Of a stretch of DNA of 64,000 nt, positions 1-64,000 are shown in pieces. The notes beneath the pieces were generated by a model. That model did no database searches. It worked only from the letters and a program-made list of their open reading frames with translations, and was not told the DNA's origin. The DNA is from a virus. The translations under genes and the position numbers were made by a program. Within the stretch, counting starts at the first letter, position 1, and each line of letters opens with the position of its first letter. The stretch lies in IMG/VR virus record IMGVR_UViG_3300020172_003394, positions 22,229 through 86,228 of that record; one strand, written 5' to 3'.

Positions 1-302
1 AATCATTGGAACGTAAAACTCTTATATGTAAAGAGTGTAATATTGTCACAGTTGTTGTTTCACACGACATCGGTGCAGTAGTCTGTGCATATTGTGTTCA
101 ACAGCAAGTTGGTCCACCGGAAAACAGTAAACCAAAGAATCCCGGTGAAAAGTTTCCCCGTGGGTGGCATTTTAAACAACGATATGTACACACCGATGGT
201 CGTGTGTTTTGTAAAGGTGTAGAAACTAGTGAGACGGATACACCACCATCAACAAAGAAAAAGATTGTCGAGAAAAAGACAATCAAAAAGAAGAGGAAAT
301 AA
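1..302 (+). CDS. Small Cys-pair protein, 5' partial
   Basis: The frame is open to the left edge, so the true start probably lies outside the window; a TTG at 6 is the first possible start inside it. About 98 residues are visible. Two cysteine pairs near the N-terminus (CKEC and CAYC, about 17 residues apart) look like a zinc ribbon, and the C-terminus is a Lys-rich tail. Its stop overlaps the ATG of the next gene (TAATG), so the two are probably translationally coupled. I do not recognise the family. A nucleic-acid-binding role is an inference from the metal site and basic tail. Confidence 0.6.
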   Translation, partial: SLERKTLICKECNIVTVVVSHDIGAVVCAYCVQQQVGPPENSKPKNPGEKFPRGWHFKQRYVHTDGRVFCKGVETSETDTPPSTKKKIVEKKTIKKKRK

Positions 303-637
303 TGCTAAATTTACCACCGAAACCATTTCCAGTAATACAAAAGTTTTTGCATGAAAATAAGTTAACTGTTTACAAATATCTTGTAAAACAAATACGGAAA
401 GGTATTCGGGAAGATTTAGAAAAAGTAGAATTGTTTCAAATTAATACTATTCATAGTAGTCAAAAACATACTGCAATAATTAAACAAAAAGATTACGAAG
501 TGGTTCTACAAGATGCTATGCAGTACGCGGTTAACGAAGAAGATTATGAAACAGCGGCAAAAGTTAGGGATACTCTACAGTTATATAAATACAAAAATAT
601 CAATAAACTATTAAATGATATCAAATCCGAGGAGTAA
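302..637 (+). CDS. UVR-motif-like small protein
   Basis: The protein has 111 residues and starts on an ATG overlapping the upstream stop. The C-terminal third contains a segment (EEDYETAAKVRD, about residues 70-81) that fits the UVR motif of UvrB and UvrC, a short helical hairpin for protein-protein contact. The rest is Lys-rich and helical. The UVR motif occurs in nucleotide excision repair proteins and in some Clp adaptors, so a repair accessory or adaptor role is possible but not shown. The gene sits in a tight cluster with an HNH nuclease downstream. Confidence 0.7.
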   Translation: MLNLPPKPFPVIQKFLHENKLTVYKYLVKQIRKGIREDLEKVELFQINTIHSSQKHTAIIKQKDYEVVLQDAMQYAVNEEDYETAAKVRDTLQLYKYKNINKLLNDIKSEE

Positions 638-640
638 TTT

Positions 641-1174
641 ATGGTTATGGCGTTAGATTCGACTAAATGTGTTGTTCTGAATGCCACGTATGAGCCCATA
701 ACAGTCGTGACTTCGAAGCGAGCACTATTGTTATTTTTAGAAGGAAAAGCTATCATAGTCGAGGAACATCCAGAGCTTGTGGTACGGTCACCAAGACAGA
801 CATTCCCTGTACCGTTGATGATTGCGTTAGTACGCTATATCAAGGGCCGCCGTGTATTTAAGACACCAGCTTTACTCACACAGAAAAACCTATTTGTTCG
901 TGATGCATATACTTGCCAATATTGTAATCGGCATAAAAGTGCGTTCCGTCCTAGTGAATTTTTAACTCGTGACCACGTACATCCTGTTGCAAAGGGTGGT
1001 CAAGACAAGTGGGAAAATGTAGTCACAAGTTGTAGTACGTGTAATAATAAAAAAGCAGATAAGTTATTAGAGATGACTACAATGAAACTAGCAAAATTAC
1101 CTGTCACCCCCACTATTTTTGAGTTGTGGACAAAGCAACAGGCACGAACTAACAGAGTAATAATGGTTGCATAA
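641..1174 (+). CDS. HNH endonuclease (McrA-like)
   Basis: The protein has 177 residues; a GAGGAG ribosome site precedes the ATG by six bases. The C-terminal half is an HNH fold with structural zinc cysteines C92/C95 and C131/C134, the DH pair at 111-112 and Asn at 126 and 135. The N-terminal 80 residues resemble the leader found in stand-alone phage and bacterial HNH proteins. Such enzymes nick or cut DNA; whether this one is a homing endonuclease, a packaging-associated nicking enzyme or a host-DNA nuclease cannot be told. It lies in an operon with the UVR-motif protein and a sulfotransferase-like gene. Confidence 0.85.
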   Translation: MVMALDSTKCVVLNATYEPITVVTSKRALLLFLEGKAIIVEEHPELVVRSPRQTFPVPLMIALVRYIKGRRVFKTPALLTQKNLFVRDAYTCQYCNRHKSAFRPSEFLTRDHVHPVAKGGQDKWENVVTSCSTCNNKKADKLLEMTTMKLAKLPVTPTIFELWTKQQARTNRVIMVA

Positions 1175-1176
1175 CT

Positions 1177-1872
1177 ATGCTGATAACATCTAAAATTGAT
1201 GGTAAAAAATGGTTATGGGTCAACGTTCCCAAAACTGCTTCGACCGCAGTTATGAGAACGTTTTTCCCATCTATGCAAGTAAATGACCAACAACATCAAA
1301 CATACAATCACCTTATAGAAATGTATGGTGAGTTAGATGCATTTACTACAATACGAAATCCTATAACACGATTTAAATCTGCATTAAATCATACGTTAAA
1401 TGTATGTGCGTGTGGTAAATGTAAAATAGTAGATGGTCCCGTAGATAAATTAGATGTCATACGTTTTTTAGGTGACATGCTAAAATTAAAAGGTAGTCGT
1501 AAAGACTTTTTTCGAGCAGTATATATGAACGGATTAAGTAATTACGAAATGAATGTAGCAAATAGCATGAACGAACGATTTAATAAATACTTGATACCAA
1601 ATGGTATAATGTGTCTACGAATCCCAGCTTATGTTTCACAAACTTTTATATTAGAAGGACCGCAAGAAAAACTTCGTATATTTAGGTATGAAAACCTACA
1701 AGAATTGTCGGGATTCATTAAGAACACATTAGGATACGATATGGATAATACTTTATATCGAAAATATCCTAATAAATTGGGGGTTGACTTTTATGACCCT
1801 ACCCTGTTAGATTTAGTCCACGAGCTATATTATGAAGATTTCACTAACTTTAACTACGGAAAACGGTTATGA
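1177..1872 (+). CDS. Sulfotransferase-family protein
   Basis: The 231-residue protein has an N-terminal phosphate-binding loop (VPKTASTAV, residues 17-25) matching the 5'-phosphosulfate loop of PAPS-dependent sulfotransferases. A second segment (TTIRNPITRFKSA, near residue 58) resembles the 3'-phosphate-binding motif. It starts two bases after the HNH stop and its own stop overlaps the next ATG (ATGA). Sulfotransferases move sulfate from PAPS to sugars or other acceptors; surface-glycan modification would be a plausible phage use. The acceptor cannot be inferred. The codons are more AT-rich than in the following HD gene. Confidence 0.75.
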   Translation: MLITSKIDGKKWLWVNVPKTASTAVMRTFFPSMQVNDQQHQTYNHLIEMYGELDAFTTIRNPITRFKSALNHTLNVCACGKCKIVDGPVDKLDVIRFLGDMLKLKGSRKDFFRAVYMNGLSNYEMNVANSMNERFNKYLIPNGIMCLRIPAYVSQTFILEGPQEKLRIFRYENLQELSGFIKNTLGYDMDNTLYRKYPNKLGVDFYDPTLLDLVHELYYEDFTNFNYGKRL

Positions 1873-2492
1873 TTGATTATGAAGAGAAGGCAAAAAAGAA
1901 CTTAGAGAAGTTCAACGCATTTCTTGCTGAAGATCCTCGTGTTGAAAAGTTGAATGAGATGTATGAGGTGTTCGGTGAGCAGTTGCTTTCCGCACCCGCA
2001 TCTGGTAAGATTCATTACCACAACGCATTTCCTGGTGGGTATCTTGACCACGTAGTACACGTTGCGGAAACCTCTATGAAGGTGGCAACCGTGTACAAGG
2101 CTATCGGTGGGCAGATTGACTTTACTAAGCAGGAGATGATTTTTACGGCTCTTCATCACGACTTGGGTAAGTTGGGTAATGAGGCTGGTGCCTACTACCT
2201 TGACCAAGACAGTGATTGGCATCGTAAACGTGGTGAGATGTACACGTATAACGACAATATTCAGTTTATGACGGTCACGGATAGAGCACTGTATCTTTTA
2301 CAAAAGTTTGATATCAAGATTACAGAGAAGGAGTGGCTAGCAATCAAGATGTCAGATGGTTTATATGACGAAGGAAACAAACCATACTACAAGCCGTATC
2401 AGAAGTATGCGATGAAAACGAATCTTCCGTATGTTATCCACTGGTCAGACCATATGGCTTGTACTGCGGAACGTGACGAAGGGATGTTCTAG
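1869..2492 (+). CDS. HD-domain hydrolase
   Basis: The 207-residue protein carries an HD metal site: H61 in YLDHVVHV, the HD doublet H97-D98 in ALHHDLGKLG, and a later Asp in HWSDHMA. HD proteins hydrolyse phosphate esters of nucleotides or cyclic nucleotides. A 5'-deoxynucleotidase or a signalling-nucleotide hydrolase are both possible. The ATG overlaps the sulfotransferase stop, so the genes are coupled, and the gene ends just before tRNA-Leu. Substrate unknown. Confidence 0.8.
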   Translation: MIDYEEKAKKNLEKFNAFLAEDPRVEKLNEMYEVFGEQLLSAPASGKIHYHNAFPGGYLDHVVHVAETSMKVATVYKAIGGQIDFTKQEMIFTALHHDLGKLGNEAGAYYLDQDSDWHRKRGEMYTYNDNIQFMTVTDRALYLLQKFDIKITEKEWLAIKMSDGLYDEGNKPYYKPYQKYAMKTNLPYVIHWSDHMACTAERDEGMF

Positions 2493-2500
2493 TAGTTGAT

Positions 2501-2582
2501 GCACTCGTGGCGTAATTGGAAGCCGCGCAGGTCTTAGGAACCTGTGCCGTAAGGCGTGTGGGTTCGACCCCCACCGAGTGCA
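2501..2582 (+). tRNA. tRNA-Leu (anticodon TAG)
   Basis: The acceptor stem GCACTCG/CGAGTGC pairs fully, the anticodon loop is CTTAGGA with TAG, and there is a class II variable arm (GCC-GTAA-GGC). The discriminator is A, as expected for Leu. No CCA is encoded. The same variable-arm hairpin is found in the Thr-anticodon tRNA at 4299. Confidence 0.95.
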
Positions 2583-2585
2583 TTT

Positions 2586-2801
2586 ATGACGATACTCAAA
2601 TGTAAAAACTGTGGAGAAACCCAAAATCTACATACCAACTACGCGTATCATTTACCCGATACGCCTGTAGAAAGTATTTTGTGTAATGAATGTGGGGAGA
2701 TTACCGAAGTAACGCATGGTGATAGAAGCTTAACTAGCATAAGCACCGGCTTGTGGCGCCGGGGACAGCGGGGGCAGCACCCGTCTATCACCCTGTGGTA
2801 A
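2586..2801 (+). CDS. Zinc-ribbon microprotein running into a tRNA
   Basis: The first ATG after tRNA-Leu begins a protein of about 71 residues with two CxxC pairs (CKNC and CNEC, about 26 residues apart), typical of a zinc ribbon. The recognisable part ends near residue 45. The remaining 26 residues are read through the tRNA-His-like element at 2718-2792. The original stop may have been lost when that element arrived or rearranged. No strong ribosome site is seen before the ATG, which lies four bases after the tRNA. Function unknown. Confidence 0.5.
   Translation: MTILKCKNCGETQNLHTNYAYHLPDTPVESILCNECGEITEVTHGDRSLTSISTGLWRRGQRGQHPSITLW
2718..2792 (+). tRNA. Atypical tRNA-His (anticodon GTG)
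   Basis: All four stems pair: acceptor GTGATAG/CTATCAC, D stem GCTT/AAGC, anticodon stem CCGGC/GCCGG around loop TTGTGGC (U33, anticodon GTG), T stem GCGGG/CCCGT. An extra 5' G faces a C discriminator, the G-1:C73 identity pair peculiar to tRNA-His. The D loop (AACTAGCAT) has no GG and the T loop (GGCAGCA) has no TTC, so the normal elbow cannot form. It is the only His tRNA candidate in a set otherwise covering every amino acid. A degenerate copy is the alternative. Confidence 0.5.
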
Positions 2802-2805
2802 ATAC

Positions 2806-2830
2806 GCGGGTTCAAGTCCCGTCATTCACC
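2806..2830 (+). other. tRNA 3'-half remnant
   Basis: A canonical T arm (GCGGG, loop TTCAAGT, CCCGT) is followed by CATTCAC and C, which would be the 3' acceptor strand of another His-type tRNA. No matching 5' half (GTGAATG) precedes it. The T stem is identical to that of the tRNA-His-like element 20 bases upstream, so the two probably arose by duplication and deletion. Confidence 0.6.
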
Positions 2831-2837
2831 CTAGTAC

Positions 2838-2880
2838 GCCCCTATAGTTCAATTGAAAGCGCATGAATTTAAGAGTATTA
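2838..2880 (+). other. tRNA 5'-half remnant
   Basis: The sequence from GCCCCTA through TAGTTCAATTGAAAGCGC looks like the acceptor and D arm of a class I tRNA. The next bases do not form an anticodon stem, and no complementary 3' acceptor strand follows before tRNA-Cys. It is best read as a truncated tRNA gene. Confidence 0.5.
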
Positions 2881-2887
2881 ATAAGTT

Positions 2888-2962
2888 GGATGAGTGGCAG
2901 AGAGGTCCAATGCAAGAGTCTGCAAAACTCTAAAGCCGCCGGTTCGAATCCGGCCTCGTCCT
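2888..2962 (+). tRNA. tRNA-Cys (anticodon GCA)
   Basis: The acceptor GGATGAG/CTCGTCC pairs with one G-U, anticodon stem AGAGT/ACTCT holds loop CTGCAAA, and the T arm GCCGG-TTCGAAT-CCGGC is canonical. The discriminator is T, the usual Cys identity base. No CCA is encoded. Its D and T arms closely match the second Cys-anticodon tRNA at 4542. Confidence 0.93.
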
Positions 2963-2963
2963 T

Positions 2964-2985
2964 GCCGAATTTGATTCGGCTGTTT
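2964..2985 (+). terminator. Rho-independent terminator
   Basis: A perfect 7-bp stem GCCGAAT/ATTCGGC with a 3-base loop is followed by TGTTT. It directly follows tRNA-Cys and probably ends the upstream tRNA transcript. The T-run is short. A second hairpin (AATATAAC/GTTATATT, 2990-3010) follows before the lipoprotein gene. Confidence 0.6.
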
Positions 2986-3037
2986 CAGAAATATAACACT
3001 CTGTTATATTCAACACTCGTATAGTTAGGAGTATTCT

Positions 3038-4153
3038 ATGAAAAAACTTATGTTAGCAACGCTGTTATTTAGTGTTGTTGCATGTGATACTTCAACTGAA
3101 CCTTCGCCAACACCCGTAGCAACACAGGTTGCTATTTCTCCGGCGGCAGGACAAGTTGAAGTGGGTCGCACGGCTACACTCACAGCAACAGTATCAGACC
3201 AACTGGGTCGCCCCCTTACTTCACCTGTTACTTGGAGTTCTTTGAACCCTACAGTAGCAACGGTTTCATCCGCAGGTGTCATCACGGGGGTTGCACGTGG
3301 ACAAGCATCAATTCGTGCAACATCGGGAGATGTGCAAGCAACAGTAACGGTATTCGTTATTGACCCAACGGTGGCAACAGTCACCATCACAGGTGCACCC
3401 ACATCTACGTTTTTTGTGGGACAAACCTTCCAAGCAACAGCAACAGCACGTGATGCTTCAAACAATGTTTTAACATCATTTGTGACCACTTGGACATCAG
3501 GTACGCCTGCAGTAGCAACCGTTTCACCGTCAGGATTGGTTACTGCTGTTTCCGCAGGAACATCAATCATCACTATTTCGGTGGGTGGAAGAACATCAAC
3601 AATTACTGTGACAGTTTCATTAGTCCCTGTGAATACTGTAACATTGTCATTGCCGTCACCTGCACGAGTAGGTCGAGATGTAGCGATTACGTCTGTGCTA
3701 CGTAATGCAACAGGAGCAACACTAACATCAGCACAACGAAATTTTGTGTGGGCAAGCACAGACACAACGGTTGCCACTGTTTCTTCTGCTGGTGTTGTTC
3801 GCGGTGTTTCTGTGGGCAATACCACCATCACTGCAATTGTTGAAGGAAAGGTGGGTATTCTTTCTGTATCAGTAACCGAAGTTGCAATTGACCGTATTGT
3901 TGTCACACCTGATAGTGCCAATGTTAAGGTTGGCGCAACTAGACAATACGTTGCTCAAGCGTTTGACGCAGATAGTGTTTCACTTTCTACGGCAGCACTA
4001 AATAGTCGTGTGTTCACATGGACGAGTAGCAACACAGTCAAGTTTGTTGTATCTAATTCAGGACTTGTTACTGGTGTGGCAGTTGGCTCGGAAACCGTAA
4101 CAGCAACAATTGGCAATAAATCCGGGACATCACAAGTTATTATCGTCCCATAA
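3038..4153 (+). CDS. Lipoprotein of Big_2 Ig-like repeats
   Basis: The 371-residue protein begins with a signal peptide ending in a lipobox (SVVAC, Cys16), so it should be lipidated at the host envelope. The rest is about four bacterial Ig-like type 2 repeats, each with a VTWSS/VATVSSAGV..GVA..G signature near residues 65-90, 160-185, 245-270 and 330-355. A GGAG site lies 5-6 bases before the ATG. Such proteins act as surface adhesins or scaffolds. A phage-encoded copy could alter the infected cell surface, for example in superinfection exclusion, but this is inference. The codons look richer in GC than in the neighbouring sulfotransferase gene, which could mark acquisition from a host. Confidence 0.85.
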   Translation: MKKLMLATLLFSVVACDTSTEPSPTPVATQVAISPAAGQVEVGRTATLTATVSDQLGRPLTSPVTWSSLNPTVATVSSAGVITGVARGQASIRATSGDVQATVTVFVIDPTVATVTITGAPTSTFFVGQTFQATATARDASNNVLTSFVTTWTSGTPAVATVSPSGLVTAVSAGTSIITISVGGRTSTITVTVSLVPVNTVTLSLPSPARVGRDVAITSVLRNATGATLTSAQRNFVWASTDTTVATVSSAGVVRGVSVGNTTITAIVEGKVGILSVSVTEVAIDRIVVTPDSANVKVGATRQYVAQAFDADSVSLSTAALNSRVFTWTSSNTVKFVVSNSGLVTGVAVGSETVTATIGNKSGTSQVIIVP

Positions 4154-4168
4154 CATTTATACAAGTAG

Positions 4169-4247
4169 TTTCAGGGGGTGTGTTGGTATGAGAAAGTCTA
4201 TGAATATTGAAAAGATTTTAAAATACATCAATCAACACCCCCTGAAA
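4169..4247 (+). repeat. 13-bp inverted repeat with long loop
   Basis: TTTCAGGGGGTGT (4169-4181) and its exact complement ACACCCCCTGAAA (4235-4247) flank 53 bases. They follow the Big_2 lipoprotein gene. In RNA they would form a GC-rich stem enclosing a possible short reading frame that starts at 4188. It may stabilise the lipoprotein mRNA end or regulate that frame. Confidence 0.6.
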
Positions 4248-4313
4248 GCTGTGTGTATTTGTGAGAAAACTCAGACGGAAACCTCGGAAAGAGATACCGC
4301 TACCTTCGCATAG
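4188..4313 (+). CDS. Possible 41-residue peptide inside an inverted repeat
   Basis: An ATG nine bases after AGGGGG opens a 41-codon frame whose first half has plausible phage-like composition (MRKSMNIEKILKYI). The frame ends inside the following tRNA (4299). The ribosome site is one arm of the 13-bp inverted repeat, so folding would block translation. Coding status is uncertain. Confidence 0.3.
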   Translation: MRKSMNIEKILKYINQHPLKAVCICEKTQTETSERDTATFA

Positions 4314-4379
4314 TGGGATTGCACTTTCTTGGTAAGAAAGAGCCGTAAGGCAGAGTGAGTTCGATTCTCACAGGTAGCT
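4299..4379 (+). tRNA. tRNA with Thr anticodon (GGT) and class II variable arm
   Basis: The acceptor GCTACCT/AGGTAGC pairs fully, anticodon stem CTTTC/GAAAG holds loop TTGGTAA (U33, GGT), and the T arm GTGAG-TTCGATT-CTCAC is canonical. Between them is a 14-base variable region with the GCC-GTAA-GGC hairpin of a class II tRNA, identical to that of tRNA-Leu at 2501. Thr tRNAs are normally class I. Discriminator T. It may be Thr, or a misacylated or recombined species. Confidence 0.75.
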
Positions 4380-4386
4380 TTACACT

Positions 4387-4458
4387 GCCCTGATAGTGTA
4401 ATGGAGAGCACGATTGTCTTCGGAACAATTAGTAAAAGTTCGAATCTTTTTCGGGGCA
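4387..4458 (+). tRNA. tRNA-Arg (anticodon TCG)
   Basis: Acceptor GCCCTGA/TCGGGGC, D stem GTGT/GCAC, anticodon stem ATTGT/ACAAT with loop CTTCGGA, and T arm AAAAG-TTCGAAT-CTTTT support the call. The variable loop has only four bases. Discriminator A; no CCA. Confidence 0.88.
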
Positions 4459-4463
4459 CTTAT

Positions 4464-4537
4464 ACCCTCGTAGCTCAGCTGGATAGAGCATCAGACTTCT
4501 AATCTGAGGGTCAGAGGTTCGAATCCTCTCGGGGGTG
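4464..4537 (+). tRNA. tRNA-Arg (anticodon TCT)
   Basis: Acceptor ACCCTCG/CGGGGGT, typical D arm with AGCTGG, anticodon stem TCAGA/TCTGA with loop CTTCTAA, T arm AGAGG-TTCGAAT-CCTCT. Discriminator G; no CCA. Confidence 0.95.
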
Positions 4538-4541
4538 TTTT

Positions 4542-4628
4542 GGTGCGGTGGTAGAGAGGTTGAATGCACGGGATTGCAAATCCTGCTAGTGGAAACACTA
4601 CACGCCGGTTCGAATCCGGCCCGCACCT
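4542..4628 (+). tRNA. tRNA with Cys anticodon (GCA) and class II variable arm
   Basis: Acceptor GGTGCGG/CCGCACC, anticodon stem CGGGA/TCCTG with loop TTGCAAA, and T arm GCCGG-TTCGAAT-CCGGC are sound, with the Cys-type discriminator T. The D arm and T arm nearly copy the class I tRNA-Cys at 2888. An 18-base variable region instead forms a 5-bp TAGTG/CACTA stem capped by GAAA. Cys tRNAs are normally class I, so this looks like a tRNA-Cys copy that gained a long arm. Confidence 0.8.
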
Positions 4629-4644
4629 CTAACAAGGAGAAAAT

Positions 4645-5250
4645 ATGTCGTTTCGGATAACAACACGAGTACATAGTGTAAAAAAAGATATACTACCATT
4701 TGCATACGTGGATGATATTTTTACTCCAGAAGAGTTGCAACGGGTCGTTGATTACTGTGATAATTTACAATTGATAGATGCTACGATTGGGCAAGGAAAA
4801 TTAGCACCACAATATAGAAAATCAAAAGTTAATCAATTTAAGGTGAATAAAGAAAACGAGTGGATATTTGAAAGGTTGCAAATAGCCACCGAATATATGA
4901 ATAATGAGTTTTTTAGATTTGATTTAATTGGGTTCGACCAAATACAGTATACTGAGTATAGAGATGACAACAACCTATATGATTTTCACGTAGACTGCTA
5001 TATGGGACACGATGTTCCATTAGATCATTCATATCCAAGAAAGCTTTCATTCAGCTTAATACTTTCTGACAATACCGAATACACGGGTGGTAAATTTGAA
5101 GTGATGTACTCCAAAGTACCGGAAGAAGTAACACAAAAAAAAGGCAGACTTCTAGCATTTCCGTCTCATATGTTGCATAGAGTTACACCTGTAATAAAAG
5201 GAACTAGAAAATCTCTTGTGTTTTGGGTGATAGGACCAAAGTTCAAATAG
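4645..5250 (+). CDS. 2OG-Fe(II) oxygenase (prolyl-hydroxylase-like)
   Basis: The 201-residue protein has the double-stranded beta-helix signature of 2-oxoglutarate and iron oxygenases: H115-x-D117 (FHVD), a SFSLILSDNTEYTGG strand, H178 (LHRV) and a basic residue at about 188 to bind 2-oxoglutarate. It resembles the PKHD and prolyl-4-hydroxylase types common in marine T4-like phages. The substrate (protein, sugar or nucleobase) is unknown. AAGGAG lies seven bases before the ATG. It follows a tRNA block and heads a short cluster of membrane and cysteine-cluster genes. Confidence 0.88.
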   Translation: MSFRITTRVHSVKKDILPFAYVDDIFTPEELQRVVDYCDNLQLIDATIGQGKLAPQYRKSKVNQFKVNKENEWIFERLQIATEYMNNEFFRFDLIGFDQIQYTEYRDDNNLYDFHVDCYMGHDVPLDHSYPRKLSFSLILSDNTEYTGGKFEVMYSKVPEEVTQKKGRLLAFPSHMLHRVTPVIKGTRKSLVFWVIGPKFK

Positions 5251-5259
5251 GAATACTAT

Positions 5260-5469
5260 ATGAAAAAAATAAATATTGAAGTTATCAAAAATATAATATC
5301 GATTATAATCGCATATGGTGCACTAATTATTGTAGCCGCGGTATTACTTTTTACTGCAATAAATAAAACAACTAACGACAGCAAAGAACATGACAGTAAA
5401 ACGCAAGTAGAAAATACGGTGTTGGAAAGTGGTAACATTGAGAATGCTATAAAAACCAATCAATACTGA
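5260..5469 (+). CDS. Single-span membrane protein
   Basis: The protein has 69 residues with one hydrophobic helix (about residues 10-34) and a polar, charged C-terminal tail. GGA lies about seven bases before the ATG and the last base of the stop is the first of the next ATG. No family is recognised. Its size would suit an inner-membrane accessory protein; an antiholin or holin role cannot be excluded. Confidence 0.6.
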   Translation: MKKINIEVIKNIISIIIAYGALIIVAAVLLFTAINKTTNDSKEHDSKTQVENTVLESGNIENAIKTNQY

Positions 5470-5750
5470 TGAAAAAAATTTTATTTACAAAACCAATTAC
5501 ACTATCCGAAACTGCAGAACACAGAGTCCATACACGTAAGTGGTGGGCAATTCTTATCTTGATTATTGGTGGTCTTTTATTGGCAGGACGAGCACCAGTT
5601 CCGATGTCGTTAAGTTATACTCTTTTGTTCTTTGGCCACGCAGGAATGTTGCATAGTTTTTGGGAAAAACGGGATTACCCTATGGTTATCGTCAATCTTG
5701 TTTGGCTTGGTGTTGATGCCTTGGGGTTCATACGATGGTGGAATATGTAG
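5469..5750 (+). CDS. Small multi-span membrane protein
   Basis: The 93-residue protein starts by overlap with the upstream stop (TGATG). It has two or three hydrophobic helices (about residues 27-43, 47-65 and 72-88) rich in Trp and Gly. Its 3' end overlaps the following DUF1289-like gene by 16 bases. The family is not recognised and the function is unknown. Confidence 0.65.
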   Translation: MKKILFTKPITLSETAEHRVHTRKWWAILILIIGGLLLAGRAPVPMSLSYTLLFFGHAGMLHSFWEKRDYPMVIVNLVWLGVDALGFIRWWNM

Positions 5751-5932
5751 TCAAATCTCCATGCATAAAAGTATGTAAATTACATAAAAATTCATGCATA
5801 GGGTGTCATAGGACTGTAGAAGAAATCAAAAAATGGAATAAATATTCAAACTTGACAAAAGTTTGGGTATGGGTTAAATTATATATAAGACGATATGACC
5901 AGAACTTGTGGAACCTGTACAAAATGTTGTGA
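5735..5932 (+). CDS. DUF1289-like Cys-rich protein
   Basis: The 65-residue protein has the DUF1289 pattern: SPCIKVC, then CIGCHRTVEEI and KKW. Members are small bacterial proteins thought to bind a metal or an iron-sulfur cluster through four cysteines; their role is unknown. It overlaps its neighbours at both ends, 16 bases upstream and 38 bases downstream, so expression is coupled. Confidence 0.75.
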   Translation: MVEYVVKSPCIKVCKLHKNSCIGCHRTVEEIKKWNKYSNLTKVWVWVKLYIRRYDQNLWNLYKML

Positions 5933-6314
5933 TGGGTGGTTATCTGTTGAAGTATACGGTAATAAAGTAAATGTTGGCAATCCGTGTATCTTCAAAAAAG
6001 AAAGTTGTGGATGCTCTATATATCAAGACAGACCTATCACATGTAAAGAATTTTTGTGTGGGTGGATCAGAGATGATGGTACGCTGTTTGAAGAATGGAT
6101 GAAACCAGATGTAGTTAATTTTATTCTAGTGTACTATAAAGTAGAAGAACTTAATTGGTATAAATTAGTTCAAGCAGGTGAAGATATAAACACGTTGATG
6201 TTAAGTTACGTTATACAAAAAGCACTTCGACAAAATATTAATTTGGAATACTGGATCGGTAATACACAATTTTTAATTGGGTCGGAAGAGTTTAAAAAAT
6301 ACGTAAAGCATTAG
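5895..6314 (+). CDS. YkgJ-like cysteine-cluster protein
   Basis: The 139-residue protein opens with CxxCxxCC (CGTCTKCC), followed by a GCSIYQDRPITC segment and a further FLC. This is the zinc- or iron-chelating YkgJ cluster. The biochemical role of the family is unclear; some members are linked to metal handling or protein modification. It overlaps the DUF1289-like gene, another metal-binding protein, so the pair may act together. Confidence 0.8.
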   Translation: MTRTCGTCTKCCDGWLSVEVYGNKVNVGNPCIFKKESCGCSIYQDRPITCKEFLCGWIRDDGTLFEEWMKPDVVNFILVYYKVEELNWYKLVQAGEDINTLMLSYVIQKALRQNINLEYWIGNTQFLIGSEEFKKYVKH

Positions 6315-6316
6315 TC

Positions 6317-6390
6317 GGCAGGGTAGCTCAGTTGGTGAGAGCGCACGACTCATAATCGTGAGGTCGAGGGTTCGAATCCCTCCCCCGCTA
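6317..6390 (+). tRNA. tRNA with CAT anticodon (Met or Ile2)
   Basis: Anticodon stem CACGA/TCGTG with loop CTCATAA, canonical D arm and T arm (GAGGG-TTCGAAT-CCCTC). The acceptor GGCAGGG/CCCCGCT has an A-C mismatch at pair 4. CAT could be elongator Met, initiator Met or lysidine-modified Ile. No CCA. Confidence 0.85.
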
Positions 6391-6394
6391 TCAA

Positions 6395-6476
6395 GGGAGT
6401 GTTGCAGAGCGGCCAAATGCAGTTGACTGTAAATCAACCGTCTTAGACTTCGGTGGTTCGAATCCACCCGCTCCCA
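6395..6476 (+). tRNA. tRNA-Tyr (anticodon GTA)
   Basis: Acceptor GGGAGTG/CGCTCCC, anticodon stem GTTGA/TCAAC with loop CTGTAAA, class II variable arm and T loop TTCGAAT. Discriminator A; no CCA. Confidence 0.95.
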
Positions 6477-6479
6477 TAT

Positions 6480-6553
6480 AGGCGCGTAGCTCAGGTGGTT
6501 AGAGCACTGACCTGATAAGTCAGGGGTCGCTGGTTCAACTCCAGCCGTGCCTA
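6480..6553 (+). tRNA. tRNA-Ile (anticodon GAT)
   Basis: Acceptor AGGCGCG/CGTGCCT, anticodon stem CTGAC/GTCAG with loop CTGATAA, T arm GCTGG-TTCAACT-CCAGC. Discriminator A; no CCA. Confidence 0.95.
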
Positions 6554-6558
6554 TTTTA

Positions 6559-6630
6559 GCCCCGATAGCTCAATGGTAGAGCATGTGACTCTTAATCACC
6601 AGGTTGTAGGTTCGAGTCCTACTCGGGGCA
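6559..6630 (+). tRNA. tRNA-Lys (anticodon CTT)
   Basis: Acceptor GCCCCGA/TCGGGGC pairs fully; the anticodon loop is CTCTTAA with CTT. The top pair of the anticodon stem is mismatched. T arm GTAGG-TTCGAGT-CCTAC. Discriminator A; no CCA. Confidence 0.93.
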
Positions 6631-6633
6631 TAC

Positions 6634-6706
6634 GCCAAGATAGCTCAGTTGGTAGAGCAGCGGACTGAAGCTCCGCGTGTCGGGGGTTCGACTCCCTCTC
6701 TTGGCA
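6634..6706 (+). tRNA. tRNA-Phe (anticodon GAA)
   Basis: Acceptor GCCAAGA/TCTTGGC, anticodon stem GCGGA/TCCGC with loop CTGAAGC, T loop TTCGACT. Discriminator A; no CCA. Confidence 0.95.
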
Positions 6707-6712
6707 CTAAGG

Positions 6713-7084
6713 TTAAAGTGGTAATTCAGTAAGATTATTCTCTCGGTCTAAATACTTCATTTCGACCTTAACAGGATTAAATTCCTGAATGGCATTTACC
6801 ACAAGTTGTGGGTCAAGTGTACCGCAGGTATATACATCAAGTTGTAATAAACCAGGTGAGACTTCATCCCACACGTGAAGTGCGATGTGACTTGTTTCGA
6901 TGATGGCAACAGCAGTAAGACCACGATTACCAGCGACATCAAGATAGTTCGCAAATGGTCCCATCATAACTTTCATACCAATGGAAGAAATAAGTGTTTC
7001 CATCCAATGTATTGTAGTTTGTTTGTCTGTTGGTGGATTGGTGACTTCGGCACGAACGATAAGATGTTTATGAACGAGTGGCAT
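6713..7084 (-). CDS. speD: S-adenosylmethionine decarboxylase
   Basis: The 123-residue protein matches short prokaryotic AdoMet decarboxylases. The segment ETSHIALHVWDE holds the cleavage site and pyruvoyl-forming Ser65, followed by H66 and H70, and LDVYTCG holds Cys87. The proenzyme cleaves itself and makes decarboxylated AdoMet, the aminopropyl donor for spermidine. spermidine can neutralise packaged DNA or support translation. speD is a known auxiliary gene of cyanophages. This is the only convincing minus-strand gene here; AAAGGA lies upstream of its ATG on that strand. No spermidine synthase is seen. Confidence 0.93.
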   Translation of the reverse strand: MPLVHKHLIVRAEVTNPPTDKQTTIHWMETLISSIGMKVMMGPFANYLDVAGNRGLTAVAIIETSHIALHVWDEVSPGLLQLDVYTCGTLDPQLVVNAIQEFNPVKVEMKYLDRENNLTELPL

Positions 7085-7153
7085 ATTACATATCCTTTGT
7101 TATAATGTTGTTAGTAAATATATAAGTATTAACGGTATATAAGGAAAATTATA

Positions 7154-7249
7154 ATGAAAGCAGCAGTTATTACATTTTTAATAATAGCTATTAGTATAAG
7201 CTTGACAACCGCGTGGATAGCTATTATATTAGAAAGGGACGAGTTTTAG
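7154..7249 (+). CDS. 31-residue single-span membrane peptide
   Basis: An AAGGA site 8 bases upstream and an ATG open a 31-codon frame: a short basic start, one hydrophobic helix of about 22 residues and a charged end (LERDEF). Its TAG stop shares two bases with the first bases of tRNA-Trp. A consensus promoter for that tRNA lies inside the frame (7202-7230), so the sequence serves both purposes. Function unknown. Confidence 0.5.
   Translation: MKAAVITFLIIAISISLTTAWIAIILERDEF
7202..7230 (+). promoter_or_regulatory. Sigma70-type promoter
   Basis: TTGACA (7202-7207), 17 bases, then TATATT (7225-7230). The start of transcription would fall near 7237, about ten bases before tRNA-Trp. The same hexamers and spacing recur at 9809 and 12972. 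Confidence 0.75.
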
Positions 7250-7319
7250 GTCCATAGTGTAATTGGCAACACAACAGTCTCCAAAACTGTTTTTCAAGGT
7301 TCGAGTCCTTGTGGGCCTG
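7248..7319 (+). tRNA. tRNA-Trp (anticodon CCA)
   Basis: Acceptor AGGTCCA/TGGGCCT, D stem GTGT/ACAC, anticodon stem ACAGT/ACTGT with loop CTCCAAA, T arm CAAGG-TTCGAGT-CCTTG. Discriminator G fits Trp. The gene begins inside the stop codon of the upstream peptide frame. Confidence 0.95.
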
Positions 7320-7325
7320 TTTCAT

Positions 7326-7399
7326 TCCCAGGTAGCTCAGTTGGTAGTAGCAGCGCACTGTTAATGCGCGGGTCGGGGGTTCAAGTCCCTCCCTGGGAG
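7326..7399 (+). tRNA. tRNA-Asn (anticodon GTT)
   Basis: Acceptor TCCCAGG/CCTGGGA, anticodon stem GCGCA/TGCGC with loop CTGTTAA, T loop TTCAAGT. The D stem is weak (GCTC opposite GTAGC), the D loop slightly enlarged. Discriminator G fits Asn. Confidence 0.93.
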
Positions 7400-7433
7400 C
7401 TTGTCGTATTTATTTTTCACAAACGAGGTTATT

Positions 7434-7691
7434 ATGAATTTGACACCGAATGATAAGTTGAAGTTGGAAGCAGCACTGAAGGATATGGCTACGTCTATGA
7501 CACGGGTAGCAGCAGAACGCGACCTACAGAAGAATGTGATTGGAGACATCTGTGAAGAACTCCAACTCAATAAGAAGGTGTTCCGTAAGTTGGCACGTGT
7601 GTATTACAAGCAAAACTTTGATGACGAAGTTGCAACGCATCAAGAGTTTGAAACCCTTTACGAGACTGTAACGCAAACTACTAAGCCCTAA
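7434..7691 (+). CDS. DsbA-like dsDNA-binding protein
   Basis: Starting at the ATG six bases after GAGG gives 85 residues; an in-frame TTG at 7401 abuts the tRNA and lacks a ribosome site. The sequence is helical, with an EELQLNKKVFRKLARVYYKQN centre and an EFETLYETV end. This layout resembles T4 DsbA, a small DNA-binding protein that affects late promoters. The similarity is judged by eye and modest. An unrelated helical protein is the alternative. Confidence 0.6.
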   Translation: MNLTPNDKLKLEAALKDMATSMTRVAAERDLQKNVIGDICEELQLNKKVFRKLARVYYKQNFDDEVATHQEFETLYETVTQTTKP

Positions 7692-7701
7692 GAGGTGACG
7701 T

Positions 7702-8145
7702 ATGAATCGGTTATGGATGTTGTTGTTCGTTTTCGGATGTACGGCACCAACCGAACCGCAGGTTACAAACTATCAATTAAATTTTGTAAAAGATGTAGAT
7801 ACAATTTTTGTTGATACCACGGCAATACAAATCACAAAGCATATTGGAGCGGTCACTAATATTCACGGCAGACGAATGGTATTGATAACAGGAAATATTT
7901 ACATCCAAGCAACTCCTGGATTTGGACATGTAGATACTCTACCTACGGTTAATCCAATATCGTATACCAACAACGGGTATGTAGGCACTGTATTTGGTGC
8001 CTTTCCAAGTATGGTAGGAATGACTGCAACCATTATTGCAAAAGTTGTAGATGATATACGAACACCTGAAGAATATAGGTATCCGCAACTTCGGCAAGTA
8101 TTGGCAGTGGATACGATGAAGATGGTTATTCTCCCACGCAAATAG
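7702..8145 (+). CDS. Lipoprotein of unknown function
   Basis: The 147-residue protein has a short signal peptide ending in a lipobox (VFGC, Cys13) followed by TAPTEP. The mature part is beta-rich, with alternating hydrophobic and Thr/Ile residues, about the size of one or two immunoglobulin-like domains. GAGGTG lies six bases upstream of the ATG. No family is recognised. With the Big_2 lipoprotein at 3038 it is a second predicted envelope lipoprotein in this region. Confidence 0.7.
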   Translation: MNRLWMLLFVFGCTAPTEPQVTNYQLNFVKDVDTIFVDTTAIQITKHIGAVTNIHGRRMVLITGNIYIQATPGFGHVDTLPTVNPISYTNNGYVGTVFGAFPSMVGMTATIIAKVVDDIRTPEEYRYPQLRQVLAVDTMKMVILPRK

Positions 8146-8150
8146 TAGTT

Positions 8151-8224
8151 GGGGTGGTAGCTCAATTGGTTAGAGCACTGCACTGTCACTGCAGAGGTTG
8201 CGGGTTCGATTCCCGTCCATCCCG
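8151..8224 (+). tRNA. tRNA-Asp (anticodon GTC)
   Basis: Acceptor GGGGTGG/CCATCCC, anticodon stem CTGCA/TGCAG with loop CTGTCAC, T arm GCGGG-TTCGATT-CCCGT. Discriminator G fits Asp; no CCA. Confidence 0.95.
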
Positions 8225-8248
8225 TTTTACACCACCAAGGAGTATTTT

Positions 8249-8443
8249 ATGAAACGTGTGTATTTGAGTAATACTGAAAACAAAATTGCTGGAGTATGTG
8301 GTGGATTTGCAGAATCATTAGGAATTGACCCCACACTCATCAGATTACTTTTTGTTGCAGCGTTTTTTTCACCACTTCCTGCAGTAATTTTTTATCTGCT
8401 GTGTTGGATAGTTATTCCACGAAATCCTGGATATAAGTCATAA
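8249..8443 (+). CDS. PspC-domain protein
   Basis: Using the ATG after AAGGAG gives 64 residues that are one PspC domain: a NKIAGVCGGFAESLGIDPTLIR motif split by the known Gly-rich turn, then a hydrophobic helix (about residues 29-53) ending IVIPRNP. PspC proteins sit in the inner membrane and take part in the phage-shock response to secretin or membrane stress. A phage copy might protect membrane integrity during infection. The stop overlaps the next ATG (TAATG). Confidence 0.88.
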   Translation: MKRVYLSNTENKIAGVCGGFAESLGIDPTLIRLLFVAAFFSPLPAVIFYLLCWIVIPRNPGYKS

Positions 8444-9567
8444 TGAAATTATTATTGTTATCAACGTGTGGCAGAACAAAAGAAGCAGAAGATGTAAGTT
8501 ACATTAATTTATATCTTGCGTCTCTGAAAAAGCATGTTGTTCCTCATTACAATGTTAAAGTTATTTTGTTCAACAATGCATTAAATCAAAATTCTAATGA
8601 AAGTTTGACTTGGCAAAGAGTTCAAGAGTTTGGATTAGAAAATATTGTTGAAGTAAAAAACATGTATGAAATGGGACTACCGCAAAAATCGTTAGAGTTT
8701 CTTGATAATATGCACTGGTTTTCCAAGATTGGAATAAATATGAATATGTTATTTGATTATTCAAGAAACCATAATTTCTTTGATGCAGATTGGGTTTTTC
8801 ACTTTGACACGGATTTAGAATTTTTACCAAACTTTCAATCGGTGTTTTCTAAAATTCATCCTATGGTGGAAGTAAATCCAGAAGTTATGATAACTGCGGC
8901 GGGTGACACATACCCATACAACATACGTTATCAGGACACAGAATTTATTTTTGATGAACCTGAACGGGTATACATGTACGACGAATCAACAGTTCATCAC
9001 AATTTTACTTTACGGCAATTGACAGTAAACCGTAGAGACGCCGACGCAACAGATGCAACTAGATATTCTGGTAGTGAAAAGTTATTTTTTAACTTACAAC
9101 AACAAAAAATAAGAAATGATTTTGTTGGATACTCCAGACAAGCGGCAAATCAACATACGTTCAACTGGATTTCGTGCCACTATCCAAACAATTATGAAGC
9201 AATTGGTAAATTAAAAGATAACGAAGATGCACATTTGTTGAAAAAATTGTGGGATGAAAAAACTAGTCCTAATTTTGAATTGTTTGTGAATCACGATAAA
9301 GGGTCACTACCACAATTCTTTTTACAAGGGTCGTCACATAATGTCGTAAAGGTACAACTTCGTGGTTATTTGGATATGGCAAGACATTATAGTTCTGGTT
9401 GGTATGCCGAAACACCGTTTGGGGCATACGCACAACAACGACTAAAAGAAGATTACACCGATACCCAGCATATTTGGGAAAAGGATTATTTGACAAGAGA
9501 AGAAATTGAATCTAGAATTTCTAATTTACAAAATGAAATTCAAAGATTACAAAATATGTTAAATTAG
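8443..9567 (+). CDS. GT-A-fold glycosyltransferase with coiled-coil tail
   Basis: The 374-residue protein has a DxD metal and nucleotide-sugar site (HFDTDLEF, D122 and D124) after an N-terminal Rossmann-like half. This points to a GT-A glycosyltransferase. The last 25 residues form a short heptad coiled coil. Donor and acceptor are unknown; modification of host surface glycans, phage DNA bases or structural proteins are all possible. It is coupled to the PspC gene by start-stop overlap. Confidence 0.7.
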   Translation: MKLLLLSTCGRTKEAEDVSYINLYLASLKKHVVPHYNVKVILFNNALNQNSNESLTWQRVQEFGLENIVEVKNMYEMGLPQKSLEFLDNMHWFSKIGINMNMLFDYSRNHNFFDADWVFHFDTDLEFLPNFQSVFSKIHPMVEVNPEVMITAAGDTYPYNIRYQDTEFIFDEPERVYMYDESTVHHNFTLRQLTVNRRDADATDATRYSGSEKLFFNLQQQKIRNDFVGYSRQAANQHTFNWISCHYPNNYEAIGKLKDNEDAHLLKKLWDEKTSPNFELFVNHDKGSLPQFFLQGSSHNVVKVQLRGYLDMARHYSSGWYAETPFGAYAQQRLKEDYTDTQHIWEKDYLTREEIESRISNLQNEIQRLQNMLN

Positions 9568-9573
9568 TAGTTG

Positions 9574-9658
9574 GGACAGTTGGCTGAGTGGTCTAAAGCA
9601 GGAGATTACTAATCTCTCGTACTGAAAGGTACCGTGGGTTCGAATCCTACACTGTCCG
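9574..9658 (+). tRNA. tRNA-Ser with anticodon ACT
   Basis: Acceptor GGACAGT/ACTGTCC pairs fully. It has a Ser-type D arm, a class II arm (GTAC/GTAC), T arm GTGGG-TTCGAAT-CCTAC and discriminator G. The anticodon stem GGAGA/TCTCT holds loop TTACTAA, giving ACT where GCT is normal for AGY codons. A34 in this box is very unusual. Confidence 0.88.
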
Positions 9659-9674
9659 TTTAATGGAGATTGTT

Positions 9675-9785
9675 ATGGCAACACATAAAAGAAAAGGACA
9701 TACTAGAAAGCCAAGAAAATCTTGGCAAGCTAGTATAAAAGTAAAATCAACAACTGTTAAAAATCCGCGCAAAAAACGTAAATAA
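9675..9785 (+). CDS. 36-residue highly basic peptide
   Basis: A TGGAG site six bases upstream and an ATG open a 36-codon frame. About 17 of 36 residues are Lys, Arg or His, and the ends read THKRKGHTRKPRK and NPRKKRK. The composition resembles small ribosomal proteins or nucleoid proteins. RNA or DNA binding is likely, identity unknown. A similar peptide is encoded at 13403. Confidence 0.6.
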   Translation: MATHKRKGHTRKPRKSWQASIKVKSTTVKNPRKKRK

Positions 9786-9808
9786 TTAGTATTTATTTAG
9801 GAGAGGGC

Positions 9809-9837
9809 TTGACAATCGGCAGTCCACTAGTTATATT
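9809..9837 (+). promoter_or_regulatory. Sigma70-type promoter
   Basis: TTGACA (9809-9814), a 17-base spacer and TATATT (9832-9837). Initiation near 9844 would give a transcript opening with tRNA-Lys (9855) and continuing into the structured non-coding stretch at 9930. Confidence 0.75.
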
Positions 9838-9854
9838 ACTGGTGTAGGGTAAAC

Positions 9855-9928
9855 GCCTCCATAACTCAATTGGTCAGAGTAGCTGGCTTTTAACCAGTAA
9901 GTTCTAGGTTCGAGTCCTAGTGGGGGCA
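9855..9928 (+). tRNA. tRNA-Lys (anticodon TTT)
   Basis: Acceptor GCCTCCA/TGGGGGC, anticodon stem GCTGG/CCAGT with loop CTTTTAA, T arm CTAGG-TTCGAGT-CCTAG. Discriminator A; no CCA. Confidence 0.95.
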
Positions 9929-9944
9929 CTGTTGATTAACAATA

Positions 9945-10140
9945 GAAGGTCAGTTGTAGAGCTTACCCGTGGTAGGAGAATCCCCACGCTACACGATTCA
10001 TCCAAGCGACCCTTACGTGAAGTATCACTACAACGATACAGGGGAAGTATCCGTAAGTAGTAGTCCTCGTGTTTAGACAAACGTTCGGTGAGGATGGCAC
10101 CAACGATAATAGGTAAGTTCTTCTCTATAAAATGAGAGGA
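9945..10140 (+). ncRNA. Putative structured non-coding RNA
   Basis: No credible reading frame lies in the 230 bases between tRNA-Lys and tRNA-Leu, yet consecutive helices can be drawn. P1: TGTAG/CTACA (9955-9993) with inner GTGG/CCAC. P2: CTTACG/CGTAAG (10012-10057) with inner GTATC/GATAC. P3: TCCTC/GAGGA (10064-10094) with inner GTTT-AGAC-AAAC. P4: CTCT/AGAG (10123-10138). The upstream promoter at 9809 would transcribe it. The boundaries are approximate and no known family is recognised. It might be a processed spacer RNA or an independent regulator. Confidence 0.5.
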
Positions 10141-10159
10141 TACAATAAGTCATCCATAC

Positions 10160-10242
10160 GCCCTGGTGGTGGAATGGCATACACAGAGCACTTAAAATGC
10201 TCCGGTCTTACGACCTTGCGAGTTCGAGTCTCGCCCTGGGCA
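10160..10242 (+). tRNA. tRNA-Leu (anticodon TAA)
   Basis: Anticodon stem GAGCA/TGCTC with loop CTTAAAA, class II variable arm, T arm GCGAG-TTCGAGT-CTCGC, discriminator A as for Leu. The acceptor GCCCTGG/CCTGGGC has one T-T mismatch. Confidence 0.93.
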
Positions 10243-10258
10243 TCAGCAGGAGAACAAT

Positions 10259-10423
10259 ATGATTAAGTATTTGGTAAAAATATATTTTGTAGGTGGGGTC
10301 ACATCGTTTATATATTACGCAGCAGAAGCAACCGAGGCTATTACACAGTTTCGTAATGACCCGGATGCACAAAAGTTGTTAGAAGGAAAAGTATTGACAC
10401 ATTATGAGGTAGGACCTGTATGA
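10259..10423 (+). CDS. 54-residue protein, unknown
   Basis: AGGAG precedes the ATG by six bases. The protein starts with a hydrophobic, aromatic stretch (YLVKIYFVGGV) and continues into a helical, polar part (AEATEAITQFRNDPDAQKLL). It looks like a compact cytosolic fold rather than a membrane peptide. Its stop overlaps the next start (ATGA). Function unknown. Confidence 0.6.
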   Translation: MIKYLVKIYFVGGVTSFIYYAAEATEAITQFRNDPDAQKLLEGKVLTHYEVGPV

Positions 10424-10518
10424 GTAATATAATTTTAGGTGGTATCTGTATATTGTTTGTATTACTCAGTATATGGTTTTCTCTTGTAGTACATCATCGT
10501 TGGGGACGTAAGAAATAA
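10420..10518 (+). CDS. 32-residue single-span membrane peptide
   Basis: It is translationally coupled to the preceding frame by ATGA. About 22 hydrophobic residues form one membrane helix, followed by a basic tail (HHRWGRKK) that should stay in the cytoplasm. It resembles the small membrane peptide at 7154 in layout, not in sequence. Function unknown. Confidence 0.55.
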   Translation: MSNIILGGICILFVLLSIWFSLVVHHRWGRKK

Positions 10519-10524
10519 ATTGTT

Positions 10525-10596
10525 GCGGGTGTAGCTCAGTGGTAGAGTCCGTGCTTGCCAAGCACGTTGTCGTGGGTTCGAATCCCATCGCCCGCT
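10525..10596 (+). tRNA. tRNA-Gly (anticodon GCC)
   Basis: Acceptor GCGGGTG/CGCCCGC, anticodon stem CGTGC/GCACG with loop TTGCCAA, T arm GTGGG-TTCGAAT-CCCAT. Discriminator T; no CCA. Confidence 0.95.
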
Positions 10597-10608
10597 CTTG
10601 GAGAATTT

Positions 10609-11184
10609 ATGTTTGATATGTTTAATAGAGTAATCTCACAACGAGGTTACACAAGATACTTGGAAATCGGTGTTAGTAATGGTGGAACATTCTATAATAT
10701 AGAATGTCAAGTAAAGCATGGTGTGGATCCTAACAACAAGGATATACTTTACCCCATTACCTCCGATGAGTTTTTTGAAAACTGTAATCAAACATATGAT
10801 TTAGTTTTTATTGATGGTGACCACGAGTGTAATCAAGTGTTACGAGATATTAATAATAGCATCCAACACTTGTCACCAAATGGTATCATTTTTATTCACG
10901 ATACAAAACCGCACACCGAATTGATGCAACGGTCACCAATGCCACCTTCGGAAAAATTGTGTGAACGTGGGTTGTGGACTGGTGATGTGTGGAAAGCTAT
11001 CGCAAAATTTAGAAGTACAAGAACAGATTTTACAGTTAGAACATTTAATATAGAACTTGGTTTAACTATACTAGAAAGAGGTGAGGAGACGCTGATAGAA
11101 ATACCAGAAGAACTCACTTACGAGTGGTACTTGACAAACCAAGATTACGTGTTAAATTTAATTCCGTACAATACGGGCCTGTAG
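10609..11184 (+). CDS. SAM-dependent methyltransferase (class I)
   Basis: From the ATG eight bases after GGAG the protein has 191 residues. The N-terminal LEIGVSNGGTF is a glycine-rich AdoMet-binding loop (motif I). DLVFIDGDHE and IIFIHDT follow, as in the Methyltransf_24 group acting on small molecules or sugars. The acceptor is unknown. The TAG stop is supplied by tRNA-Ala, which the gene overlaps by 10 bases. Confidence 0.8.
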   Translation: MFDMFNRVISQRGYTRYLEIGVSNGGTFYNIECQVKHGVDPNNKDILYPITSDEFFENCNQTYDLVFIDGDHECNQVLRDINNSIQHLSPNGIIFIHDTKPHTELMQRSPMPPSEKLCERGLWTGDVWKAIAKFRSTRTDFTVRTFNIELGLTILERGEETLIEIPEELTYEWYLTNQDYVLNLIPYNTGL

Positions 11185-11247
11185 CTCAGCTGGGAGAGCG
11201 CCTGATTTGCATTCAGGAGGTCATCGGTTCGATCCCGTTCAGGTCCA
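11175..11247 (+). tRNA. tRNA-Ala (anticodon TGC)
   Basis: Acceptor GGGCCTG/CAGGTCC, anticodon stem CCTGA/TCAGG with loop TTTGCAT, T stem ATCGG/CCGTT. Discriminator A. The first ten bases are also the end of the methyltransferase gene. Confidence 0.93.
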
Positions 11248-11250
11248 TTT

Positions 11251-11335
11251 TAGTCGGTCATTGAGGGTGTAGTCACTCAGTCCTATGTCAGAGAAATCTG
11301 TTATGTCTGAACCTACAAGCGACCTGAGCCGACTA
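11251..11335 (+). ncRNA. Putative structured non-coding RNA, 85 nt
   Basis: The stretch between tRNA-Ala and tRNA-Val has no reading frame and is closed by a perfect 7-bp stem TAGTCGG/CCGACTA. Inside, TGAG/CTCA and TCAGA/TCTGA hairpins make a multi-branch shape. It begins three bases after tRNA-Ala and ends three bases before tRNA-Val, so tRNA processing would release it as a free RNA. No known family recognised. Confidence 0.5.
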
Positions 11336-11338
11336 TCT

Positions 11339-11412
11339 GGGTGGTTAGCTCAGCTGGTTAGAGCATCGCTTTTACACAGCGAGGGTCGGGGGTTCGAGTC
11401 CCTCACTACCCA
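11339..11412 (+). tRNA. tRNA-Val (anticodon TAC)
   Basis: Acceptor GGGTGGT/ACTACCC, anticodon stem TCGCT/AGCGA with loop TTTACAC, T loop TTCGAGT. Discriminator A; no CCA. Confidence 0.95.
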
Positions 11413-11431
11413 TTCACCATAAGGAGGTTAT

Positions 11432-11638
11432 ATGAGACAACGTGTTATTGAAATGTTACGGTCACAAGCAGAAGCAGAACGTCAGAAGGCATTACTTTCA
11501 CTTGACCTTTTGATGGAACGTTCGGTTGGTATTGGTGACCATTCCACAGGTGATTTTTATAAGAACGCTGAAGAAGCATTACAGATGCTTGTTGACGCTG
11601 ACGATAAGATTGAAGCATTAAACAAGTATTTTAATTAA
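11432..11638 (+). CDS. Small helical protein, unknown
   Basis: AAGGAGG lies six bases before the ATG, a strong ribosome site. The 68 residues are mostly helical (AEAERQKALLSLDLLMER, then NAEEALQMLVDADDKIEAL), suggesting a two-helix hairpin. No family is recognised; nothing suggests membrane insertion. Confidence 0.7.
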   Translation: MRQRVIEMLRSQAEAERQKALLSLDLLMERSVGIGDHSTGDFYKNAEEALQMLVDADDKIEALNKYFN

Positions 11639-11645
11639 GTTTGTC

Positions 11646-11717
11646 GCGGGTGTCGTATAACGGCTATTACCCCAGCCTTCCAAGCTGGTGACGAGGGTTC
11701 GACTCCCTCTACCCGCT
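11646..11717 (+). tRNA. tRNA-Gly (anticodon TCC)
   Basis: Acceptor GCGGGTG/TACCCGC, anticodon stem CCAGC/GCTGG with loop CTTCCAA (normal U33), T arm GAGGG-TTCGACT-CCCTC. This canonical Gly(TCC) makes the aberrant one at 14024 redundant for decoding. Confidence 0.95.
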
Positions 11718-11721
11718 CTTT

Positions 11722-11805
11722 GCTCTTGTGACGGAACCGGCAGACGTAGCGGACTCAAAATCCGCCGCCCTCAAAGGCGTGTGGGTTCGACTCCCACCGA
11801 GAGCA
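11722..11805 (+). tRNA. tRNA-Leu (anticodon CAA)
   Basis: Acceptor GCTCTTG/CGAGAGC, anticodon stem GCGGA/TCCGC with loop CTCAAAA, class II variable arm, T loop TTCGACT, discriminator A. Confidence 0.95.
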
Positions 11806-11808
11806 TAA

Positions 11809-11881
11809 CGGGGAGTAGCTCAGTTGGTAGAGTGCACGCTTTGGGAGCGTGATGTCGCAGGTTCGAGTCCTGTCTCCCCGA
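11809..11881 (+). tRNA. tRNA-Pro (anticodon TGG)
   Basis: Acceptor CGGGGAG/CTCCCCG pairs fully, anticodon stem CACGC/GCGTG with loop TTTGGGA, T arm GCAGG-TTCGAGT-CCTGT. Discriminator A; no CCA. Confidence 0.95.
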
Positions 11882-11899
11882 CTCAATAGGAGAATAGTT

Positions 11900-12223
11900 A
11901 TGGAAAAAATTATAGAAGAATATTTTGATGCTTTTGTTAACAAAGATTTGCAAAAGTTATCGTCGCTGTATGATGACAATATTGTGTTGTCTGAATGGGA
12001 TGAAAACATCTTTACTGGAAAGGAAGCTGTTTTAAAAGCGAATGAAGAACTATTTAATAAGTTCAAGGATATTGGTGTTGTGGTGAAAGCACGTGCATCA
12101 CAAAATAATCGTTCGTTGAATGAAATAGTGGTACACCTAGACGATGTTGAAGTCAAGGTAGTTGATAGCATTACTGTGGTAGATGGAAAAATTATCGGTA
12201 TAATGGCATATCGTGGATTCTAA
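11900..12223 (+). CDS. SnoaL/NTF2-like protein
   Basis: Starting at the ATG after AGGAG gives 107 residues; the longer frame begins inside tRNA-Pro. The pattern EEYFDAFVNKDLQKLSSLYDDNIVLSEW, split by a loop, then FTGKEAVL and a run of beta strands, is that of the SnoaL-like NTF2 fold, a cone that binds or isomerises small molecules. Whether it is an enzyme cannot be told. It closes the first half of the tRNA region; a TATTTATA motif follows at 12234. Confidence 0.75.
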   Translation: MEKIIEEYFDAFVNKDLQKLSSLYDDNIVLSEWDENIFTGKEAVLKANEELFNKFKDIGVVVKARASQNNRSLNEIVVHLDDVEVKVVDSITVVDGKIIGIMAYRGF

Positions 12224-12233
12224 TATTAAACGA

Positions 12234-12241
12234 TATTTATA
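12234..12241 (+). promoter_or_regulatory. Putative late promoter motif TATTTATA
   Basis: TATTTATATTGTAAT lies 48 bases before the sulfotransferase-like gene at 12282. It is one of seven intergenic copies of TATTTATA found shortly upstream of genes in this window. Confidence 0.45.
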
Positions 12242-12281
12242 TTGTAATACGGTTCTGTAAATTTACACTAGAGAAAAATAT

Positions 12282-12968
12282 ATGAAATACGCAGTATTTT
12301 CAACTTATAGAACAGCCAGTACTTTATTGCATGATATGGTACGAAACCATTTCGACCTTACGGGTTTAGGAGAGTTAACAGGGCAATCACCGTTAGATAT
12401 ACGATTAGATGATGCGTTACGTCATCAATATATCAACGAAAAAATTGCAGAAGATAACTACGTTGTAAAATTATTTTCGTCTGATTTTACACCAAACAAT
12501 TATTGGTTTAATAAAGAAACGTTTGACTGGTCAAGATTTGAAAAAATAATAATCAGTACACGAGCAAACGTAACAAACCAATTAGCAAGTGTGTATTATA
12601 TGAAAGTTTATAATACAGGAGAACAAGAACTATTTCCGATAAATACAACTCCTGAAGCTATAGATTTTTCAAATGAACATTGGATGAAAATTATGGAGTT
12701 TATGAGAAAATCATTACTACGACTTCATAGTATCAAAGATGAGTTATTAACGCAATATCCAACAAAGGTATCGGTGGTACCATCGGAAATTTTCCGTGAT
12801 GAACCATCAGAGTTTTTACCAATAGTAAATTCATTAACTGGTATTAATTTTGTAGAAGCTAATTTAACACCAACAAATTCGTTTGTTACAGGACTAAACT
12901 ACTCCGAAAAATATACTAATTATAATGATTTAAAAGCAATAGTAGATTCGTGGGGAATTCCAAATTAG
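12282..12968 (+). CDS. Sulfotransferase-family protein (Stf0-like)
   Basis: The 228-residue protein has a start-proximal phosphate loop (STYRTASTLL, residues 7-16) and a second motif (IIISTRANVTNQLAS, near residue 90) as in PAPS-dependent sulfotransferases. It differs strongly from the sulfotransferase-like protein at 1177, so the two are not a recent duplication. The likely role is sulfation of a glycan or small molecule; the acceptor is unknown. A promoter for the next RNA unit lies just after its stop. Confidence 0.72.
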   Translation: MKYAVFSTYRTASTLLHDMVRNHFDLTGLGELTGQSPLDIRLDDALRHQYINEKIAEDNYVVKLFSSDFTPNNYWFNKETFDWSRFEKIIISTRANVTNQLASVYYMKVYNTGEQELFPINTTPEAIDFSNEHWMKIMEFMRKSLLRLHSIKDELLTQYPTKVSVVPSEIFRDEPSEFLPIVNSLTGINFVEANLTPTNSFVTGLNYSEKYTNYNDLKAIVDSWGIPN

Positions 12969-12971
12969 GGC

Positions 12972-13000
12972 TTGACATTTGAGTAGAAGTTAGGTATATT
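12972..13000 (+). promoter_or_regulatory. Sigma70-type promoter
   Basis: TTGACA (12972-12977), 17 bases, TATATT (12995-13000). The predicted start near 13006-13008 coincides with the 5' end of the closed RNA structure at 13006, and tRNAs for Glu, Ile and Met follow. Confidence 0.8.
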
Positions 13001-13005
13001 ACTTG

Positions 13006-13114
13006 TGTGGTCAGCAAGAGAGCGGTAACGACTAACAGGTTTCACAGCGATACTCGATATCGCAGACGAGTTATAAGTGCACTTAGGAACTCGTCGGCTG
13101 AGTTGGTGACCACA
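13006..13114 (+). ncRNA. Putative promoter-proximal structured RNA, 109 nt
   Basis: A perfect 8-bp closing stem TGTGGTCA/TGACCACA encloses two strong hairpins: GCGATA/TATCGC (13047-13063) and GACGAGTT/AACTCGTC (13065-13095). The loop of the second contains the palindrome TAAGTGCACTTA. The 5' end falls at the expected start of the TTGACA/TATATT promoter, and tRNA-Glu begins six bases after the 3' end. Tight stems, a dedicated promoter and lack of a credible gene make this the clearest RNA candidate. Family and function are unknown. Confidence 0.65.
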
Positions 13115-13120
13115 CATTAC

Positions 13121-13192
13121 GCCGCTTTCGTCTATCGGTTAGGACATAGCCCTTTCAAGGCTAGAAGGCGGGTTCGATTCCCGCAAGCGGTA
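13121..13192 (+). tRNA. tRNA-Glu (anticodon TTC)
   Basis: Acceptor GCCGCTT/AAGCGGT, D stem GTCT/GGAC, anticodon stem TAGCC/GGCTA with loop CTTTCAA, T arm GCGGG-TTCGATT-CCCGC. Discriminator A; no CCA. Confidence 0.94.
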
Positions 13193-13208
13193 CTACAACA
13201 AAAAATAT

Positions 13209-13282
13209 CCGCCAGTGGCCAAATGGTGAAGGCAGCGGTCTTATATACCGAAGATGTGTAGGTTCAAGTCCTACCTGGCGGA
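13209..13282 (+). tRNA. tRNA-Ile (anticodon TAT)
   Basis: Acceptor CCGCCAG/CTGGCGG pairs fully, anticodon stem (GCGGT/ACCGA, end pair mismatched) with loop CTTATAT, T arm GTAGG-TTCAAGT-CCTAC. TAT reads ATA directly instead of through lysidine-modified CAT, the less common bacterial solution. Confidence 0.9.
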
Positions 13283-13305
13283 CTTGGTTATTGTGGTGGG
13301 TAGTA

Positions 13306-13379
13306 GGGCCGTTAGCTCAGTCGGTTAGAGCACGCGACTCATAATCGTGCGGTCCTGGGTTCAAGTCCCAGACGGCCCA
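13306..13379 (+). tRNA. tRNA with CAT anticodon (Met or Ile2)
   Basis: Acceptor GGGCCGT/ACGGCCC, anticodon stem CGCGA/TCGTG with loop CTCATAA, T arm CTGGG-TTCAAGT-CCCAG. Discriminator A. Second CAT tRNA of the window; the amino acid cannot be fixed without the modification status. Confidence 0.93.
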
Positions 13380-13402
13380 TTTTAAATTAGGAGATACCGT
13401 AA

Positions 13403-13495
13403 ATGCCACATCCAAAAAAGTGCGGAAAGGGTCGTCGTAAGATTGGCTCGAAGAAACGCAACAATCGTTGGAAAAATAGAAAGCGTAAGCATTAA
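13403..13495 (+). CDS. 30-residue highly basic peptide
   Basis: AGGAG lies eight bases upstream of an ATG opening 30 codons. Sixteen residues are Lys, Arg or His (KKCGKGRRKIGSKKR, KNRKRKH), with one Cys and one Trp. The composition is that of a ribosomal microprotein such as bL34 or bL36, though the sequence matches neither by eye. It is analogous to the basic peptide at 9675. RNA binding is the likely activity. Confidence 0.6.
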   Translation: MPHPKKCGKGRRKIGSKKRNNRWKNRKRKH

Positions 13496-13504
13496 TATCT
13501 ATCC

Positions 13505-13710
13505 GAGGCCTTTACCCTACCTTTCACCTCGTTAACAGCCTTCGGGCGAATGGAAAGTCTTTAAAATGATAGGGCGGGGCTGGAGTCGTTATGACCAGAC
13601 ACGTTTGACTAGTTTGGTGTATGGATAAACTAGTAGGCGGTTGGGGAAACTTGACGGAGTTGTGTGTCCGCCTAAATACTTGTAATAAGTGAGTTGATAT
13701 CTCACAACAC
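13505..13710 (+). ncRNA. Putative structured non-coding RNA, about 200 nt
   Basis: No convincing gene lies between the basic peptide at 13403 and tRNA-Gln. Helices can be drawn through it: CTTTC/GAAAG enclosing a CC-TTCG-GG tetraloop hairpin (about 13521-13557), ACTAGTTT/AAACTAGT (13608-13634, perfect 8 bp), AGGCGG/CCGCCT (13635-13673, directly adjoining) and GTGAG/CTCAC (13689-13705). Adjoining perfect stems imply coaxial stacking. The ends are approximate; no known family is recognised. Confidence 0.5.
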
Positions 13711-13719
13711 ATCCCCCAT

Positions 13720-13790
13720 TGCCCCTTCGTCTAACGGCAAGACGCTAGGCTTTGGACCTAGCTATCGTGGTTCGAATCCACGGGGGGCAA
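13720..13790 (+). tRNA. tRNA-Gln (anticodon TTG)
   Basis: Acceptor TGCCCCT/GGGGGCA, D stem GTCT/AGAC, anticodon stem CTAGG/CCTAG with loop CTTTGGA, T arm CGTGG-TTCGAAT-CCACG. Discriminator A; no CCA. Confidence 0.95.
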
Positions 13791-13834
13791 TTGTAGTAAA
13801 TGGTTATTTAATTTTAATTTAATGGAGTATTATA

Positions 13835-14011
13835 ATGTACAAGTTCATTCTTGCAGTAGCAGTAGTTGCGTTGGCCGCATGTGGTTCGGTAAAGACCGAA
13901 GAAGCTTCAACAACGGATAGTACCGCAGTTGCTGCACCAGTATTAGACACCGTAGTAGTTGCGGATTCAACCGTAGTCACCGCACCAGTTGACGGTCCTG
14001 CTCAAAAGTAA
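13835..14011 (+). CDS. 58-residue lipoprotein
   Basis: TGGAG lies nine bases before the ATG. Residues 1-15 form a signal peptide ending in a lipobox (LAAC, Cys16). The mature 43 residues are disordered and rich in Thr, Val, Ala and Asp (TEEASTTDST, VVVADSTVV). It is a very small predicted outer-envelope lipoprotein; entericidin-like toxicity, lysis or exclusion roles are possible but unsupported. Confidence 0.7.
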   Translation: MYKFILAVAVVALAACGSVKTEEASTTDSTAVAAPVLDTVVVADSTVVTAPVDGPAQK

Positions 14012-14023
14012 TCAATAGTATTT

Positions 14024-14094
14024 GCGGTTCTAGTGTAATAGATAGCACGGTAGGCGTCCAGTCTACAAGTCCGGTGCAACTCCGTGGAACCGCT
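14024..14094 (+). tRNA. Aberrant tRNA-Gly-like RNA (anticodon TCC)
   Basis: Acceptor GCGGTTC/GAACCGC and D stem GTGT/GCAC pair, and anticodon stem GTAGG/TCTAC holds loop CGTCCAG. Position 33 is G instead of the near-universal U, the D loop AATAGATA lacks G18G19, and the T loop TGCAACT replaces TTC with TGC on a weak stem. A normal Gly(TCC) exists at 11646. It may be a non-translational Gly tRNA or a decayed gene. Confidence 0.6.
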
Positions 14095-14101
14095 CTAATT
14101 T

Positions 14102-14188
14102 GTAAGAACAATCTCATGCGAGGTGTGGCGCACTCGTTGTGGTGGCGGGAAGAGTAGTATTAACTACTTGAAAGGGATTTGTTCTTAC
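14102..14188 (+). ncRNA. Putative structured non-coding RNA, 87 nt
   Basis: A perfect 10-bp closing stem GTAAGAACAA/TTGTTCTTAC encloses a CGAG/CTCG hairpin (14119-14135) and a GTAGT-ATTA-ACTAC hairpin (14154-14167). TTTTACTTT follows, so it could also end transcription. It lies between the Gly-like tRNA and tRNA-Ser and has no reading frame. Confidence 0.55.
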
Positions 14189-14199
14189 TTTTACTTTCT

Positions 14200-14284
14200 G
14201 GACAGGTGGCAGAGTGGTCTATTGCAACGGTCTTGAAAACCGTCGAGCTGAGAGGCTCCGAGAGTTCGAATCCCTCCCTGTCCG
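14200..14284 (+). tRNA. tRNA-Ser (anticodon TGA)
   Basis: Acceptor GGACAGG/CCTGTCC, anticodon stem ACGGT/ACCGT with loop CTTGAAA, class II variable arm (GAGC/GCTC) and T loop TTCGAAT on a stem with one A-C mismatch. Discriminator G fits Ser. Confidence 0.93.
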
Positions 14285-14299
14285 CTTAACGAGGTTATT

Positions 14300-14500
14300 A
14301 TGATACACGAATTCAAAACACCGTTTGATGTAAAAACCCCGCATGGAGATGGCCGAGCAATCTTATTGATTGATTATGGTATTGATGTAAATACTGTTTG
14401 GGTCGTTAAACTTGACGGTGGAATCGTGAAGCATTACTATTCGGATGATATTCGTATTTACGACAACCCTATGAATGGTAAGGGTTGGAACGTAGAATAA
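14300..14500 (+). CDS. 66-residue protein, unknown
   Basis: GAGG lies six bases before the ATG. The sequence (FDVKTPHGDGRAILLIDYGIDVNTVWVV, split here at the middle) reads as a small beta-barrel of alternating hydrophobic residues, SH3-like in size. It is soluble and acidic. No family is recognised; it lies between tRNA-Ser and tRNA-Thr. Confidence 0.65.
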   Translation: MIHEFKTPFDVKTPHGDGRAILLIDYGIDVNTVWVVKLDGGIVKHYYSDDIRIYDNPMNGKGWNVE

Positions 14501-14509
14501 TAAATATCT

Positions 14510-14581
14510 GCCACAATAGCTCAGCGGTAGAGCACTCGATTTGTAATCGAGCGGTCGTCGGTTCAATCCCGACTTGTGGCT
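14510..14581 (+). tRNA. tRNA-Thr (anticodon TGT)
   Basis: Acceptor GCCACAA/TTGTGGC, anticodon stem CTCGA/TCGAG with loop TTTGTAA, T arm GTCGG-TTCAATC-CCGAC, ordinary class I variable loop. It contrasts with the class II-shaped Thr-anticodon tRNA at 4299. Confidence 0.95.
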
Positions 14582-14606
14582 CTTAAATAAAACCAAACAT
14601 ACTTGA

Positions 14607-14614
14607 TATTTATA
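14607..14614 (+). promoter_or_regulatory. TATTTATA motif
   Basis: TATTTATA stands directly before the terminator at 14616 and 87 bases before hsp20. If it is a promoter, the terminator would attenuate the transcript. Confidence 0.3.
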
Positions 14615-14615
14615 T

Positions 14616-14647
14616 AGGACTCGCACCGCAGTGGTGGAGTCCTTTTT
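14616..14647 (+). terminator. Rho-independent terminator
   Basis: AGGACTC (14616-14622) pairs with GAGTCCT (14637-14643), followed by five T. It ends the tRNA block. A second hairpin, GTGAC-CTCA/TGAG-GTCAC (14651-14672), lies between it and hsp20. Confidence 0.8.
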
Positions 14648-14693
14648 ACCGTGACGCTCAATAGTGAGGTCACATAACATAGGAGGTCATTTT

Positions 14694-15173
14694 ATGACTC
14701 ATTTAGTATTTCGCCCATTCGGGTCAACGGTTTTGAACAATCGGGATAACTTCATCAGCACATTTGATAAGATGTTTGATGAATTTGCCAGAAAAGATTT
14801 CCCTGAGTTTTTCCAACACTTCGGGGCAGAGCCTTTTGGAAAGGCAGCATATCCAAAGGTTAATGTAATTACAAATGACGAGGCTGTAGTTATTGAAGCA
14901 GAACTCGCTGGTTACAAGAAGGATGAAATTGATATTGAGGTCAAGGAAGGGGTCTTGACCATTTCGGGTGGTACATCACAATTGAACGAGCAAACTGATA
15001 AAGTAGTTTATCTTCTACGAGAATTGAAGCGAAGCTCATTCTCTCGATCCTTTAAGCTCGGTGACCAATTGGATGCATCAGAAGTAAATGCAAAGTTTGA
15101 TAATGGGTTACTTACAATCACAATCCAAAAATTGCAAAAGGAGCCAGAGTCGAAAAAGGTTACGATTAAGTAA
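14694..15173 (+). CDS. hsp20: Hsp20 small heat-shock protein
   Basis: The ATG six bases after AGGAGG gives 159 residues. A central alpha-crystallin domain runs from about residue 52 (PKVNVITNDEAVVIEAELAG) to 150, with the hallmark GVLTISG and DNGLLTITI strands. Small heat-shock proteins hold unfolding proteins in oligomers. Phage copies, common in cyanophages, are thought to help virion assembly or protect host enzymes. A hairpin in the 5' leader could give temperature-dependent control, an inference. Confidence 0.93.
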   Translation: MTHLVFRPFGSTVLNNRDNFISTFDKMFDEFARKDFPEFFQHFGAEPFGKAAYPKVNVITNDEAVVIEAELAGYKKDEIDIEVKEGVLTISGGTSQLNEQTDKVVYLLRELKRSSFSRSFKLGDQLDASEVNAKFDNGLLTITIQKLQKEPESKKVTIK

Positions 15174-15196
15174 TAACACTCAACGCAGGAGAGTAT

Positions 15197-15277
15197 ATGT
15201 GCAGTTGTAATAGTGGTGTCTGTACGTGTGGCACCGGATGTACTTGTAGTTGTTGCTTAACCCTCATAGCCGATTAA
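15197..15277 (+). CDS. Metallothionein-like 26-residue peptide
   Basis: AGGAG six bases before the ATG supports translation. Eight of 26 residues are Cys, in the order CxC, CxC, CxCxCC (MCSCNSGVCTCGTGCTCSCC is the whole Cys-rich part). Such CxC density is typical of metallothioneins that bind zinc, copper or cadmium as thiolate clusters. It is shorter than bacterial SmtA-type proteins and lacks their other residues. Metal buffering or a structural role is inference. Confidence 0.6.
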   Translation: MCSCNSGVCTCGTGCTCSCCLTLIAD

Positions 15278-15340
15278 CAGGAGGTGATCTACATCGGTTA
15301 TGTCTGACTCAAAACCCTAAATATTTAGGAGACATTTATA

Positions 15341-15375
15341 AACGGGCCGGTCCTATAAAAGCCGGCCCGTTTTTT
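15341..15375 (+). terminator. Strong rho-independent terminator
   Basis: A 10-bp GC-rich stem AACGGGCCGG/CCGGCCCGTT (15341-15350 with 15362-15371) is followed by a run of T. It separates the hsp20 unit from the membrane protein gene at 15388. Confidence 0.93.
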
Positions 15376-15387
15376 CTTGGAGTATAT

Positions 15388-16467
15388 ATGAGTAAATTTT
15401 TTAATTTCAAAACACTCGTTTCGTTGACAGCACTAACGATTGCAGCAACTGCAGCATTATTTTCAATTACAGGTATTGGAACATTATTTGCTGGTGCGGC
15501 ATTGTCTGCGATGGTAATGGCCGGCGCTTTAGAATTAGGTAAACTGGTAGGTATTTCGTTTTTATATAGATACTGGAAAGAACTTCCATTTACATTAAAA
15601 AGTTATATGTCAATAGCCAGTATCGTATTAATTATTATTACATCGGCGGGCATTTACGGATATCTATCATCCGCATATGCAAAAGTTGCAGCCGACCCGC
15701 TTCGTATGAACGCAGAAGTGCAAATCTTGAATTCGCAAGCGGCAACACTTGATGAAGAAATCAAACGAAAAACTACTCGCTTAGACCAAATTATTACATT
15801 GCGTGGGCAGCAAGAAAATCGTATTGATAGTTTAATCGTGAGAAGTACAACAGGCAATACCACAACAATCCGTAATGCACAAAATCAATTAACAGAATTA
15901 AGCAGAACGGCAACAACCCTCCAACGTGAAATCAATCAATCCTCCGCTCAACGAGACAGTTTAAAAGCTAAAAGTTTGACTACAGACGTTGCAATCACTA
16001 CTAATTCAGATATCGGAACCTTCGTATATATTTCCCGTGCAATCGGAGTGGAACTTGATACCGTAGTTAAATGGTTTATATTAGTCATTGTATTGGTGTT
16101 TGACCCACTTTCTATCTGTCTTGTATTAGCATATAATTTTTTACAGAAGCGTGGTGACGTTGTACAAGAACCTAAAAAATTATCTATTTTTAACGAAGCC
16201 CCACCAGAACCTACCCCCGAGGTGGCGGAGGAAAAGATAATCGTTCCTGAACCAATTGTGCAAGAAGAAACGATGATAAAACGTGAAGAAACGGAACTAG
16301 TTCAACCAGTTGAACCAGAAGAGCCCGTTGTGGAAGAACGTAGAGTAATACCATTTAATAATGGTGATTTTAATGAAGATGACCCATTCCCACAATATAT
16401 GACGAAGGCCGAAACAGAAGAAGTTTTAGAAAATTGGTGGGCAAAAAGAAATGGTCTTAAAAAATAA
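15388..16467 (+). CDS. Membrane protein with periplasmic coiled coil
   Basis: The ATG after TTGGAG gives 359 residues. Two or three membrane helices lie before residue 105, a long polar coiled coil runs from about 110 to 215, a further helix lies near 230-252, and a disordered tail is rich in Pro and Glu. The coil probably faces the periplasm. Related layouts occur in T4-like marine phages as unassigned membrane proteins. Lysis control or membrane remodelling are possible. A strong terminator precedes it and a promoter follows. Confidence 0.7.
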   Translation: MSKFFNFKTLVSLTALTIAATAALFSITGIGTLFAGAALSAMVMAGALELGKLVGISFLYRYWKELPFTLKSYMSIASIVLIIITSAGIYGYLSSAYAKVAADPLRMNAEVQILNSQAATLDEEIKRKTTRLDQIITLRGQQENRIDSLIVRSTTGNTTTIRNAQNQLTELSRTATTLQREINQSSAQRDSLKAKSLTTDVAITTNSDIGTFVYISRAIGVELDTVVKWFILVIVLVFDPLSICLVLAYNFLQKRGDVVQEPKKLSIFNEAPPEPTPEVAEEKIIVPEPIVQEETMIKREETELVQPVEPEEPVVEERRVIPFNNGDFNEDDPFPQYMTKAETEEVLENWWAKRNGLKK

Positions 16468-16482
16468 TATTTAATACGGGAC

Positions 16483-16511
16483 TTGACAAATATAGAAATT
16501 AGTGTTATTAT
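16483..16511 (+). promoter_or_regulatory. Sigma70-type promoter
   Basis: TTGACA (16483-16488), 17 bases, TATTAT (16506-16511), about 25 bases before uvsE. It fits the host-type promoters at 7202, 9809 and 12972 and would start a uvsE, glycosyltransferase and IMPDH-family transcript. Confidence 0.7.
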
Positions 16512-16536
16512 TATACATCTCTAACAAGGGTATAAT

Positions 16537-17433
16537 ATGCCGCATCAAGTCGGTTATTGTTGTATCAATCTTACACTACAAAAAACTCGTAAGATTACTA
16601 CTAATCGCGGTATGATACAGCGCACCTTTTTGGAGCGTGGTGTCAAATATGCGTCAGAACTGGCATTGCAGAACGCCAAAGACTTAGTGGAGATTATCAA
16701 GTGGAACGCACAGAATGGTGTCAAAGTGTTCCGACTATCCTCCGATTTATTTCCGTGGAACTCCAAATACAAACTCGTAGACCTTCCAGACTACGACAAG
16801 ATTAGTCAATATTTACTTGCCGCTGGTGCGATGGCGTATAACACTGGTCAGCGTATCACTGCACATCCTGATCACTTTGTTAAGTTGGGTTCACTCAAAC
16901 CCGAAGTTGTTGACAATGCTATTCACGACCTTGAACATCATTCCGAGGTGTTTGACTTGATGGGGTTGGCGGTGTCACATTACAACTGCCTTAATATCCA
17001 CGTTGGTATGAACTACGACACCGATACGATTGACCGATGGGTTCGTGCATTTGATAGACTTTCTGACAACTGCAAAAAGCGATTGGTGGTCGAGAACGAC
17101 GATAAGGGAAACGCATTCTCTGTTAAGCAGCTCCATCGTGAGATTACTTCTCGTACTGGAGTCCCCTTGACTTTTGACTATTTTCACCATACATTTCATC
17201 AAGATGGAATGTCCTCTACCGATGCCGCGCACCTTGCTGCATCTACGTGGGACACCAAACCACTATTTCATTATAGCGAGTCTAAGAATTTGAACGAGAG
17301 TGTTTCTGGTAATCCACGGGCACACGCTGATTATGTATTTCGTAGTATTGATGACTACGGACTTGATATTGACATTGACTTAGAAGCTAAGGCTAAAGAA
17401 CTTGCATTACTCAAATATCGGGAGTTGTTATGA
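16537..17433 (+). CDS. uvsE: UV damage endonuclease UvsE (UVDE)
   Basis: The 298-residue protein matches UVDE along its length: RLSSDLFPW, HPDHFVKLGS, NIHVG, VVENDD and TFDYFHH are the metal-binding and catalytic blocks of this TIM-barrel nuclease. UVDE nicks DNA 5' of pyrimidine dimers and starts alternative excision repair, useful to a phage in sunlit water. AAGGG precedes the ATG. The last four bases overlap the next gene. Confidence 0.93.
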   Translation: MPHQVGYCCINLTLQKTRKITTNRGMIQRTFLERGVKYASELALQNAKDLVEIIKWNAQNGVKVFRLSSDLFPWNSKYKLVDLPDYDKISQYLLAAGAMAYNTGQRITAHPDHFVKLGSLKPEVVDNAIHDLEHHSEVFDLMGLAVSHYNCLNIHVGMNYDTDTIDRWVRAFDRLSDNCKKRLVVENDDKGNAFSVKQLHREITSRTGVPLTFDYFHHTFHQDGMSSTDAAHLAASTWDTKPLFHYSESKNLNESVSGNPRAHADYVFRSIDDYGLDIDIDLEAKAKELALLKYRELL

Positions 17434-18056
17434 TAAGTTTCGCAATCACAACACACAATGAAGGACACTATATTCAGCACCTACTGGACCAGCTCGTTCC
17501 CCACTGTGAAAAGACAGGGGATGAGATTGTTGTGGTGGATGATCATTCTACAGATTCATTTACCTCACAGATATTATATGGGTATGAAGAGCAGGATAAA
17601 ATTAAATTGTATAGTCATGCACTAAACAACGATTTTGCCGCACATAAAAATTATCTCAATTCTGTGTGTGATGGAGACTATATTTTCCAAGTAGATGCGG
17701 ATGAAAAATTTCACGATAATCTCTTGACTTATTTACATGATATCGTGTATAATAATACTAACGTAGATTTGTTTTTAATTCCTCGTATTAATGTTGTTGC
17801 TGGTTTGACCGACGACGATATGCGTAGATGGGGATGGGTTATAGATGAAAAGGGTTGGGTAATGTTCCCAGACTATCAGACTCGTTTATATAGAAACGTA
17901 GAAAATATTAAGTGGGAAGGAAAGGTGCATGAACGGATTGTAGGATACCAAACACACGCACCACTTCCAGCAGAAGAAGAATGGAGTTTGTATCATATCA
18001 AGGACATCAAGAGACAGCGGGAGCAAAACGCATATTATGACACAATTACACGGTAA
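17430..18056 (+). CDS. GT2-family glycosyltransferase
   Basis: The 208-residue protein opens with the family 2 signature (ISFAITTHNEG), followed by DEIVVVDDHSTD and a DxD site (FQVDADEKF, D89 and D91). It transfers a sugar from a nucleotide donor; the acceptor is unknown. The chain is short for GT2, with only the catalytic domain. It overlaps uvsE by 4 bases and the next gene by 20 bases. Confidence 0.88.
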   Translation: MISFAITTHNEGHYIQHLLDQLVPHCEKTGDEIVVVDDHSTDSFTSQILYGYEEQDKIKLYSHALNNDFAAHKNYLNSVCDGDYIFQVDADEKFHDNLLTYLHDIVYNNTNVDLFLIPRINVVAGLTDDDMRRWGWVIDEKGWVMFPDYQTRLYRNVENIKWEGKVHERIVGYQTHAPLPAEEEWSLYHIKDIKRQREQNAYYDTITR

Positions 18057-19089
18057 GCAAGCACTCACCTACGATGATATAAATTTAATTCCATCGTTTT
18101 CGAGTATTGAATCACGTAACACAATTGACCTATCTACACAACTTACGACTAATTATAAGATCAGAATTCCATTAATTGCGTCACCAATGGATACGGTATG
18201 TGATAGTGAAATGGCAATCGCAATGGAAGAACTTGGTGGAGTTGGTATTATCCACAGATTTATGTCTATTGAAGAACAATCCAAGGAAGTTAGTAGGGTG
18301 TTTCTACATACGCATATCATTGGTAGATGGGTCTTTAACGGAATTCCACAGAGAGTTCCCGTATCTGCCGCAATCGGAGCAAACGGTGACTATCTAGAAC
18401 GAGCACAGGAGTTGACAAAGCAAGGTGCTAATGTTATACTAATAGATGTGGCTCATGGATATCATAAGTTTGTGATGGAGGCAATTCGTAATTTGAAGAA
18501 AACACTTCCGTCACACGTTGATATCATCGCAGGAAATGTGGCAACGGGAGACGCAGCATATAACTTACAGGATGCAGGAGCAGATGCAATCCGTGTTGGT
18601 ATCGGTGGTGGGTCACTTTGCACTACTCGTATTAAGACTGGTTTTGGTGTTCCAAATGTGACTTCACTCCAAGATTGTGCACAAGATGTGAGTGTTCCTA
18701 TTATCGCATGTGGTGGTATTCGGTCAAGTGGTGATATTGCAAAAGCGTTGGGAGTTGGAGCAAGTTCAGTAATCCTTGGGTCACTCATCGCAGGAACGAA
18801 AGAAGCGCCTGGAGCAATTCTTGAAAAGAACAATGGGTTGTATAAGCGGTATCGTGGAGCCGCATCGTTGGAAACGAAGAGTATTCACGGTCAAGCAAAG
18901 AGAAATGTGGAAGGAGAATCCACAGTTGTTCCGTTTAAGGGTGGTGTAAAGTTCATCGTAGAGGGTTTGTTGGATGGAGTACGGTCAGCATTGTCGTATG
19001 CAGGAGCAAACAATCTCGGTGAATATTTCCCAGAATATGTTGTCGTGACTCAAGCTGGAGTAAATGAGGCAAGACCACATATTCTCTAA
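18037..19089 (+). CDS. IMP dehydrogenase/GMP reductase family enzyme without CBS domains
   Basis: The 350-residue TIM-barrel has the catalytic Cys195 in GGGSLCTTRIKTGFGVP, the ASPMDTV start, GVGASSVILGSL phosphate site and YRGAASLE flap region. The CBS pair normally inserted near residue 100 is absent. KTG after the Cys loop recalls GMP reductase, while the end (VTQAGVNEARPH) recalls IMP dehydrogenase. It either makes XMP from IMP or recycles GMP to IMP, so it would shift guanine nucleotide supply. Loss of CBS domains implies loss of nucleotide feedback control. Confidence 0.88.
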   Translation: MTQLHGKQALTYDDINLIPSFSSIESRNTIDLSTQLTTNYKIRIPLIASPMDTVCDSEMAIAMEELGGVGIIHRFMSIEEQSKEVSRVFLHTHIIGRWVFNGIPQRVPVSAAIGANGDYLERAQELTKQGANVILIDVAHGYHKFVMEAIRNLKKTLPSHVDIIAGNVATGDAAYNLQDAGADAIRVGIGGGSLCTTRIKTGFGVPNVTSLQDCAQDVSVPIIACGGIRSSGDIAKALGVGASSVILGSLIAGTKEAPGAILEKNNGLYKRYRGAASLETKSIHGQAKRNVEGESTVVPFKGGVKFIVEGLLDGVRSALSYAGANNLGEYFPEYVVVTQAGVNEARPHIL

Positions 19090-19102
19090 ACAGGAGAATA
19101 GT

Positions 19103-19627
19103 ATGAAAAACTTAATAACCGTTTTCGCTACACTAACGATTCTTTTGATGTTAAAAGTAAACGAAGATGTCCATATACCTAACCGAATTGTTCGGTCAGA
19201 ACCAACCGAATTAGAAAAGTTTCTTACCCATATGGCACAACGGGAAAGTGATAACACTCTGCATGTGGTCAATAGATTTGGAATGCTGGGAAAATATCAA
19301 TTTCATCCCAATACTATTAAAGGTCTTGGATTTAATGTCACACAAAAAGAGTTTCTATCTAATGCAGAATTGCAAGATTCTGTGATGGTGGCGTATCTAC
19401 GAGCAAATAATGAAGAATTAAAAACACTAATCACTAAATACGAAAATAAAATTATTAAGGGTGTGAAAGTTACACGGTCAGGTGTATTGGCAGCTGCGCA
19501 TTTGGCGGGTTCTACAAATGTGAAGCTATATTTCCAAAACTCGGATTTGAATGGACGAACAGATGCAAACGGTACGAGTATTCGTGAGTATATGCAGACA
19601 TTTTCAATGTACATTCTAAATTTATAA
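19103..19627 (+). CDS. Lytic-transglycosylase-like envelope protein
   Basis: The ATG after CAGGAG gives 174 residues. An N-terminal hydrophobic segment (residues 4-18) acts as a signal or anchor. The region AQRESDNTLHVVNRFGMLGKYQF resembles the catalytic-Glu and Gly-rich blocks of soluble transglycosylases (candidate Glu48). GVLAAAHLAG and GTSIREYM follow as in muramidase folds. It probably cleaves peptidoglycan in the periplasm during entry or lysis. A classical endolysin is not otherwise visible here. Confidence 0.7.
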   Translation: MKNLITVFATLTILLMLKVNEDVHIPNRIVRSEPTELEKFLTHMAQRESDNTLHVVNRFGMLGKYQFHPNTIKGLGFNVTQKEFLSNAELQDSVMVAYLRANNEELKTLITKYENKIIKGVKVTRSGVLAAAHLAGSTNVKLYFQNSDLNGRTDANGTSIREYMQTFSMYILNL

Positions 19628-19642
19628 CTTAAAAACAATACG

Positions 19643-19921
19643 ATGATATTAATATTAGTAATCAGTATTTCATTAAATTTGGCGTTCGGTTATGCAAGTT
19701 GGAATCTTTTGCGTAAGAACGAAGTTATGGAAGATGCCATTGATATCTTTTACACCCGTTTGGACAAGACACTACAAACTATGCGGGCTATCGATACACG
19801 ACAAATTTTTGAAAAGGACGACGAAGTGGGGTCAGTTTTTCAACAAATTGTTGATACAGTAAATGATTTACGCCCGCTCCTATATGGGAGTAATATAGAA
19901 AATGGGAAGAACGAAAGTTAA
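19643..19921 (+). CDS. Small membrane-anchored protein
   Basis: The 92-residue protein has one N-terminal helix (residues 2-20) then a polar helical domain ending FEKDDEVGSVFQQIVDTVNDL. It has no clear ribosome site and overlaps the sigma-factor gene by 20 bases. No family is assigned. The linkage to the late sigma factor may be only operon economy. Confidence 0.65.
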   Translation: MILILVISISLNLAFGYASWNLLRKNEVMEDAIDIFYTRLDKTLQTMRAIDTRQIFEKDDEVGSVFQQIVDTVNDLRPLLYGSNIENGKNES

Positions 19922-20639
19922 GTTAGGTAAAGTCTACTTTACGCAAGAAACAGAAGATGCAATTATCAAATACAACCAAAGTGATGATGTGGAAGAAAGA
20001 GAATATCTATATCGTGAGTATATTTGGGCACCATTCGATAAATTGGCAGAAAATGTAATCAACAGATTTAAGTTCCCATATATGGAAGGCTCTTTTGACG
20101 ATATTAAGTCAGAAGTAGTCTCCTTTTTGGTTATCAATCTGCATAAATTTGCTAGTGGGAAAGGAAAAGCATTCTCATACTTTAGTGTGATTGCAAAAAA
20201 TTATCTTATATTACATAATAACAACGCATACAAAGAAGAAAAGAGGTCAGTGTATCTTGGTGATAAGACCGATGAGACATTTTCATTAGAAGAAATCCTT
20301 GTATCAGAACCAGAAGAGCACGAAATTAAGAGTGACATGCGAGATTTTATTCATCTCCTTGTGCAATATTGGGACTTCAATACCACTAAGATTTTTAAGA
20401 AGAAGCGAGATATAGAAATCGCTAATGCAGTGGTTGAACTTCTTCGTAGAGTTGATAATATCGACAATTTTAACAAAAAAGCTCTCTACTTAATGATTAG
20501 AGAGATGACGAATCACAAAACATCCCATATCACTAAGGTTATCAATAAGATGCGGGCACACGTTTTGGTCCAAATGAACGAATTTAGACGAACAGGACAT
20601 ATTTCCGACCCATCCGCATATTTTACGTATAAAAAATAG
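19902..20639 (+). CDS. gp55: Late-transcription sigma factor (T4 gp55-like)
   Basis: The 245-residue protein resembles T4 gp55. The region FDDIKSEVVSFLVINLHKFA and GKAFSYFSVIAKNYLI corresponds to sigma region 2, which binds core RNA polymerase and melts a TATA-like late promoter; no region 4 is obvious. The remainder is charged and divergent and somewhat longer than gp55 (185 residues). It would direct host polymerase to late promoters, possibly the TATTTATA motif found before structural genes here. Confidence 0.8.
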   Translation: MGRTKVKLGKVYFTQETEDAIIKYNQSDDVEEREYLYREYIWAPFDKLAENVINRFKFPYMEGSFDDIKSEVVSFLVINLHKFASGKGKAFSYFSVIAKNYLILHNNNAYKEEKRSVYLGDKTDETFSLEEILVSEPEEHEIKSDMRDFIHLLVQYWDFNTTKIFKKKRDIEIANAVVELLRRVDNIDNFNKKALYLMIREMTNHKTSHITKVINKMRAHVLVQMNEFRRTGHISDPSAYFTYKK

Positions 20640-20647
20640 CCTCTAAC

Positions 20648-20655
20648 TATTTATA
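20648..20655 (+). promoter_or_regulatory. Putative late promoter motif TATTTATA
   Basis: AACTATTTATATTGTAGT lies 30 bases before the first gene of the baseplate block. ACTA/TAGT flank the core as a short inverted repeat, and CCTC upstream could pair with the GGAG ribosome site. Confidence 0.55.
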
Positions 20656-20677
20656 TTGTAGTAACTTGGAGGTTATA

Positions 20678-21073
20678 ATGAGTTTAGACAAGGAAATATT
20701 TGACGGAAAGACCCTTTCGGACCTCTTTTCGGAAATCTACAAAAATTCAGACTCTAAAAGACAACAAATCAATCAGTATGTGTCTAGTATGGTGAAGCTT
20801 ATTCGTACACCAGAAGACGCCGCGATTATTGGTCCTGTAATCAAGGACTTTATTGAGGTGAACGTCAAAAATGACGAACACCTCATTCGCATTGCCCAAA
20901 TCGCACAACGATTGGTTGGTGCTGTAACTAAGGGTGAATCAATTGATGGATTGTTGTCCGAAGCTGAAAAACAAGCACTCTTGGGTGACTTGAAAATGGA
21001 AGTAGAAAAGATGGAAGATGAAGGTAAAGAAATAGAAGAGGACATCTTCGCAATATCCACGAGAATCAAGTAA
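20678..21073 (+). CDS. Helical protein at the head of the baseplate operon
   Basis: The ATG seven bases after GGAGG gives 131 residues; a longer TTG-started frame has no ribosome site. The protein is almost all helix, with a LIRTPEDAAIIGPVIKDFIE segment and a Glu-rich coiled C-terminus. Its stop overlaps the next ATG. No family is recognised. A structural or chaperone role in baseplate assembly is likely from position only. Confidence 0.65.
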   Translation: MSLDKEIFDGKTLSDLFSEIYKNSDSKRQQINQYVSSMVKLIRTPEDAAIIGPVIKDFIEVNVKNDEHLIRIAQIAQRLVGAVTKGESIDGLLSEAEKQALLGDLKMEVEKMEDEGKEIEEDIFAISTRIK

Positions 21074-22593
21074 TGCCAGGCATAGGATTTAGAACATCTG
21101 TTAGTAATAAAGCAGCAACGTTGTTACCTGGAGGACCAGGTTCACAACCAATGCCAACTACAGATTTCTTTATCTATGAAGCGGCACAAGTTGAAGAAAT
21201 CGTACAAAACGAAGCTAGTAATTTGTCATCAACAACTAGCACTACAGCTAATACAGGAAGAGTAAAAATACGGTTTATTAATACGGGTAAAGGTACCAAT
21301 AGTAGTGAACTTGATTGGGCTGATCCACTACTACCGCATCAAACTATGCCACCATTGATTGGTGAATATGTTCTTGTATTTAAAATGTTGGGAACATATT
21401 TTTATGTCGGACCAATTAACACCAAACGACAAATTACAGAAAATGCACATCCACTACTTGGTTTGGCAGCTAGTCAACCAACCAATCAACTATTCAAAAA
21501 TCAAAGAAAAACAGCACTTGGTGTATTAACACAAGCAACACCAAATATTAATAAAGTTGGTACAAATTTTAAAAAACAAAAGATTAATCCATTAAAGTCA
21601 TTCGAAGGTGATATTATTTACCAAGGACGATACGGACAATCCATTCGGTTTGGTAGCAGCCAGATGGTTGGCTCTTCGTTGGGTGAACAATTTCCAAATA
21701 TTATTCTTCGTGCAGGACAAGGACCAGATACAGCAAAAACAACGGATGATAAAGGTGAATCCTCGTTAACAAACGAGTCTATCAACCAAGATGCTAGTTC
21801 AATTTATCTAGTCGCAAAACAAATTTTAGGATTGATACCCGCGACATACGGAACTAATATTCATCTCAGTTCTTTGCTAGAAAAACCATTTGCATTTGAT
21901 GGTGCGTCTATATTGTTGAATTCTGATAGAGTGATACTTAACTCCAAAGCAACATCAATTTTTATGTTTGCTAGAAAAGGTATTCATCTTAATTCCTTAG
22001 AAGATGGTGTCACGGTAGACACTGCCGGCCCGATTCTATTTAAGACACCAAACAACATATCGATTTTTGGTGAAAAAACAGTAGACGTTACAAGTAAAGA
22101 AGATGGATTATTTATTGCTAAACGAGATGTTAATATTAGTGGTGATAGAAACGTTACACTATATGGTAATGAAATTTTCTTAGGTGGTAGAAGTGCACAA
22201 GCATCACCGATTGTTATGGCAAAACCATTGAAGTTATTTCTATTGGAATTGTTGAGAACGTTAATGTCAACGTCACCTCTAGTGGTGGGACCATTTGGAT
22301 TAATAAATCCAGCATTAATTGCAAGATTGTTGATAGTATACTCAAAGTATATGGTATTTCCTGACCCATTCAATCCGTTGTGGGCATCAAATGATAATTT
22401 CGTGATGAAAACCAACGAACAAACAATGAGTGGACCAACATACCTACCAGCAAATCAATCATTTAAGCAGGTTAGTGGATTGGGCACTCGTAGTTCGGCT
22501 GATGCAGCAAGATTCGCTAGAAACGAAGTAGATAACGCGGGATTACAGCAAGCACGTAAATTATTTGATGATGAACTCGTAGCGAAGTTATAA
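21073..22593 (+). CDS. Baseplate central spike protein (gp5/gpV type)
   Basis: The 506-residue protein has an N-terminal OB-fold (about residues 60-115: GRVKIRFINTGK, then LIGEYVLVFK). A beta-helical region follows (about 185-370) with repeating short strands such as ILLNSDRVILNSKA, FARKGIHLNS and SGDRNVTLYGNEIF. This is the plan of trimeric baseplate needles such as T4 gp5 and P2 gpV. No lysozyme domain is seen, unlike T4 gp5. It should sit at the tip of the tail tube and pierce the outer membrane. Confidence 0.8.
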   Translation: MPGIGFRTSVSNKAATLLPGGPGSQPMPTTDFFIYEAAQVEEIVQNEASNLSSTTSTTANTGRVKIRFINTGKGTNSSELDWADPLLPHQTMPPLIGEYVLVFKMLGTYFYVGPINTKRQITENAHPLLGLAASQPTNQLFKNQRKTALGVLTQATPNINKVGTNFKKQKINPLKSFEGDIIYQGRYGQSIRFGSSQMVGSSLGEQFPNIILRAGQGPDTAKTTDDKGESSLTNESINQDASSIYLVAKQILGLIPATYGTNIHLSSLLEKPFAFDGASILLNSDRVILNSKATSIFMFARKGIHLNSLEDGVTVDTAGPILFKTPNNISIFGEKTVDVTSKEDGLFIAKRDVNISGDRNVTLYGNEIFLGGRSAQASPIVMAKPLKLFLLELLRTLMSTSPLVVGPFGLINPALIARLLIVYSKYMVFPDPFNPLWASNDNFVMKTNEQTMSGPTYLPANQSFKQVSGLGTRSSADAARFARNEVDNAGLQQARKLFDDELVAKL

Positions 22594-22594
22594 T

Positions 22595-24256
22595 ATGTCA
22601 TTTTTTAAAGAAGAGTATTTTCAATCGTATATAAAAAGTGCTACCAATTCTCTAAGTGGTAATATAACTTCCATTGCCCAAATTCCACGAGATGTTCCAC
22701 TAGAAACTTTAATAGCACTCACGGCATACCGACCACAAATTATACAAGGAACAGTATTACAAAAAAACACACAAACTAGCGAAGCGGTCAGCAAAGCAAC
22801 AGAACTACGACTTCAACAAACTGGTTTGTTTACAAATAATTTACAAAATTTTAGACCTTCTATTTCTCGACGAGCTATACAACGTAGACGAGGTAACGGT
22901 CAACGTGTACCATTAAATCCAAGAGAACGGATATTACGTGGATTAGACCCAAGAACTAGACAATTGGTTCGAGAGTTAGAAGATTTACGTATATTAAAAC
23001 AATTGCAAGATAGATTACAACAGCAAACAGATAGATTAGAGCAACAAATTAACAAATACACATCTATATTTAATGCTCTAGTAAATGCACCCGATGCGCT
23101 GGTATCTGCGGGACTTACATTTTTAATCAACAAAATAGATCAATTAGAACAACTGTATAATGCGGCAAAAGCTGTATTTGAGTTAGTTAAGAAAGCTGCC
23201 GAAAATACCAAAAAAGCTATTCTCAAAGCTTTGTTTAAAGACATTCCACAATTTAGAAAAAACGTGAGAAAAGCAATTGATGTATTGCGAAGAATTTTGA
23301 AATTACGAGAAATTCCCAGAATAGTAAAATTTCCAAAATTTCCAAAACTACCAACAATAAATCTAACGTTCTCTAATTTTTACGCAAAATATAAATTAGC
23401 GTTAAATAGTTTAAAAAATAAAAACAGTTTATTTTATGATAGAGCATATTCGACTGCATTACAACAATCTGGTTTTGAAATTTTTGATCCAAACAAAGAT
23501 AAAATTCAACGCGGATTAGCAAAAGCAAGAAATTCATTACGTCAAGTACGAGCAGATTTTCAAGCTAAGCAAGCGATACGAACTGCCGCCGTGGACCGCG
23601 CAAGAAATCAACTTATTGATAATGTAAGACAAACAAATAGAACTGTTGAACGTGAACGTCAAAATATATTAAAACAATATCAAAATGCAAAAACTGCAGG
23701 ACAACGTGCAGGTGATCGCGCACGATCAACAGTTGATCGCACACGTGATAACATTGCTGACTTAGCAAATAGAACTACTGCGCGAGTAACCGCAAATCTT
23801 GGTGGAATAGTATCCGCAGTGAATACAGCAAACAATTTGTTTACTTCGGCTGGGACGTTGGTTGGTGGACTTAATAACGATGTAATTAAACTTGAATTAA
23901 CAAGAAATTTGGTACAAGAAGCACAAACAGCCAATCAAATTGCACAACAAGTACAACAAACACCACCGCAAATTTCGTCACTATCCACAATACAACAAAC
24001 CGAAGTCTTCGTTAATGAACAAACTAAAACAATCACTACAGTCTCACGCAGATTACGTCCAAGTGATGCAGTAAATGAAGTAGAGTTATTAAACAGACGA
24101 CGAGCACAACAAATTGGATATGTTGGACAACTGAGTGTAGATGGTACTCAACCTATACCAAAACGTCTTAATGGACAAACCTTCTTTGAAGCAAGACTTA
24201 CAATAACCTACGAATCGCAAGTTACGGTACCAACAGGCAGTGCAGTTATTGTATAA
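22595..24256 (+). CDS. Large coiled-coil structural protein
   Basis: The 553-residue protein starts two bases after the spike gene. It is rich in Arg, Gln and Asn, with long heptad regions near residues 120-235 and 305-400 and a beta-rich end. Length and position suggest a baseplate hub or tape-measure-like part that contacts the spike. A conventional tape measure would be longer and more hydrophobic. Family not recognised. Confidence 0.6.
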   Translation: MSFFKEEYFQSYIKSATNSLSGNITSIAQIPRDVPLETLIALTAYRPQIIQGTVLQKNTQTSEAVSKATELRLQQTGLFTNNLQNFRPSISRRAIQRRRGNGQRVPLNPRERILRGLDPRTRQLVRELEDLRILKQLQDRLQQQTDRLEQQINKYTSIFNALVNAPDALVSAGLTFLINKIDQLEQLYNAAKAVFELVKKAAENTKKAILKALFKDIPQFRKNVRKAIDVLRRILKLREIPRIVKFPKFPKLPTINLTFSNFYAKYKLALNSLKNKNSLFYDRAYSTALQQSGFEIFDPNKDKIQRGLAKARNSLRQVRADFQAKQAIRTAAVDRARNQLIDNVRQTNRTVERERQNILKQYQNAKTAGQRAGDRARSTVDRTRDNIADLANRTTARVTANLGGIVSAVNTANNLFTSAGTLVGGLNNDVIKLELTRNLVQEAQTANQIAQQVQQTPPQISSLSTIQQTEVFVNEQTKTITTVSRRLRPSDAVNEVELLNRRRAQQIGYVGQLSVDGTQPIPKRLNGQTFFEARLTITYESQVTVPTGSAVIV

Positions 24257-24296
24257 AACTGGTTTAAATCATAGTTTTTTGATATTTAAATAGAGG

Positions 24297-24315
24297 GGCA
24301 AAAACGGTTACTTTT
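24297..24315 (+). repeat. 19-bp direct repeat, copy 1
   Basis: GGCAAAAACGGTTACTTTT occurs here and exactly again at 24966-24984. Copy 1 lies in the non-coding gap after the coiled-coil gene. Copy 2 lies just before the 24999 gene. The pair brackets the EF-hand-like gene. Confidence 0.85.
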
Positions 24316-24371
24316 GAATGAAATGGTGGCACTTACGTGCAAACTATTAACCTATTAATTAAGGATTTAGT

Positions 24372-24941
24372 ATGAAGATTATCCGATTAGAACAACTTAT
24401 TCGTGAAGTTGTCGAAGAAACCTTGCAGAACAAATCTAAAGCAGGTGAAGAAGCAAAGCGTCAAGGACTTACAAATTTAAAATTTGGTAGGTGGGGTAAA
24501 GAAATTGATGGTAAAATGACAACAACGCACGTGTCACAGAACGGAAAATTGGTTGCTGTTAAAAAATCCGCACCCACCGCAAAAGGTAAAGTATCAACTG
24601 GTGCAAATCCGACACGCCAAGCCACCAAAACCGTCGCAGCCAAAAAAATAGATTCTGTAGCCAACAAATTATATAGACAATATGACCGTGATGGTGACCA
24701 CGATGATAGATATAGTGGTGTACACGCCGCCACGACAGTTATTACACACAAAAATCCATCTAATGCAGAGGAACTATACAAATTGATTGATGCAATGGTA
24801 ACTGCTACAGAAAAAAGAGATGATAAAGACGGAACAATTACTCCGGATGAGTGGTTTCAAGGCGTATATGATTTTCGAGATAAATACCAAAAAACTCTTA
24901 ATGACCCCACATCAACGCGCATTAAAGATGGGACTAACTGA
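24372..24941 (+). CDS. Putative internal virion protein with GLTNLKFGRWGK motif
   Basis: The 189-residue protein opens with an amphipathic peptide (MKIIRLEQLIREVVEE) like several proteins of the head module, followed by the phage motif GLTNLKFGRWGK. Two Asp-rich loops (DRDGDHDD near 114 and DDKDGTITPDEW near 150) recall EF-hands, though both depart from the consensus. The basic middle part and N-terminal tag suggest a capsid- or tail-associated protein. AAGGA precedes the ATG. Confidence 0.6.
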   Translation: MKIIRLEQLIREVVEETLQNKSKAGEEAKRQGLTNLKFGRWGKEIDGKMTTTHVSQNGKLVAVKKSAPTAKGKVSTGANPTRQATKTVAAKKIDSVANKLYRQYDRDGDHDDRYSGVHAATTVITHKNPSNAEELYKLIDAMVTATEKRDDKDGTITPDEWFQGVYDFRDKYQKTLNDPTSTRIKDGTN

Positions 24942-24990
24942 TATGCGTTTTGGTCGATATGGAAAGGCAAAAACGGTTACTTTTATTCGG
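24905..24990 (+). pseudogene. Remnant of a GLTNLKFGRWGK-type gene
   Basis: In another frame than the 24372 gene, this stretch encodes GLTDMRFGRYGKAKTVTFI, clearly related to the N-terminal motif of that gene, and includes repeat copy 2. It lacks a start and continues only briefly. A partial duplication or recombination scar is the simplest reading. Confidence 0.55.
24966..24984 (+). repeat. 19-bp direct repeat, copy 2
   Basis: This is an exact second copy of GGCAAAAACGGTTACTTTT from 24297, and here it encodes part of the GRYGKAKTVTF remnant. Confidence 0.85.
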
Positions 24991-24998
24991 AGAGACAA

Positions 24999-25346
24999 AT
25001 GGACAAGACATTATTAAAAGCATACATCAGAACCATCGTAGAAGAAGAAGTTACCAGAATTCTTCCTAATCTTCTAGGTGAAGCTGTGGCACAAATCAAA
25101 GGGACACAACAAGTTAACGAAACTGTCGTTACCCCAAGTAAGCCAAAGCTTGACCGTTCAAAGTTAGCAGCGATGATGGGATTGGAACGTCACGGAGACA
25201 CCATAACCGCTACCACAAAGAATATGGTTCTCCCAGAAAATATTCCACACGGGGTTAACTTAAATGACCCATCGGTAAAACCAGCGGTGGACGCTATCAC
25301 CAAGGATTATAGTGCTTTGATGAAAAAGATGGGATTAAGTAAATAA
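24999..25346 (+). CDS. Small virion-associated protein candidate
   Basis: The 115-residue protein has an amphipathic start (MDKTLLKAYIRTIVEEEV) of the same kind as the putative capsid-targeted proteins, a linker, and a C-terminal region with RSKLAAMMGLERHGD and YSALMKKMGL. CGGAGA lies nine bases upstream of the ATG. It immediately precedes gp25. Function unknown. Confidence 0.6.
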   Translation: MDKTLLKAYIRTIVEEEVTRILPNLLGEAVAQIKGTQQVNETVVTPSKPKLDRSKLAAMMGLERHGDTITATTKNMVLPENIPHGVNLNDPSVKPAVDAITKDYSALMKKMGLSK

Positions 25347-25347
25347 T

Positions 25348-25791
25348 ATGTCAACTACCATCTATTTAGGTCAAACACTTCCGTTAAATAGAGGCACTCG
25401 TGGATTTTTTCAATCCACGACAAACGCACTGGAAAATGAAAAATCAAAGTTCATTAACTTAATTTTGACTAAAAAGGGAGAACGTGTAGCAAATCCAGAT
25501 TTCGGGTGTGACTTATGGCGTTTATTGTTTGAACAAAAGGATGGTGAAATACAAGAGTTGGCACAACAATTTGTAATTGAAGCTGTACAACGTTTCATGC
25601 CATATTTATCACTTCAAAGTATAGAAATTACAAATTTTTCAACATTTCTAAATGATAACAGTATAAATCTATACGTCAAATATGGATTTACAAATAACCC
25701 ACTCGTGTCAGATGAAGTTCAATTACAATTAAATACAAATCTCGCTGGTGGATTGGTTGTTTCTGGAAGAACAACCACTAGAAATTTTTAA
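25348..25791 (+). CDS. gp25: Baseplate wedge protein gp25
   Basis: The 147-residue protein matches the gp25/GpW lysozyme-like family: NLILTKKGERVANPDFGCDLWRLLFE, broken here only by size, is its hallmark, with the conserved Gly-Glu-Arg and FG. gp25 joins wedges to the inner baseplate and helps nucleate the sheath. The enzyme activity of the fold is normally lost. It lies next to gp6 as in many contractile tails. Confidence 0.93.
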   Translation: MSTTIYLGQTLPLNRGTRGFFQSTTNALENEKSKFINLILTKKGERVANPDFGCDLWRLLFEQKDGEIQELAQQFVIEAVQRFMPYLSLQSIEITNFSTFLNDNSINLYVKYGFTNNPLVSDEVQLQLNTNLAGGLVVSGRTTTRNF

Positions 25792-25803
25792 TAGAGAACC
25801 ATA

Positions 25804-27747
25804 ATGGCTACAACCAATAACGTATTAAATAAACTAAGTGTAACACCAAAGGAAGTAAGTTATCTCAACAAATCTTTCGTAGATTTTAAAGGTGACTTAA
25901 TTACCTTTATTAAAACGTACTATCCTACAACCTGGACAGACTTCAACGAAGCAAATCCAGGAATGATTATGTTGGAATTGGCCGCTTATGTAGGTGATGT
26001 ATTATCTTTCTATGTAGATAATTCGTTTAAAGAAAATTTATTGGCATATGCAGAACAAGAAGGAAATATTATTACTATTGCGCAAGCTATGGGATATAAA
26101 CCAAAAACTATAATTCCAGCAACAGCAGAAGTATTAATTTCACAAGCGGTTCCGGCACTTGGTGCGGAGGACGGATATATTCCCGACCCAAATTATTTTC
26201 TAAAAATCGACAGAAATTCAACGATGTCTACATTAGCACCAAATGTAGTAACATTCAGAACAACAGAAATTGTAGATTTTGCAGATCCAACGGACAGAAT
26301 TGTTGCTCCACGACAATTGGATTCTGTAACGTTGTTACCCATAACTTATTTGGTTACCAAAAAAGTTAAAGTTATTGCAGGTGATATTAGACAAGAAACA
26401 TTTACCTTTGGTGACCCGGAAAAATTTTCTACAATTACAATTGGGGATATTAACATAACCACAATTAGTGAAGTAGTTGATGCGGACGGATATAAGTGGA
26501 ATGAAGTTGAATATCTAGCACAAGATACAATTATAGACGACAAAGAGGTGTCTTACACCGCGTCGGTAAGTGAATCCATAAGTCCTTCATACGCAATTAA
26601 ATTTAGAACAGTTCCGCGTAGATTTGTTACACGACTTACACCAGACAAAAGAACACAATTGATATTTGGTTCTGGTAGAGGTAATGCCTCCGAAGATATT
26701 GTCTATCTTGACTCACAACAAGTAGCAAATACAGAATATGGTACACGGCTAGCAAGTGTGTCACTAAGCAATACCGATTTGTTAAATACGGATAACTTTG
26801 GATTGGCACCAGCAAATACGACCATCACTGTTACGTATTTTACTGGTGGTGGAGTAGATAGTAACGTATCATCAGGAACTATTTTACAAACGGGACAATT
26901 AAACATCTTAAATAGAACCACGGAATTTAATCAAACAGAACTTGATTTATTTAATGATATCGTAAGCACAATAACCGTATTTAATGAAATGCCAGCGAGA
27001 GGTGGGCAAGATGGTGAAAGTGTTGAAGAAATTCGGCAACGTGCATTAGCAAGTTATAGTGCGCAAAATCGTGTTGTAACTCGTAGAGATTACGAAGCAA
27101 GAACCTTGGCAATGCCAGCACAATTTGGAGCAATTGCAAAGGTATTTGCTATCTCCGACAGTTTACAAAGTAAAATTCAAGAAGAAACAACACCACAACA
27201 GCAAGATGATACTATTCGACAATATGTTGAAAATTATCCAAAACCAAATGCAATAAATTTGTATGTGTTGGGATATAATCAAAGTAAAAAAATTACCACA
27301 CTAAATAGTTTGGTCAAGTCAAATCTGCAACAATATCTTTCACAATATAGAATGTTAACAGATCAAGTAAATATTCTTGACGCATTTGTAGTGAATATTG
27401 GTGTAAATTTTGACATTACTGTGTTCAAAAATTACAATATGTCTGACGTTATAGCTGTATGTCTTGGTACCATCAAAGATTATTTTGATATTGATAAGTG
27501 GAATATTAATCAACCACTTCGTTTAGGTGACTTATCATTATTATTAAATGCACAAGATGGTGTGCAAAGTGTTAATAGTGTCGAAATTGTTAACAAATAT
27601 TTCTTTAAGAATGGTAGAGATTATCAACTATATCGTTATGACATCGCAGAAGCAACCGTTGATGGAGTTATCTATCCATCACTTGACCCGTGTATCTTTG
27701 AAATTAGATATCCAGAAGATGATATCGTAGGAAGTGCAAGACAATGA
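25804..27747 (+). CDS. gp6: Baseplate wedge protein gp6 (GpJ family)
   Basis: The 647-residue protein, close to T4 gp6 (660), has an N-terminal EANPGMIMLELAAYVGDVLSFY-type block split at residue 50 and a central PARGGQDGESVEEIRQRALASY block. Both are typical of gp6/J-like proteins. Dimers of gp6 make the inner ring that drives the hexagon-to-star change during contraction. The last four bases overlap the next gene. Confidence 0.93.
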   Translation: MATTNNVLNKLSVTPKEVSYLNKSFVDFKGDLITFIKTYYPTTWTDFNEANPGMIMLELAAYVGDVLSFYVDNSFKENLLAYAEQEGNIITIAQAMGYKPKTIIPATAEVLISQAVPALGAEDGYIPDPNYFLKIDRNSTMSTLAPNVVTFRTTEIVDFADPTDRIVAPRQLDSVTLLPITYLVTKKVKVIAGDIRQETFTFGDPEKFSTITIGDINITTISEVVDADGYKWNEVEYLAQDTIIDDKEVSYTASVSESISPSYAIKFRTVPRRFVTRLTPDKRTQLIFGSGRGNASEDIVYLDSQQVANTEYGTRLASVSLSNTDLLNTDNFGLAPANTTITVTYFTGGGVDSNVSSGTILQTGQLNILNRTTEFNQTELDLFNDIVSTITVFNEMPARGGQDGESVEEIRQRALASYSAQNRVVTRRDYEARTLAMPAQFGAIAKVFAISDSLQSKIQEETTPQQQDDTIRQYVENYPKPNAINLYVLGYNQSKKITTLNSLVKSNLQQYLSQYRMLTDQVNILDAFVVNIGVNFDITVFKNYNMSDVIAVCLGTIKDYFDIDKWNINQPLRLGDLSLLLNAQDGVQSVNSVEIVNKYFFKNGRDYQLYRYDIAEATVDGVIYPSLDPCIFEIRYPEDDIVGSARQ

Positions 27748-28775
27748 GATTATTCCTAACTGCCTCCGCAGATAATACGTTATATCAACGTAATCCAACA
27801 AGAAATGCTGGCTTAGATGAAATTCTTGAAGTGGGCAAAGTAGCAAATCCAGAAGATTTAGAACTGGCGTATACAGGAAGTTCTGCACGAGCACTTGTAA
27901 ACTTTAATATTACAAACAGTGGATCGTTTCCATCAACTGCGTCGTATTATTTAAATTTAAAAATTGCTAACGCAACTAAGTTGCCATTTTCACAAGAACT
28001 TATTATTAATAAAATATCAGCTTCTTGGACAGAAGGTAGTGGATATTATATCCAACAAACTGTGAATCCTGGTGACGGTTCAACCTGGAGACAATCTAAC
28101 ACATCCGTGTCTTGGAGTATTGCGGGGGGTGATTATTACACAACACCATCACAAAGTGTGTTACTAAATGAATATCCATTACAAGATTTACGAATTGATG
28201 TGTCGGCAATACTACAGCCAGTTGTATCTCAATCATTACCTTGGTACGGACTGGCAATAGCATTTCCAAGTTCCTCCGAAATAGATTCTGTAAATGAAGG
28301 TAATATTAAATTTTTCTCTAGACAAACACATACAATTCACCAACCAACGTTGGAAATCGTGTGGGATTCATCAACATTTGTCACTGGTTCACTTAAACAA
28401 ATTCCAAATACCTACGATATTCAGGTTGTTCCTAAAAACGTAAAGGAAACATATGTTCGTGGGTCAAAAGAAAAAATAAGATTGGTAGTACGTGACAAAT
28501 ATCCACAAAAGAACTTTAATACAGAATTACGATACAAAAACGTGTATTATTTACCAACATCATCGTATTTTAGTATAATTGATAGACAATCGGGAACTGT
28601 AGTATCACCGGCGGATGAATTTGCAAAGTTAAATTGCGATGCAACAGGATCACACTTTATACTTGATACATCAAATCTTTACAGAAACAGATACTACGCA
28701 GTTAATATTGATATTAATAATGGTGATTCCGACACCAATATACTTTCGGAAATATTTACATTCTTGGTGAAGTAA
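27744..28775 (+). CDS. Baseplate-associated protein with DNRLRE-like beta domain
   Basis: The 343-residue protein starts by overlap with gp6. Residues 1-190 hold beta strands with ITNSGSFPSTASYYLNLKI and ISASWTEGSGYY as in DNRLRE-type carbohydrate-binding modules. The rest continues as beta sandwich. It is probably a peripheral wedge or short fibre component that binds surface sugars. The stop overlaps the next ATG. Confidence 0.6.
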   Translation: MRLFLTASADNTLYQRNPTRNAGLDEILEVGKVANPEDLELAYTGSSARALVNFNITNSGSFPSTASYYLNLKIANATKLPFSQELIINKISASWTEGSGYYIQQTVNPGDGSTWRQSNTSVSWSIAGGDYYTTPSQSVLLNEYPLQDLRIDVSAILQPVVSQSLPWYGLAIAFPSSSEIDSVNEGNIKFFSRQTHTIHQPTLEIVWDSSTFVTGSLKQIPNTYDIQVVPKNVKETYVRGSKEKIRLVVRDKYPQKNFNTELRYKNVYYLPTSSYFSIIDRQSGTVVSPADEFAKLNCDATGSHFILDTSNLYRNRYYAVNIDINNGDSDTNILSEIFTFLVK

Positions 28776-29500
28776 TGACATTTGATGATTTGATTAAAAC
28801 ATTTAAGGTGCAACCAGAGTTGAATAGACAATTTTGGACATCCGATAATAAACTTAATCCAACTATTCGTAAGGCTCTTATGAAAATTGCAAAAGAGTTT
28901 TACGATAGTATTGAGTTGGAAAACAAACCCAAGGTTAAAGATATTGTTTTTACTGGAAGTTTAGCAAACTATAACTACTCAGAGTATTCTGATGTTGATT
29001 TACACTTATTATTTAATTTTGGTAAAGATAAAGAAGTATTATCACAATTGTTTTTGTTAGCAAAGTCAAAATGGAATGATAAGCACGATATTACTATCAA
29101 GGGATATGATGTAGAAGTATACGCTGAAGATGAAAGTTCACCACACGTAGCAACTGGGTTGTATAGTGTGTTAAAGGATACGTGGATTAAAGAACCAACG
29201 AAAGATACACCAGTATATGATGAACAAGACGTAATAACCAAGGTGCGATATTTTGTTGGTATGTTTGATCAATTAGTAAATCAATACAAGGCTGGTCAAT
29301 TGGATGGTCTTGATAAAAAAATAGAAAAATTTAGAGACAAGTTGGGTAAGTTTAGACAATCTGGATTAGAAAAAGGTGGAGAATTTTCCACCGAAAATCT
29401 TGCATTTAAGTTATTACGACGAGCAGGATATATGGAAAAATTGGCAAATTTACAAAATATGACGATAGATAAACAACTCTCAGTAGCGGAAACAAAGTAA
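28775..29500 (+). CDS. Pol-beta-type nucleotidyltransferase
   Basis: The 241-residue protein has the nucleotidyltransferase signature TGSLANYNYSEYSDVDLHLL (G61-S62, then D73 and D75 binding metal), and VEVYAED probably supplies the third acid. The C-terminal half is helical. Members add nucleotides to RNA, proteins or antibiotics; MNT-type toxins and CCA enzymes share the fold. It lies inside the baseplate operon and starts by overlap, so it is made late. A role on virion proteins or RNA is open. Confidence 0.8.
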   Translation: MTFDDLIKTFKVQPELNRQFWTSDNKLNPTIRKALMKIAKEFYDSIELENKPKVKDIVFTGSLANYNYSEYSDVDLHLLFNFGKDKEVLSQLFLLAKSKWNDKHDITIKGYDVEVYAEDESSPHVATGLYSVLKDTWIKEPTKDTPVYDEQDVITKVRYFVGMFDQLVNQYKAGQLDGLDKKIEKFRDKLGKFRQSGLEKGGEFSTENLAFKLLRRAGYMEKLANLQNMTIDKQLSVAETK

Positions 29501-29501
29501 T

Positions 29502-30716
29502 ATGTCACTTCTCAGTGCTATAAACACCACAATAGTTCGAGTTACAGAATTTACAACAGGTTCATCTGACCTGGTATTAACTATACCATTAACTTCTGGT
29601 GAAACCGTTCAATTTACTGCAGAAACACAATTTTTTACTCCACGACAAATTGCAACAAGTCGTTCTGATGTGTTGGGGTTACCAAGTCAAAGTGTTGTCG
29701 AATACACAGCAAATAATATTCCTGTAATTAAATTACCAATTGGTGCAGTGGATATTACAACACCACAATTCTATCCAGTTTCTATTGTAAGTGATGTATA
29801 TCAAGGAATTGACGGAGTTGCTGGATTCGGTAATATAGATAATTTTTTTCAAGAACTTACGGATGACTTGGAAGTACCTGATGACGAATTAACAAATTTG
29901 CGTGCACAACGTGATGCGGCAATGCAAGCTGCACTAGCACTTGATGACTTAGCAGCAGCATCCGATAGTGGTAACTCAGCGGCAATTGAAGAAGCAAACC
30001 AAGCTATCGATGAAGGATTGGCATCGGCAATCGTGGAAGAAGAACCAGACCCATCAACTATATTAACAGCTGAAGAAGCAGACGAATTGGGTGCACTGGA
30101 TTTGGTTGGGTTAACCGACGATTTTGGAACCACAGATGGGGCAGACGATATTATCGACCCAACACCAGAGGTATTAGAAGAAGATTTAATTGAAAAACTT
30201 CCATTATTACCTGGTAACAAAAAGCTCAGAGGCATTGATACGATTAATCAAGCTATCACACTTCTTAATAGTGGTATCCAAGCAGTAGAAGAATCTTCCC
30301 AATCGGGTACAGACGAAGATGGTAAATGTAAATTTATCAAGGTAGCAAAGGGTAAAAAAGGATTTTTGGGAGTTGGTAAAAGGAAAGAACGTAAAGTATC
30401 TCGGGAAGATACACAAAAAAAACTTGACTTAGTAAAACAAGATATAGAAGCACAGCGAGCAAGCAACGTAACTATTATTGCTACAAAAAGTGGTGTACCA
30501 ACCTACGTGTCTACAGCAAAATTAGCCACATTTGGTAGGGCAATCGAATCAACTAAAGTGGGAGCTTTGGGAGCTATAGCAGCAGTAACGCGTACCGGTG
30601 CAGGTAGAACAACGGTACCAAGAGGTTCTACACCAATGAGAAGAAATTCAGCGCTCAAACTTCTAGAATCAACAGCAAAAGAATTACAAAAAATATTAGA
30701 TAAAGAGTGTAATTAA
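29502..30716 (+). CDS. Structural protein, unknown
   Basis: The 404-residue protein has a beta-rich N-terminus (to about 110), an acidic, Ala-rich helical middle (about 120-235) and a basic region with GKGKKGFLGVGKRKERK near 285. The position between gp6-linked genes and tail genes implies a baseplate or fibre part. Family not recognised; start one base after the nucleotidyltransferase stop. Confidence 0.6.
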   Translation: MSLLSAINTTIVRVTEFTTGSSDLVLTIPLTSGETVQFTAETQFFTPRQIATSRSDVLGLPSQSVVEYTANNIPVIKLPIGAVDITTPQFYPVSIVSDVYQGIDGVAGFGNIDNFFQELTDDLEVPDDELTNLRAQRDAAMQAALALDDLAAASDSGNSAAIEEANQAIDEGLASAIVEEEPDPSTILTAEEADELGALDLVGLTDDFGTTDGADDIIDPTPEVLEEDLIEKLPLLPGNKKLRGIDTINQAITLLNSGIQAVEESSQSGTDEDGKCKFIKVAKGKKGFLGVGKRKERKVSREDTQKKLDLVKQDIEAQRASNVTIIATKSGVPTYVSTAKLATFGRAIESTKVGALGAIAAVTRTGAGRTTVPRGSTPMRRNSALKLLESTAKELQKILDKECN

Positions 30717-30718
30717 TA

Positions 30719-31609
30719 ATGGCAAATCAAGAAAATTATGTTGAAGTAATACCAAGTAATCCACAAGCATTTCCTGTTTCACGTATAGCAGAATCGGGAA
30801 ACGATATAGATATCATTCAAGGTAGAATACCAGGACAGTTTGGATTCGACGTAGACGATAATATTGAAATGCATTTCTACGATACCGCAAATCGATTGGT
30901 TGGGTCAGTAGTCGTACCCATATCCACAGGAATAATATCTGCAAGAACGATATTACTGCCTGACGGAATTACAGACGAAAAGGTAGTTATTGATATGACC
31001 CGTGTTCAAAAAGAACTTGGTTTATTAATACCACCAGGAACATACTCCGTAACATTAAACTTATTTTCTGATGAAATTGGGTCATATACAAATCCAAAAA
31101 TGATTATCGAAGAAGTTTCACCTTCAAGAACAGAATTACGATTGGGTTTTACAAATACGTTTACACAAACAGAACAAAGTGAATTATTTGAGTTTGTAGA
31201 ACCCTCGGTTCCACGTGTAGTCGCCGCTGGATTTGTAGCTGGAACCATTGGAGTAGAATCTGCGGATGTTATAGATACAAGTGAATTGGGTGTAGCAACG
31301 GGACAAATACAAATACAACAATTCATAGATGCAGTATTGAATGAATTACAAGTACGACAACCAGATTTATTCTTTAATTTATTTGATATAGAACCAGACG
31401 CACCAGAAAATCTTAGTTTAACAATAGAATATTTATCTAGTGTTATTTATGAAGAGTTCGTGTCGTTGTTAGAAGTAACAAGAAATACAAAACAGTTTGA
31501 TAGATTGCAAGAAAGTGAAGTAGCAGTATTAATTGAACGCGCGGTAGACAACGTATTAGTTAATAATAATATCAATCTGTTTACACAAAATACAATTCGA
31601 TATATTTGA
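30719..31609 (+). CDS. Structural protein, unknown
   Basis: The 296-residue protein starts two bases after the previous stop. Its N-terminal half is beta sandwich (FGFDVDDNIEMHFYD, GSVVVPISTGI), its C-terminal half helical with a QIQQFIDAVLNELQ coil. Probably a tail-fibre or baseplate connector. No family is assigned. Confidence 0.6.
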   Translation: MANQENYVEVIPSNPQAFPVSRIAESGNDIDIIQGRIPGQFGFDVDDNIEMHFYDTANRLVGSVVVPISTGIISARTILLPDGITDEKVVIDMTRVQKELGLLIPPGTYSVTLNLFSDEIGSYTNPKMIIEEVSPSRTELRLGFTNTFTQTEQSELFEFVEPSVPRVVAAGFVAGTIGVESADVIDTSELGVATGQIQIQQFIDAVLNELQVRQPDLFFNLFDIEPDAPENLSLTIEYLSSVIYEEFVSLLEVTRNTKQFDRLQESEVAVLIERAVDNVLVNNNINLFTQNTIRYI

Positions 31610-31617
31610 GGTAATGT

Positions 31618-33423
31618 ATGGCTAATGCAGCAGATTATTTACGGTTAGATACAACACAACTTCTTAACACGTATAAATTACGAACTCGTAATATTACTCC
31701 CAGTAGTTTTGTTGCAACAAATATTGCACCAAATTACAGATTGTCTGTAACGATAATACCAACACTTGATTCGGTATTAGTCACACCATCGGCATTCACA
31801 TTAGAACCAAACACATCAATTACAGTAACAGTTGCATATAATACTGCAGAACTGGAATTGTTATCTGCGGGTACGCTGATCGGTGCATTAGATATGTCGG
31901 TATCGGCAATTGCAACTATAATTCCAGAAACTCCAGCGGCACCACCACCACCACCACTACCTCCAGCACCACGACAAATTATATCACGAGTACAAATCAC
32001 ACCAACAAATTTCACATTCAACGAAGTAAACGAATCTCGGCAAATTACTGCACAATTGTTTGTAGATGATGTTGTAGTTCCTGATCCAACATTTAGATGG
32101 TCGTTGGAAAATGACACTGGGCAGGCATTTAGGATTGATGAAACTAGTGGTATAGTACGTGCATTGAAAACTGGAATAAATATTGCACAGGTAAAAGCAC
32201 GAGTTGTAACACCGGTCCAATATTCACAAACTGTTGGGATATCTAACGTTGCAACAAACATTCCAGTTGTGGGGGGTGTAACAGGAAATCTTGTTGTTAC
32301 AGTACTTGGACTTCCACCAAATATTGACGCTAGGGTGTCAATCAGTGATCTTGCCGAGGACAATTTTGTTCTCCAGGTGGGAAGAAGTCAAACATTTACT
32401 AATGTTCCTGTAGGAACATATACTATCACACCATCTGTTGTTACATCCGGTGGAGAAAATTATAATCCATCCGGCGGTGGCCGAATTGATGTTAGACCTG
32501 GTACCAACGAATTTATTATCACATATACACGACAAGAAATAAGTGAATACACCATTAACATTGTTGCATTACTTGATAGTGTAGGTAGACCGATTCCACC
32601 TAACGCAACATTGAACATAGGTGATAGATTCACCGTTCGAGCAGAAACATTGCGAAATAATAGATTATCTTTTGTGGGACCAATACAATTCAATGCCACA
32701 AATACAACGGAAGCAAGTATACGAAGTGAAGGAGCGGGGGGTGGTGCTGGCGAACCGACAATAGTTGCGGAATCCGGAGCCGTCTCGTTCCAACAAGGAG
32801 TAGCAGAGGCAACATTTACTGTATCTAATTCTGGACAAGTGGTAATTAATGCTATAAACGCAACAGCAGGATCTGCTACAAGAGTGTTACAAGTTAGACC
32901 TAGACAAAATACAATTCGTATGGTGTCATCACCAAATATTATTTCTGGGCAGTGTGTTGAATTATCCGCTACCGTATTGGTGGATGGTAGACCAACAGGA
33001 ATTCCCGTGGAACTTACTTTGTCCGGAACAGCACCTGCTACAATTAGTAATATTCCTTGTGATACGGGACCAACAGGTCCACAAAGTGGTGGTGATAAGA
33101 AATATGTATCGGTCAATCTTTCATCATTGCTATTTTCGTTCCAACTGCCAAATACCCCAGGACCATTTGGTACTCAATTTCCCGGGGAGTTTATTACACC
33201 GGCAACATTAAGCATTCAAGGAACCGACACTCAACCCGATGGAGTATTTACCAAATATGCAGTTGGGTCGTCGGTCACTGTGTCGGTCAATAACATTGAT
33301 AGTCGAGTTCAATTCAATGGATGGACTAACAATGGACAATTGGTTTCTAACCCAACAACGTATACGTTCACGGTTCCAGACCAAAACGTAATTACTTTGA
33401 CCCCCACGTTTGTTGCTCGTTAA
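31618..33423 (+). CDS. Multidomain Ig-like structural protein
   Basis: The 601-residue protein has an N-terminal attachment region, a proline hinge (APPPPPLPPAP near residue 108) and several Ig-like beta domains. These include a Big_2-like unit (FNEVNESRQITAQLFVDD, GIVRALKTG) at about 125-200. Ig domains on tails bind cell-surface sugars weakly and extend fibres. Beta-rich repeats continue to the end. Confidence 0.7.
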   Translation: MANAADYLRLDTTQLLNTYKLRTRNITPSSFVATNIAPNYRLSVTIIPTLDSVLVTPSAFTLEPNTSITVTVAYNTAELELLSAGTLIGALDMSVSAIATIIPETPAAPPPPPLPPAPRQIISRVQITPTNFTFNEVNESRQITAQLFVDDVVVPDPTFRWSLENDTGQAFRIDETSGIVRALKTGINIAQVKARVVTPVQYSQTVGISNVATNIPVVGGVTGNLVVTVLGLPPNIDARVSISDLAEDNFVLQVGRSQTFTNVPVGTYTITPSVVTSGGENYNPSGGGRIDVRPGTNEFIITYTRQEISEYTINIVALLDSVGRPIPPNATLNIGDRFTVRAETLRNNRLSFVGPIQFNATNTTEASIRSEGAGGGAGEPTIVAESGAVSFQQGVAEATFTVSNSGQVVINAINATAGSATRVLQVRPRQNTIRMVSSPNIISGQCVELSATVLVDGRPTGIPVELTLSGTAPATISNIPCDTGPTGPQSGGDKKYVSVNLSSLLFSFQLPNTPGPFGTQFPGEFITPATLSIQGTDTQPDGVFTKYAVGSSVTVSVNNIDSRVQFNGWTNNGQLVSNPTTYTFTVPDQNVITLTPTFVAR

Positions 33424-33459
33424 TATCCGTATATAACCTTCTACCACTTAAAATAGATT

Positions 33460-33600
33460 ATAAAATGGTTACCAAAAGAACAACGTAAGAAAATTCTTCT
33501 TCTCTCCAATGACATGCGGATTCATTCCGGCACCAGTCGAAGAAGAAGATATAAATCAATTCTTCCAAAGTATTGAAATCAAACCGAAAACGAACAGCAA
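33460..33600 (+). pseudogene. Scar of a glycosyltransferase-like fragment and a duplicated small tail gene
   Basis: One frame reads RKKILLLSNDMRIHSG, like the N-terminal strand of phage glycosyltransferases, but has no start and soon ends. It runs into EEEDINQFFQS in another frame, a degenerate copy of the C-terminus of the next gene (GEDINQVFQS). The stretch has no intact gene and looks like a deletion junction. Confidence 0.45.
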
Positions 33601-33640
33601 CAGGGATAATTTATGACAACAACACAATATATACGAAGTC
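33593..33640 (+). repeat. Direct repeat around a small gene start, copy 1
   Basis: ACAGGGATAATTTATGACAA continuing through AACACAATATATA recurs at 33861-33895, covering the ribosome site and first seven codons. The preceding 45 bases, encoding DINQ.FQS, also recur. It marks tandem duplication of a short tail gene. Confidence 0.8.
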
Positions 33641-33849
33641 AGCAAGGAACAAGCGGTACTATAGTTGTTACTGCACGCGCAGTAGATCCTGACGGAAGTA
33701 TTATCGTAGAAACGTATAACATTGCAGTTACTCCAGTACCAAGTGGAGGGCAAACATCTGGAGGCACAAACCCTCAAAGTGGAGGGCAAGGACCAGGTGA
33801 AGGAGAAGATATAAATCAAGTCTTCCAAAGTGGTGAAAATCAAAACTAA
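33613..33849 (+). CDS. 78-residue tail-associated protein
   Basis: Starting MTTTQYIRSQQGTSGTIVV, it has one beta-rich unit (to about 45) then a Gly-rich tail with GGQTSGGTNPQSGGQGPGEG and the end DINQVFQSGENQN. It is the only intact member of a three-copy tandem duplication. An AGGGA site precedes the ATG. Probably a small structural or adaptor protein. Confidence 0.6.
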   Translation: MTTTQYIRSQQGTSGTIVVTARAVDPDGSIIVETYNIAVTPVPSGGQTSGGTNPQSGGQGPGEGEDINQVFQSGENQN

Positions 33850-33860
33850 AGTGAACAGGA

Positions 33861-33905
33861 ACAGGGATAATTTATGACAACAACACAATATATAAAAAGT
33901 CAAAA
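33861..33905 (+). repeat. Direct repeat around a small gene start, copy 2
   Basis: Second copy of the ribosome site and MTTTQYI codons found at 33593, here leading into the truncated frame at 33874. Confidence 0.8.
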
Positions 33906-33951
33906 TGAAATTATTGCTTCTGGTGATAATCGTGACTTTCTTGTAAGATAG
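33874..33951 (+). CDS. Truncated copy of the MTTTQYI gene, 25 residues
   Basis: It begins with the same seven residues and ribosome site as the 78-residue gene, then diverges (KSQNEIIASGDNRDFLVR) and stops. The start signals are intact, so a peptide may be made, but it is most simply a decaying duplicate. Confidence 0.45.
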   Translation: MTTTQYIKSQNEIIASGDNRDFLVR

Positions 33952-33959
33952 TAGAACTT

Positions 33960-36900
33960 ATGGCACTTAACTCTGGTACGAAATCACTACAGCTTGTAGT
34001 TGCTGTATTTGATGCCGATGTTGATCCTGGTGAACGTTCAGTATCACTTGGATTGCAGATTCAACCATACGAACCAGTATCGGTTGGGCTTCGGGATGCG
34101 TTGATATCTGTATTGACAAATCAAATTAATTCTAAAGTTCGGTCGTATGTAGATAAAGACAGATTCTTAAAAACATTAATTAATTTTGGTGAAGATACTC
34201 AACGCATTGTCACAAATTGGAAATTAGATCCGAACGACAATACTAAATTATTAATTAAGTTATTATCACCACTCGATTTTGATTTGGATGTAGGTAACAG
34301 AGTATTCATTAGTCGTGAAGTAGTAAATTCTGTAGTAGATACAGTCAAATTAGAACTTATCCCTCAACCAGACACATCCCTCTGGTTAAGACCAAAAAAT
34401 ACAGAAGTTAACAGCTTTAACAGTGATACAGAACTATTAAATATTCATGGGCGCAGAGTAGCCAACCAAACACTATCCAGTATAGGAATAGATGTCACTG
34501 GATCAGAAGATCAATACGGTGGGTATACATTCAAAAATGATATCTTACGTAAATGGTTTACTGATGATTATAAGTCTGTAGAATTAAACATAGACTATTC
34601 CGATTATGCCAACTTTATAACATATAGTTCTGCAAAGTTACGCTTGGATGCATTTGAACAGAAAATTATAAAAATTGCAGAGTTGGAAGGTAAATCACGG
34701 TTTTATAATACCGATGCAGGTGGTTCTATTTTTGGACAATTCGAAACACTTATCTCTACACCGACAATCGTTCAATCTGGTGTCACTCAATCACTAGCAA
34801 GCCCTGTTGTTATTAATCAATCTGGGTCATTAAGTTTATTAACAGGGTCTTTAGTCAATGTTTTCTCGGTGCAAGCCCTTCCGTCGGCAGCATTATATTT
34901 GGTTGAAGGAGCAAAGGAAGCTGCACTTGAAATTGAAAATGTTATTCGTAGTTTTGATGGATACGAACGTCATTTATTCTATAATTCTGGTAGTGCATAT
35001 AGCGCAAGTGTATATTACCAATTAAACGGTACCGAATATAATCCAGATGGTACATGGCCAAAACAAGACCAAAATGGAACTTTATACCCACCAGGAAGTC
35101 CACAGGTTACTACGTGGTATAACTTACAATCCGCTATAGCACAACGATATGATGATAATAATGTAAATTTGTTATCAAATGCAATACCACAATATTTGCA
35201 AGACGATTTAAATTCACAAGATTTTATTAAATTTACAAAACTCATTGGGCATTTATTTGACTCAATTAAGCTATATATTGACCAATTACCGTACATATAT
35301 GATAGAAGAGTCAATGCTACTGAAGGATTATCGCAAGACTTGATATGGAATGTAGCAAAATCATTCGGATTATCACTAACCAATCCAGACTCGGCAGCAT
35401 CATTATATAGTTTCACAACCGATAATACGACAGTAAAGAAACGAGAACAAGTAACTGAACTGTATAAGAGATTTTTACACAACGTACCTTATCTTAATAG
35501 AACCCGTGGAACTGCAAATTCATTAAAGGCGTTACTTGGTATTTTTGGTTTAAATGAACAAGTTGTTGGTATTCGTGAAACAGAAACAACCTCAACTGGT
35601 AGTTTTGAAATATTTGATGAAGTCACCAACGCATTAAACTTTAATACAGGATCATATCTTGTATTGCCGATGACGGGTTCTTCGCAACGTGAAACATATA
35701 CGTTACAATTTAGATTTAATAATGCAACAGATGCAATAACAACACTGGGTGTTGGTGATACCGGAGCACCATCTGGTTCGTGGGTTGTAGATTTAGTACC
35801 ACACCCATCCGCATCGATGGGATCAACTTACGGACGTATTGAAATCAAAGATACTATCGGTGAAGTATTATTAAGTAGTAGTTATGCAGATATGTTTGAT
35901 GACGAAGATTATTATGATGTAATGATTCGTTATGATGGGCCAACTGTAACATTAAATGTCGCTTACTCAGACGGCGAAGAAATATTGTATTCTTCAAGTA
36001 TGAGCACAACAGGTTCGTATCTTCGCGACGCTTGGAATGCAACACAAAACTTCTATTTGGGTGGGTCTGGTTCGCTAAGTACTAACACATTTAATGGATA
36101 CGTAGATGAAGTTCGTGTTTGGGGAGAACGCGTTACAGACCAACGATTCTATGAACAAGTATTAGATCCAGGTAGTTTTGTTGGTAATAGTTATACATCA
36201 CCTGTTGAAAATCTATGGATAAGATTATCATTCCACATTCCTAGAAACTTGGGGGTTGGAAGTATTTCAAACGAATCACCGTACAGAAACAAAGATGGTG
36301 GTTCTGATCCGGGATTGCCACTTTTACCAAATCTTACAAATGTAATCGCAGTAGGATTTACAAATAAGACTGCATACCCACTCAGTATGACTCGTGTAAG
36401 TAGAAAGATTAAACAATACACGACAAATAATGGTGCATATTCATATGGAAGTAATTCAATTATTATCGCACCACCTGCAGTATTTACAGAAGTTGGCACT
36501 GGGGGTGAATTAATACTACATAGAAATAAGAGTATTGTTAATAACGAAGCACGTAGACAGCAACAGCAAACGAAAAAATATCTTGGATTCTTTGTATCAC
36601 CAACAGACGCCGTTAATAACTTACTTATTCGTTCACTTGGTAATATTGATGTAAAGGCATTGGTGGGAATCAATAGTAGATATGAATCAAAATATTCGGA
36701 AATTGAACGTTTGCAAAATTATTATAAGCAATACTACAATGCATCGGTCAATATTCCGCAGTTCGTAAGATTCTTCGATGAATTAGCACCAACTTTATTT
36801 GAACAAGCAAGTCAGTTTGTTCCTGCAAAAACTATATTGGCAAGTGGTATAGTAATTGAACCAAATATTCTTGAACATAAGAAGTTAGTATTTGAAAAAC

Positions 36901-38597
36901 CAGTTAAATTAAGTGGTGAAAATACTCGTAGAAATAATACATTTACAAGTACAGAAAGAACATATACTCGTGATTTTGATATCACATTATCCACGGGAAC
37001 TACAATTGATATCAGAAGTCGTGAAACGCAAAGTGCGTTCTATACAGATTACAATACTAAACTTAATTTAACAGAAACTTCTACAATTCGTGGTGAATCT
37101 AATAACTATTTCACCACAACAATAGAAATGATGAGTGAGTCTGGTTCTGGTGAAAATGCAACATATAATGCACAGACATTGTTCCTCACATCATCGATGC
37201 CAGAAGGGGAAATAAATACTGGATTATCGAACGGTGTAACCATAGAACATGGTGGTGGAACACCATTTGCAGATTATCATTATTTTGAAGGAACTGGATT
37301 TAATACGATTAACGACAATGGTAGTTTACAAACAACATACGAAGTATTTGACTCCGATATTGATAAATTAAGTTATATTAAATATCTGCAAACCTATGCA
37401 GGATTATCTCCAGACGAAGCACGTGGTGCAGCAGTAGGATACAAACCAGGTAACATTATCAATATTGCTGAATTAATTGGGTTGGATGATAGACTAACAT
37501 ATACAAGTGTTATTAATGTCATTCCACCACGAGCAGACCTTGAAGATTATGGTGTAATTAATTATTTTATTAAAAATAGTGCAATTTACACGTTTGAAAC
37601 AGTTCGAAAAGAAATTATTGGTAGAAATCAACTTAATTTTCTAACGGGACCATCGGCAACCTGGTCATTTGGAACTCAATATAATAGAAATGATGTTGTG
37701 GTACAGTACGGAGCAACAGGATCGGCTAAAACATCAAACGGTAAACTATTTAGATATATCGCGCAAGATTCACCGTCTGTATCATATAATTTTCCATCGC
37801 AAGATGGAAACAGATGGGCACCTGTTTTCTACCGTGGGCAAGCGGTTCAATCACCGTTTCGTGTTATCTTCGATACAAATAAGTTACAAGGTGATGAATC
37901 GGTATTTACATTACCGATTACACGAGTTAATGTCGCTAGACCAACAGTAGCACCAAACAGATATACAACAAGATTAACATTTAGAAATTTCTCGGCAAAT
38001 TCCCGTCAAACTGGTATTATTCGTTTGCAAGCAATTGCCTCACTTCTTTCGGTTGGGATTGGTGTGGGTGATACACCGGCACCAAAAATAAGAGTTCGTT
38101 TATATGACAAGGCACAAACCCGTGACGCGGACTTAAATAGACCTTTTGGTATCGAACCAATCGGTGACCATGGGGTTCTATTAGACATGGAATTTGGAGC
38201 TGGTTCTGTTGGTAAAAATATAGGATTATACCCACCAGTTACGTTGATAAATAATGATACTGGTCAGGCATCTAGTCCAAATATTTATTATACTATAGAT
38301 GAAGTAAATGGTGTTAATTACTCGGCAGGGTTTATTGTCACCTTTAGATATTTCGCTATCGAAGCACCTATCGACTTACCAATCGGATATCTACCAAGGC
38401 ATTACAAGTTCTTCAGAGACACCTTATTAGCAACCAAGCGTAGAAATTCTATAGGATGTCTCCAAACCCAAGATACTACAACAGACGGGCGTTCACCAGT
38501 AGAGGTCACGTTGACCGCGGGAACCACTCTCACAGTATCACCAAACATTTTACAGGATGAAGAAAACTTTGGTGGAATTAACTTAAATGTGAACTAA
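33960..38597 (+). CDS. Giant structural protein with LamG-like domain
   Basis: The 1545-residue protein is the largest in the window. A concanavalin/laminin-G-like domain spans about residues 555-725 (YLVLPMTGSS, TYTLQFRF, FNGYVDEVRVWGER), which usually binds carbohydrate. The rest is mixed, with helical blocks near 375-520 and 860-960 and beta-rich C-terminal parts. Its place after gp6 and size recall outer wedge proteins such as gp7 or a long fibre hinge. The exact T4 equivalent is uncertain. Confidence 0.75.
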   Translation: MALNSGTKSLQLVVAVFDADVDPGERSVSLGLQIQPYEPVSVGLRDALISVLTNQINSKVRSYVDKDRFLKTLINFGEDTQRIVTNWKLDPNDNTKLLIKLLSPLDFDLDVGNRVFISREVVNSVVDTVKLELIPQPDTSLWLRPKNTEVNSFNSDTELLNIHGRRVANQTLSSIGIDVTGSEDQYGGYTFKNDILRKWFTDDYKSVELNIDYSDYANFITYSSAKLRLDAFEQKIIKIAELEGKSRFYNTDAGGSIFGQFETLISTPTIVQSGVTQSLASPVVINQSGSLSLLTGSLVNVFSVQALPSAALYLVEGAKEAALEIENVIRSFDGYERHLFYNSGSAYSASVYYQLNGTEYNPDGTWPKQDQNGTLYPPGSPQVTTWYNLQSAIAQRYDDNNVNLLSNAIPQYLQDDLNSQDFIKFTKLIGHLFDSIKLYIDQLPYIYDRRVNATEGLSQDLIWNVAKSFGLSLTNPDSAASLYSFTTDNTTVKKREQVTELYKRFLHNVPYLNRTRGTANSLKALLGIFGLNEQVVGIRETETTSTGSFEIFDEVTNALNFNTGSYLVLPMTGSSQRETYTLQFRFNNATDAITTLGVGDTGAPSGSWVVDLVPHPSASMGSTYGRIEIKDTIGEVLLSSSYADMFDDEDYYDVMIRYDGPTVTLNVAYSDGEEILYSSSMSTTGSYLRDAWNATQNFYLGGSGSLSTNTFNGYVDEVRVWGERVTDQRFYEQVLDPGSFVGNSYTSPVENLWIRLSFHIPRNLGVGSISNESPYRNKDGGSDPGLPLLPNLTNVIAVGFTNKTAYPLSMTRVSRKIKQYTTNNGAYSYGSNSIIIAPPAVFTEVGTGGELILHRNKSIVNNEARRQQQQTKKYLGFFVSPTDAVNNLLIRSLGNIDVKALVGINSRYESKYSEIERLQNYYKQYYNASVNIPQFVRFFDELAPTLFEQASQFVPAKTILASGIVIEPNILEHKKLVFEKPVKLSGENTRRNNTFTSTERTYTRDFDITLSTGTTIDIRSRETQSAFYTDYNTKLNLTETSTIRGESNNYFTTTIEMMSESGSGENATYNAQTLFLTSSMPEGEINTGLSNGVTIEHGGGTPFADYHYFEGTGFNTINDNGSLQTTYEVFDSDIDKLSYIKYLQTYAGLSPDEARGAAVGYKPGNIINIAELIGLDDRLTYTSVINVIPPRADLEDYGVINYFIKNSAIYTFETVRKEIIGRNQLNFLTGPSATWSFGTQYNRNDVVVQYGATGSAKTSNGKLFRYIAQDSPSVSYNFPSQDGNRWAPVFYRGQAVQSPFRVIFDTNKLQGDESVFTLPITRVNVARPTVAPNRYTTRLTFRNFSANSRQTGIIRLQAIASLLSVGIGVGDTPAPKIRVRLYDKAQTRDADLNRPFGIEPIGDHGVLLDMEFGAGSVGKNIGLYPPVTLINNDTGQASSPNIYYTIDEVNGVNYSAGFIVTFRYFAIEAPIDLPIGYLPRHYKFFRDTLLATKRRNSIGCLQTQDTTTDGRSPVEVTLTAGTTLTVSPNILQDEENFGGINLNVN

Positions 38598-38612
38598 AAC
38601 CAAAGTATAACA

Positions 38613-38620
38613 TATTTATA
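38613..38620 (+). promoter_or_regulatory. Putative late promoter motif TATTTATA
   Basis: CATATTTATATTAG lies 40 bases before the gene at 38653, in the 55-base gap after the giant structural gene. Confidence 0.5.
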
Positions 38621-38652
38621 TTAGACAACTTACGTCAGGAGAGGTACAAATT

Positions 38653-39279
38653 ATGGGATATTTAAACAAGTCAACGATTACAGTTGATGCGGTGTTAACA
38701 AAGAAAGGTAGAGAACTTCTATCGAAGGGCAGAAGTGAATTCGAAATCACTCAATTTGCTGTTGCTGATGACGAAGTAGACTACACGTTGTACACCACAG
38801 CACATCCACTTGGTTCTGCATACTATGGGTCCATCATCGAAGCGATGCCAATTTTGGAAGCTTCTTCTGACGAAACCCAAGCAATGCGTTTTAAGTTAGT
38901 TTCCTTGGATAGAGGCACTAAAGAAATTCCAGTTATTTCTTTGGGTGTATCAGCATACGCACTCAACTATAACGATTCGGTTGTTGTAAGTCCAACTACG
39001 ACCGCAGAACTAGCAACCGCAGGGTATACAGCAATTCTTTATGATGGTAATGTAGCAACCTTGACAACCAGCCAACCATTGGCGGCAGGAACTACAGTAC
39101 CATTCTTTAACGTCAACCAACCAACATCTGCAAATGCAGTTGTGGTTCAAGGATTTAGTTTCAATTTGACCTCGAAAGAACTAACTGTTGACCGTACAAC
39201 ACAATTATCAATTGTAAACAATCTTACTGGCGCAACCAAAACGGTCACCGTTTCTGTGGCTGCTAAGCCAACAGTATAA
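38653..39279 (+). CDS. Structural protein, unknown
   Basis: The 208-residue protein starts with MGYLNKSTITVDAVLTKKGRE, split by a short turn, followed by FEITQFAVADDEVDY. This leader recurs in tail or baseplate proteins of large phages. The C-terminal half is an Ig-like beta domain. AGGAGAGG lies upstream. Function in the tail is inferred from position. Confidence 0.65.
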   Translation: MGYLNKSTITVDAVLTKKGRELLSKGRSEFEITQFAVADDEVDYTLYTTAHPLGSAYYGSIIEAMPILEASSDETQAMRFKLVSLDRGTKEIPVISLGVSAYALNYNDSVVVSPTTTAELATAGYTAILYDGNVATLTTSQPLAAGTTVPFFNVNQPTSANAVVVQGFSFNLTSKELTVDRTTQLSIVNNLTGATKTVTVSVAAKPTV

Positions 39280-39293
39280 CAGGGGTTTAATAT

Positions 39294-40418
39294 ATGGCAA
39301 TTAGAACTTTCGTTCCATTTAATCTTGATGAAGATGTGGTACCAGCAAACCAAACCACAGTAACAACTGGCCTGTGGTCTGGTGATACTGGTAGTTTAAC
39401 TACACTTTTTACATCAACCACACAGATTTCTGCAAGTGGTGAATACTACTTTGATGCATTCGATAAAAATCCAGCAACCGATACTACCGCAGAAGTTCAA
39501 TTTGCTGTGGCATACGGTCACATTTCTGGTGGTGGTTCTCCAACATTGGCACAAGATGACTTGGCAACACTAGCAACCAGAGCAACATACTTACAGTATA
39601 AAAATATTTTGTTAGACCCATCCGATGATTTATTTACATTTGGCACAAATAGTACAGATCACGTTTACGTTATCAATATCCAACGTGCACGTTTAAAGGA
39701 ACAACTTGACCCAGGTAACTGGCTCTTGACTCTTTCTGGTTCCAACGGTAAGTTTACATTTATTGACGATAGTAACCAAACATTAAGTGCAAAGTCGAAA
39801 ACCAGTAAATCTGGTCGTGTATTTAACGTAGCATCGGGTTCACTAACAGGTGTAAGTGGGAGTACCGTCTTAACCAGTCAATCCGCAGCAGGTAAGGGAT
39901 TTGGACTAGTGTTTCCGGATTTGGGTATTATCGTATTAAATCCTGACGCAATCATTCCAACTGTTGGTTTTACATCGGCGTCCGGAGGATTTGGTTGTGG
40001 TTCAGAACAAGACTTTACGTATAGCACTACTAACCTCGTAGTTCCATTTGGACCATTTACTGGTTCATTAACATCAAACGGTGGTGAAGGTCGTGAACAA
40101 CGTAACCACGATGGTTTATTACGTTCAATTAAGTTGGGTGGTGATTTCCAAGCACGTTCGGCAGAAACCATTTCGTCAACACATTATTTTGTTCGTTTAA
40201 GAAATAAGGATTTTAACTACACCAATAATCCAACATTCTATAACAATACCAACGGTCAAATCTTGAATGATGACTTCGTAGAAGATCCAAGAGTATTTCC
40301 AACAAGTGTTGGGTTGTACAACAGTAGAAACGAATTGTTAGCAATAGCAAAACTCAGTCGTCCGTTAGAAAAGTCATTCGACAAGGAAGCATTAATTCGC
40401 GTTCGTCTTGACTTCTAA
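39294..40418 (+). CDS. Structural protein, paralogue of the next gene
   Basis: The 374-residue protein ends with SVGLYNSRNELLAIAKLSRPL, closely matching the C-terminus of the following gene (TIGLYNRNYELLAIAKLANPV). The two share a C-terminal module, perhaps for attaching to a common partner. The N-terminal part is beta-rich and Ser/Thr/Gly-rich as in fibre proteins. Confidence 0.65.
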   Translation: MAIRTFVPFNLDEDVVPANQTTVTTGLWSGDTGSLTTLFTSTTQISASGEYYFDAFDKNPATDTTAEVQFAVAYGHISGGGSPTLAQDDLATLATRATYLQYKNILLDPSDDLFTFGTNSTDHVYVINIQRARLKEQLDPGNWLLTLSGSNGKFTFIDDSNQTLSAKSKTSKSGRVFNVASGSLTGVSGSTVLTSQSAAGKGFGLVFPDLGIIVLNPDAIIPTVGFTSASGGFGCGSEQDFTYSTTNLVVPFGPFTGSLTSNGGEGREQRNHDGLLRSIKLGGDFQARSAETISSTHYFVRLRNKDFNYTNNPTFYNNTNGQILNDDFVEDPRVFPTSVGLYNSRNELLAIAKLSRPLEKSFDKEALIRVRLDF

Positions 40419-40436
40419 TGAACAAAGGGAGGTTCT

Positions 40437-41402
40437 ATGAGAGCAGTAAAACCTCTCGACGCAGATGGATATACTAAAAATGAATACGTAGCGTATGTGT
40501 CCCAGAGTTATACAATTACCTCTGGGTCACTTACGAATACGGAACTGGTTACAATAGATTTCGCAAACCAACCACCTGATGACTGGAAATATCAACAAAC
40601 CAGTGATTTTGATTTGGGAGCTTTGAATTCAGGTAGTGGAATATATTCGTATCCGTTATTTAGTTTATTAAATCGTGCATTTTATTCTTCACAAGGATTG
40701 GTGGAATATGGTACGTCATCTGTAGCCGTCACACAATTTACACCAAGTCAATCGTTATATGTATTTAACATAGCAAACGCAGCAGTCGGAGAAGGAGTAG
40801 GACCGGGTAGTTTTAGCGTTAGAGTTTCAGGTTCTTCTCCAATTGTTGATGATGGGTATGGTCGTTTATATGTAAATAATACTGGTAGTGTGGTGGGTAA
40901 TATTTTTTACAAGCATGGTATCGCTATAGTAAAAAATAACATATCAGCACCATCTCAGTCTGTTTCTACAAATGGATTAAAACTATCACCGTTTTTGGAT
41001 GTAACGGTGGCATTTAGTTCATCGTTTACAATTACAGAACACACAATAGTATGTAAATTACGTCCAACCGAATTCAACGCATCGTTGTTAAATCATACGG
41101 TGGGATATTACAAAGCAGTAACAGGGTCATATGTGTCTGGTTCAGAAACAGTAACATATACAAATTATATAACAAATGTTTCTTCATCTGCAAAAGCTTT
41201 GTCTGGACAATTAATAACAGAATTGTTTGATGTTGGATTGCAATATAAAAGTGATTCTGTGTCAGGTAGTTTAACACCATATGTAACAACAATAGGTTTA
41301 TATAATAGAAATTATGAGTTACTTGCAATTGCAAAACTGGCAAACCCAGTTCCAAGAGCAAAGAACGTAGACCAAACTTTTATCGTAAAGTTCGATACCT
41401 AA
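40437..41402 (+). CDS. Structural protein, paralogue of the previous gene
   Basis: The 321-residue protein follows a GGGAGG site and shares the LLAIAKL C-terminal module with the 39294 product. The middle is beta-rich with many Ser and Tyr. Tail fibre or baseplate location is inferred from neighbours. Confidence 0.65.
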   Translation: MRAVKPLDADGYTKNEYVAYVSQSYTITSGSLTNTELVTIDFANQPPDDWKYQQTSDFDLGALNSGSGIYSYPLFSLLNRAFYSSQGLVEYGTSSVAVTQFTPSQSLYVFNIANAAVGEGVGPGSFSVRVSGSSPIVDDGYGRLYVNNTGSVVGNIFYKHGIAIVKNNISAPSQSVSTNGLKLSPFLDVTVAFSSSFTITEHTIVCKLRPTEFNASLLNHTVGYYKAVTGSYVSGSETVTYTNYITNVSSSAKALSGQLITELFDVGLQYKSDSVSGSLTPYVTTIGLYNRNYELLAIAKLANPVPRAKNVDQTFIVKFDT

Positions 41403-41417
41403 TGTGGAGATGGTAAC

Positions 41418-41843
41418 ATGTCAAAGTTAAAAGAATTATTTGAGAGTTCACAATACGCACGATTGAACTCAATTCCGGGTGGAAACAAGAATTTTAGTGT
41501 TCGTAATCAATCAAACACAGAACAAAGTATTCGACAAGGAAATGCCGTTGATTTCTTTCCAAACACATATCAAGATGGGTTTGATGTAAACAAACCAAGT
41601 CTAAGTGTTCAGGGATTTGCAAAGGCACCTGAAACGCAAACATCCGACTATACAGGTAACCCAACAGGTCAGGCAACAATTGAAAACAATGCATTTGATT
41701 CATACAATCGATTTGCATTAGATGCATTTCGTAATACATACAGTTCAAAGTTAGTTCATAAGTTTTTGGCAACAGATTCTACAAAACAATATAAGACACA
41801 ACAAGAAACATCAGCAGGAGTAGTATTAACATATAACGTCTAA
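41418..41843 (+). CDS. Small structural protein, unknown
   Basis: The 141-residue protein begins MSKLKELFESSQY and is rich in Asn, Gln, Ser and aromatic residues without clear domains, as in extended virion proteins. It closes the tail block; GGAGATGG precedes the ATG. No family is recognised. Confidence 0.6.
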   Translation: MSKLKELFESSQYARLNSIPGGNKNFSVRNQSNTEQSIRQGNAVDFFPNTYQDGFDVNKPSLSVQGFAKAPETQTSDYTGNPTGQATIENNAFDSYNRFALDAFRNTYSSKLVHKFLATDSTKQYKTQQETSAGVVLTYNV

Positions 41844-41859
41844 TATAGACGAGGTTACG

Positions 41860-42210
41860 ATGAAACCCAGAAGTGCAAAGAACAAGGGTAAACGGTTACA
41901 AAATGCAATCAGAGATTTAATACTTGAACACTTTCCGCAATTGGAACCAGATGATGTAGTCTCGACCCTCATGGGAGATTCGGGCGCCGACATCAAGCTT
42001 AGTCCAGCAGCGCGGAAAGTGTTTCCGTATTCTCCTGAGTGTAAGAACCAAGAGAAGGTCAACATTTGGTCAGCCCTCCAACAAGCAGAAACTAATACCA
42101 AAGAAAATACCTATCCGGTCGTATTCTTTAAACGAAATAATACGAAAACATATGCGATTATACCCGCAGACCATTTCTTTGAGTTGACCAAACCAAAAAA
42201 TATAAATTAA
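41860..42210 (+). CDS. PD-(D/E)XK nuclease, Holliday-junction-resolvase-like
   Basis: The 116-residue protein carries MGDSGADIKLS and then SPECKNQEKVNIW. D44, E60 and K62 form the PD-(D/E)XK catalytic set, and the size matches archaeal Hjc-like resolvases or VRR-NUC domains. It would cut branched DNA, needed before packaging or in recombination. Its position next to primase and the gp46/47 fusion supports a DNA role. Confidence 0.75.
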   Translation: MKPRSAKNKGKRLQNAIRDLILEHFPQLEPDDVVSTLMGDSGADIKLSPAARKVFPYSPECKNQEKVNIWSALQQAETNTKENTYPVVFFKRNNTKTYAIIPADHFFELTKPKNIN

Positions 42211-42221
42211 TAAATCAACAC

Positions 42222-42250
42222 TTGATTTTTCGATAGAGAGATGTTAGTAT
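42222..42250 (+). promoter_or_regulatory. Sigma70-like promoter before primase
   Basis: TTGATT (42222-42227), 17 bases, TAGTAT (42245-42250). Transcription would start about 42257, next to the primase ATG (42258). Confidence 0.5.
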
Positions 42251-42257
42251 TCATACT

Positions 42258-43172
42258 ATGAACCTAATATCTCTTTTATCGCAAATACTCGGTGACTACA
42301 AGCAAATGGGCAAGGGGGAGCATTACTTCTCCTGTCCGTTTTGCCATCATCACAATAAGAAGTTTGCGGTGAATGTTGTTAAGAATAAATGGAAGTGTTG
42401 GGTCTGTGGAGCACGGGGTCGGCATCTGATTGGATTGTTCAAGAAGTTGGATGTTTCACCAGCACAAATCAAAGAGCTGAAGAAGTGTCTGAATGAAGAT
42501 GATGTAAAGAGTTATGTGGATATAGACCCAAATGAAGTCGTGGAACTTCATTTACCTTACGAGTTTAAACCACTCTGGAAACCCACGAACACGTTCGAAT
42601 ACAAGCACGCAATCAATTACTTAAAGAAGCGTGGTATTACTGGATACGATATTATCCGTTATCGTATGGGATATTGTGAAACAGGTACATATGGTGGTCG
42701 TATCATCGTCCCGTCATATGATGTGGATGGAAAACTTAATTACTTTATTGCCCGTGCATATCACGAATCGGGTATGAAATATAAGAACCCACCAATCTCG
42801 AAGAATGTGGTGGTATTCGAGGAACAAATCAACTGGAACGAACCTGTTGTATTGGTGGAAGGTGTGTTCGATGCACTGGCGGTTCGTCGTAATGCAATCC
42901 CGATGTTGGGTAAGTTTATACCCAAGAAGTTAGAGGTCAAACTACTTGAAAATCGTGTGAAGAAGGTGTATATTCTTCTCGACGATGATGCAAAAACGGA
43001 AGCAATACAACTGGAACGCAAGTTATCAGCATATGGAATACAAGTATCACAAGTGTCGGTGAGTGGGGGTGACGCCGCTGACCTTGGGTTCCAAAAGACC
43101 TGGGAGTTTATTAATTACTCCAAGGCAACTACCTTTAAGGACTTTATACAAAATAGGTTATCAAACGCATGA
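42258..43172 (+). CDS. DNA primase (DnaG/gp61-type)
   Basis: The 304-residue protein has an N-terminal zinc finger (C26-x2-C29 and C47-x2-C50), then a TOPRIM core with VVLVEGVFDALA (Glu) and VYILLDDDAK (Asp cluster). It synthesises RNA primers for lagging-strand replication. It is slightly shorter than T4 gp61 (342). The stop overlaps the next ATG by four bases. No ribosome site is seen, so a leaderless mRNA or read-through from upstream are options. Confidence 0.9.
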   Translation: MNLISLLSQILGDYKQMGKGEHYFSCPFCHHHNKKFAVNVVKNKWKCWVCGARGRHLIGLFKKLDVSPAQIKELKKCLNEDDVKSYVDIDPNEVVELHLPYEFKPLWKPTNTFEYKHAINYLKKRGITGYDIIRYRMGYCETGTYGGRIIVPSYDVDGKLNYFIARAYHESGMKYKNPPISKNVVVFEEQINWNEPVVLVEGVFDALAVRRNAIPMLGKFIPKKLEVKLLENRVKKVYILLDDDAKTEAIQLERKLSAYGIQVSQVSVSGGDAADLGFQKTWEFINYSKATTFKDFIQNRLSNA

Positions 43173-46100
43173 ATATAAGTGTTCCATTTAATAAACTCAA
43201 AAAAATAATTCATCTCGCAGATATTCATATTCGATTATTTAAGCGACACGAAGAATATAACGAATGTTTCCAAACTTTCTATAACCAGTTGCGTCAAGAA
43301 GATTTGACCGACTCGGTTATTGTCGTTGCTGGTGATATCGTTCACGCTAAGACGGATATGAGTCCTGAGATGGTGGTGATGGCTACGGAGTTCTTGAAGA
43401 CGTTAGCGGATATGGCATCCACCATTATCATCGCAGGAAACCACGACCTCAACTTGTCCAATATGAATCGATTGGATAGTTTGACCCCAATCGTCAATAG
43501 TATCAATCATAAAGACCTCCATTACTTTAAGCACTCTGGTGTTTACACGATTGCCGACACCGACTTTGCTGTATATTCCATTCTTGATGACAAGGAGAAG
43601 TGGCCTTCCCACAGGGATTGTTCATCTCGTCGAAAGGTTGCTCTCTATCACGGACCTGTGTTCGGGGCAACGACAGATGCTAAGTATACCATTACTAATC
43701 GACATGTAGATGTGTCGGCGTTCAATGGATTTGATATGGTCTTACTTGGTGACATCCATAAGCATCAAGTATTACAAGAACGAGACGCAGAAAATAAGAA
43801 GCCCGTAGTAGTTTACGCATCATCACTCATCCAACAGAACCACGGTGAAAGTCTTGATAACCACGGGTGGTGTATGTGGGATGTCCATAACTGCACCTTC
43901 CAGTTCCGTCAACTTCCAAATAACTACGGATATTATACTGTTGAAGTCCAAGGTGGGAAAGTTCCAGTTCTAACTGATGTTCCTAACAATGTTCGTATGC
44001 GGATATTCACGGGGAACCTTGATACCTCCGCGGTCAAGAAGTTGACGGCAGTATTACGAAAGCAACATAATATCATTGAGTTGAGTATCAACAAGTCGCG
44101 ATATGATAGTAGTAATCGTGAGAAGATGAAGAGCGGTATCGAAATTATCGATGTTCAGAACATCAATAATCAGAATCAACTCATCCAAGATTGGTTGGAA
44201 CGACAATACGATAATACAATTGATAAACCATTGATGGACAAAATCTTGGATGTAAATAAGAACTTAAACGCACAAATCAATCACGACGACCATTCTCGTA
44301 ATGTGAATTGGCGTCCTCTCCAACTGAAGTTTTCGAATATGTTCTCGTATGGTGACGACAATATCATCAACTTTGGTAAGATGAAGGGGATATATGGTAT
44401 CTTTGCCAATAACGCATCGGGTAAGAGTTCTGCGATGGATGCCCTTATCTTTACCCTTTACGATAAGACTCCACGAGCATTTCGTGGTGACCATATAATG
44501 AATAATAGGAAGGACACGTTTACCTGCCAGTTAAAGTTTGAAATCAACAATGAAATCTTCTATATCCGTAGAACAGGCACCCGTAAAAAGACGGGTGATG
44601 TAAAGGTTGATGTCTCATTCTGGCGGGAGAACGAGGACGGAACCCACGAGTCATTAAATGGTGAGGACCGCCGTGATACGAATGTCAACATCAGAAACTA
44701 TGTTGGAACCTACGAAGATTTCGTCCTAACTGCACTCAGTAGTCAGAATAGTAATGCTTTATTCATTGATAAGTCTCATAGTGAACGCAAAGACCTGCTT
44801 ATCCAGTTTATGGGATTAAGTATCTTTGACAAGTTATGTGACACCGCTAATGACGAGATGAAGGAAATCTCTGGGGCACTTCGTAAGTTTAAGAAGGTCG
44901 ATTTCTCTCAGACTTTATCCGATACACAAAGTAAGTTAGACGCCACCCGTGAGGAACACGAACGGGTAGAAGGGTTGTTCTCTAAGATTAAACAGGAACA
45001 GGAAACCCTCTACGAGAAGTTAAAGGGATTACAGGAACAAAAACGACCTGTCCCTAATATCGAACTGGATATTGATACCCTCTTATCTACGAAGGATAAG
45101 GTGGTCGAGCTTGCGGCATCCTACGAAGAAGATAAGGGTGAAGCAGAAGGACGATTACAATATATTCACGATACAATCGCAGAGAAAACAAAGGAAGTAG
45201 TGGATGCAAATATTCCAGAACTTCGAAACTCTGTTGAAGAATATAATAGATTATCTGACCTCTTTAATAAGGGTAGTAATGCCTTGAAGTTAACCACATC
45301 GAAGATTGGGGAAAAGGTAAAGTTCCAAATCAAACTCGACAGTTACAAGTATAATCCAGATTGTGATGTCTGTGTTGACAACAATAAATCAATTATCTCA
45401 GATAAACAACAAGTAGCACACGAGTTATTGGAGTTAGAAGAGGTGCGAATCAAGCAGACAGCTGCCATTGAAGAAATCAAACAGCAGATGGAACCCCTGG
45501 TTGATAAGGTCAATCTCTGTGCATACTACGAGAAGATACAGAGTGAAGTCCAACAACTCCAGAAGAAGGCAAGCGGGATTGAACTTGACATCCAGAAGAT
45601 ATTGACCAACATCGAAAAGTGTGACCGCAAGCGTGAGCAAGTGGAAAACGACATCGAACTTCATCGATCAAACAAAGAAAATATTGAATACAATATTGAG
45701 ATAGACAGTCGTGTTGACCATATCCAATATGACATCAATACATCCAAAAAGAAGGCTGACCATATGGAAAAGGTGGTTCGTGACTTGCATGGTGAAATCA
45801 AGGTCTTAGAAGCCACCAAGACAGACATTATGAACCAGATTAAGGAAGCGGAAGAGTTAGAAGCAACCTACGAGGCATACAAGTATTATATGGAAGCGGT
45901 TGGTCGTGATGGCATTCCATATGACTTGATGAGTAAGGCAATCCCGAACATTGAAGCTGAAATAAATAATATTTTAAGTCAAATCGTAGACTTCACCATC
46001 TCCCTCGAAGTGGATGGAAAGAACATCGTCGGTAAGTTAAACTACGATTATGACCGCGTATGGCCGTTGGAAAACTCATCGGGCATGGAACGTTTTATTA

Positions 46101-46348
46101 GTAGTCTGGCAATCCGTGTTGCCCTGATGAACGCATCCAACCTTCCAAAGTCCAATTTCTTGATTATTGACGAAGGATTGGGGACATTAGACGCAGAAAA
46201 TATGACTTCGATGCATACCTTATTCGGTATCTTGAAAGCACAATTCGATTTCCTTATCGTTATCAGCCATTTGGATGTGGTTAGAGATATGGTCGATAAT
46301 TTAATTGAGATAAAAAGAGAAGACGGATTCTCGTATATCCAGTCGTGA
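43169..46348 (+). CDS. Fused SbcD-SbcC (gp47-gp46) recombination nuclease
   Basis: The 1059-residue chain joins two proteins that are separate in T4. Residues 1-340 are a Mre11/SbcD-type phosphoesterase (D18 and H20 in LADIHIR, GDIVH, AGNHDLN). From about 385 on it is an SMC-like Rad50/SbcC ATPase: Walker A ANNASGKSS (K419), long coiled coils around a zinc hook CDVC (C732, C735), signature SSGMERF and Walker B LIIDEG (D1001, E1002). The complex resects DNA ends for recombination-dependent replication. The fusion fixes a 1:1 ratio. Confidence 0.93.
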   Translation: MNISVPFNKLKKIIHLADIHIRLFKRHEEYNECFQTFYNQLRQEDLTDSVIVVAGDIVHAKTDMSPEMVVMATEFLKTLADMASTIIIAGNHDLNLSNMNRLDSLTPIVNSINHKDLHYFKHSGVYTIADTDFAVYSILDDKEKWPSHRDCSSRRKVALYHGPVFGATTDAKYTITNRHVDVSAFNGFDMVLLGDIHKHQVLQERDAENKKPVVVYASSLIQQNHGESLDNHGWCMWDVHNCTFQFRQLPNNYGYYTVEVQGGKVPVLTDVPNNVRMRIFTGNLDTSAVKKLTAVLRKQHNIIELSINKSRYDSSNREKMKSGIEIIDVQNINNQNQLIQDWLERQYDNTIDKPLMDKILDVNKNLNAQINHDDHSRNVNWRPLQLKFSNMFSYGDDNIINFGKMKGIYGIFANNASGKSSAMDALIFTLYDKTPRAFRGDHIMNNRKDTFTCQLKFEINNEIFYIRRTGTRKKTGDVKVDVSFWRENEDGTHESLNGEDRRDTNVNIRNYVGTYEDFVLTALSSQNSNALFIDKSHSERKDLLIQFMGLSIFDKLCDTANDEMKEISGALRKFKKVDFSQTLSDTQSKLDATREEHERVEGLFSKIKQEQETLYEKLKGLQEQKRPVPNIELDIDTLLSTKDKVVELAASYEEDKGEAEGRLQYIHDTIAEKTKEVVDANIPELRNSVEEYNRLSDLFNKGSNALKLTTSKIGEKVKFQIKLDSYKYNPDCDVCVDNNKSIISDKQQVAHELLELEEVRIKQTAAIEEIKQQMEPLVDKVNLCAYYEKIQSEVQQLQKKASGIELDIQKILTNIEKCDRKREQVENDIELHRSNKENIEYNIEIDSRVDHIQYDINTSKKKADHMEKVVRDLHGEIKVLEATKTDIMNQIKEAEELEATYEAYKYYMEAVGRDGIPYDLMSKAIPNIEAEINNILSQIVDFTISLEVDGKNIVGKLNYDYDRVWPLENSSGMERFISSLAIRVALMNASNLPKSNFLIIDEGLGTLDAENMTSMHTLFGILKAQFDFLIVISHLDVVRDMVDNLIEIKREDGFSYIQS

Positions 46349-46375
46349 TAACTATTTATATTGAGTAGTTATCAC
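46345..46375 (+). promoter_or_regulatory. TATTTATA motif inside a 10-bp palindromic stem
   Basis: GTGATAACTA/TAGTTATCAC form a perfect 10-bp inverted repeat around TTTATATTGAG, with TATTTATA at 46353-46360 spanning its edge. The stop of the SbcDC gene lies in the left arm and the next gene starts 12 bases after the right arm. It is a putative late promoter or operator, or an mRNA hairpin. Confidence 0.55.
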
Positions 46376-46386
46376 TATGAGACACT

Positions 46387-48810
46387 ATGCCACGAACTAG
46401 AAAACAATTATTTAGACAAAATTTAAACGCAGTTCCTGTCTTGATTGAAGATACAAGCCAGGAATCTGTCTATTTCAATATTAAACAGTTGAATAGTTAT
46501 TTTACTGGTGGACGCAATGCGTTTCTTATTACAGGAACTGCATTATTAGAACTCAATAGTGAAATTTTTATTGAAGTAATAGACGTAGATGGAAATCCAA
46601 TTTATGTCGAAGCTATCAAAAACTTTTCTGAAGGTGGGTCACGTGTTATTGTTGTGGAAGTATACGAAAATACACCCCGTGGTCCTGCAATTTTAACTAT
46701 CTTGGGAACTGCTACAAGACTAGCAAATGGAAATCCTGTTCCTAAAGATTGGGTTCGTCGTAGAAATCTACGGTGGCAGAAGAAGTTAATTATCGAACCA
46801 CGAAACGAAAATACCACACGTATTCGATTAAAAAGACAACCTGAACTATTAGTAACTGAATTACAAGCCACCGCATCATTACTTAGCCAATCATTTATTG
46901 ATAAAGGTGCGAGTTTTGTATTAACACCAAAAACTGTTATTAATAGTCAACGTGGATATGTAGTTACAAACACATCGGTTACACCGTTTGGTTCATACCA
47001 AAAATCACCAAAAATAACTGGTAGTTTCTTTTTAGAAACACGAACTTATAAAATTGCAATACCACCAACCACATCTTCCTATACAGTTGTTGCAAGTGAA
47101 ACAACGTCGATAGACTTACCACTCACACTAATAAACAGTACATCGTCGTTCACGAACACAAATATTACAAGTTCTGTAAACGGTAGAATATTAAATGTCA
47201 CACCGATATTATCAGGTACATACGAATTAACATCCAGTGCGTTCTCATCATCGGCTACAGAATATACCCAAACGGTATCGTTAATCACGAGTAGTGTTAA
47301 ATACAACTACATAAGTGAAAGTATATTCCAAACGTCCGAAAGTTTATCGTTGGCAAAATTACGTATTGTAAATTTAGATACCGTTAGTGGGCAAATTTAT
47401 AGAGTTAAAACATCTAATAAATCAGCAGCATCGAATTTAGAATTTATTTCAGTTGCAGACACACCAACACTTGTGGGGGAACTATTAGTTACAGGTTCAC
47501 AAGTGGTAAATGAACGTGAAGTTCCTATTGGTATATTCAATACAAATGATATTTTAAATTCTAATTGGTATGCATATCTTACAAGTGGTTCATCAACACC
47601 TGATCCTGCATATTCATCTTCACTAATATCTAGTTCGTTCCATTTACCTTTGGTAAGAGATGATAATAGAATTTTAGATGGTGGGTATGTATTAATCACA
47701 TCAAGTAGTTATTTTTTTGGAACAAAAAATGATTTTGGTGTGTTCCAAAATTCAGAATACACACTAAAATTTGATGCCGATGTATATACCACTTCTGGGT
47801 CTATAGTTGCATCTGGAGATTATATTGTTGATGTGTATGTTGTAGGTAGTGCAATTCCAACAACCAATCCACTCGGTCAAAAAATTGGTAGTTTAGGAAC
47901 TAAGCAACAAGTTGGATACTTTCCGAACACACAGTTGAACTTTACTGTTCCTCGAAGTGGTAGTATCGGTGTTAGATTTGTTGTGAACGGTGGATTCTGG
48001 CAATTTGCAAACGTATCATTAAAGGTAGCGGAAGAATACGCATTTAGTCCAGACGAAGTGACTATACTTTTGTTAAATGAAAATAAGTTTGATGACTTGA
48101 TAGAATATAAGACCGATTTTTATGATATCAACAACAACGCATTATCATTATCGGCAACGTCAGTTCCAACATATTTCACAGGATCTCGTCAGTATGTCTT
48201 ACGGTCTGGTGACAATATGTGGGGACGTTTAATTATCGAACGTGGTGGGATAGAAGTTACGGGTAGTAGTACATTTACAGGTTCGTTAAGTGTTATTAGT
48301 GGTTCATCGTTTAATCTTGTGAGTGGTTCTGAATTTTATCGTTGGGGAAATAAGCAGTTCAATTATGGTGCTTGGTATGATATGAGAACACAATCTGCTT
48401 CACTTGCAAATACACCATATAGTATGTCATTTAGTTCGGAATCATATAACCGTGGATTTCGTCTTATTAGTGGTTCAAGAATAACCGCAGAAAATACAGG
48501 ACTATACAATTTTCAATTTTCTACTCAACTTGAAAACACAGCAAATAACGTGGCAGTAATCGATATATGGTTTGCAAAAAATAATCAAGATATTTCGGCA
48601 TCAAATACTAAAACAGAAATCAGTAAGGTAGCATCAACAACGGGAAAGGCTGTTGCTTCTTGGAATTATCTGGAATATTTGGAATCTGGGTCATATTTAG
48701 AATTACGCTGGTTATCTAACCAAAACTCTATGATACTAAAAAGTGAACCATCGGGTGCAAATTTTCCAGCAATTCCTTCGATTATCGCAACTATTACACA
48801 AGTCGTATAA
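46387..48810 (+). CDS. Fibre-like structural protein
   Basis: The 807-residue protein is beta-rich and very rich in Ser and Thr. The N-terminal 150 residues resemble an attachment domain with a basic strand (WVRRRNLRWQKK). The last 150 residues (FNYGAWYDMRTQSAS, AENTGLYNFQFS, SYLELRW) look like a C1q/TNF-type jelly-roll knob common on phage fibres. It is probably a host-contacting fibre or head decoration. A TATTTATA motif precedes it. Confidence 0.65.
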   Translation: MPRTRKQLFRQNLNAVPVLIEDTSQESVYFNIKQLNSYFTGGRNAFLITGTALLELNSEIFIEVIDVDGNPIYVEAIKNFSEGGSRVIVVEVYENTPRGPAILTILGTATRLANGNPVPKDWVRRRNLRWQKKLIIEPRNENTTRIRLKRQPELLVTELQATASLLSQSFIDKGASFVLTPKTVINSQRGYVVTNTSVTPFGSYQKSPKITGSFFLETRTYKIAIPPTTSSYTVVASETTSIDLPLTLINSTSSFTNTNITSSVNGRILNVTPILSGTYELTSSAFSSSATEYTQTVSLITSSVKYNYISESIFQTSESLSLAKLRIVNLDTVSGQIYRVKTSNKSAASNLEFISVADTPTLVGELLVTGSQVVNEREVPIGIFNTNDILNSNWYAYLTSGSSTPDPAYSSSLISSSFHLPLVRDDNRILDGGYVLITSSSYFFGTKNDFGVFQNSEYTLKFDADVYTTSGSIVASGDYIVDVYVVGSAIPTTNPLGQKIGSLGTKQQVGYFPNTQLNFTVPRSGSIGVRFVVNGGFWQFANVSLKVAEEYAFSPDEVTILLLNENKFDDLIEYKTDFYDINNNALSLSATSVPTYFTGSRQYVLRSGDNMWGRLIIERGGIEVTGSSTFTGSLSVISGSSFNLVSGSEFYRWGNKQFNYGAWYDMRTQSASLANTPYSMSFSSESYNRGFRLISGSRITAENTGLYNFQFSTQLENTANNVAVIDIWFAKNNQDISASNTKTEISKVASTTGKAVASWNYLEYLESGSYLELRWLSNQNSMILKSEPSGANFPAIPSIIATITQVV

Positions 48811-48815
48811 CAGAG

Positions 48816-51620
48816 ATGTATATGGATATTAATAAACTATTTGAACAAGTGATGGCATTAGATGATTATGTAGAACAACATAATTTTTTGGTCACACAGC
48901 TTGCTCCATCATTAAAAAATGAATTGGTGATTACACACACCGATACGTTAGAAGAAGCAAAACGTAAGCGTAAGAAGGCAAAAGAAAAGATTAAACGATA
49001 CGGATTTTTCTATCCATTATATCCTCGTGTAATTAAAACTGGTGAACAGCCAAAAGACGAACCAACAACACCACCAACGGAACCAACCGATAGTGGTGAT
49101 GCTGGTGGTGTGGACGAAATTAAACCACAAAACAAAGACAACGCATTTGCATATCCCTATTCACTTGGTCCGGAGCATGATGATGAATTCATACAGAAGG
49201 AAGCATTGTCAAGTACGGAACGTATGCGGAGATACAATCGTCGTCATCCCGAAAAGGTTCGAAAGTACCTTAAAAAAACTCAAGATGACCGTGTTGCCCG
49301 TAACCGTGACCGTAAGAAAGCAGTAAAGAAATACGGCAAATCAAAGATGAAAAACCATGATGTGCATCATCCAAATGGTGCAAAGAATGGTAAATGGAAG
49401 TTGGCAAAGAAAGACCACGGACGAGACAAGAAGAACGAAAATATAGAATATGTATATCTCTCCGAATTATTAGAAGGCAATGTACCAAATGGTCCGTGGC
49501 AATTAATCAACGAAGGTGGTGCTGCGGGACATTTAGCACATCCATACGAAGATGATAGTTTGACATTTAAAGATATGAAGGAAATGGCAAAACGTGGGTT
49601 GGTAGGTGGACTGGATGCAGAAGCACCGGTAACAGAAAAACTTGACGGACAGAATATTACGTTTAGTGTTCGTGATGGGCGTGTTGTGTTTGCTCGTAAT
49701 AAAGGTCAAGTCAAGAATCGTGGTAAAAATGCCTTGGATGTTGCAGGCATCCGAGGTATGTTTAAGGGGCATCCAAGTCCAAATATAGAAAAAGCATTTA
49801 ACCAAACTGCAGAAGATATCCAATCAGCAATCGACGCTCTACCAGAAGAACAAAGACAACAAATGTTCGGAGAAGGTAGTAAGTTTATGAATGTGGAAAT
49901 TATCTTTCCAGATACAAAGAACGTCATTCCATATGGAAAACCGGTATTAGTATTTCACGGAACTATTGAATACGATGAAGAAGGTGAAGAAGTTGGTCGT
50001 AATGTAGAAGATGCAAAATTGTTAGACCAACAATTGCAAGCCGTTAGTGCACAAAAACAACGTACATTCGGTTTGTCAGGTCCACAACCGATTACGTTTA
50101 ACGATGCAGATACAGTTCGTAATAAGGAACGACTACAACAATATGGGGCAGAAATGGCTCGTATTCAAGAAGAGTTTGACCTTGATGATAACTCAACATT
50201 GGAAGAATATAAAACTGCGTGGTGGAGTAGAGAAATTGACAATATGGGTGTAGATTGGACTCCTGAAGAACGTGAAGGTTTAATTCGTCGTTGGGTAATG
50301 GGAGAAAAGAAATTCGGGGTCAAAGACATCCAAGATGCAGAAAAGAAAAAGTTTTTTCGTGAATACGAAGCAACCGAATTAAAACAAGCACAGAAGAAAG
50401 CAACTCGTCCAATTGAACGTATCTTTCTACGAATTGGTGCAGATACATTATTACGTGTTACCAATACTCTTGGAGCTAATAATCCGGAGATGGCATCTCA
50501 GTTAAAGCAAGAAGTTAAAGATGCAATACAAAAAATTAAAGAAACTGGTGATGAGAACCAATTAGCTATGTTGCAAAGAGAAATTGAACGATTGGAAGAC
50601 ATAGGTATTGATAGTGTTGTACCAAGTGAAGGGTTGGTGTTTATTTATAACGGCAAACCATATAAATTTACCGGAGCATTTGCGCCAGTTAATCAAATGT
50701 TAGGTATGATGAAATTTGCAAGAGGCAAGGCAAAGGAAGTAGAAGAACCAAAAGAAAAACCAGCAGAAAAAACTGTAGAAAAACCACAAGTGTCTCCGAC
50801 TGGTGAAAAAAGAAGAGTGGCAATTTTCCCTGGTCGTTTTCAACCATTTCACGCCGGACATTACAGTATTTATAAAAAATTAGCAAATGAATTTGGTGAA
50901 GATAATGTGTATATTGTATCAAGTGATGTGACTGACCCAACTCGGTCACCATTTGGATTTGACGAAAAGAAACAAATAATGACACAGATGTTTGGTATTC
51001 CCGAAGATAAAGTAGTACAAGTCAAGAGTCCGTATGCACCAAAAGAATTGACAGCAAATCTACCACCAGATACTACCACCGTATTTGCACTGAGTGAAAA
51101 AGACGCAGATAGATTGGGTACTGGTAAGTATTTTCAACCATATGACCAACAATCATCAAACGCAGGATTTAGTGAAAAGGGATATGTGATGATTGCCCCA
51201 GAAATGCAATTACAATTAGACGGTAGAAATATTAGTGGAACCCAAGTTCGTGCATTATTGGGTAATCCAAAAATTACTGATGAAATGAAGAAAGAAATCT
51301 TTACAAAAATATATGGTAAGTTTGACCCAGAAATATTTAAAAAGATTGTAAAAACCACTACTGATTCTGAAGAAGCATTACGATTAACACAACAACATGG
51401 TACGGATGCAGAACCAAAACCATCAGTAAAAAAGAAACAAGTAGTAAAGAAACCTGTATCAAAACAAACGGCAGCAGAAAAACCACCAACCGATCCATCG
51501 TTTTATAAACCTGGGCAATCTTGGGAAACGGATACTGGAAACTTTGGTGGTAAGAATAGAAAGAATCAAGTACGATATTTTAAAACAAAAGACCGAGCTG
51601 ATAAGTTCGCTAAATTATAA
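48816..51620 (+). CDS. Multidomain ligase-like/NMN adenylyltransferase-like protein
   Basis: The 934-residue protein (start 48816, or better 48822 by ribosome-site spacing) has several parts. It opens with an amphipathic N-terminal peptide (MDINKLFEQVMALDDYV), then a basic region with an HNH-like stretch (HDVHHPNG, residues 181-188). A covalent nucleotidyltransferase core with EKLDGQN (Lys275) and VFARNKGQ follows, as in RNA/DNA ligases. The C-terminal part has GRFQPFHAGH (673-682) and NISGTQVRALL, as in NadM/NadR-type NMN adenylyltransferases. Ligase and NAD-forming activities in one chain suggest nucleic-acid end repair or NAD-linked modification. Functions are inferred from motifs only. 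Confidence 0.7.
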   Translation: MYMDINKLFEQVMALDDYVEQHNFLVTQLAPSLKNELVITHTDTLEEAKRKRKKAKEKIKRYGFFYPLYPRVIKTGEQPKDEPTTPPTEPTDSGDAGGVDEIKPQNKDNAFAYPYSLGPEHDDEFIQKEALSSTERMRRYNRRHPEKVRKYLKKTQDDRVARNRDRKKAVKKYGKSKMKNHDVHHPNGAKNGKWKLAKKDHGRDKKNENIEYVYLSELLEGNVPNGPWQLINEGGAAGHLAHPYEDDSLTFKDMKEMAKRGLVGGLDAEAPVTEKLDGQNITFSVRDGRVVFARNKGQVKNRGKNALDVAGIRGMFKGHPSPNIEKAFNQTAEDIQSAIDALPEEQRQQMFGEGSKFMNVEIIFPDTKNVIPYGKPVLVFHGTIEYDEEGEEVGRNVEDAKLLDQQLQAVSAQKQRTFGLSGPQPITFNDADTVRNKERLQQYGAEMARIQEEFDLDDNSTLEEYKTAWWSREIDNMGVDWTPEEREGLIRRWVMGEKKFGVKDIQDAEKKKFFREYEATELKQAQKKATRPIERIFLRIGADTLLRVTNTLGANNPEMASQLKQEVKDAIQKIKETGDENQLAMLQREIERLEDIGIDSVVPSEGLVFIYNGKPYKFTGAFAPVNQMLGMMKFARGKAKEVEEPKEKPAEKTVEKPQVSPTGEKRRVAIFPGRFQPFHAGHYSIYKKLANEFGEDNVYIVSSDVTDPTRSPFGFDEKKQIMTQMFGIPEDKVVQVKSPYAPKELTANLPPDTTTVFALSEKDADRLGTGKYFQPYDQQSSNAGFSEKGYVMIAPEMQLQLDGRNISGTQVRALLGNPKITDEMKKEIFTKIYGKFDPEIFKKIVKTTTDSEEALRLTQQHGTDAEPKPSVKKKQVVKKPVSKQTAAEKPPTDPSFYKPGQSWETDTGNFGGKNRKNQVRYFKTKDRADKFAKL

Positions 51621-51629
51621 GAGGTTACT

Positions 51630-52244
51630 ATGGCAAGAATAGATGAAAAAGCGCTACAAGATGTAAGAAAAAAAATTGGTGAAGTGATGAATAAGCAAGA
51701 CCAAAAACTTACTTTTGGATGGACACCACAACAAGTTGAACGAAAAGAAGGTGATGAATGGGTGGATGTTGATGGTAAGAAATGGACAAAGAAACACGGA
51801 ATCATTCAATCAGTTACCAAACTCGACGGATTCAAAACTCCGTGGTGGTGCCCAAAATGTAATACTCCACTTAACGGAGTTCATATTAAAGCATACAAAA
51901 AAGCTGGTCATTGCCACGAATGTATGCTAAAAGAAGAAATGGAATTGAAAAAATCTGGTGAGTGGTATGATGTAATAGTTAAAAAAGGTCGTCAAAATCA
52001 TATTGCAGCAATCAAAGATAAGATACAAGAACTTCAAAATTATCACGAAAATCTTTCGCAACCAGAATTTATTCATGCGGACAATGAAAAAATCTTGATG
52101 ATTGAAAAGTGGGATATGGATATCAATACGGTCAAAAAAGATTTGATGGAAGAAATTACCAAGCTACAAACGCATTTAGAAATGGTTGAATCGGGAATGA
52201 GTGAAGAAGAAATCAAACACTATTACGAATCACAGGAACAATAA
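51630..52244 (+). CDS. Zinc-ribbon protein with helical C-terminus
   Basis: The 204-residue protein has CPKC (about residue 74) and CHEC (about 95) forming a zinc ribbon, flanked by a helical N-terminus and a long coiled C-terminus (IKDKIQELQNYHENL, EEITKLQTHLEMVESG). GAGG precedes the ATG. It lies two genes before the large terminase. A packaging accessory role, for example as a small terminase substitute, is possible but unproved. Confidence 0.6.
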   Translation: MARIDEKALQDVRKKIGEVMNKQDQKLTFGWTPQQVERKEGDEWVDVDGKKWTKKHGIIQSVTKLDGFKTPWWCPKCNTPLNGVHIKAYKKAGHCHECMLKEEMELKKSGEWYDVIVKKGRQNHIAAIKDKIQELQNYHENLSQPEFIHADNEKILMIEKWDMDINTVKKDLMEEITKLQTHLEMVESGMSEEEIKHYYESQEQ

Positions 52245-52245
52245 T

Positions 52246-52842
52246 ATGAAACTAAAATTATTAGGACTATTGTTAGTATTCGCAGCAGCGTTATACTGGC
52301 AAGATAGTCGCAGTGACGATGCAATGGACAAGTACATCAAAGAATACAAAGAATTTCAAGCAAAGGCAGACTCGGTAACAAAATTTGCCGATAGTCTAAA
52401 AGCAGAAATCGTCATCGCAGATAACGAATCCCGTGCCGCAGAAGGTCGGGCACAAATTCTTGGAAAACAAGTAAATTCTTTGAAAAACGAAACATCAAAT
52501 ATGGTGGAACGGGCTTCGGAATTACAAGAAACCCTTACAGATACTTTGGAATTGGCACGACAACTGTTACCACTTAAAGATTCTATTATCGTACAACAAC
52601 AAGAAACTATTAATACCCAATCAGCACAAGTATCTGAATTAGAACGGGCATTGGCAAATAAAGATAATGCATTACGATTATCACTTATTCGTGGTGATAG
52701 TCTCCAAACAGTTATCAATCTGATTCCACCCGCACCAACAAATCCTAATCGTATGTTAGGATTTAAGTTACCAAGCCGGAAAGTATCATTCGCTGTCGGT
52801 GTCGCTATAGGTCTAGGAGCAGGAATTCTTGTAATCAAGTAG
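52246..52842 (+). CDS. Spanin-like membrane protein with coiled coil
   Basis: The protein has 198 residues from the ATG just after the upstream stop. A hydrophobic N-terminal segment (3-17), a long coiled coil (about 30-150) and a C-terminal glycine-rich hydrophobic segment (about 178-197) would span the periplasm. This resembles spanins, which fuse the membranes at lysis, although the C-terminal helix is unusual for the Rz type and there is no lipobox. A structural role is the alternative. Confidence 0.55.
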   Translation: MKLKLLGLLLVFAAALYWQDSRSDDAMDKYIKEYKEFQAKADSVTKFADSLKAEIVIADNESRAAEGRAQILGKQVNSLKNETSNMVERASELQETLTDTLELARQLLPLKDSIIVQQQETINTQSAQVSELERALANKDNALRLSLIRGDSLQTVINLIPPAPTNPNRMLGFKLPSRKVSFAVGVAIGLGAGILVIK

Positions 52843-52849
52843 AGGTTTT

Positions 52850-54436
52850 ATGAACGCATCAGCACAACAGTTAAGAGAACGAATTAAAGAAGAATATAAA
52901 AAGTGTGCGGTAGATGTATCGTACTTTCTATCTAAATATTCTTACATTCAACATCCAGTTCGAGGACGAATGTTGTTTGATTTATATCATTACCAGAAGA
53001 ATGCATTAAAAGATTTTCACCAACACGATTATAATATTGTCTTAAAAGGTCGCCAAATTGGTATTTCTACATTGGTTGCGGGATATGCTTTGTGGTTGTT
53101 ATTGTTTCACAACGATAAGAACATCTTAGTTATCGCAACGAAACAAGAAACCGCAAAGAACTTGGTGACCAAGGTTCGATTTATGCACCAAAATCTTCCA
53201 GTCTGGCTTCGTGGTGAAATTGTGACAGATAATAAACTATCATTACAGTTTACCAACGGTTCGCAAATCAAGGCAGTAGCAAGTAGTAAAGACGCTGGGC
53301 GTTCAGAAGCATTGTCTCTATTGATTTTGGACGAAGCAGCGTTTATTGATGACGCAGAAATCATCTGGACGGCAGCATCCTCCACATTATCAACAGGAGG
53401 TCAAGCAATATTACTGTCTACTCCAAATGGTGTTGGTAATTTCTTTCATAAGATGTGGCAGCAAGCGGAGAGTAAAGAAAACAGTTTCAATCCTATATTA
53501 TTAGATTGGCGAGTTCATCCCGAGCGTGACCAGTTATGGCGTGATAGACAAACGGAATTGATGGGTGAACTCCAAGCATCACAAGAACATGACGCATCGT
53601 TTATATTTTCTGGTAATACGATAGTTCCACCAGAAATAATAGAATTTTATAAAACTACGTTTGTTCAAGAACCTATTACAAAAGGTGGGTTTGATGGAAA
53701 CTTGTGGGTATGGGACTATCCGCAATCGGGCAAATCTTATATTGTATCAGCTGACGTTGCCCGTGGAGATGGTGAGGACTATTCAACCTTCCACGTAATT
53801 GACGTAGAAACGTCTACACAAGTTGCAGAATACAAAGGAAAGGTAGAAACCAAACAGTTTGGCAATATGTTGGTGTCTATCGCAACAGAATATAATGACG
53901 CACTTCTTATACCAGAAAATAGTAGTATAGGGTGGAACGCTATTCAGCAAGTCATAGATAGAGGATATAAAAATCTTTTTTATATGTCCAAAGATTTACA
54001 ATATGTGGACGTTGAGCATCAGATGACGGGCAAATATTATCGTGAAGAACGAAACATGGTACCTGGTTTCACCACTTCACAACGTACCCGTCCGTTGGTA
54101 ATTTCAAGGTTAAAAGAATATATGTTAGACAATAGTTTTACCATTCGGTCATCACGTATGTGTGCTGAATTAGAAACGTTTATTTGGAAGAACGGTAGAC
54201 CTGAAGCGTTGTCTGGTTATAATGATGACTTGACGATGGCGTTATGTATCGGTCTGTGGGTACGGGATACCGCCCTTAGATTACGTCAGGAAGGTATAGA
54301 ATTGACCAAACTAGCGATAGACAAGACAAAGTATAACGTAGTGGGGCACGTTTACACCAACAGTAATACAACACATAATCCATACGAAATGGATATTGGT
54401 GGTAAAAAGGAAAATATATCGTGGTTACTCGGATAA
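52850..54436 (+). CDS. gp17: Terminase large subunit (gp17-like)
   Basis: The 528-residue protein has the packaging ATPase in the N-terminal half (Walker A LKGRQIGIST, residues 65-74; Walker B LLILDEAAF near 160; coupling motif STPNG). The nuclease domain has SADVARGDGED, a PENSSIG block and NDDLTMA acidic residues. It cuts concatemers and pumps DNA into proheads through the portal. Length is shorter than T4 gp17 (610). GAGG is seven bases before the ATG. Confidence 0.95.
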   Translation: MNASAQQLRERIKEEYKKCAVDVSYFLSKYSYIQHPVRGRMLFDLYHYQKNALKDFHQHDYNIVLKGRQIGISTLVAGYALWLLLFHNDKNILVIATKQETAKNLVTKVRFMHQNLPVWLRGEIVTDNKLSLQFTNGSQIKAVASSKDAGRSEALSLLILDEAAFIDDAEIIWTAASSTLSTGGQAILLSTPNGVGNFFHKMWQQAESKENSFNPILLDWRVHPERDQLWRDRQTELMGELQASQEHDASFIFSGNTIVPPEIIEFYKTTFVQEPITKGGFDGNLWVWDYPQSGKSYIVSADVARGDGEDYSTFHVIDVETSTQVAEYKGKVETKQFGNMLVSIATEYNDALLIPENSSIGWNAIQQVIDRGYKNLFYMSKDLQYVDVEHQMTGKYYREERNMVPGFTTSQRTRPLVISRLKEYMLDNSFTIRSSRMCAELETFIWKNGRPEALSGYNDDLTMALCIGLWVRDTALRLRQEGIELTKLAIDKTKYNVVGHVYTNSNTTHNPYEMDIGGKKENISWLLG

Positions 54437-54461
54437 TACACTATTTATAATGTAGTGTTTT
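54437..54461 (+). terminator. Hairpin with T-run enclosing a TATTTATA motif
   Basis: ACACTA and TAGTGT pair around TTTATAATG and are followed by five or more T, so it can end the terminase transcript. The same bases contain TATTTATA (54442-54449), 34 bases before the next gene. It may combine a terminator and a late promoter. Confidence 0.55.
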
Positions 54462-54475
54462 TAATGGATTTAACT

Positions 54476-54634
54476 ATGATTAAATTAGTTGATATTTTAC
54501 TAAACGAAAAATGGACAAAGAAGTATAAAAAGTCCATAAATTGTAGTAATCCGAAGGGGTTCAGTCAAAAAGCACATTGCGCTGGACGTAAAAAGCGTAA
54601 ACGTGGGGTTAAAACAACGTCAAAACCGGTATAA
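54476..54634 (+). CDS. 52-residue basic protein with GFSQKAHCAGRKK motif
   Basis: It starts MIKLVDILLNEKW, the N-terminal peptide shared by several proteins here, then carries NCSNPKGFSQKAHCAGRKKRKRG. That motif, recalled from other large phages, has two Cys and many Lys/Arg. It is probably an internal, DNA-associated head protein. TGG lies upstream; no strong ribosome site. Confidence 0.65.
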   Translation: MIKLVDILLNEKWTKKYKKSINCSNPKGFSQKAHCAGRKKRKRGVKTTSKPV

Positions 54635-54637
54635 AAT

Positions 54638-54937
54638 ATGACCAAAGATGAACTTTTAGAAATGATTCGTGAAGAATTAGCAGTAGTTCTTCAAGAAATG
54701 CAAAAACCAGAAGAACAAGAGCTTGACGAACGTACCGTTGCAAGTCGTGAACCTCCACGTAAAATGAATAAGAAGCAAGTAACAAAGCGTGATAAAGTTG
54801 GTAAGACATTATTGAAGAACAAGCGTTCTGTTCGTTATTTCAAGGATAAGTTTGGTGACGATTGGAAATCATACCTCTATGCTACAGCAACAAACAAAGC
54901 AATCGCTGGTAAGAAAAAGAAAGGCGAGAAGAAATAA
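54638..54937 (+). CDS. Small basic head-module protein
   Basis: The 99-residue protein has an acidic amphipathic N-terminus (MTKDELLEMIREELAVVLQEMQ) and a basic C-terminus ending GKKKKGEKK, with RSVRYFKDKFGDDWKSYLYATATNKA, a recurring phage motif. The charge split suits an internal head protein with a targeting peptide and a DNA-binding body. Starts three bases after the previous stop. Confidence 0.65.
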   Translation: MTKDELLEMIREELAVVLQEMQKPEEQELDERTVASREPPRKMNKKQVTKRDKVGKTLLKNKRSVRYFKDKFGDDWKSYLYATATNKAIAGKKKKGEKK

Positions 54938-54939
54938 TA

Positions 54940-55236
54940 ATGGATTATAAAGAATTTTATACAACCATTTACGAAGATTGTGGATGCGGACAAACAGAAG
55001 CGTATCCTTGGGGTGGATTTAATGCTACCAAGAGTGACTTCGAAGATCCACGTTTACAAAAGGCAGAGGAAATCTCGGCACTATTAGAAAAGAGTATTCC
55101 AACCAATCCGTCAAAGTGGGCAACTGCGAAAGCAGCAGCAAAACGAAAGTTTAAAGTGTACCCATCGGCATACGCCAACTTGTGGGCAGCAAAAAAGTAC
55201 AAAAGTATGGGTGGTGGCTGGAAAAAAGGAAAGTAA
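54940..55236 (+). CDS. DUF5824-like head-module protein
   Basis: The 98-residue protein starts MDYKEFYTTIYEDCGCG and ends with NPSKWATAKAAAKRKFKVYP, then SAYANLWAAKKYKSMGGGW. I associate this C-terminal block with phage domain DUF5824. It is basic and probably packed in or on the head. It begins two bases after the previous stop. Confidence 0.7.
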   Translation: MDYKEFYTTIYEDCGCGQTEAYPWGGFNATKSDFEDPRLQKAEEISALLEKSIPTNPSKWATAKAAAKRKFKVYPSAYANLWAAKKYKSMGGGWKKGK

Positions 55237-55258
55237 ATAAATATTTTGGAGAAGTGAT

Positions 55259-55681
55259 ATGATTAGATTAACAGGATTAGTTAACTTAAAAGCAGTTGGT
55301 TCAAAACCTATCGGTTCAACCGTTAAGGAAGAATTAACAGGCAAGCAAACGAAACTTGACGTTGATGGTGACGGAAAGTTGGAAAAGTCCGACTTTGAAA
55401 AACTTCGTGCACAAAAAGAAGAAATTGGACCAAAAGACCAAGTTGATTCTGGTGAATATGATTACGAAGGTGATATGGCAAAGAATCAATTACAAACAAT
55501 CATCAGAAATGCACAAATGTTGCATGACATGTTAGATGATCAAACTAACCTTCCTGAATGGGTACAAAGCAAGATTACTTTGGCTAAAGAATATACGCAA
55601 TCTGCAGCGCAATACCTTAGTAGTGAAAAGGACCAAACCAGTACGGCGGGTGAGATTCCAACATCGTCGGAAAAAATGTAA
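55259..55681 (+). CDS. EF-hand-bearing head-module protein
   Basis: The 140-residue protein starts MIRLTGLVNLK. A canonical EF-hand loop DVDGDGKLEKSD (34-45) should bind calcium. The C-terminal EGDMAKNQLQTIIRNAQMLH and NLPEWVQSKITLAKEY form a helical bundle motif that I recognise from other phage virion genes. TTGGAG precedes the ATG. Internal or surface head protein, function unknown. Confidence 0.65.
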   Translation: MIRLTGLVNLKAVGSKPIGSTVKEELTGKQTKLDVDGDGKLEKSDFEKLRAQKEEIGPKDQVDSGEYDYEGDMAKNQLQTIIRNAQMLHDMLDDQTNLPEWVQSKITLAKEYTQSAAQYLSSEKDQTSTAGEIPTSSEKM

Positions 55682-56043
55682 TGGAAACTGTAGCGAAATT
55701 TTTGTCTACACTATTCAATAGTCGTGACCAAGCACATATCTTCCATCTCCAAACATCATCGTATGCTGCTCACAAGGCATTAAATTCATATTATGATGAT
55801 ATAGTAGATTTAATAGATAGTTACGCAGAAACTTGCCAAGGTCGTTATGGAATTATCCGTGGTTACACTCCACAACGTCAATACTTCGAAGGTGATGAAA
55901 CTGTGAAATACTTTACTGGATTATCAACCTATATTGACAGCGTTAGAAGTTCATTACCACAAGATAGTGATCTCAATAATGTTGTGGATGAAATATCGGC
56001 ATTGGTTAATTCGACAATTTACAAGTTGAAGTTCTTAAAGTAA
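55681..56043 (+). CDS. DUF5856-like helical protein
   Basis: The 120-residue protein overlaps both neighbours by start-stop contact. NSRDQAHIFHLQTSSYAAHK and ALNSYYDDIVDLIDSYAE are the DUF5856 hallmark, a four-helix, ferritin-like small phage protein with His and Glu residues. Metal or DNA binding like Dps is possible but not shown. Confidence 0.75.
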   Translation: METVAKFLSTLFNSRDQAHIFHLQTSSYAAHKALNSYYDDIVDLIDSYAETCQGRYGIIRGYTPQRQYFEGDETVKYFTGLSTYIDSVRSSLPQDSDLNNVVDEISALVNSTIYKLKFLK

Positions 56044-56369
56044 TGAAATTACAAGATATTTTAGTTGAACTTACCGAAGAAATTTTGGATGAGAAGTATA
56101 AGCCAAAAGGTGAATTGGGTAAGTGGTTGAAGCAAAAATGGGTGGATATTTCTAGAAAAGATCCAAAAACTGGAAAGCATCCACCGTGTGGTGCTTCGGC
56201 AGGAAAGAAAGAACGTAAAGGTGGTTCAGCCAAATATCCAAAATGTAGACCAGCTCGCTCCGCTGCAGCAATGAGTAAAGGAGAAAAGCGGTCAGCAGTA
56301 ACTAGAAAGAGAAAAGCAGGAAATCCAGGTGGAAAACCAACAATGGTTTCTACCTTTAAAAAGAAATAA
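56043..56369 (+). CDS. DUF5872-like basic protein
   Basis: The 108-residue protein starts MKLQDILVELTEEILDE, an amphipathic tag. It continues with KKW..-type WVDISRKDPKTGKHPPCG, KYPKCRPARSAAAM and KRSAVTRKRKAGNPGGKPT, the DUF5872 signature, strongly basic with two or three Cys. It probably binds DNA inside the capsid after cleavage of the tag. Start overlaps the previous stop. Confidence 0.72.
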   Translation: MKLQDILVELTEEILDEKYKPKGELGKWLKQKWVDISRKDPKTGKHPPCGASAGKKERKGGSAKYPKCRPARSAAAMSKGEKRSAVTRKRKAGNPGGKPTMVSTFKKK

Positions 56370-56392
56370 AACTCTTGACTTTGAGAGCAACA

Positions 56393-56947
56393 ATGATTAG
56401 ATTAACTGATCTTCTATGCGAAGATTGCTGGGACGGATACAAGCAAGTTGGTATGAAGGAAAAGAACGGTAAGATGGTTCCCAACTGCGTTCCAGTAGAA
56501 GAACTTTATCATCGTCCAGAAAGTGATGTTACATCGGATAGTGATTTCAAGCCAGACCAAGATAATAAGCGTGACCAATTTGGTTCTGAATCGGCTGATG
56601 AACTAACCGAAGGTGAATTCTGTAATGAATGTCTTATAGAAGTTCTTGAAGAATTACACGAAAACCAACTTGGTGAAGCAGAATATCGTGGTCGTAAAGT
56701 TTCTCTCGGTAAGATTATGAGAGGTGATGTTAAAAAATTTAAAGTGTTTGTTCGTGACCCAAAGAGTGGAAACATTAAGAAAGTAAATTTCGGTCATGGT
56801 GGAACTTCGGCAAAACGCCGCGGTGAAAAGACTATGAAAATTAAAAAAAATATCCCTTCTCGTCGTAAGTCGTTCCGTGCAAGACATAATTGTGATAACC
56901 CAGGTCCAAGAACAAAAGCTCGTTACTGGGCATGTCGTACCTGGTAA
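56393..56947 (+). CDS. Basic head-module protein with FRARHNCDNPGP motif
   Basis: Using the ATG at 56393 (184 residues), the protein starts MIRLTDLLCEDCWDGY, has an acidic middle and ends with a basic region (RRKSFRARHNCDNPGPRTK, then ARYWACRTW). I recall that ending from many large phages. Cys residues may bind zinc. The N-terminal tag and basic end fit an internal protein processed by the prohead protease. Confidence 0.68.
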   Translation: MIRLTDLLCEDCWDGYKQVGMKEKNGKMVPNCVPVEELYHRPESDVTSDSDFKPDQDNKRDQFGSESADELTEGEFCNECLIEVLEELHENQLGEAEYRGRKVSLGKIMRGDVKKFKVFVRDPKSGNIKKVNFGHGGTSAKRRGEKTMKIKKNIPSRRKSFRARHNCDNPGPRTKARYWACRTW

Positions 56948-56948
56948 T

Positions 56949-57272
56949 ATGAAAAAGAAAATTTCACGAGAACAATCTGATAAGATATTAGATAAAATGG
57001 GTTATAAGTTTAATCCAACAGAATTCTTCTTAGGAATGAATGTTGAGTTAGAACATCAAGATGTGACCAACGGAAATGTGGTTAAGACTGCAAAAATCGC
57101 AGCAGCACATCTGAATGAAAATCCAAAGTATTATTCGTTATTAATGAAGCATGTTGAGAAGCCAAAGAAAGAACAATTAGTTGGACCTGGTGGGGCAATC
57201 AACGCAGCACCAAAACCACAAGATGTTAAGAAAATGCGAACAGCATTGGATAGGGAGAAGAAACATGATTAA
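56949..57272 (+). CDS. DUF5661-like protein
   Basis: The ATG right after the previous stop gives 107 residues. FFLGMNVELEHQDVTNGN and AKIAAAHLNENPKYYSLLMKH match the DUF5661 pattern of small phage proteins. Function unknown. Its end overlaps the next gene start by eight bases. Confidence 0.72.
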   Translation: MKKKISREQSDKILDKMGYKFNPTEFFLGMNVELEHQDVTNGNVVKTAKIAAAHLNENPKYYSLLMKHVEKPKKEQLVGPGGAINAAPKPQDVKKMRTALDREKKHD

Positions 57273-57615
57273 GCTCACAGATTTGATTTTGGAAGCAGGT
57301 AAGGAAAATCGTATTAATTCAATGCGTTTGGTCGCATTACTTGAAAAGTTGATGCCTTCCTTAAAGGAAGCACAACAAAACCAACTTACTGAATTAACTG
57401 CACAAGTATTGGAAGGTATCACACGTGTTAATGAAATGCCATACAACTATAACACAATGTCAGAATGGCATATGACTGAATTAGCAACTGTGGTGATGCC
57501 GGTTCGTGATTTACGTAATAAGCTAACAGAATTACAAAAAAAACCAACAAAAAATATGGATGTTACAACGATTGAAATGGTCATTAAGGCAATCGATGAA
57601 TTATACATCTACTAA
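57265..57615 (+). CDS. Helical head-module protein with targeting-like N-terminus
   Basis: From the ATG after GGGAGAAG the protein has 116 residues. It opens MIKLTDLILEAGKENR, nearly the same as the 54476 and 56393 products, with LILE fitting an L/I-x-E cleavage site. The rest is helical. It precedes the portal gene by 14 bases. Confidence 0.65.
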   Translation: MIKLTDLILEAGKENRINSMRLVALLEKLMPSLKEAQQNQLTELTAQVLEGITRVNEMPYNYNTMSEWHMTELATVVMPVRDLRNKLTELQKKPTKNMDVTTIEMVIKAIDELYIY

Positions 57616-57629
57616 CAAGTTGAGGGGTT

Positions 57630-59561
57630 ATGGCAGATAATAGTATATTCGGCAGACTGAAAAAACTCTTTTCCACTAACACAGTAGTTCGTAATGTTGG
57701 TGGGAAACGTTTAAAGGTAGCTGATACAGACAATATCCAATCATTTATTAACAGACGCGGTATTGATAGATACCATCGCGTCTATTCGTCTATGACTGGT
57801 GGATATGGTGCATCAGGTGGCCGATACGAAGCGGCCGCAGCATTCCAAGGATCACGATTACAATTGTTCCGTGATTATGATATGATGGATAATGACCCTA
57901 TTATCTCTTCGGTGATGGACATCTATGCCGACGAATCAACGGTAAAAGATGAATTCGGTAATATTCTTACCATTAACTCAAAAAATACACAAATTCAAGA
58001 AATTCTTCATAACTTATTCTATGATGTATTGAATATCGAATTCAATCTCTGGCCATGGGTCAGAAACATGGCAAAGTATGGGGATTTCTTTTTGTATTTG
58101 GACATCGACCCAGAATATGGTGTTGTAAATGTTCTTCCGTTGTCTGTTTATGAAACTATTCGTATCGAAGGACAAGACCCAGGCAATCCATTTTCGGTCA
58201 AGTTTAAAATTGAAAATGACTTCTTAAGTCTGGGAAAAACAGAATTTGACAATTATGAAATTGCACACTTTCGTCTATTGTCTGATACCAATTTCCTTCC
58301 ATATGGAAAGGCAATGATAGAAGGTGGTCGTCGTGTCTGGAAGCAGCTTCAATTAATGGAAGATGCGATGTTAATTCATCGTATCATGCGTGCAGCAGAT
58401 AAGCGTAAGATTCTTGTAGACATTGGTAATATCCCACCAGCAGAAATTGATACCTTTATGAATCGTATCATTGACCGTATGAAGAAGATTCCACTAGTTG
58501 ATCCAGCAACAGGTGATTATAATCTTCGTTATAATATGCAAAACATCACAGAAGATTTCTATCTTCCTGTTCGTGGTAAGGATTCTGGAACAGATATTCA
58601 AAATCTTCCTGGGTTACAATTCAACGCTATTGAAGATATCGAATACCTCCGTAACAAGTTAATGGCGGCATTCAAGGTACCAAAGGCGTTTATGGGATAC
58701 GAAGAAGACCTTAGTGGTAAGGCAACCTTGGCGGCACAAGATGTTCGTTTCGCACGTACCATAGAACGCATTCAACGTATTATGGTATCAGAATTGACAA
58801 AGATTGCAATCGTACATTTATATGTTCAAGGATTTACCGATGAAGATTTAATTGACTTTGAATTATCATTAACTAATCCGTCTATTGTTCTTGAACAAGA
58901 AAAATTGAATTTGTGGAAAGAAAAAATTGGTGTTGCAGAACAAATTACAGGAAGTAAGTTATTATCACAAGAATGGATATATCATCACATTCTTGAATTA
59001 TCCAATGATGAAATTCAAGAAGAACGTAAGAAGATACAAGAAGATGTAAAACGAATGGCAGAACTAGAACAAATGTCCCAACCACCACAACCAGGAGCAG
59101 TACCAGCAGGGGTACAACCAGGTGAAGCGCCAGTAGGTGAAGAACCAGCACCGGAAGGTGAACCGTTGAGTCAAGACCAAGAAGAGCAACAACTTGATGA
59201 TATAGACTCTATCCTAGCTTCATTAAAACCTGATGGGGAAGAAGAAAGTGAATTAGAAGGTGAACCATTACCAGATGAAGAATTGGAAGAAGGTAAAATG
59301 GGACGGCCAACAGTTGGTCAAAAGTACGGGCAAGATAGTCATCCACGAGGTCGTGACCCACTCGGACACGAAGAAAATATGGGATCGTTGACTGTAAGAA
59401 AACAACGTAATGACAAAAGAAAGTCACCACTTGCGTTAACCAAAGAAATTCAAGCGTTGATGGCAAATATAAAGAAACCAACAAAGAAAGTATTAATGGA
59501 AGAAGTAGAACCAACAGGTTCGATGTTAGACGAAAGTAATATTTTGGACATCGAAAACTAA
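57630..59561 (+). CDS. gp20: Portal vertex protein (gp20)
   Basis: The 643-residue protein matches T4-type portals: DNDPIISSVMDIYADEST near residue 85, VLPLSVYETIRIEG, PYGKAMIEGGRRVWKQL, AFKVPKAFMGYEEDLSGKATLAAQD in the stem and clip. The C-terminal 130 residues are acidic, Pro/Glu-rich and longer than usual. The dodecamer is the packaging channel and assembly start of the head. Good GAGGGG site upstream. Confidence 0.95.
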   Translation: MADNSIFGRLKKLFSTNTVVRNVGGKRLKVADTDNIQSFINRRGIDRYHRVYSSMTGGYGASGGRYEAAAAFQGSRLQLFRDYDMMDNDPIISSVMDIYADESTVKDEFGNILTINSKNTQIQEILHNLFYDVLNIEFNLWPWVRNMAKYGDFFLYLDIDPEYGVVNVLPLSVYETIRIEGQDPGNPFSVKFKIENDFLSLGKTEFDNYEIAHFRLLSDTNFLPYGKAMIEGGRRVWKQLQLMEDAMLIHRIMRAADKRKILVDIGNIPPAEIDTFMNRIIDRMKKIPLVDPATGDYNLRYNMQNITEDFYLPVRGKDSGTDIQNLPGLQFNAIEDIEYLRNKLMAAFKVPKAFMGYEEDLSGKATLAAQDVRFARTIERIQRIMVSELTKIAIVHLYVQGFTDEDLIDFELSLTNPSIVLEQEKLNLWKEKIGVAEQITGSKLLSQEWIYHHILELSNDEIQEERKKIQEDVKRMAELEQMSQPPQPGAVPAGVQPGEAPVGEEPAPEGEPLSQDQEEQQLDDIDSILASLKPDGEEESELEGEPLPDEELEEGKMGRPTVGQKYGQDSHPRGRDPLGHEENMGSLTVRKQRNDKRKSPLALTKEIQALMANIKKPTKKVLMEEVEPTGSMLDESNILDIEN

Positions 59562-59624
59562 AGTCTTATTAATATTCGTTATATTTAATATATGACGGTA
59601 TATTGTCACTAAAATGGGATGTTT

Positions 59625-60503
59625 ATGAAAGCAAACGTCAAGCATAACAAAATTCGGAATACGGGCATACTATTTGAACTATTAGTCCGTAAAATAACCT
59701 CAGACACGTTGGATAACCGTAGTAATGATACTGCGGTGAAACTAATGAAAGAATATTTCAATTCGAAAACCGAACTTGGTAAAGAATTAATACTCTATCG
59801 TTCGTTTTTCAATGCACAACAACTTAGTGAAACTAAGGCATTTGAACTCCTCAACGTATTGATATCACAACGTAAGAAATTGAATGAAATAGCATTAAAT
59901 ACACAAAAATACAAGTTAATTCGTGAAATCAAAAATAACTATGATTTAAAAGAATTTTTAAATGCTCGCATTCCGTCCTACAAAGTTTATGCTTCTGTAT
60001 ATAAAGTATTTGACAGTGTAGTGAACGAAATCCAAGATTTCAATGAAATTGAAGGTATGGTTGAAGCAAAGTTTACCATCGTCGAACATTTAAGTGGCAA
60101 AATGATTAGTAAGGAAATTAAAAACGATACCGTACTATATGAAACTGTGAAGGGTCAAGAAGAAGATTTACGTTTATTGACCTACAAGATTTTGATGGAA
60201 AAATTCAACCAAAAGTATGTTGGATTAAACGATCGTCAAAAAGACCTTCTTCGTGAATATATTTATAATGTGTCGAACTCAGTAGCACTCCGTACTTATG
60301 CAACAAATATGGCAAAAGAACTCGTTAAAGAAATTAAATTAAAATTACCACGGTTAGATAATAAAATAACCAAAATTAAATTGGCAGAAGTTGTTGTGCA
60401 ATTAGAAAAAATCAAAACTGTGCAAATCGTGAAAGAAAATCATATGACTGCACTTCTCATTGCCTTGGAAATTACCAAGACATTAGACACTTTAAAGAGT
60501 TAA
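59625..60503 (+). CDS. Head-module protein, prohead core candidate
   Basis: The ATG at 59625 (six bases after GGGA) gives 292 residues; an in-frame ATG at 59619 is also possible. The protein is helical and Lys-rich (NTGILFELLVRKITSDTL, QKDLLREYIYNVSNSVALRTY) without membrane segments. Lying between portal and prohead protease, it takes the position of T4 core genes 67/68 but is larger. Function inferred from position only. Confidence 0.65.
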   Translation: MKANVKHNKIRNTGILFELLVRKITSDTLDNRSNDTAVKLMKEYFNSKTELGKELILYRSFFNAQQLSETKAFELLNVLISQRKKLNEIALNTQKYKLIREIKNNYDLKEFLNARIPSYKVYASVYKVFDSVVNEIQDFNEIEGMVEAKFTIVEHLSGKMISKEIKNDTVLYETVKGQEEDLRLLTYKILMEKFNQKYVGLNDRQKDLLREYIYNVSNSVALRTYATNMAKELVKEIKLKLPRLDNKITKIKLAEVVVQLEKIKTVQIVKENHMTALLIALEITKTLDTLKS

Positions 60504-60506
60504 TTT

Positions 60507-61004
60507 ATGGACAAGAAGGAAGCACTTCGTAAGGCAATACGTGAATTAATCAAAAAAGAACTTGATGAAATGACCACAACGGGAAATGTAGCTGGATATC
60601 TTACTCCATACGCATTTCGTGGTAACAAGTCTGGCGCAAAAGATAGAGTTAAAAATATTGCAACGACAAGCACTGGATTCGAATTAACTCCAAAAGGCAA
60701 GAAACAATTTGACGAACCCGCAGACAAAATGGAAATTGTCAAGAAAAAATTGTCCGAAAACAAATATTACGAATATAAGAATGATCCTACAAAGTCTCCA
60801 CATCAAAAAATTGCAGAAGCAATTTCGCAACTTAATAAAAATTTAGAAGAAGTTGAAAAGATGATTCGGATGAACGCACGTTTAAAGACAGAATCAGGAA
60901 TAGCAGGTGAACAATTATGGAAGCGTACCCAAAAGGGAATGTTAAAACTCGAAGCAAGACTTCTTGGTTTGGCAACACGTATCCGTGAAATTCGTGGACA
61001 ATAA
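60507..61004 (+). CDS. Head-module protein with amphipathic N-terminus
   Basis: The 165-residue protein begins MDKKEALRKAIRELIKKELDEM and has a middle TPYAFRGNKS, then a C-terminal coiled coil (AEAISQLNKNLEEVEKMIRM). Between the core candidate and protease it may be a scaffold or internal protein. The N-terminal tag carries L-x-E-like sites. Starts three bases after the previous stop. Confidence 0.65.
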   Translation: MDKKEALRKAIRELIKKELDEMTTTGNVAGYLTPYAFRGNKSGAKDRVKNIATTSTGFELTPKGKKQFDEPADKMEIVKKKLSENKYYEYKNDPTKSPHQKIAEAISQLNKNLEEVEKMIRMNARLKTESGIAGEQLWKRTQKGMLKLEARLLGLATRIREIRGQ

Positions 61005-61005
61005 T

Positions 61006-61593
61006 ATGCAAACACTACTCGTAGAATATAATGTTATCTCTTATGATAACGGATTGTTGATGGAAGCAGCAGACACTTCAAAACCATTAATTTTGAAGGA
61101 CGTTGTGTTACAACGTGCTGACCACAAGAACCAAAATGGTCGTGTCTATCCAAAAGAAATTTTAGCACGTGAGGCAATGACATACAAGAATAACTTTGTG
61201 TCGCAACGTAGAGCATTGGGTGAACTTGACCACCCAGAAAGCCCAGTTGTTAATTTAAAAAACGTCTGTTGCAATGTAACTGACTTGTGGTTTGAAGGTC
61301 AAGATGTTGTTGGTAATATAGAAATTTTATCTACCCCATCAGGAAATATTGTTCGTGAACTTATCAAAAACAATATCCGATTGGGTGTTTCATCCCGTGG
61401 TATGGGTTCTGTTAGATCAATTGGAGAAAATACTGTCGAAGTTGGTGATGACTTTGCATTGATTTGCTTTGATATCGTCAGCAATCCAAGTACTCACGGT
61501 GCATTTATCAACGAAAACCAGGGTGGACAAATAATCACCCCCTATAGTCGTATTGATACCTTGATTTACGACTTTTTAGGCGAACTAAAATAA
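61006..61593 (+). CDS. gp21: Prohead core protease (gp21-like)
   Basis: From the ATG directly after the previous stop the protein has 195 residues. Catalytic His76 lies in GELDHP and Ser129 in GVSSRGMGS, the serine protease pair of T4 gp21 and related herpesvirus-fold proteases. It degrades the scaffold and trims head proteins after [LI]xE-like sites before packaging. Its own N-terminus would be removed by self-cleavage. Confidence 0.93.
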   Translation: MQTLLVEYNVISYDNGLLMEAADTSKPLILKDVVLQRADHKNQNGRVYPKEILAREAMTYKNNFVSQRRALGELDHPESPVVNLKNVCCNVTDLWFEGQDVVGNIEILSTPSGNIVRELIKNNIRLGVSSRGMGSVRSIGENTVEVGDDFALICFDIVSNPSTHGAFINENQGGQIITPYSRIDTLIYDFLGELK

Positions 61594-61603
61594 GGAGTTT
61601 TTT

Positions 61604-61897
61604 ATGACAACAGTTTTGGTAGTATTGTTCGTGTTAGCAGTTGCAATCTATTTTCTTAACCTTAAAGCAATGGCAGCACCATCACCTTTGTTAAAGGCAA
61701 CCAAGAAGGTTGAAGCAACTATTGTTAAGGCAGTTGATGTTAATGGTGACGGTAAAATTGATTTGGCCGACGCGGTTGCGGTAGTCAAAGCAGTTGAAAA
61801 AACTGGTAAGGTAGCAGTCAAGGCAGTTGAAAAAACTGGTAAATCGGTTGTTAAGAAAGCAAAAAAAATAACAACCACAAAGAAAAAAACTAAGTAA
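61604..61897 (+). CDS. EF-hand/dockerin-like protein with membrane segment
   Basis: The 97-residue protein has an N-terminal hydrophobic helix (3-19), one canonical calcium loop DVNGDGKIDLAD (45-56) as in dockerin and EF-hand proteins, two copies of KAVEKTGK and a Lys-rich tail. AAGGAG precedes the ATG. A membrane-anchored, calcium-binding peptide within a head cluster is unusual. Function unknown. Confidence 0.65.
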   Translation: MTTVLVVLFVLAVAIYFLNLKAMAAPSPLLKATKKVEATIVKAVDVNGDGKIDLADAVAVVKAVEKTGKVAVKAVEKTGKSVVKKAKKITTTKKKTK

Positions 61898-61902
61898 TTT
61901 AT

Positions 61903-62271
61903 ATGCGACTTAAAACTTTATTAAATGAAAACATCACAAATGAATTTGTAAAGTTTGTCGCTAAAGAGCTAGAACTTGAATCACTACCGACGAAAATCAA
62001 ATTCGTCGGTAGTGACTATTCAAAAGAAAATATGACCTTTGGAACATACAATGTTCAAACCGACGAAATTATTATTGTTAAAGGAAATCGTCATATTGCT
62101 GATGTATTAAGAACATTAGCACACGAAATGGTACATCATAAACAACGACAAGCAGGTAAGGACATGAATGGTGAAGATGGGTCGCCATTAGAAAATGAAG
62201 CAAACGCAAAGGCAGGAGAATTGATGCGTAAGTTTCGTTATATACGACCAGAATTGTATCAGGAGAGATAG
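61903..62271 (+). CDS. HExxH zinc metallopeptidase-like protein
   Basis: The 122-residue protein has LAHEMVHH (H74, E75, H78) and a downstream ENEAN (E97/E99) as third ligand region, the minimal zinc peptidase plan (SprT/gluzincin-like). It starts MRLKTLLNENITNEF, like the tagged head proteins, so it may be packaged. A target could be host protein or peptidoglycan peptide; unknown. Confidence 0.75.
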   Translation: MRLKTLLNENITNEFVKFVAKELELESLPTKIKFVGSDYSKENMTFGTYNVQTDEIIIVKGNRHIADVLRTLAHEMVHHKQRQAGKDMNGEDGSPLENEANAKAGELMRKFRYIRPELYQER

Positions 62272-62272
62272 G

Positions 62273-62755
62273 ATGCCATCAGTCAGTAAAGCACAACAAA
62301 AACTTTTTGGAATTGTACACGCAATCCAAACAGGAAAAGCAAAGGCCAGTGATTTTAGTCCCGCGGCTCGTAAATTAGCAAAAACTATGGCAAAGGGTAG
62401 TGTGACGAAATACGCATCTACTCCATCCAAACATTTACCAAATAAAAAGGATGAAGTTGCAGGAGCAATTCCTGCATCAGACATGCCCGTTGCATCGGAT
62501 GATATGACACCAACTGTATCAAATGACCCTACATATGTTTCGTTTGATGAGAATTATAGTGAAAAACAAAGTCAAATACTGAGCATTGTAAAAGATAAGA
62601 AACCAGCAGAAATTGACGGAACGTTGGTAGATATCTACACCGCAGCGTTACTAACTAAGGTATTACACAAATTAGCACCCGAAAACCGTAAGAAAATGTT
62701 AGCTCTTCCTATGGAAAAAATGGTGGCCGCCGCATATAAGTTAGTAACCCGATAA
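62273..62755 (+). CDS. DUF3008-like protein
   Basis: The 160-residue protein starts with MPSVSKAQQKLFGIVHAIQ, followed by KLAKTMAKGSVTKYASTPSKHLP. This matches the DUF3008 pattern of small phage proteins that often sit in head clusters. The C-terminal helical half is additional. The ATG follows the peptidase stop by one base, after GGAGAG. Confidence 0.75.
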   Translation: MPSVSKAQQKLFGIVHAIQTGKAKASDFSPAARKLAKTMAKGSVTKYASTPSKHLPNKKDEVAGAIPASDMPVASDDMTPTVSNDPTYVSFDENYSEKQSQILSIVKDKKPAEIDGTLVDIYTAALLTKVLHKLAPENRKKMLALPMEKMVAAAYKLVTR

Positions 62756-62756
62756 T

Positions 62757-63440
62757 ATGGGTAAAACTGCATATATTACTGATTTTGACGATACCTTGGT
62801 GCATACTGACGCTAGGGTTGCTGTTATTGATAAAGACAGAAAGCGCAGAACCATTTCTCCAGCGGAATACGCTTCATACGAAAAACAAGACGGTGATACC
62901 TTTGATTTTTCCGAATTCGAACAATTAAAAAATCCTCGTCCTATCAAAAAATATGTGGATTTGTTAAAAAAGGTAATTGACCAAAAGAAAGCAGACAAAA
63001 TTGTGGTATTAACCGCACGTGGTCACACCAAACCTATCGCAAAATTTCTGCAATCCCAAGGAATTACTTCGAGTGTAGCTATTGCGGCATTGGGGAACAG
63101 TGATCCGATGGAAAAGGCACGATACATAGAAAAACATATCAAAGACGGATATACTCGTATCGCATTTGTAGATGATGCACCCAAGAATGTTAAAGCAGTA
63201 AAATCATTAACTGACAAATATCCAGAAGTAAAGCTGGTGGTACAACAAGTCAAAGAAAAAGATATTGAAAAAACTGGTGAAACATCACCCAAACAAACCA
63301 GATTAAAAGATTTATTAACACATAAGATTAAAAATCCACAAACTGGTAGAGAAATTCTTGTTAAGAGTGCATTAGGGTATAATAAAGAATCTCCAGTACG
63401 AAGAGCAGCAATAAATTATATCTCAAAAAATGTAAAATAA
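62757..63440 (+). CDS. HAD-family phosphatase
   Basis: The 227-residue protein has the HAD motifs ITDFDDTL (D9 nucleophile, D11 acid), VLTARG and AFVDDAPKN. It resembles the 3'-phosphatase domain of phage polynucleotide kinase or a nucleotidase; no kinase P-loop is present. A C-terminal block (KIKNPQTGREILVKSALGYN) recurs in other phage proteins. With the ligase-like gene at 48816 it could serve end repair, an inference. Confidence 0.8.
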   Translation: MGKTAYITDFDDTLVHTDARVAVIDKDRKRRTISPAEYASYEKQDGDTFDFSEFEQLKNPRPIKKYVDLLKKVIDQKKADKIVVLTARGHTKPIAKFLQSQGITSSVAIAALGNSDPMEKARYIEKHIKDGYTRIAFVDDAPKNVKAVKSLTDKYPEVKLVVQQVKEKDIEKTGETSPKQTRLKDLLTHKIKNPQTGREILVKSALGYNKESPVRRAAINYISKNVK

Positions 63441-63449
63441 GGAGGTTGT

Positions 63450-63668
63450 ATGTACGTTGAGGTAAGAGGAGATAGTAAGGGTGACTTGGATAGAGCACTC
63501 CGCCAGTTCTCCAAAATGGTTAAGAAGGCAGAAATAATAAACGAAGTGAAACGCCGTGAGTTTTATGTCAAACGGTCAAAGAAAAAGATACTTAAACAAC
63601 AAGAAGCTCTTCGTCGTAGAATCAGAGAGAAAAAGAAAGTAGAAAAGAAAAATAACTCTGAGTGGTAA
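63450..63668 (+). CDS. rpsU: Ribosomal protein bS21
   Basis: The 72-residue protein matches bS21: YVEVRGDSKGDLDRALRQF at the start, then RREFYVKRSKKK and basic helices. bS21 binds the platform of the 30S subunit near the anti-Shine-Dalgarno region and is easily exchanged. A phage copy could bias host ribosomes towards phage mRNA. A very strong AAGGAGG site lies seven bases before the ATG, suggesting high production. Confidence 0.9.
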   Translation: MYVEVRGDSKGDLDRALRQFSKMVKKAEIINEVKRREFYVKRSKKKILKQQEALRRRIREKKKVEKKNNSEW

Positions 63669-63707
63669 AAAATAGTGTTTTTTGTAAAGTGACTAATATA
63701 TATTATA

Positions 63708-63742
63708 TAGATTACACCTCTTTTGGGGTGTCTATGCTTTTG
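63708..63742 (+). terminator. Weak rho-independent terminator
   Basis: ACACC (63714-63718) and GGTGT (63727-63731) pair, with TAG/CTA possibly extending the stem, followed by GCTTTTGT. It follows the bS21 gene and precedes the scaffold promoter region. Confidence 0.5.
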
Positions 63743-63776
63743 TATTTATAACCATATAATAGTTCGAATAACTATT
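63743..63776 (+). promoter_or_regulatory. Putative late promoter and hairpin before the scaffold gene
   Basis: TATTTATA (63743-63750) is followed by a perfect 7-bp hairpin AATAGTT/AACTATT (63758-63776). Together they lie 22-55 bases before the scaffold-like gene. High capsid-gene expression would need a strong late promoter here. Confidence 0.5.
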
Positions 63777-63797
63777 GAAATTAATGAGAGGCACGAT

Positions 63798-64000
63798 ATG
63801 GCAGAAATTACGAACGAACTTTTAAAGCAAGCAATTGCAGATGCAGACGCTGTACGAGATATGGCAATTGCAAACGCAAAGCTCGCATTGGAAGAAACAT
63901 TCACACCCCAAATCAAGTCCATGCTTGCAAAGCGTTTACGCGCTGAAGCAATGGAAGCAACAGAAGGTGCAGAAAAGGCAAAGGAAGAACCATTCCAAGA
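63798..64000 (+). CDS. gp22: Prohead scaffold protein (gp22-like), 3' partial
   Basis: The ATG follows GAGAGGCACGAT. The visible 67 residues are helical and charged (NELLKQAIADADAVRDMAI, ALEETFTPQIKSMLAKRL). The position after the prohead protease is that of T4 gene 22, before the major capsid gene. It would form the inner core and be degraded during maturation. The gene continues past the window. Confidence 0.75.
   Translation, partial: MAEITNELLKQAIADADAVRDMAIANAKLALEETFTPQIKSMLAKRLRAEAMEATEGAEKAKEEPFQ

What the first reader, a model, noticed from the sequence alone, without database searches (positions are those of the whole stretch)
54476..62271. Shared N-terminal peptide marks a family of putative capsid-targeted proteins
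Products at 24372, 24999, 48816, 54476, 54638, 55259, 56043, 56393, 57265, 60507 and 61903 begin with M-(I/K)-(K/R)-L-x-(D/Q)-(L/I)-like amphipathic peptides with L/I-x-E sites; 54940 is weaker. T4 internal proteins carry a comparable capsid targeting sequence cut by gp21, and a gp21-like protease lies at 61006. The bodies are mostly basic. This predicts a large injected protein arsenal, including a peptidase and a ligase-NMNAT protein.
Basis: partly seen in the sequence, partly recalled or inferred. Interest (0 to 1): 0.74.

Follow-up and report, generated by a model that had tools for sequence, protein, structure and literature searches.

The report
Cleavable capsid tags on phage proteins
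An uncultured T4-like water phage appears to put short cleavable address tags, like the one T4 uses to load proteins into its head, on about nine unrelated small proteins, which suggests it carries a cargo of proteins into its host along with its DNA.

Summary
The tag is real for most of the listed genes. In seven related contigs it marks 36/131 genes of the head block, 3/639 elsewhere and 0/665 internal Met positions; shuffled N-termini give 1.4. Two more listed genes (60507, 24999) carry a second, helical tag type. 48816 (ligase-NMNAT) and 55259 do not fit; 54940 is weak, as stated.

The leaders end in [LI]xE sites with fixed P3/P1 and variable P2, the same motif as at the aligned mature cleavage site of the relatives' major capsid protein. 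The bodies of 56043 and 56393 occur without any leader in 10 phages lacking a Peptidase_S77; the 56393 body has one in every S77 phage examined. L4 and E10 are among six near-invariant residues of the 57265 family.

Best reading: T4-type propeptides that recruit proteins to the prohead core and are removed by the gp21-like protease. Packaging and cleavage are inferred; injection is less certain. The mechanism is known from T4; the array, the second tag type and a possible alternative C-terminal module are new.

The parts
54476..54634 (+). 52-aa very basic protein with type-A leader MIKLVDILLNE|KW (predicted cut after E11)
   Evidence: strict T4-derived pattern; family of 56 loci, commonest leader MIKLVDILLTE
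54638..54937 (+). Basic 99-aa protein with type-B leader, predicted cut LDE31|RTVA
   Evidence: pattern; type-B leave-one-out; body-anchored P1 E 28/28
54940..55236 (+). DUF5872-like basic body with weak aromatic leader MDYKEFYTTIYE
   Evidence: DUF5872 below curated cut-off; leader variants in relatives
56043..56369 (+). Basic Cys-containing protein; leader MKLQDILVE, second site LDE17|KY at the body start
   Evidence: pattern; second site 31/31; bare homologues in S77-less phages
56393..56947 (+). Leader MIRLTDLLCE|DCW and second site LGE95|AEYRG at the C-terminal domain start
57265..57615 (+). Helical 116-aa protein with leader MIKLTDLILE|AG
   Evidence: pattern; L4 and E10 near-invariant; detached low-confidence N-terminal helix in the model
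60507..61004 (+). Type-B leader ending LDE21|MTTTGNVAGY; between portal and protease, in the place of T4 gp67/gp68; probable core protein
   Evidence: leave-one-out; LxE 66/66; [LI]xE enriched
61006..61593 (+). gp21-like prohead protease (Peptidase_S77)
   Evidence: PF03420 2.9e-26; phrog_207 1.4e-48; aligned H and S at T4 residues 85 and 140
61903..62271 (+). HExxH metallopeptidase with type-A leader MRLKTLLNE
   Evidence: pattern; invariant H74 E75 H78; model resembles SPRTN and minigluzincins
24372..24941 (+). Type-B-like leader MKIIRLEQLIREVVEETL; no homologue among the relatives fetched
24999..25346 (+). Type-B-like N-terminus, but next to baseplate genes: doubtful member
59619..60503 (+). 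Untagged protein between portal and protease, rich in [LI]xE: probable core protein
   Evidence: 11-13 sites vs 5-6 expected, p 0 to 0.009 in 1000 shuffles for three homologues
62273..62755 (+). DUF3008 protein whose C-terminal ~65 aa (...YKLVTR) is fused to the untagged peptidase in relatives
   Evidence: PF11450
56949..57272 (+). DUF5661 body, untagged here, tagged in relatives G004 and L132
55259..55681 (+).
48816..51620 (+). Cytidylyltransferase-like (NMNAT) protein with weak RNA-ligase match; tag not supported
   Evidence: PF01467 3.3e-8, PF09414 0.009 below cut-off

Best explanation
The leaders are cleavable capsid targeting propeptides of the T4 kind. Each small protein is made with an N-terminal amphipathic leader: type A, about 9-11 residues, roughly M-x-[KR]-L-x-D-[LI]-[LI]-x-E; or type B, about 15-30 residues, around an I-R-E-x-[IVL]-x-x-E-L helix. 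The leader docks the protein on the scaffolding core of the prohead. The gp21-like S77 protease at 61006 then cuts after [LI]xE and frees the mature body inside the shell, where it stays with the DNA. Shown: the tags, their positions, the sites and their conservation. Inferred: docking, cleavage and packaging. More weakly inferred: ejection of at least some bodies into the host.
For: T4-derived pattern in 36/131 head-block genes vs 3/639 others, 0/665 internal Met, shuffled mean 1.4; family level p = 5e-10; the same pattern recovers ipII, ipIII and gp24 in T4 (residue map from PMC9026906). Body-anchored sites with fixed P3/P1 and free P2, the motif also at the MCP position aligned to the T4 gp23 cut. 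Bare bodies in 10 S77-less phages; leadered 56393 bodies in this phage and four S77 phages. L4/E10 near-invariant in 57265; detached N-terminal helix in its model. Tag gain/loss on the same body. Tag codons agree only at chance level, so selection is on protein.
Against: No virion proteomics. S77 presence coincides with being T4-like, so the bare/leadered split is partly taxonomic. The pattern positions come from T4 but were applied after the tags had been seen. Scaffold [LI]xE density is not significantly raised. Other T4-like phages show the pattern less often (2-10 genes per genome). 24999 lies beside baseplate genes.
Confidence: 0.78

Rival explanations
1. The leaders are docking peptides for head assembly that are never cleaved; the proteins are structural parts of the capsid or core, not cargo.
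For: 60507 sits in the T4 gp67/gp68 position; the MCP itself has a tag-like N-terminus; docking would also confine the tags to the head block.
Against: Free P2 between fixed P3 and P1, with sites exactly at body starts; leaders vanish where S77 is absent.
Confidence: 0.12
2. The N-termini are alike because short late genes were copied or recombined with their start regions; the shared peptide has no function of its own.
For: The genes lie in tandem and several are short.
Against: Codon identity at shared residues is at chance level (18 of 36 vs 16.5 expected); L4/E10 conserved at 25-77% identity.
Confidence: 0.05
3. The similarity is chance among short amphipathic N-termini or wrongly chosen starts.
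For: Some starts have no clear ribosome-binding site; 48816 and 55259 do turn out not to fit.
Against: Enrichment over shuffles, internal Met positions and other genes; conservation over many related loci.
Confidence: 0.03

Closest known systems
T4 internal proteins IPI-IPIII with the capsid targeting sequence (PMC9026906, PMC3012670)
   Same: Short N-terminal leader with hydrophobics at residues 4 and 7, L/I at 8 and E at 10; cut motif [LI]xE; gp21-family protease in the genome; diverse bodies behind a shared leader
   Different: Aliphatic KLxDLL leader instead of KTYQEFI; genes clustered in the head block; about nine members here against three IPs in T4; a second helical leader type; packaging not demonstrated
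T4 gp24 propeptide (MAKINELLRE|S)
   Same: Almost the same residues as type A: K3, I/L4, E/D6, L7, L8, E10
   Different: gp24 is a shell protein of the vertices; the bodies here show no relation to it
T4 core proteins gp67/gp68
   Same: 59619 and 60507 lie between portal and protease and are rich in [LI]xE
   Different: No family match in the Pfam and PHROG scans
Head propeptides of giant phages phiKZ and SPN3US (PMC5694885)
   Same: Propeptides removed by a gp21-like protease after a short motif ending in E, many internal and ejected proteins
   Different: Most SPN3US propeptides are over 100 residues; phiKZ motif is S/A-x-E

Membership tests
T4-type CTS-bearing internal proteins | Short N-terminal leader with the targeting residues 4/7 and processing residues 8/10 | tested here: met
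   Type A and two type-B members: pattern hits 7 genes. Type B 60507 and 24999 are out of register
T4-type CTS-bearing internal proteins | Same leader on unrelated bodies | tested here: met
   Families fall in separate clusters and different or no Pfam/PHROG families
T4-type CTS-bearing internal proteins | gp21-family protease with [LI]xE specificity in the same phage | tested here: met
   PF03420; [LI]xE at the mature MCP site of relatives; own MCP lies beyond the contig end
T4-type CTS-bearing internal proteins | Leader cleaved and body present in the virion | not testable with these tools
   Needs virion proteomics
T4-type CTS-bearing internal proteins | Body ejected into the host | not testable with these tools
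   Needs an infection experiment
Peptidase_S77 (gp21) | Family profile score above the curated cut-off | tested here: met
   92.6 bits vs 27
Peptidase_S77 (gp21) | Catalytic His and Ser (T4 85 and 140; positions from memory) | tested here: met
   Both aligned in own, immuto and Mel-JY01 proteases
SprT/minigluzincin metallopeptidases (61903) | HExxH zinc motif and fold | tested here: inconclusive
   HExxH invariant; best fold hits SPRTN and selecase/jannalysin, TM by query 0.41-0.57, E 0.006-0.11; Peptidase_M78 below cut-off
RNA ligase-NMNAT (48816) as CTS cargo | Leader in the T4 register | tested here: not met
   MYMDINKLFEQ and homologues do not fit; the Mel-JY01 homologue MGKLINILLSE does

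The most novel reading that the evidence does not exclude
These phages have more than one head-entry address: the T4-like type-A leader, a distinct helical type-B leader, and a C-terminal ~65-residue module (...YKLVTR) that replaces the leader on the metallopeptidase. In 39 related loci the peptidase is long, untagged and carries this module, with no separate DUF3008 gene found; in 53 it is short and tagged, with the module on the separate DUF3008 protein. The module would then be an alternative targeting device.
Probability: 0.3. Interest if true: 0.65.

Novelty: new variant of a known kind. Interest (0 to 1): 0.56.

Why it matters
T4 internal proteins act in the first moments of infection (IPI inhibits a restriction enzyme, PMC3012670; IPIII is needed to infect strain ECOR17, PMC9391042). 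If the reading holds, a sequence rule taken from mapped T4 residues picks out head-cargo candidates in uncultured aquatic T4-like phages, including proteins of unknown function, and makes the list of likely injected proteins directly testable. It also offers new leaders to try for loading proteins into phage heads.

Tried and rejected
Nucleotide search against annotated phages found no relative. Leave-one-out PSSM over 550 families placed four type-A families within the top 1-8 but ranked 56393 low (63 above it), because part of that family has a 6-aa leader or a wrongly called start. 57265 body: no significant fold match in the PDB or viral libraries. 61903: no sequence match to solved structures. 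A tag swap on the 55259 body was considered and dropped, because the alternative start lies in an upstream fused EF-hand segment. [LI]xE enrichment in the scaffold was not significant. Recent DNA duplication of the tag was rejected: codon identity at chance level. No published virion proteome of a relative was found in the held library.

Full report
WHAT THE WINDOW IS. The window is the last 64 kb of an 86,228-base virus contig. It holds a T4-type head module: terminase 52850 (Terminase_6N), portal 57630 (Portal_T4, 4.4e-63) and a gp21-like protease at 61006 (Peptidase_S77, 2.9e-26). Protease and portal searches each returned 80 related viral loci. The nearest annotated records are Flavobacterium phage immuto and Microcystis phage Mel-JY01. 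The contig ends before scaffold and major capsid protein, which are seen in relatives (L013).

IS THE TAG REAL. I used a pattern taken from the published map of the T4 IPIII capsid targeting sequence: residues 4 and 7 for targeting, 8 and 10 for processing (PMC9026906). In words: hydrophobic at E-6 and E-3, L or I at E-2, E at residue 9-12. The positions come from T4, but the pattern was applied after the tags had been seen. Over seven contigs it marks 36 of 131 head-block genes, 3 of 639 others and 0 of 665 internal Met-started 15-mers; shuffling the same N-termini gives 1.36 on average and at most 6 in 2000 rounds. At family level, in an earlier run with slightly different block limits, it is 10/31 vs 2/308, p = 5e-10. 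In T4 the pattern recovers ipII, ipIII and gp24, and a few others such as gp2 and 61.1.

TWO TAG TYPES. Type A (MIKLTDLILE|AG and the like) is about 9-11 residues. Type B (MTKDELLEMIREEL..., MDKKEALRKAIRELIKKELDE|) is longer and helical. In leave-one-out scoring the four type-B families are outscored by only 4-5 of 551 families, all of which carry IIREEL-type leaders. Two listed genes fail: 48816 and 55259. 24999 fits type B but sits beside gp25- and gp6-like baseplate genes.

CLEAVAGE SITES. The relatives' major capsid protein has [LIV]xE|[AN] where the alignment places the T4 gp23 cut (E65|A66), with P1 E in all 41 distinct proteins matched. The same motif ends the leaders when they are anchored on the conserved body: 60507 P3 L and P1 E 66/66 with seven different residues at P2; 56393 second site L-[GQE]-E|A 41/41; its first site P1 E 34/35 even where the leader shrinks to MENITE|ACW; 56043 LDE|[KR]Y 31/31; 54638 P1 E 28/28. 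Fixed P3 and P1 with free P2 is what a short protease motif should look like. The MCP's own N-terminus (MSGVSEFINE|AG) fits the tag as well.

NATURAL EXPERIMENT. The bodies of 56043 and 56393 also occur in smaller phages. In the ten such records examined no Peptidase_S77 is found anywhere in the record, and the homologue starts at the body with no leader (Aegir MAKYQGRTV; HTVC023P MSLKKWFNEKW); in DSL-LC04 and 023Pt the gene is unannotated, and the open frame upstream of the body holds no tag-like leader. In S77-bearing phages the 56393 body is preceded by an extension ending at the same boundary: C48C1 LTE|AEYQGKK, HTVC008M LEE|AEFQGKK, immuto LDE|GEYRGKD, Melnitz-3 MME|SEYQGKD (inside a longer annotated protein), and here LGE|AEYRGRK. 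C48C1 moreover begins MKKFKQYIDE|G, close to the T4 sequence MKTYQEFIAE|A. The caveat is that S77 presence and T4-likeness go together. Over whole genomes the pattern is more frequent in four S77 phages (22/917 called genes) than in eight S77-less ones (4/629; p = 0.008).

CONSERVATION AND STRUCTURE. Across 57265 homologues at 25-77% identity only six columns are invariant or nearly so, and two of them are L4 and E10. The model has a separate N-terminal helix of low confidence (residues 6-13 below pLDDT 50) and a confident body from about residue 20. Codons in the tags agree no more than codon usage predicts (18 of 36, 16.5 expected), so the tags are not recent DNA copies.

MODULARITY. The body of 56949 is untagged here but tagged in G004 and L132 (MILLSHILSE|, MIRLRDLLTE|). 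The HExxH peptidase 61903 is short and tagged in 53 loci, with a separate DUF3008 gene. In 39 loci it is long and untagged, ends in the C-terminal region of that DUF3008 protein (49% identity over 65 residues), and no separate DUF3008 gene is found; five further loci scored 'long, untagged' look like miscalled starts. This may be a single clade-level event, but it suggests that the module can stand in for the tag.

MECHANISM. Most likely the leader docks the protein on the prohead core, the S77 protease cuts it at [LI]xE, and the body stays in the head with the DNA. In T4, bodies delivered this way include an inhibitor of a restriction enzyme (PMC3012670, PMC9391042). Docking, cleavage and packaging are inferred from conservation and from T4; ejection is a further inference. 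59619 and 60507, between portal and protease like T4 gp67/gp68 and rich in [LI]xE, are more likely core proteins than cargo.

VERDICT. The searches of the held paper library turned up no earlier description of such tags in this lineage; most subscription papers are not in that library.

Noticed in passing
window 61903-62755; L053:10582-11145: Tagged short peptidase plus DUF3008 protein in one group of relatives; untagged peptidase fused to the DUF3008 protein's C-terminal region in another, with no separate DUF3008 gene found.
   Followed up: partly
window 43169-46348: One 1059-aa ORF matches both SbcD (residues 11-371) and SbcC (294-1057) families: T4 gp47/gp46-like subunits apparently fused.
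   Followed up: no
window 48816-51620: 934-aa protein with cytidylyltransferase domain, a KLDG ligase-like motif and an upstream HNH-like stretch (HDVHHPNGAKNGKW): possibly a three-part enzyme.
   Followed up: no
window 2500-14582; L142 10467-10818: 29 tRNA genes in the window; the 148-kb relative also has a predicted tmRNA gene next to its tRNA array.
   Followed up: no
L175 (Flavobacterium phage immuto) 6295-29469: Further leader-like N-termini: MKKSQLR[EQ]II[RK]..., MENFDLKKFLVENKLT, and a RxQKLAGII motif both at the N-terminus of a small protein and at the C-terminus of the scaffold-position protein.
   Followed up: partly
window 55681-56043: DUF5856 / phrog_858 protein ('starvation-inducible transcriptional regulator'), untagged, inside the tagged cluster.
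   Followed up: no
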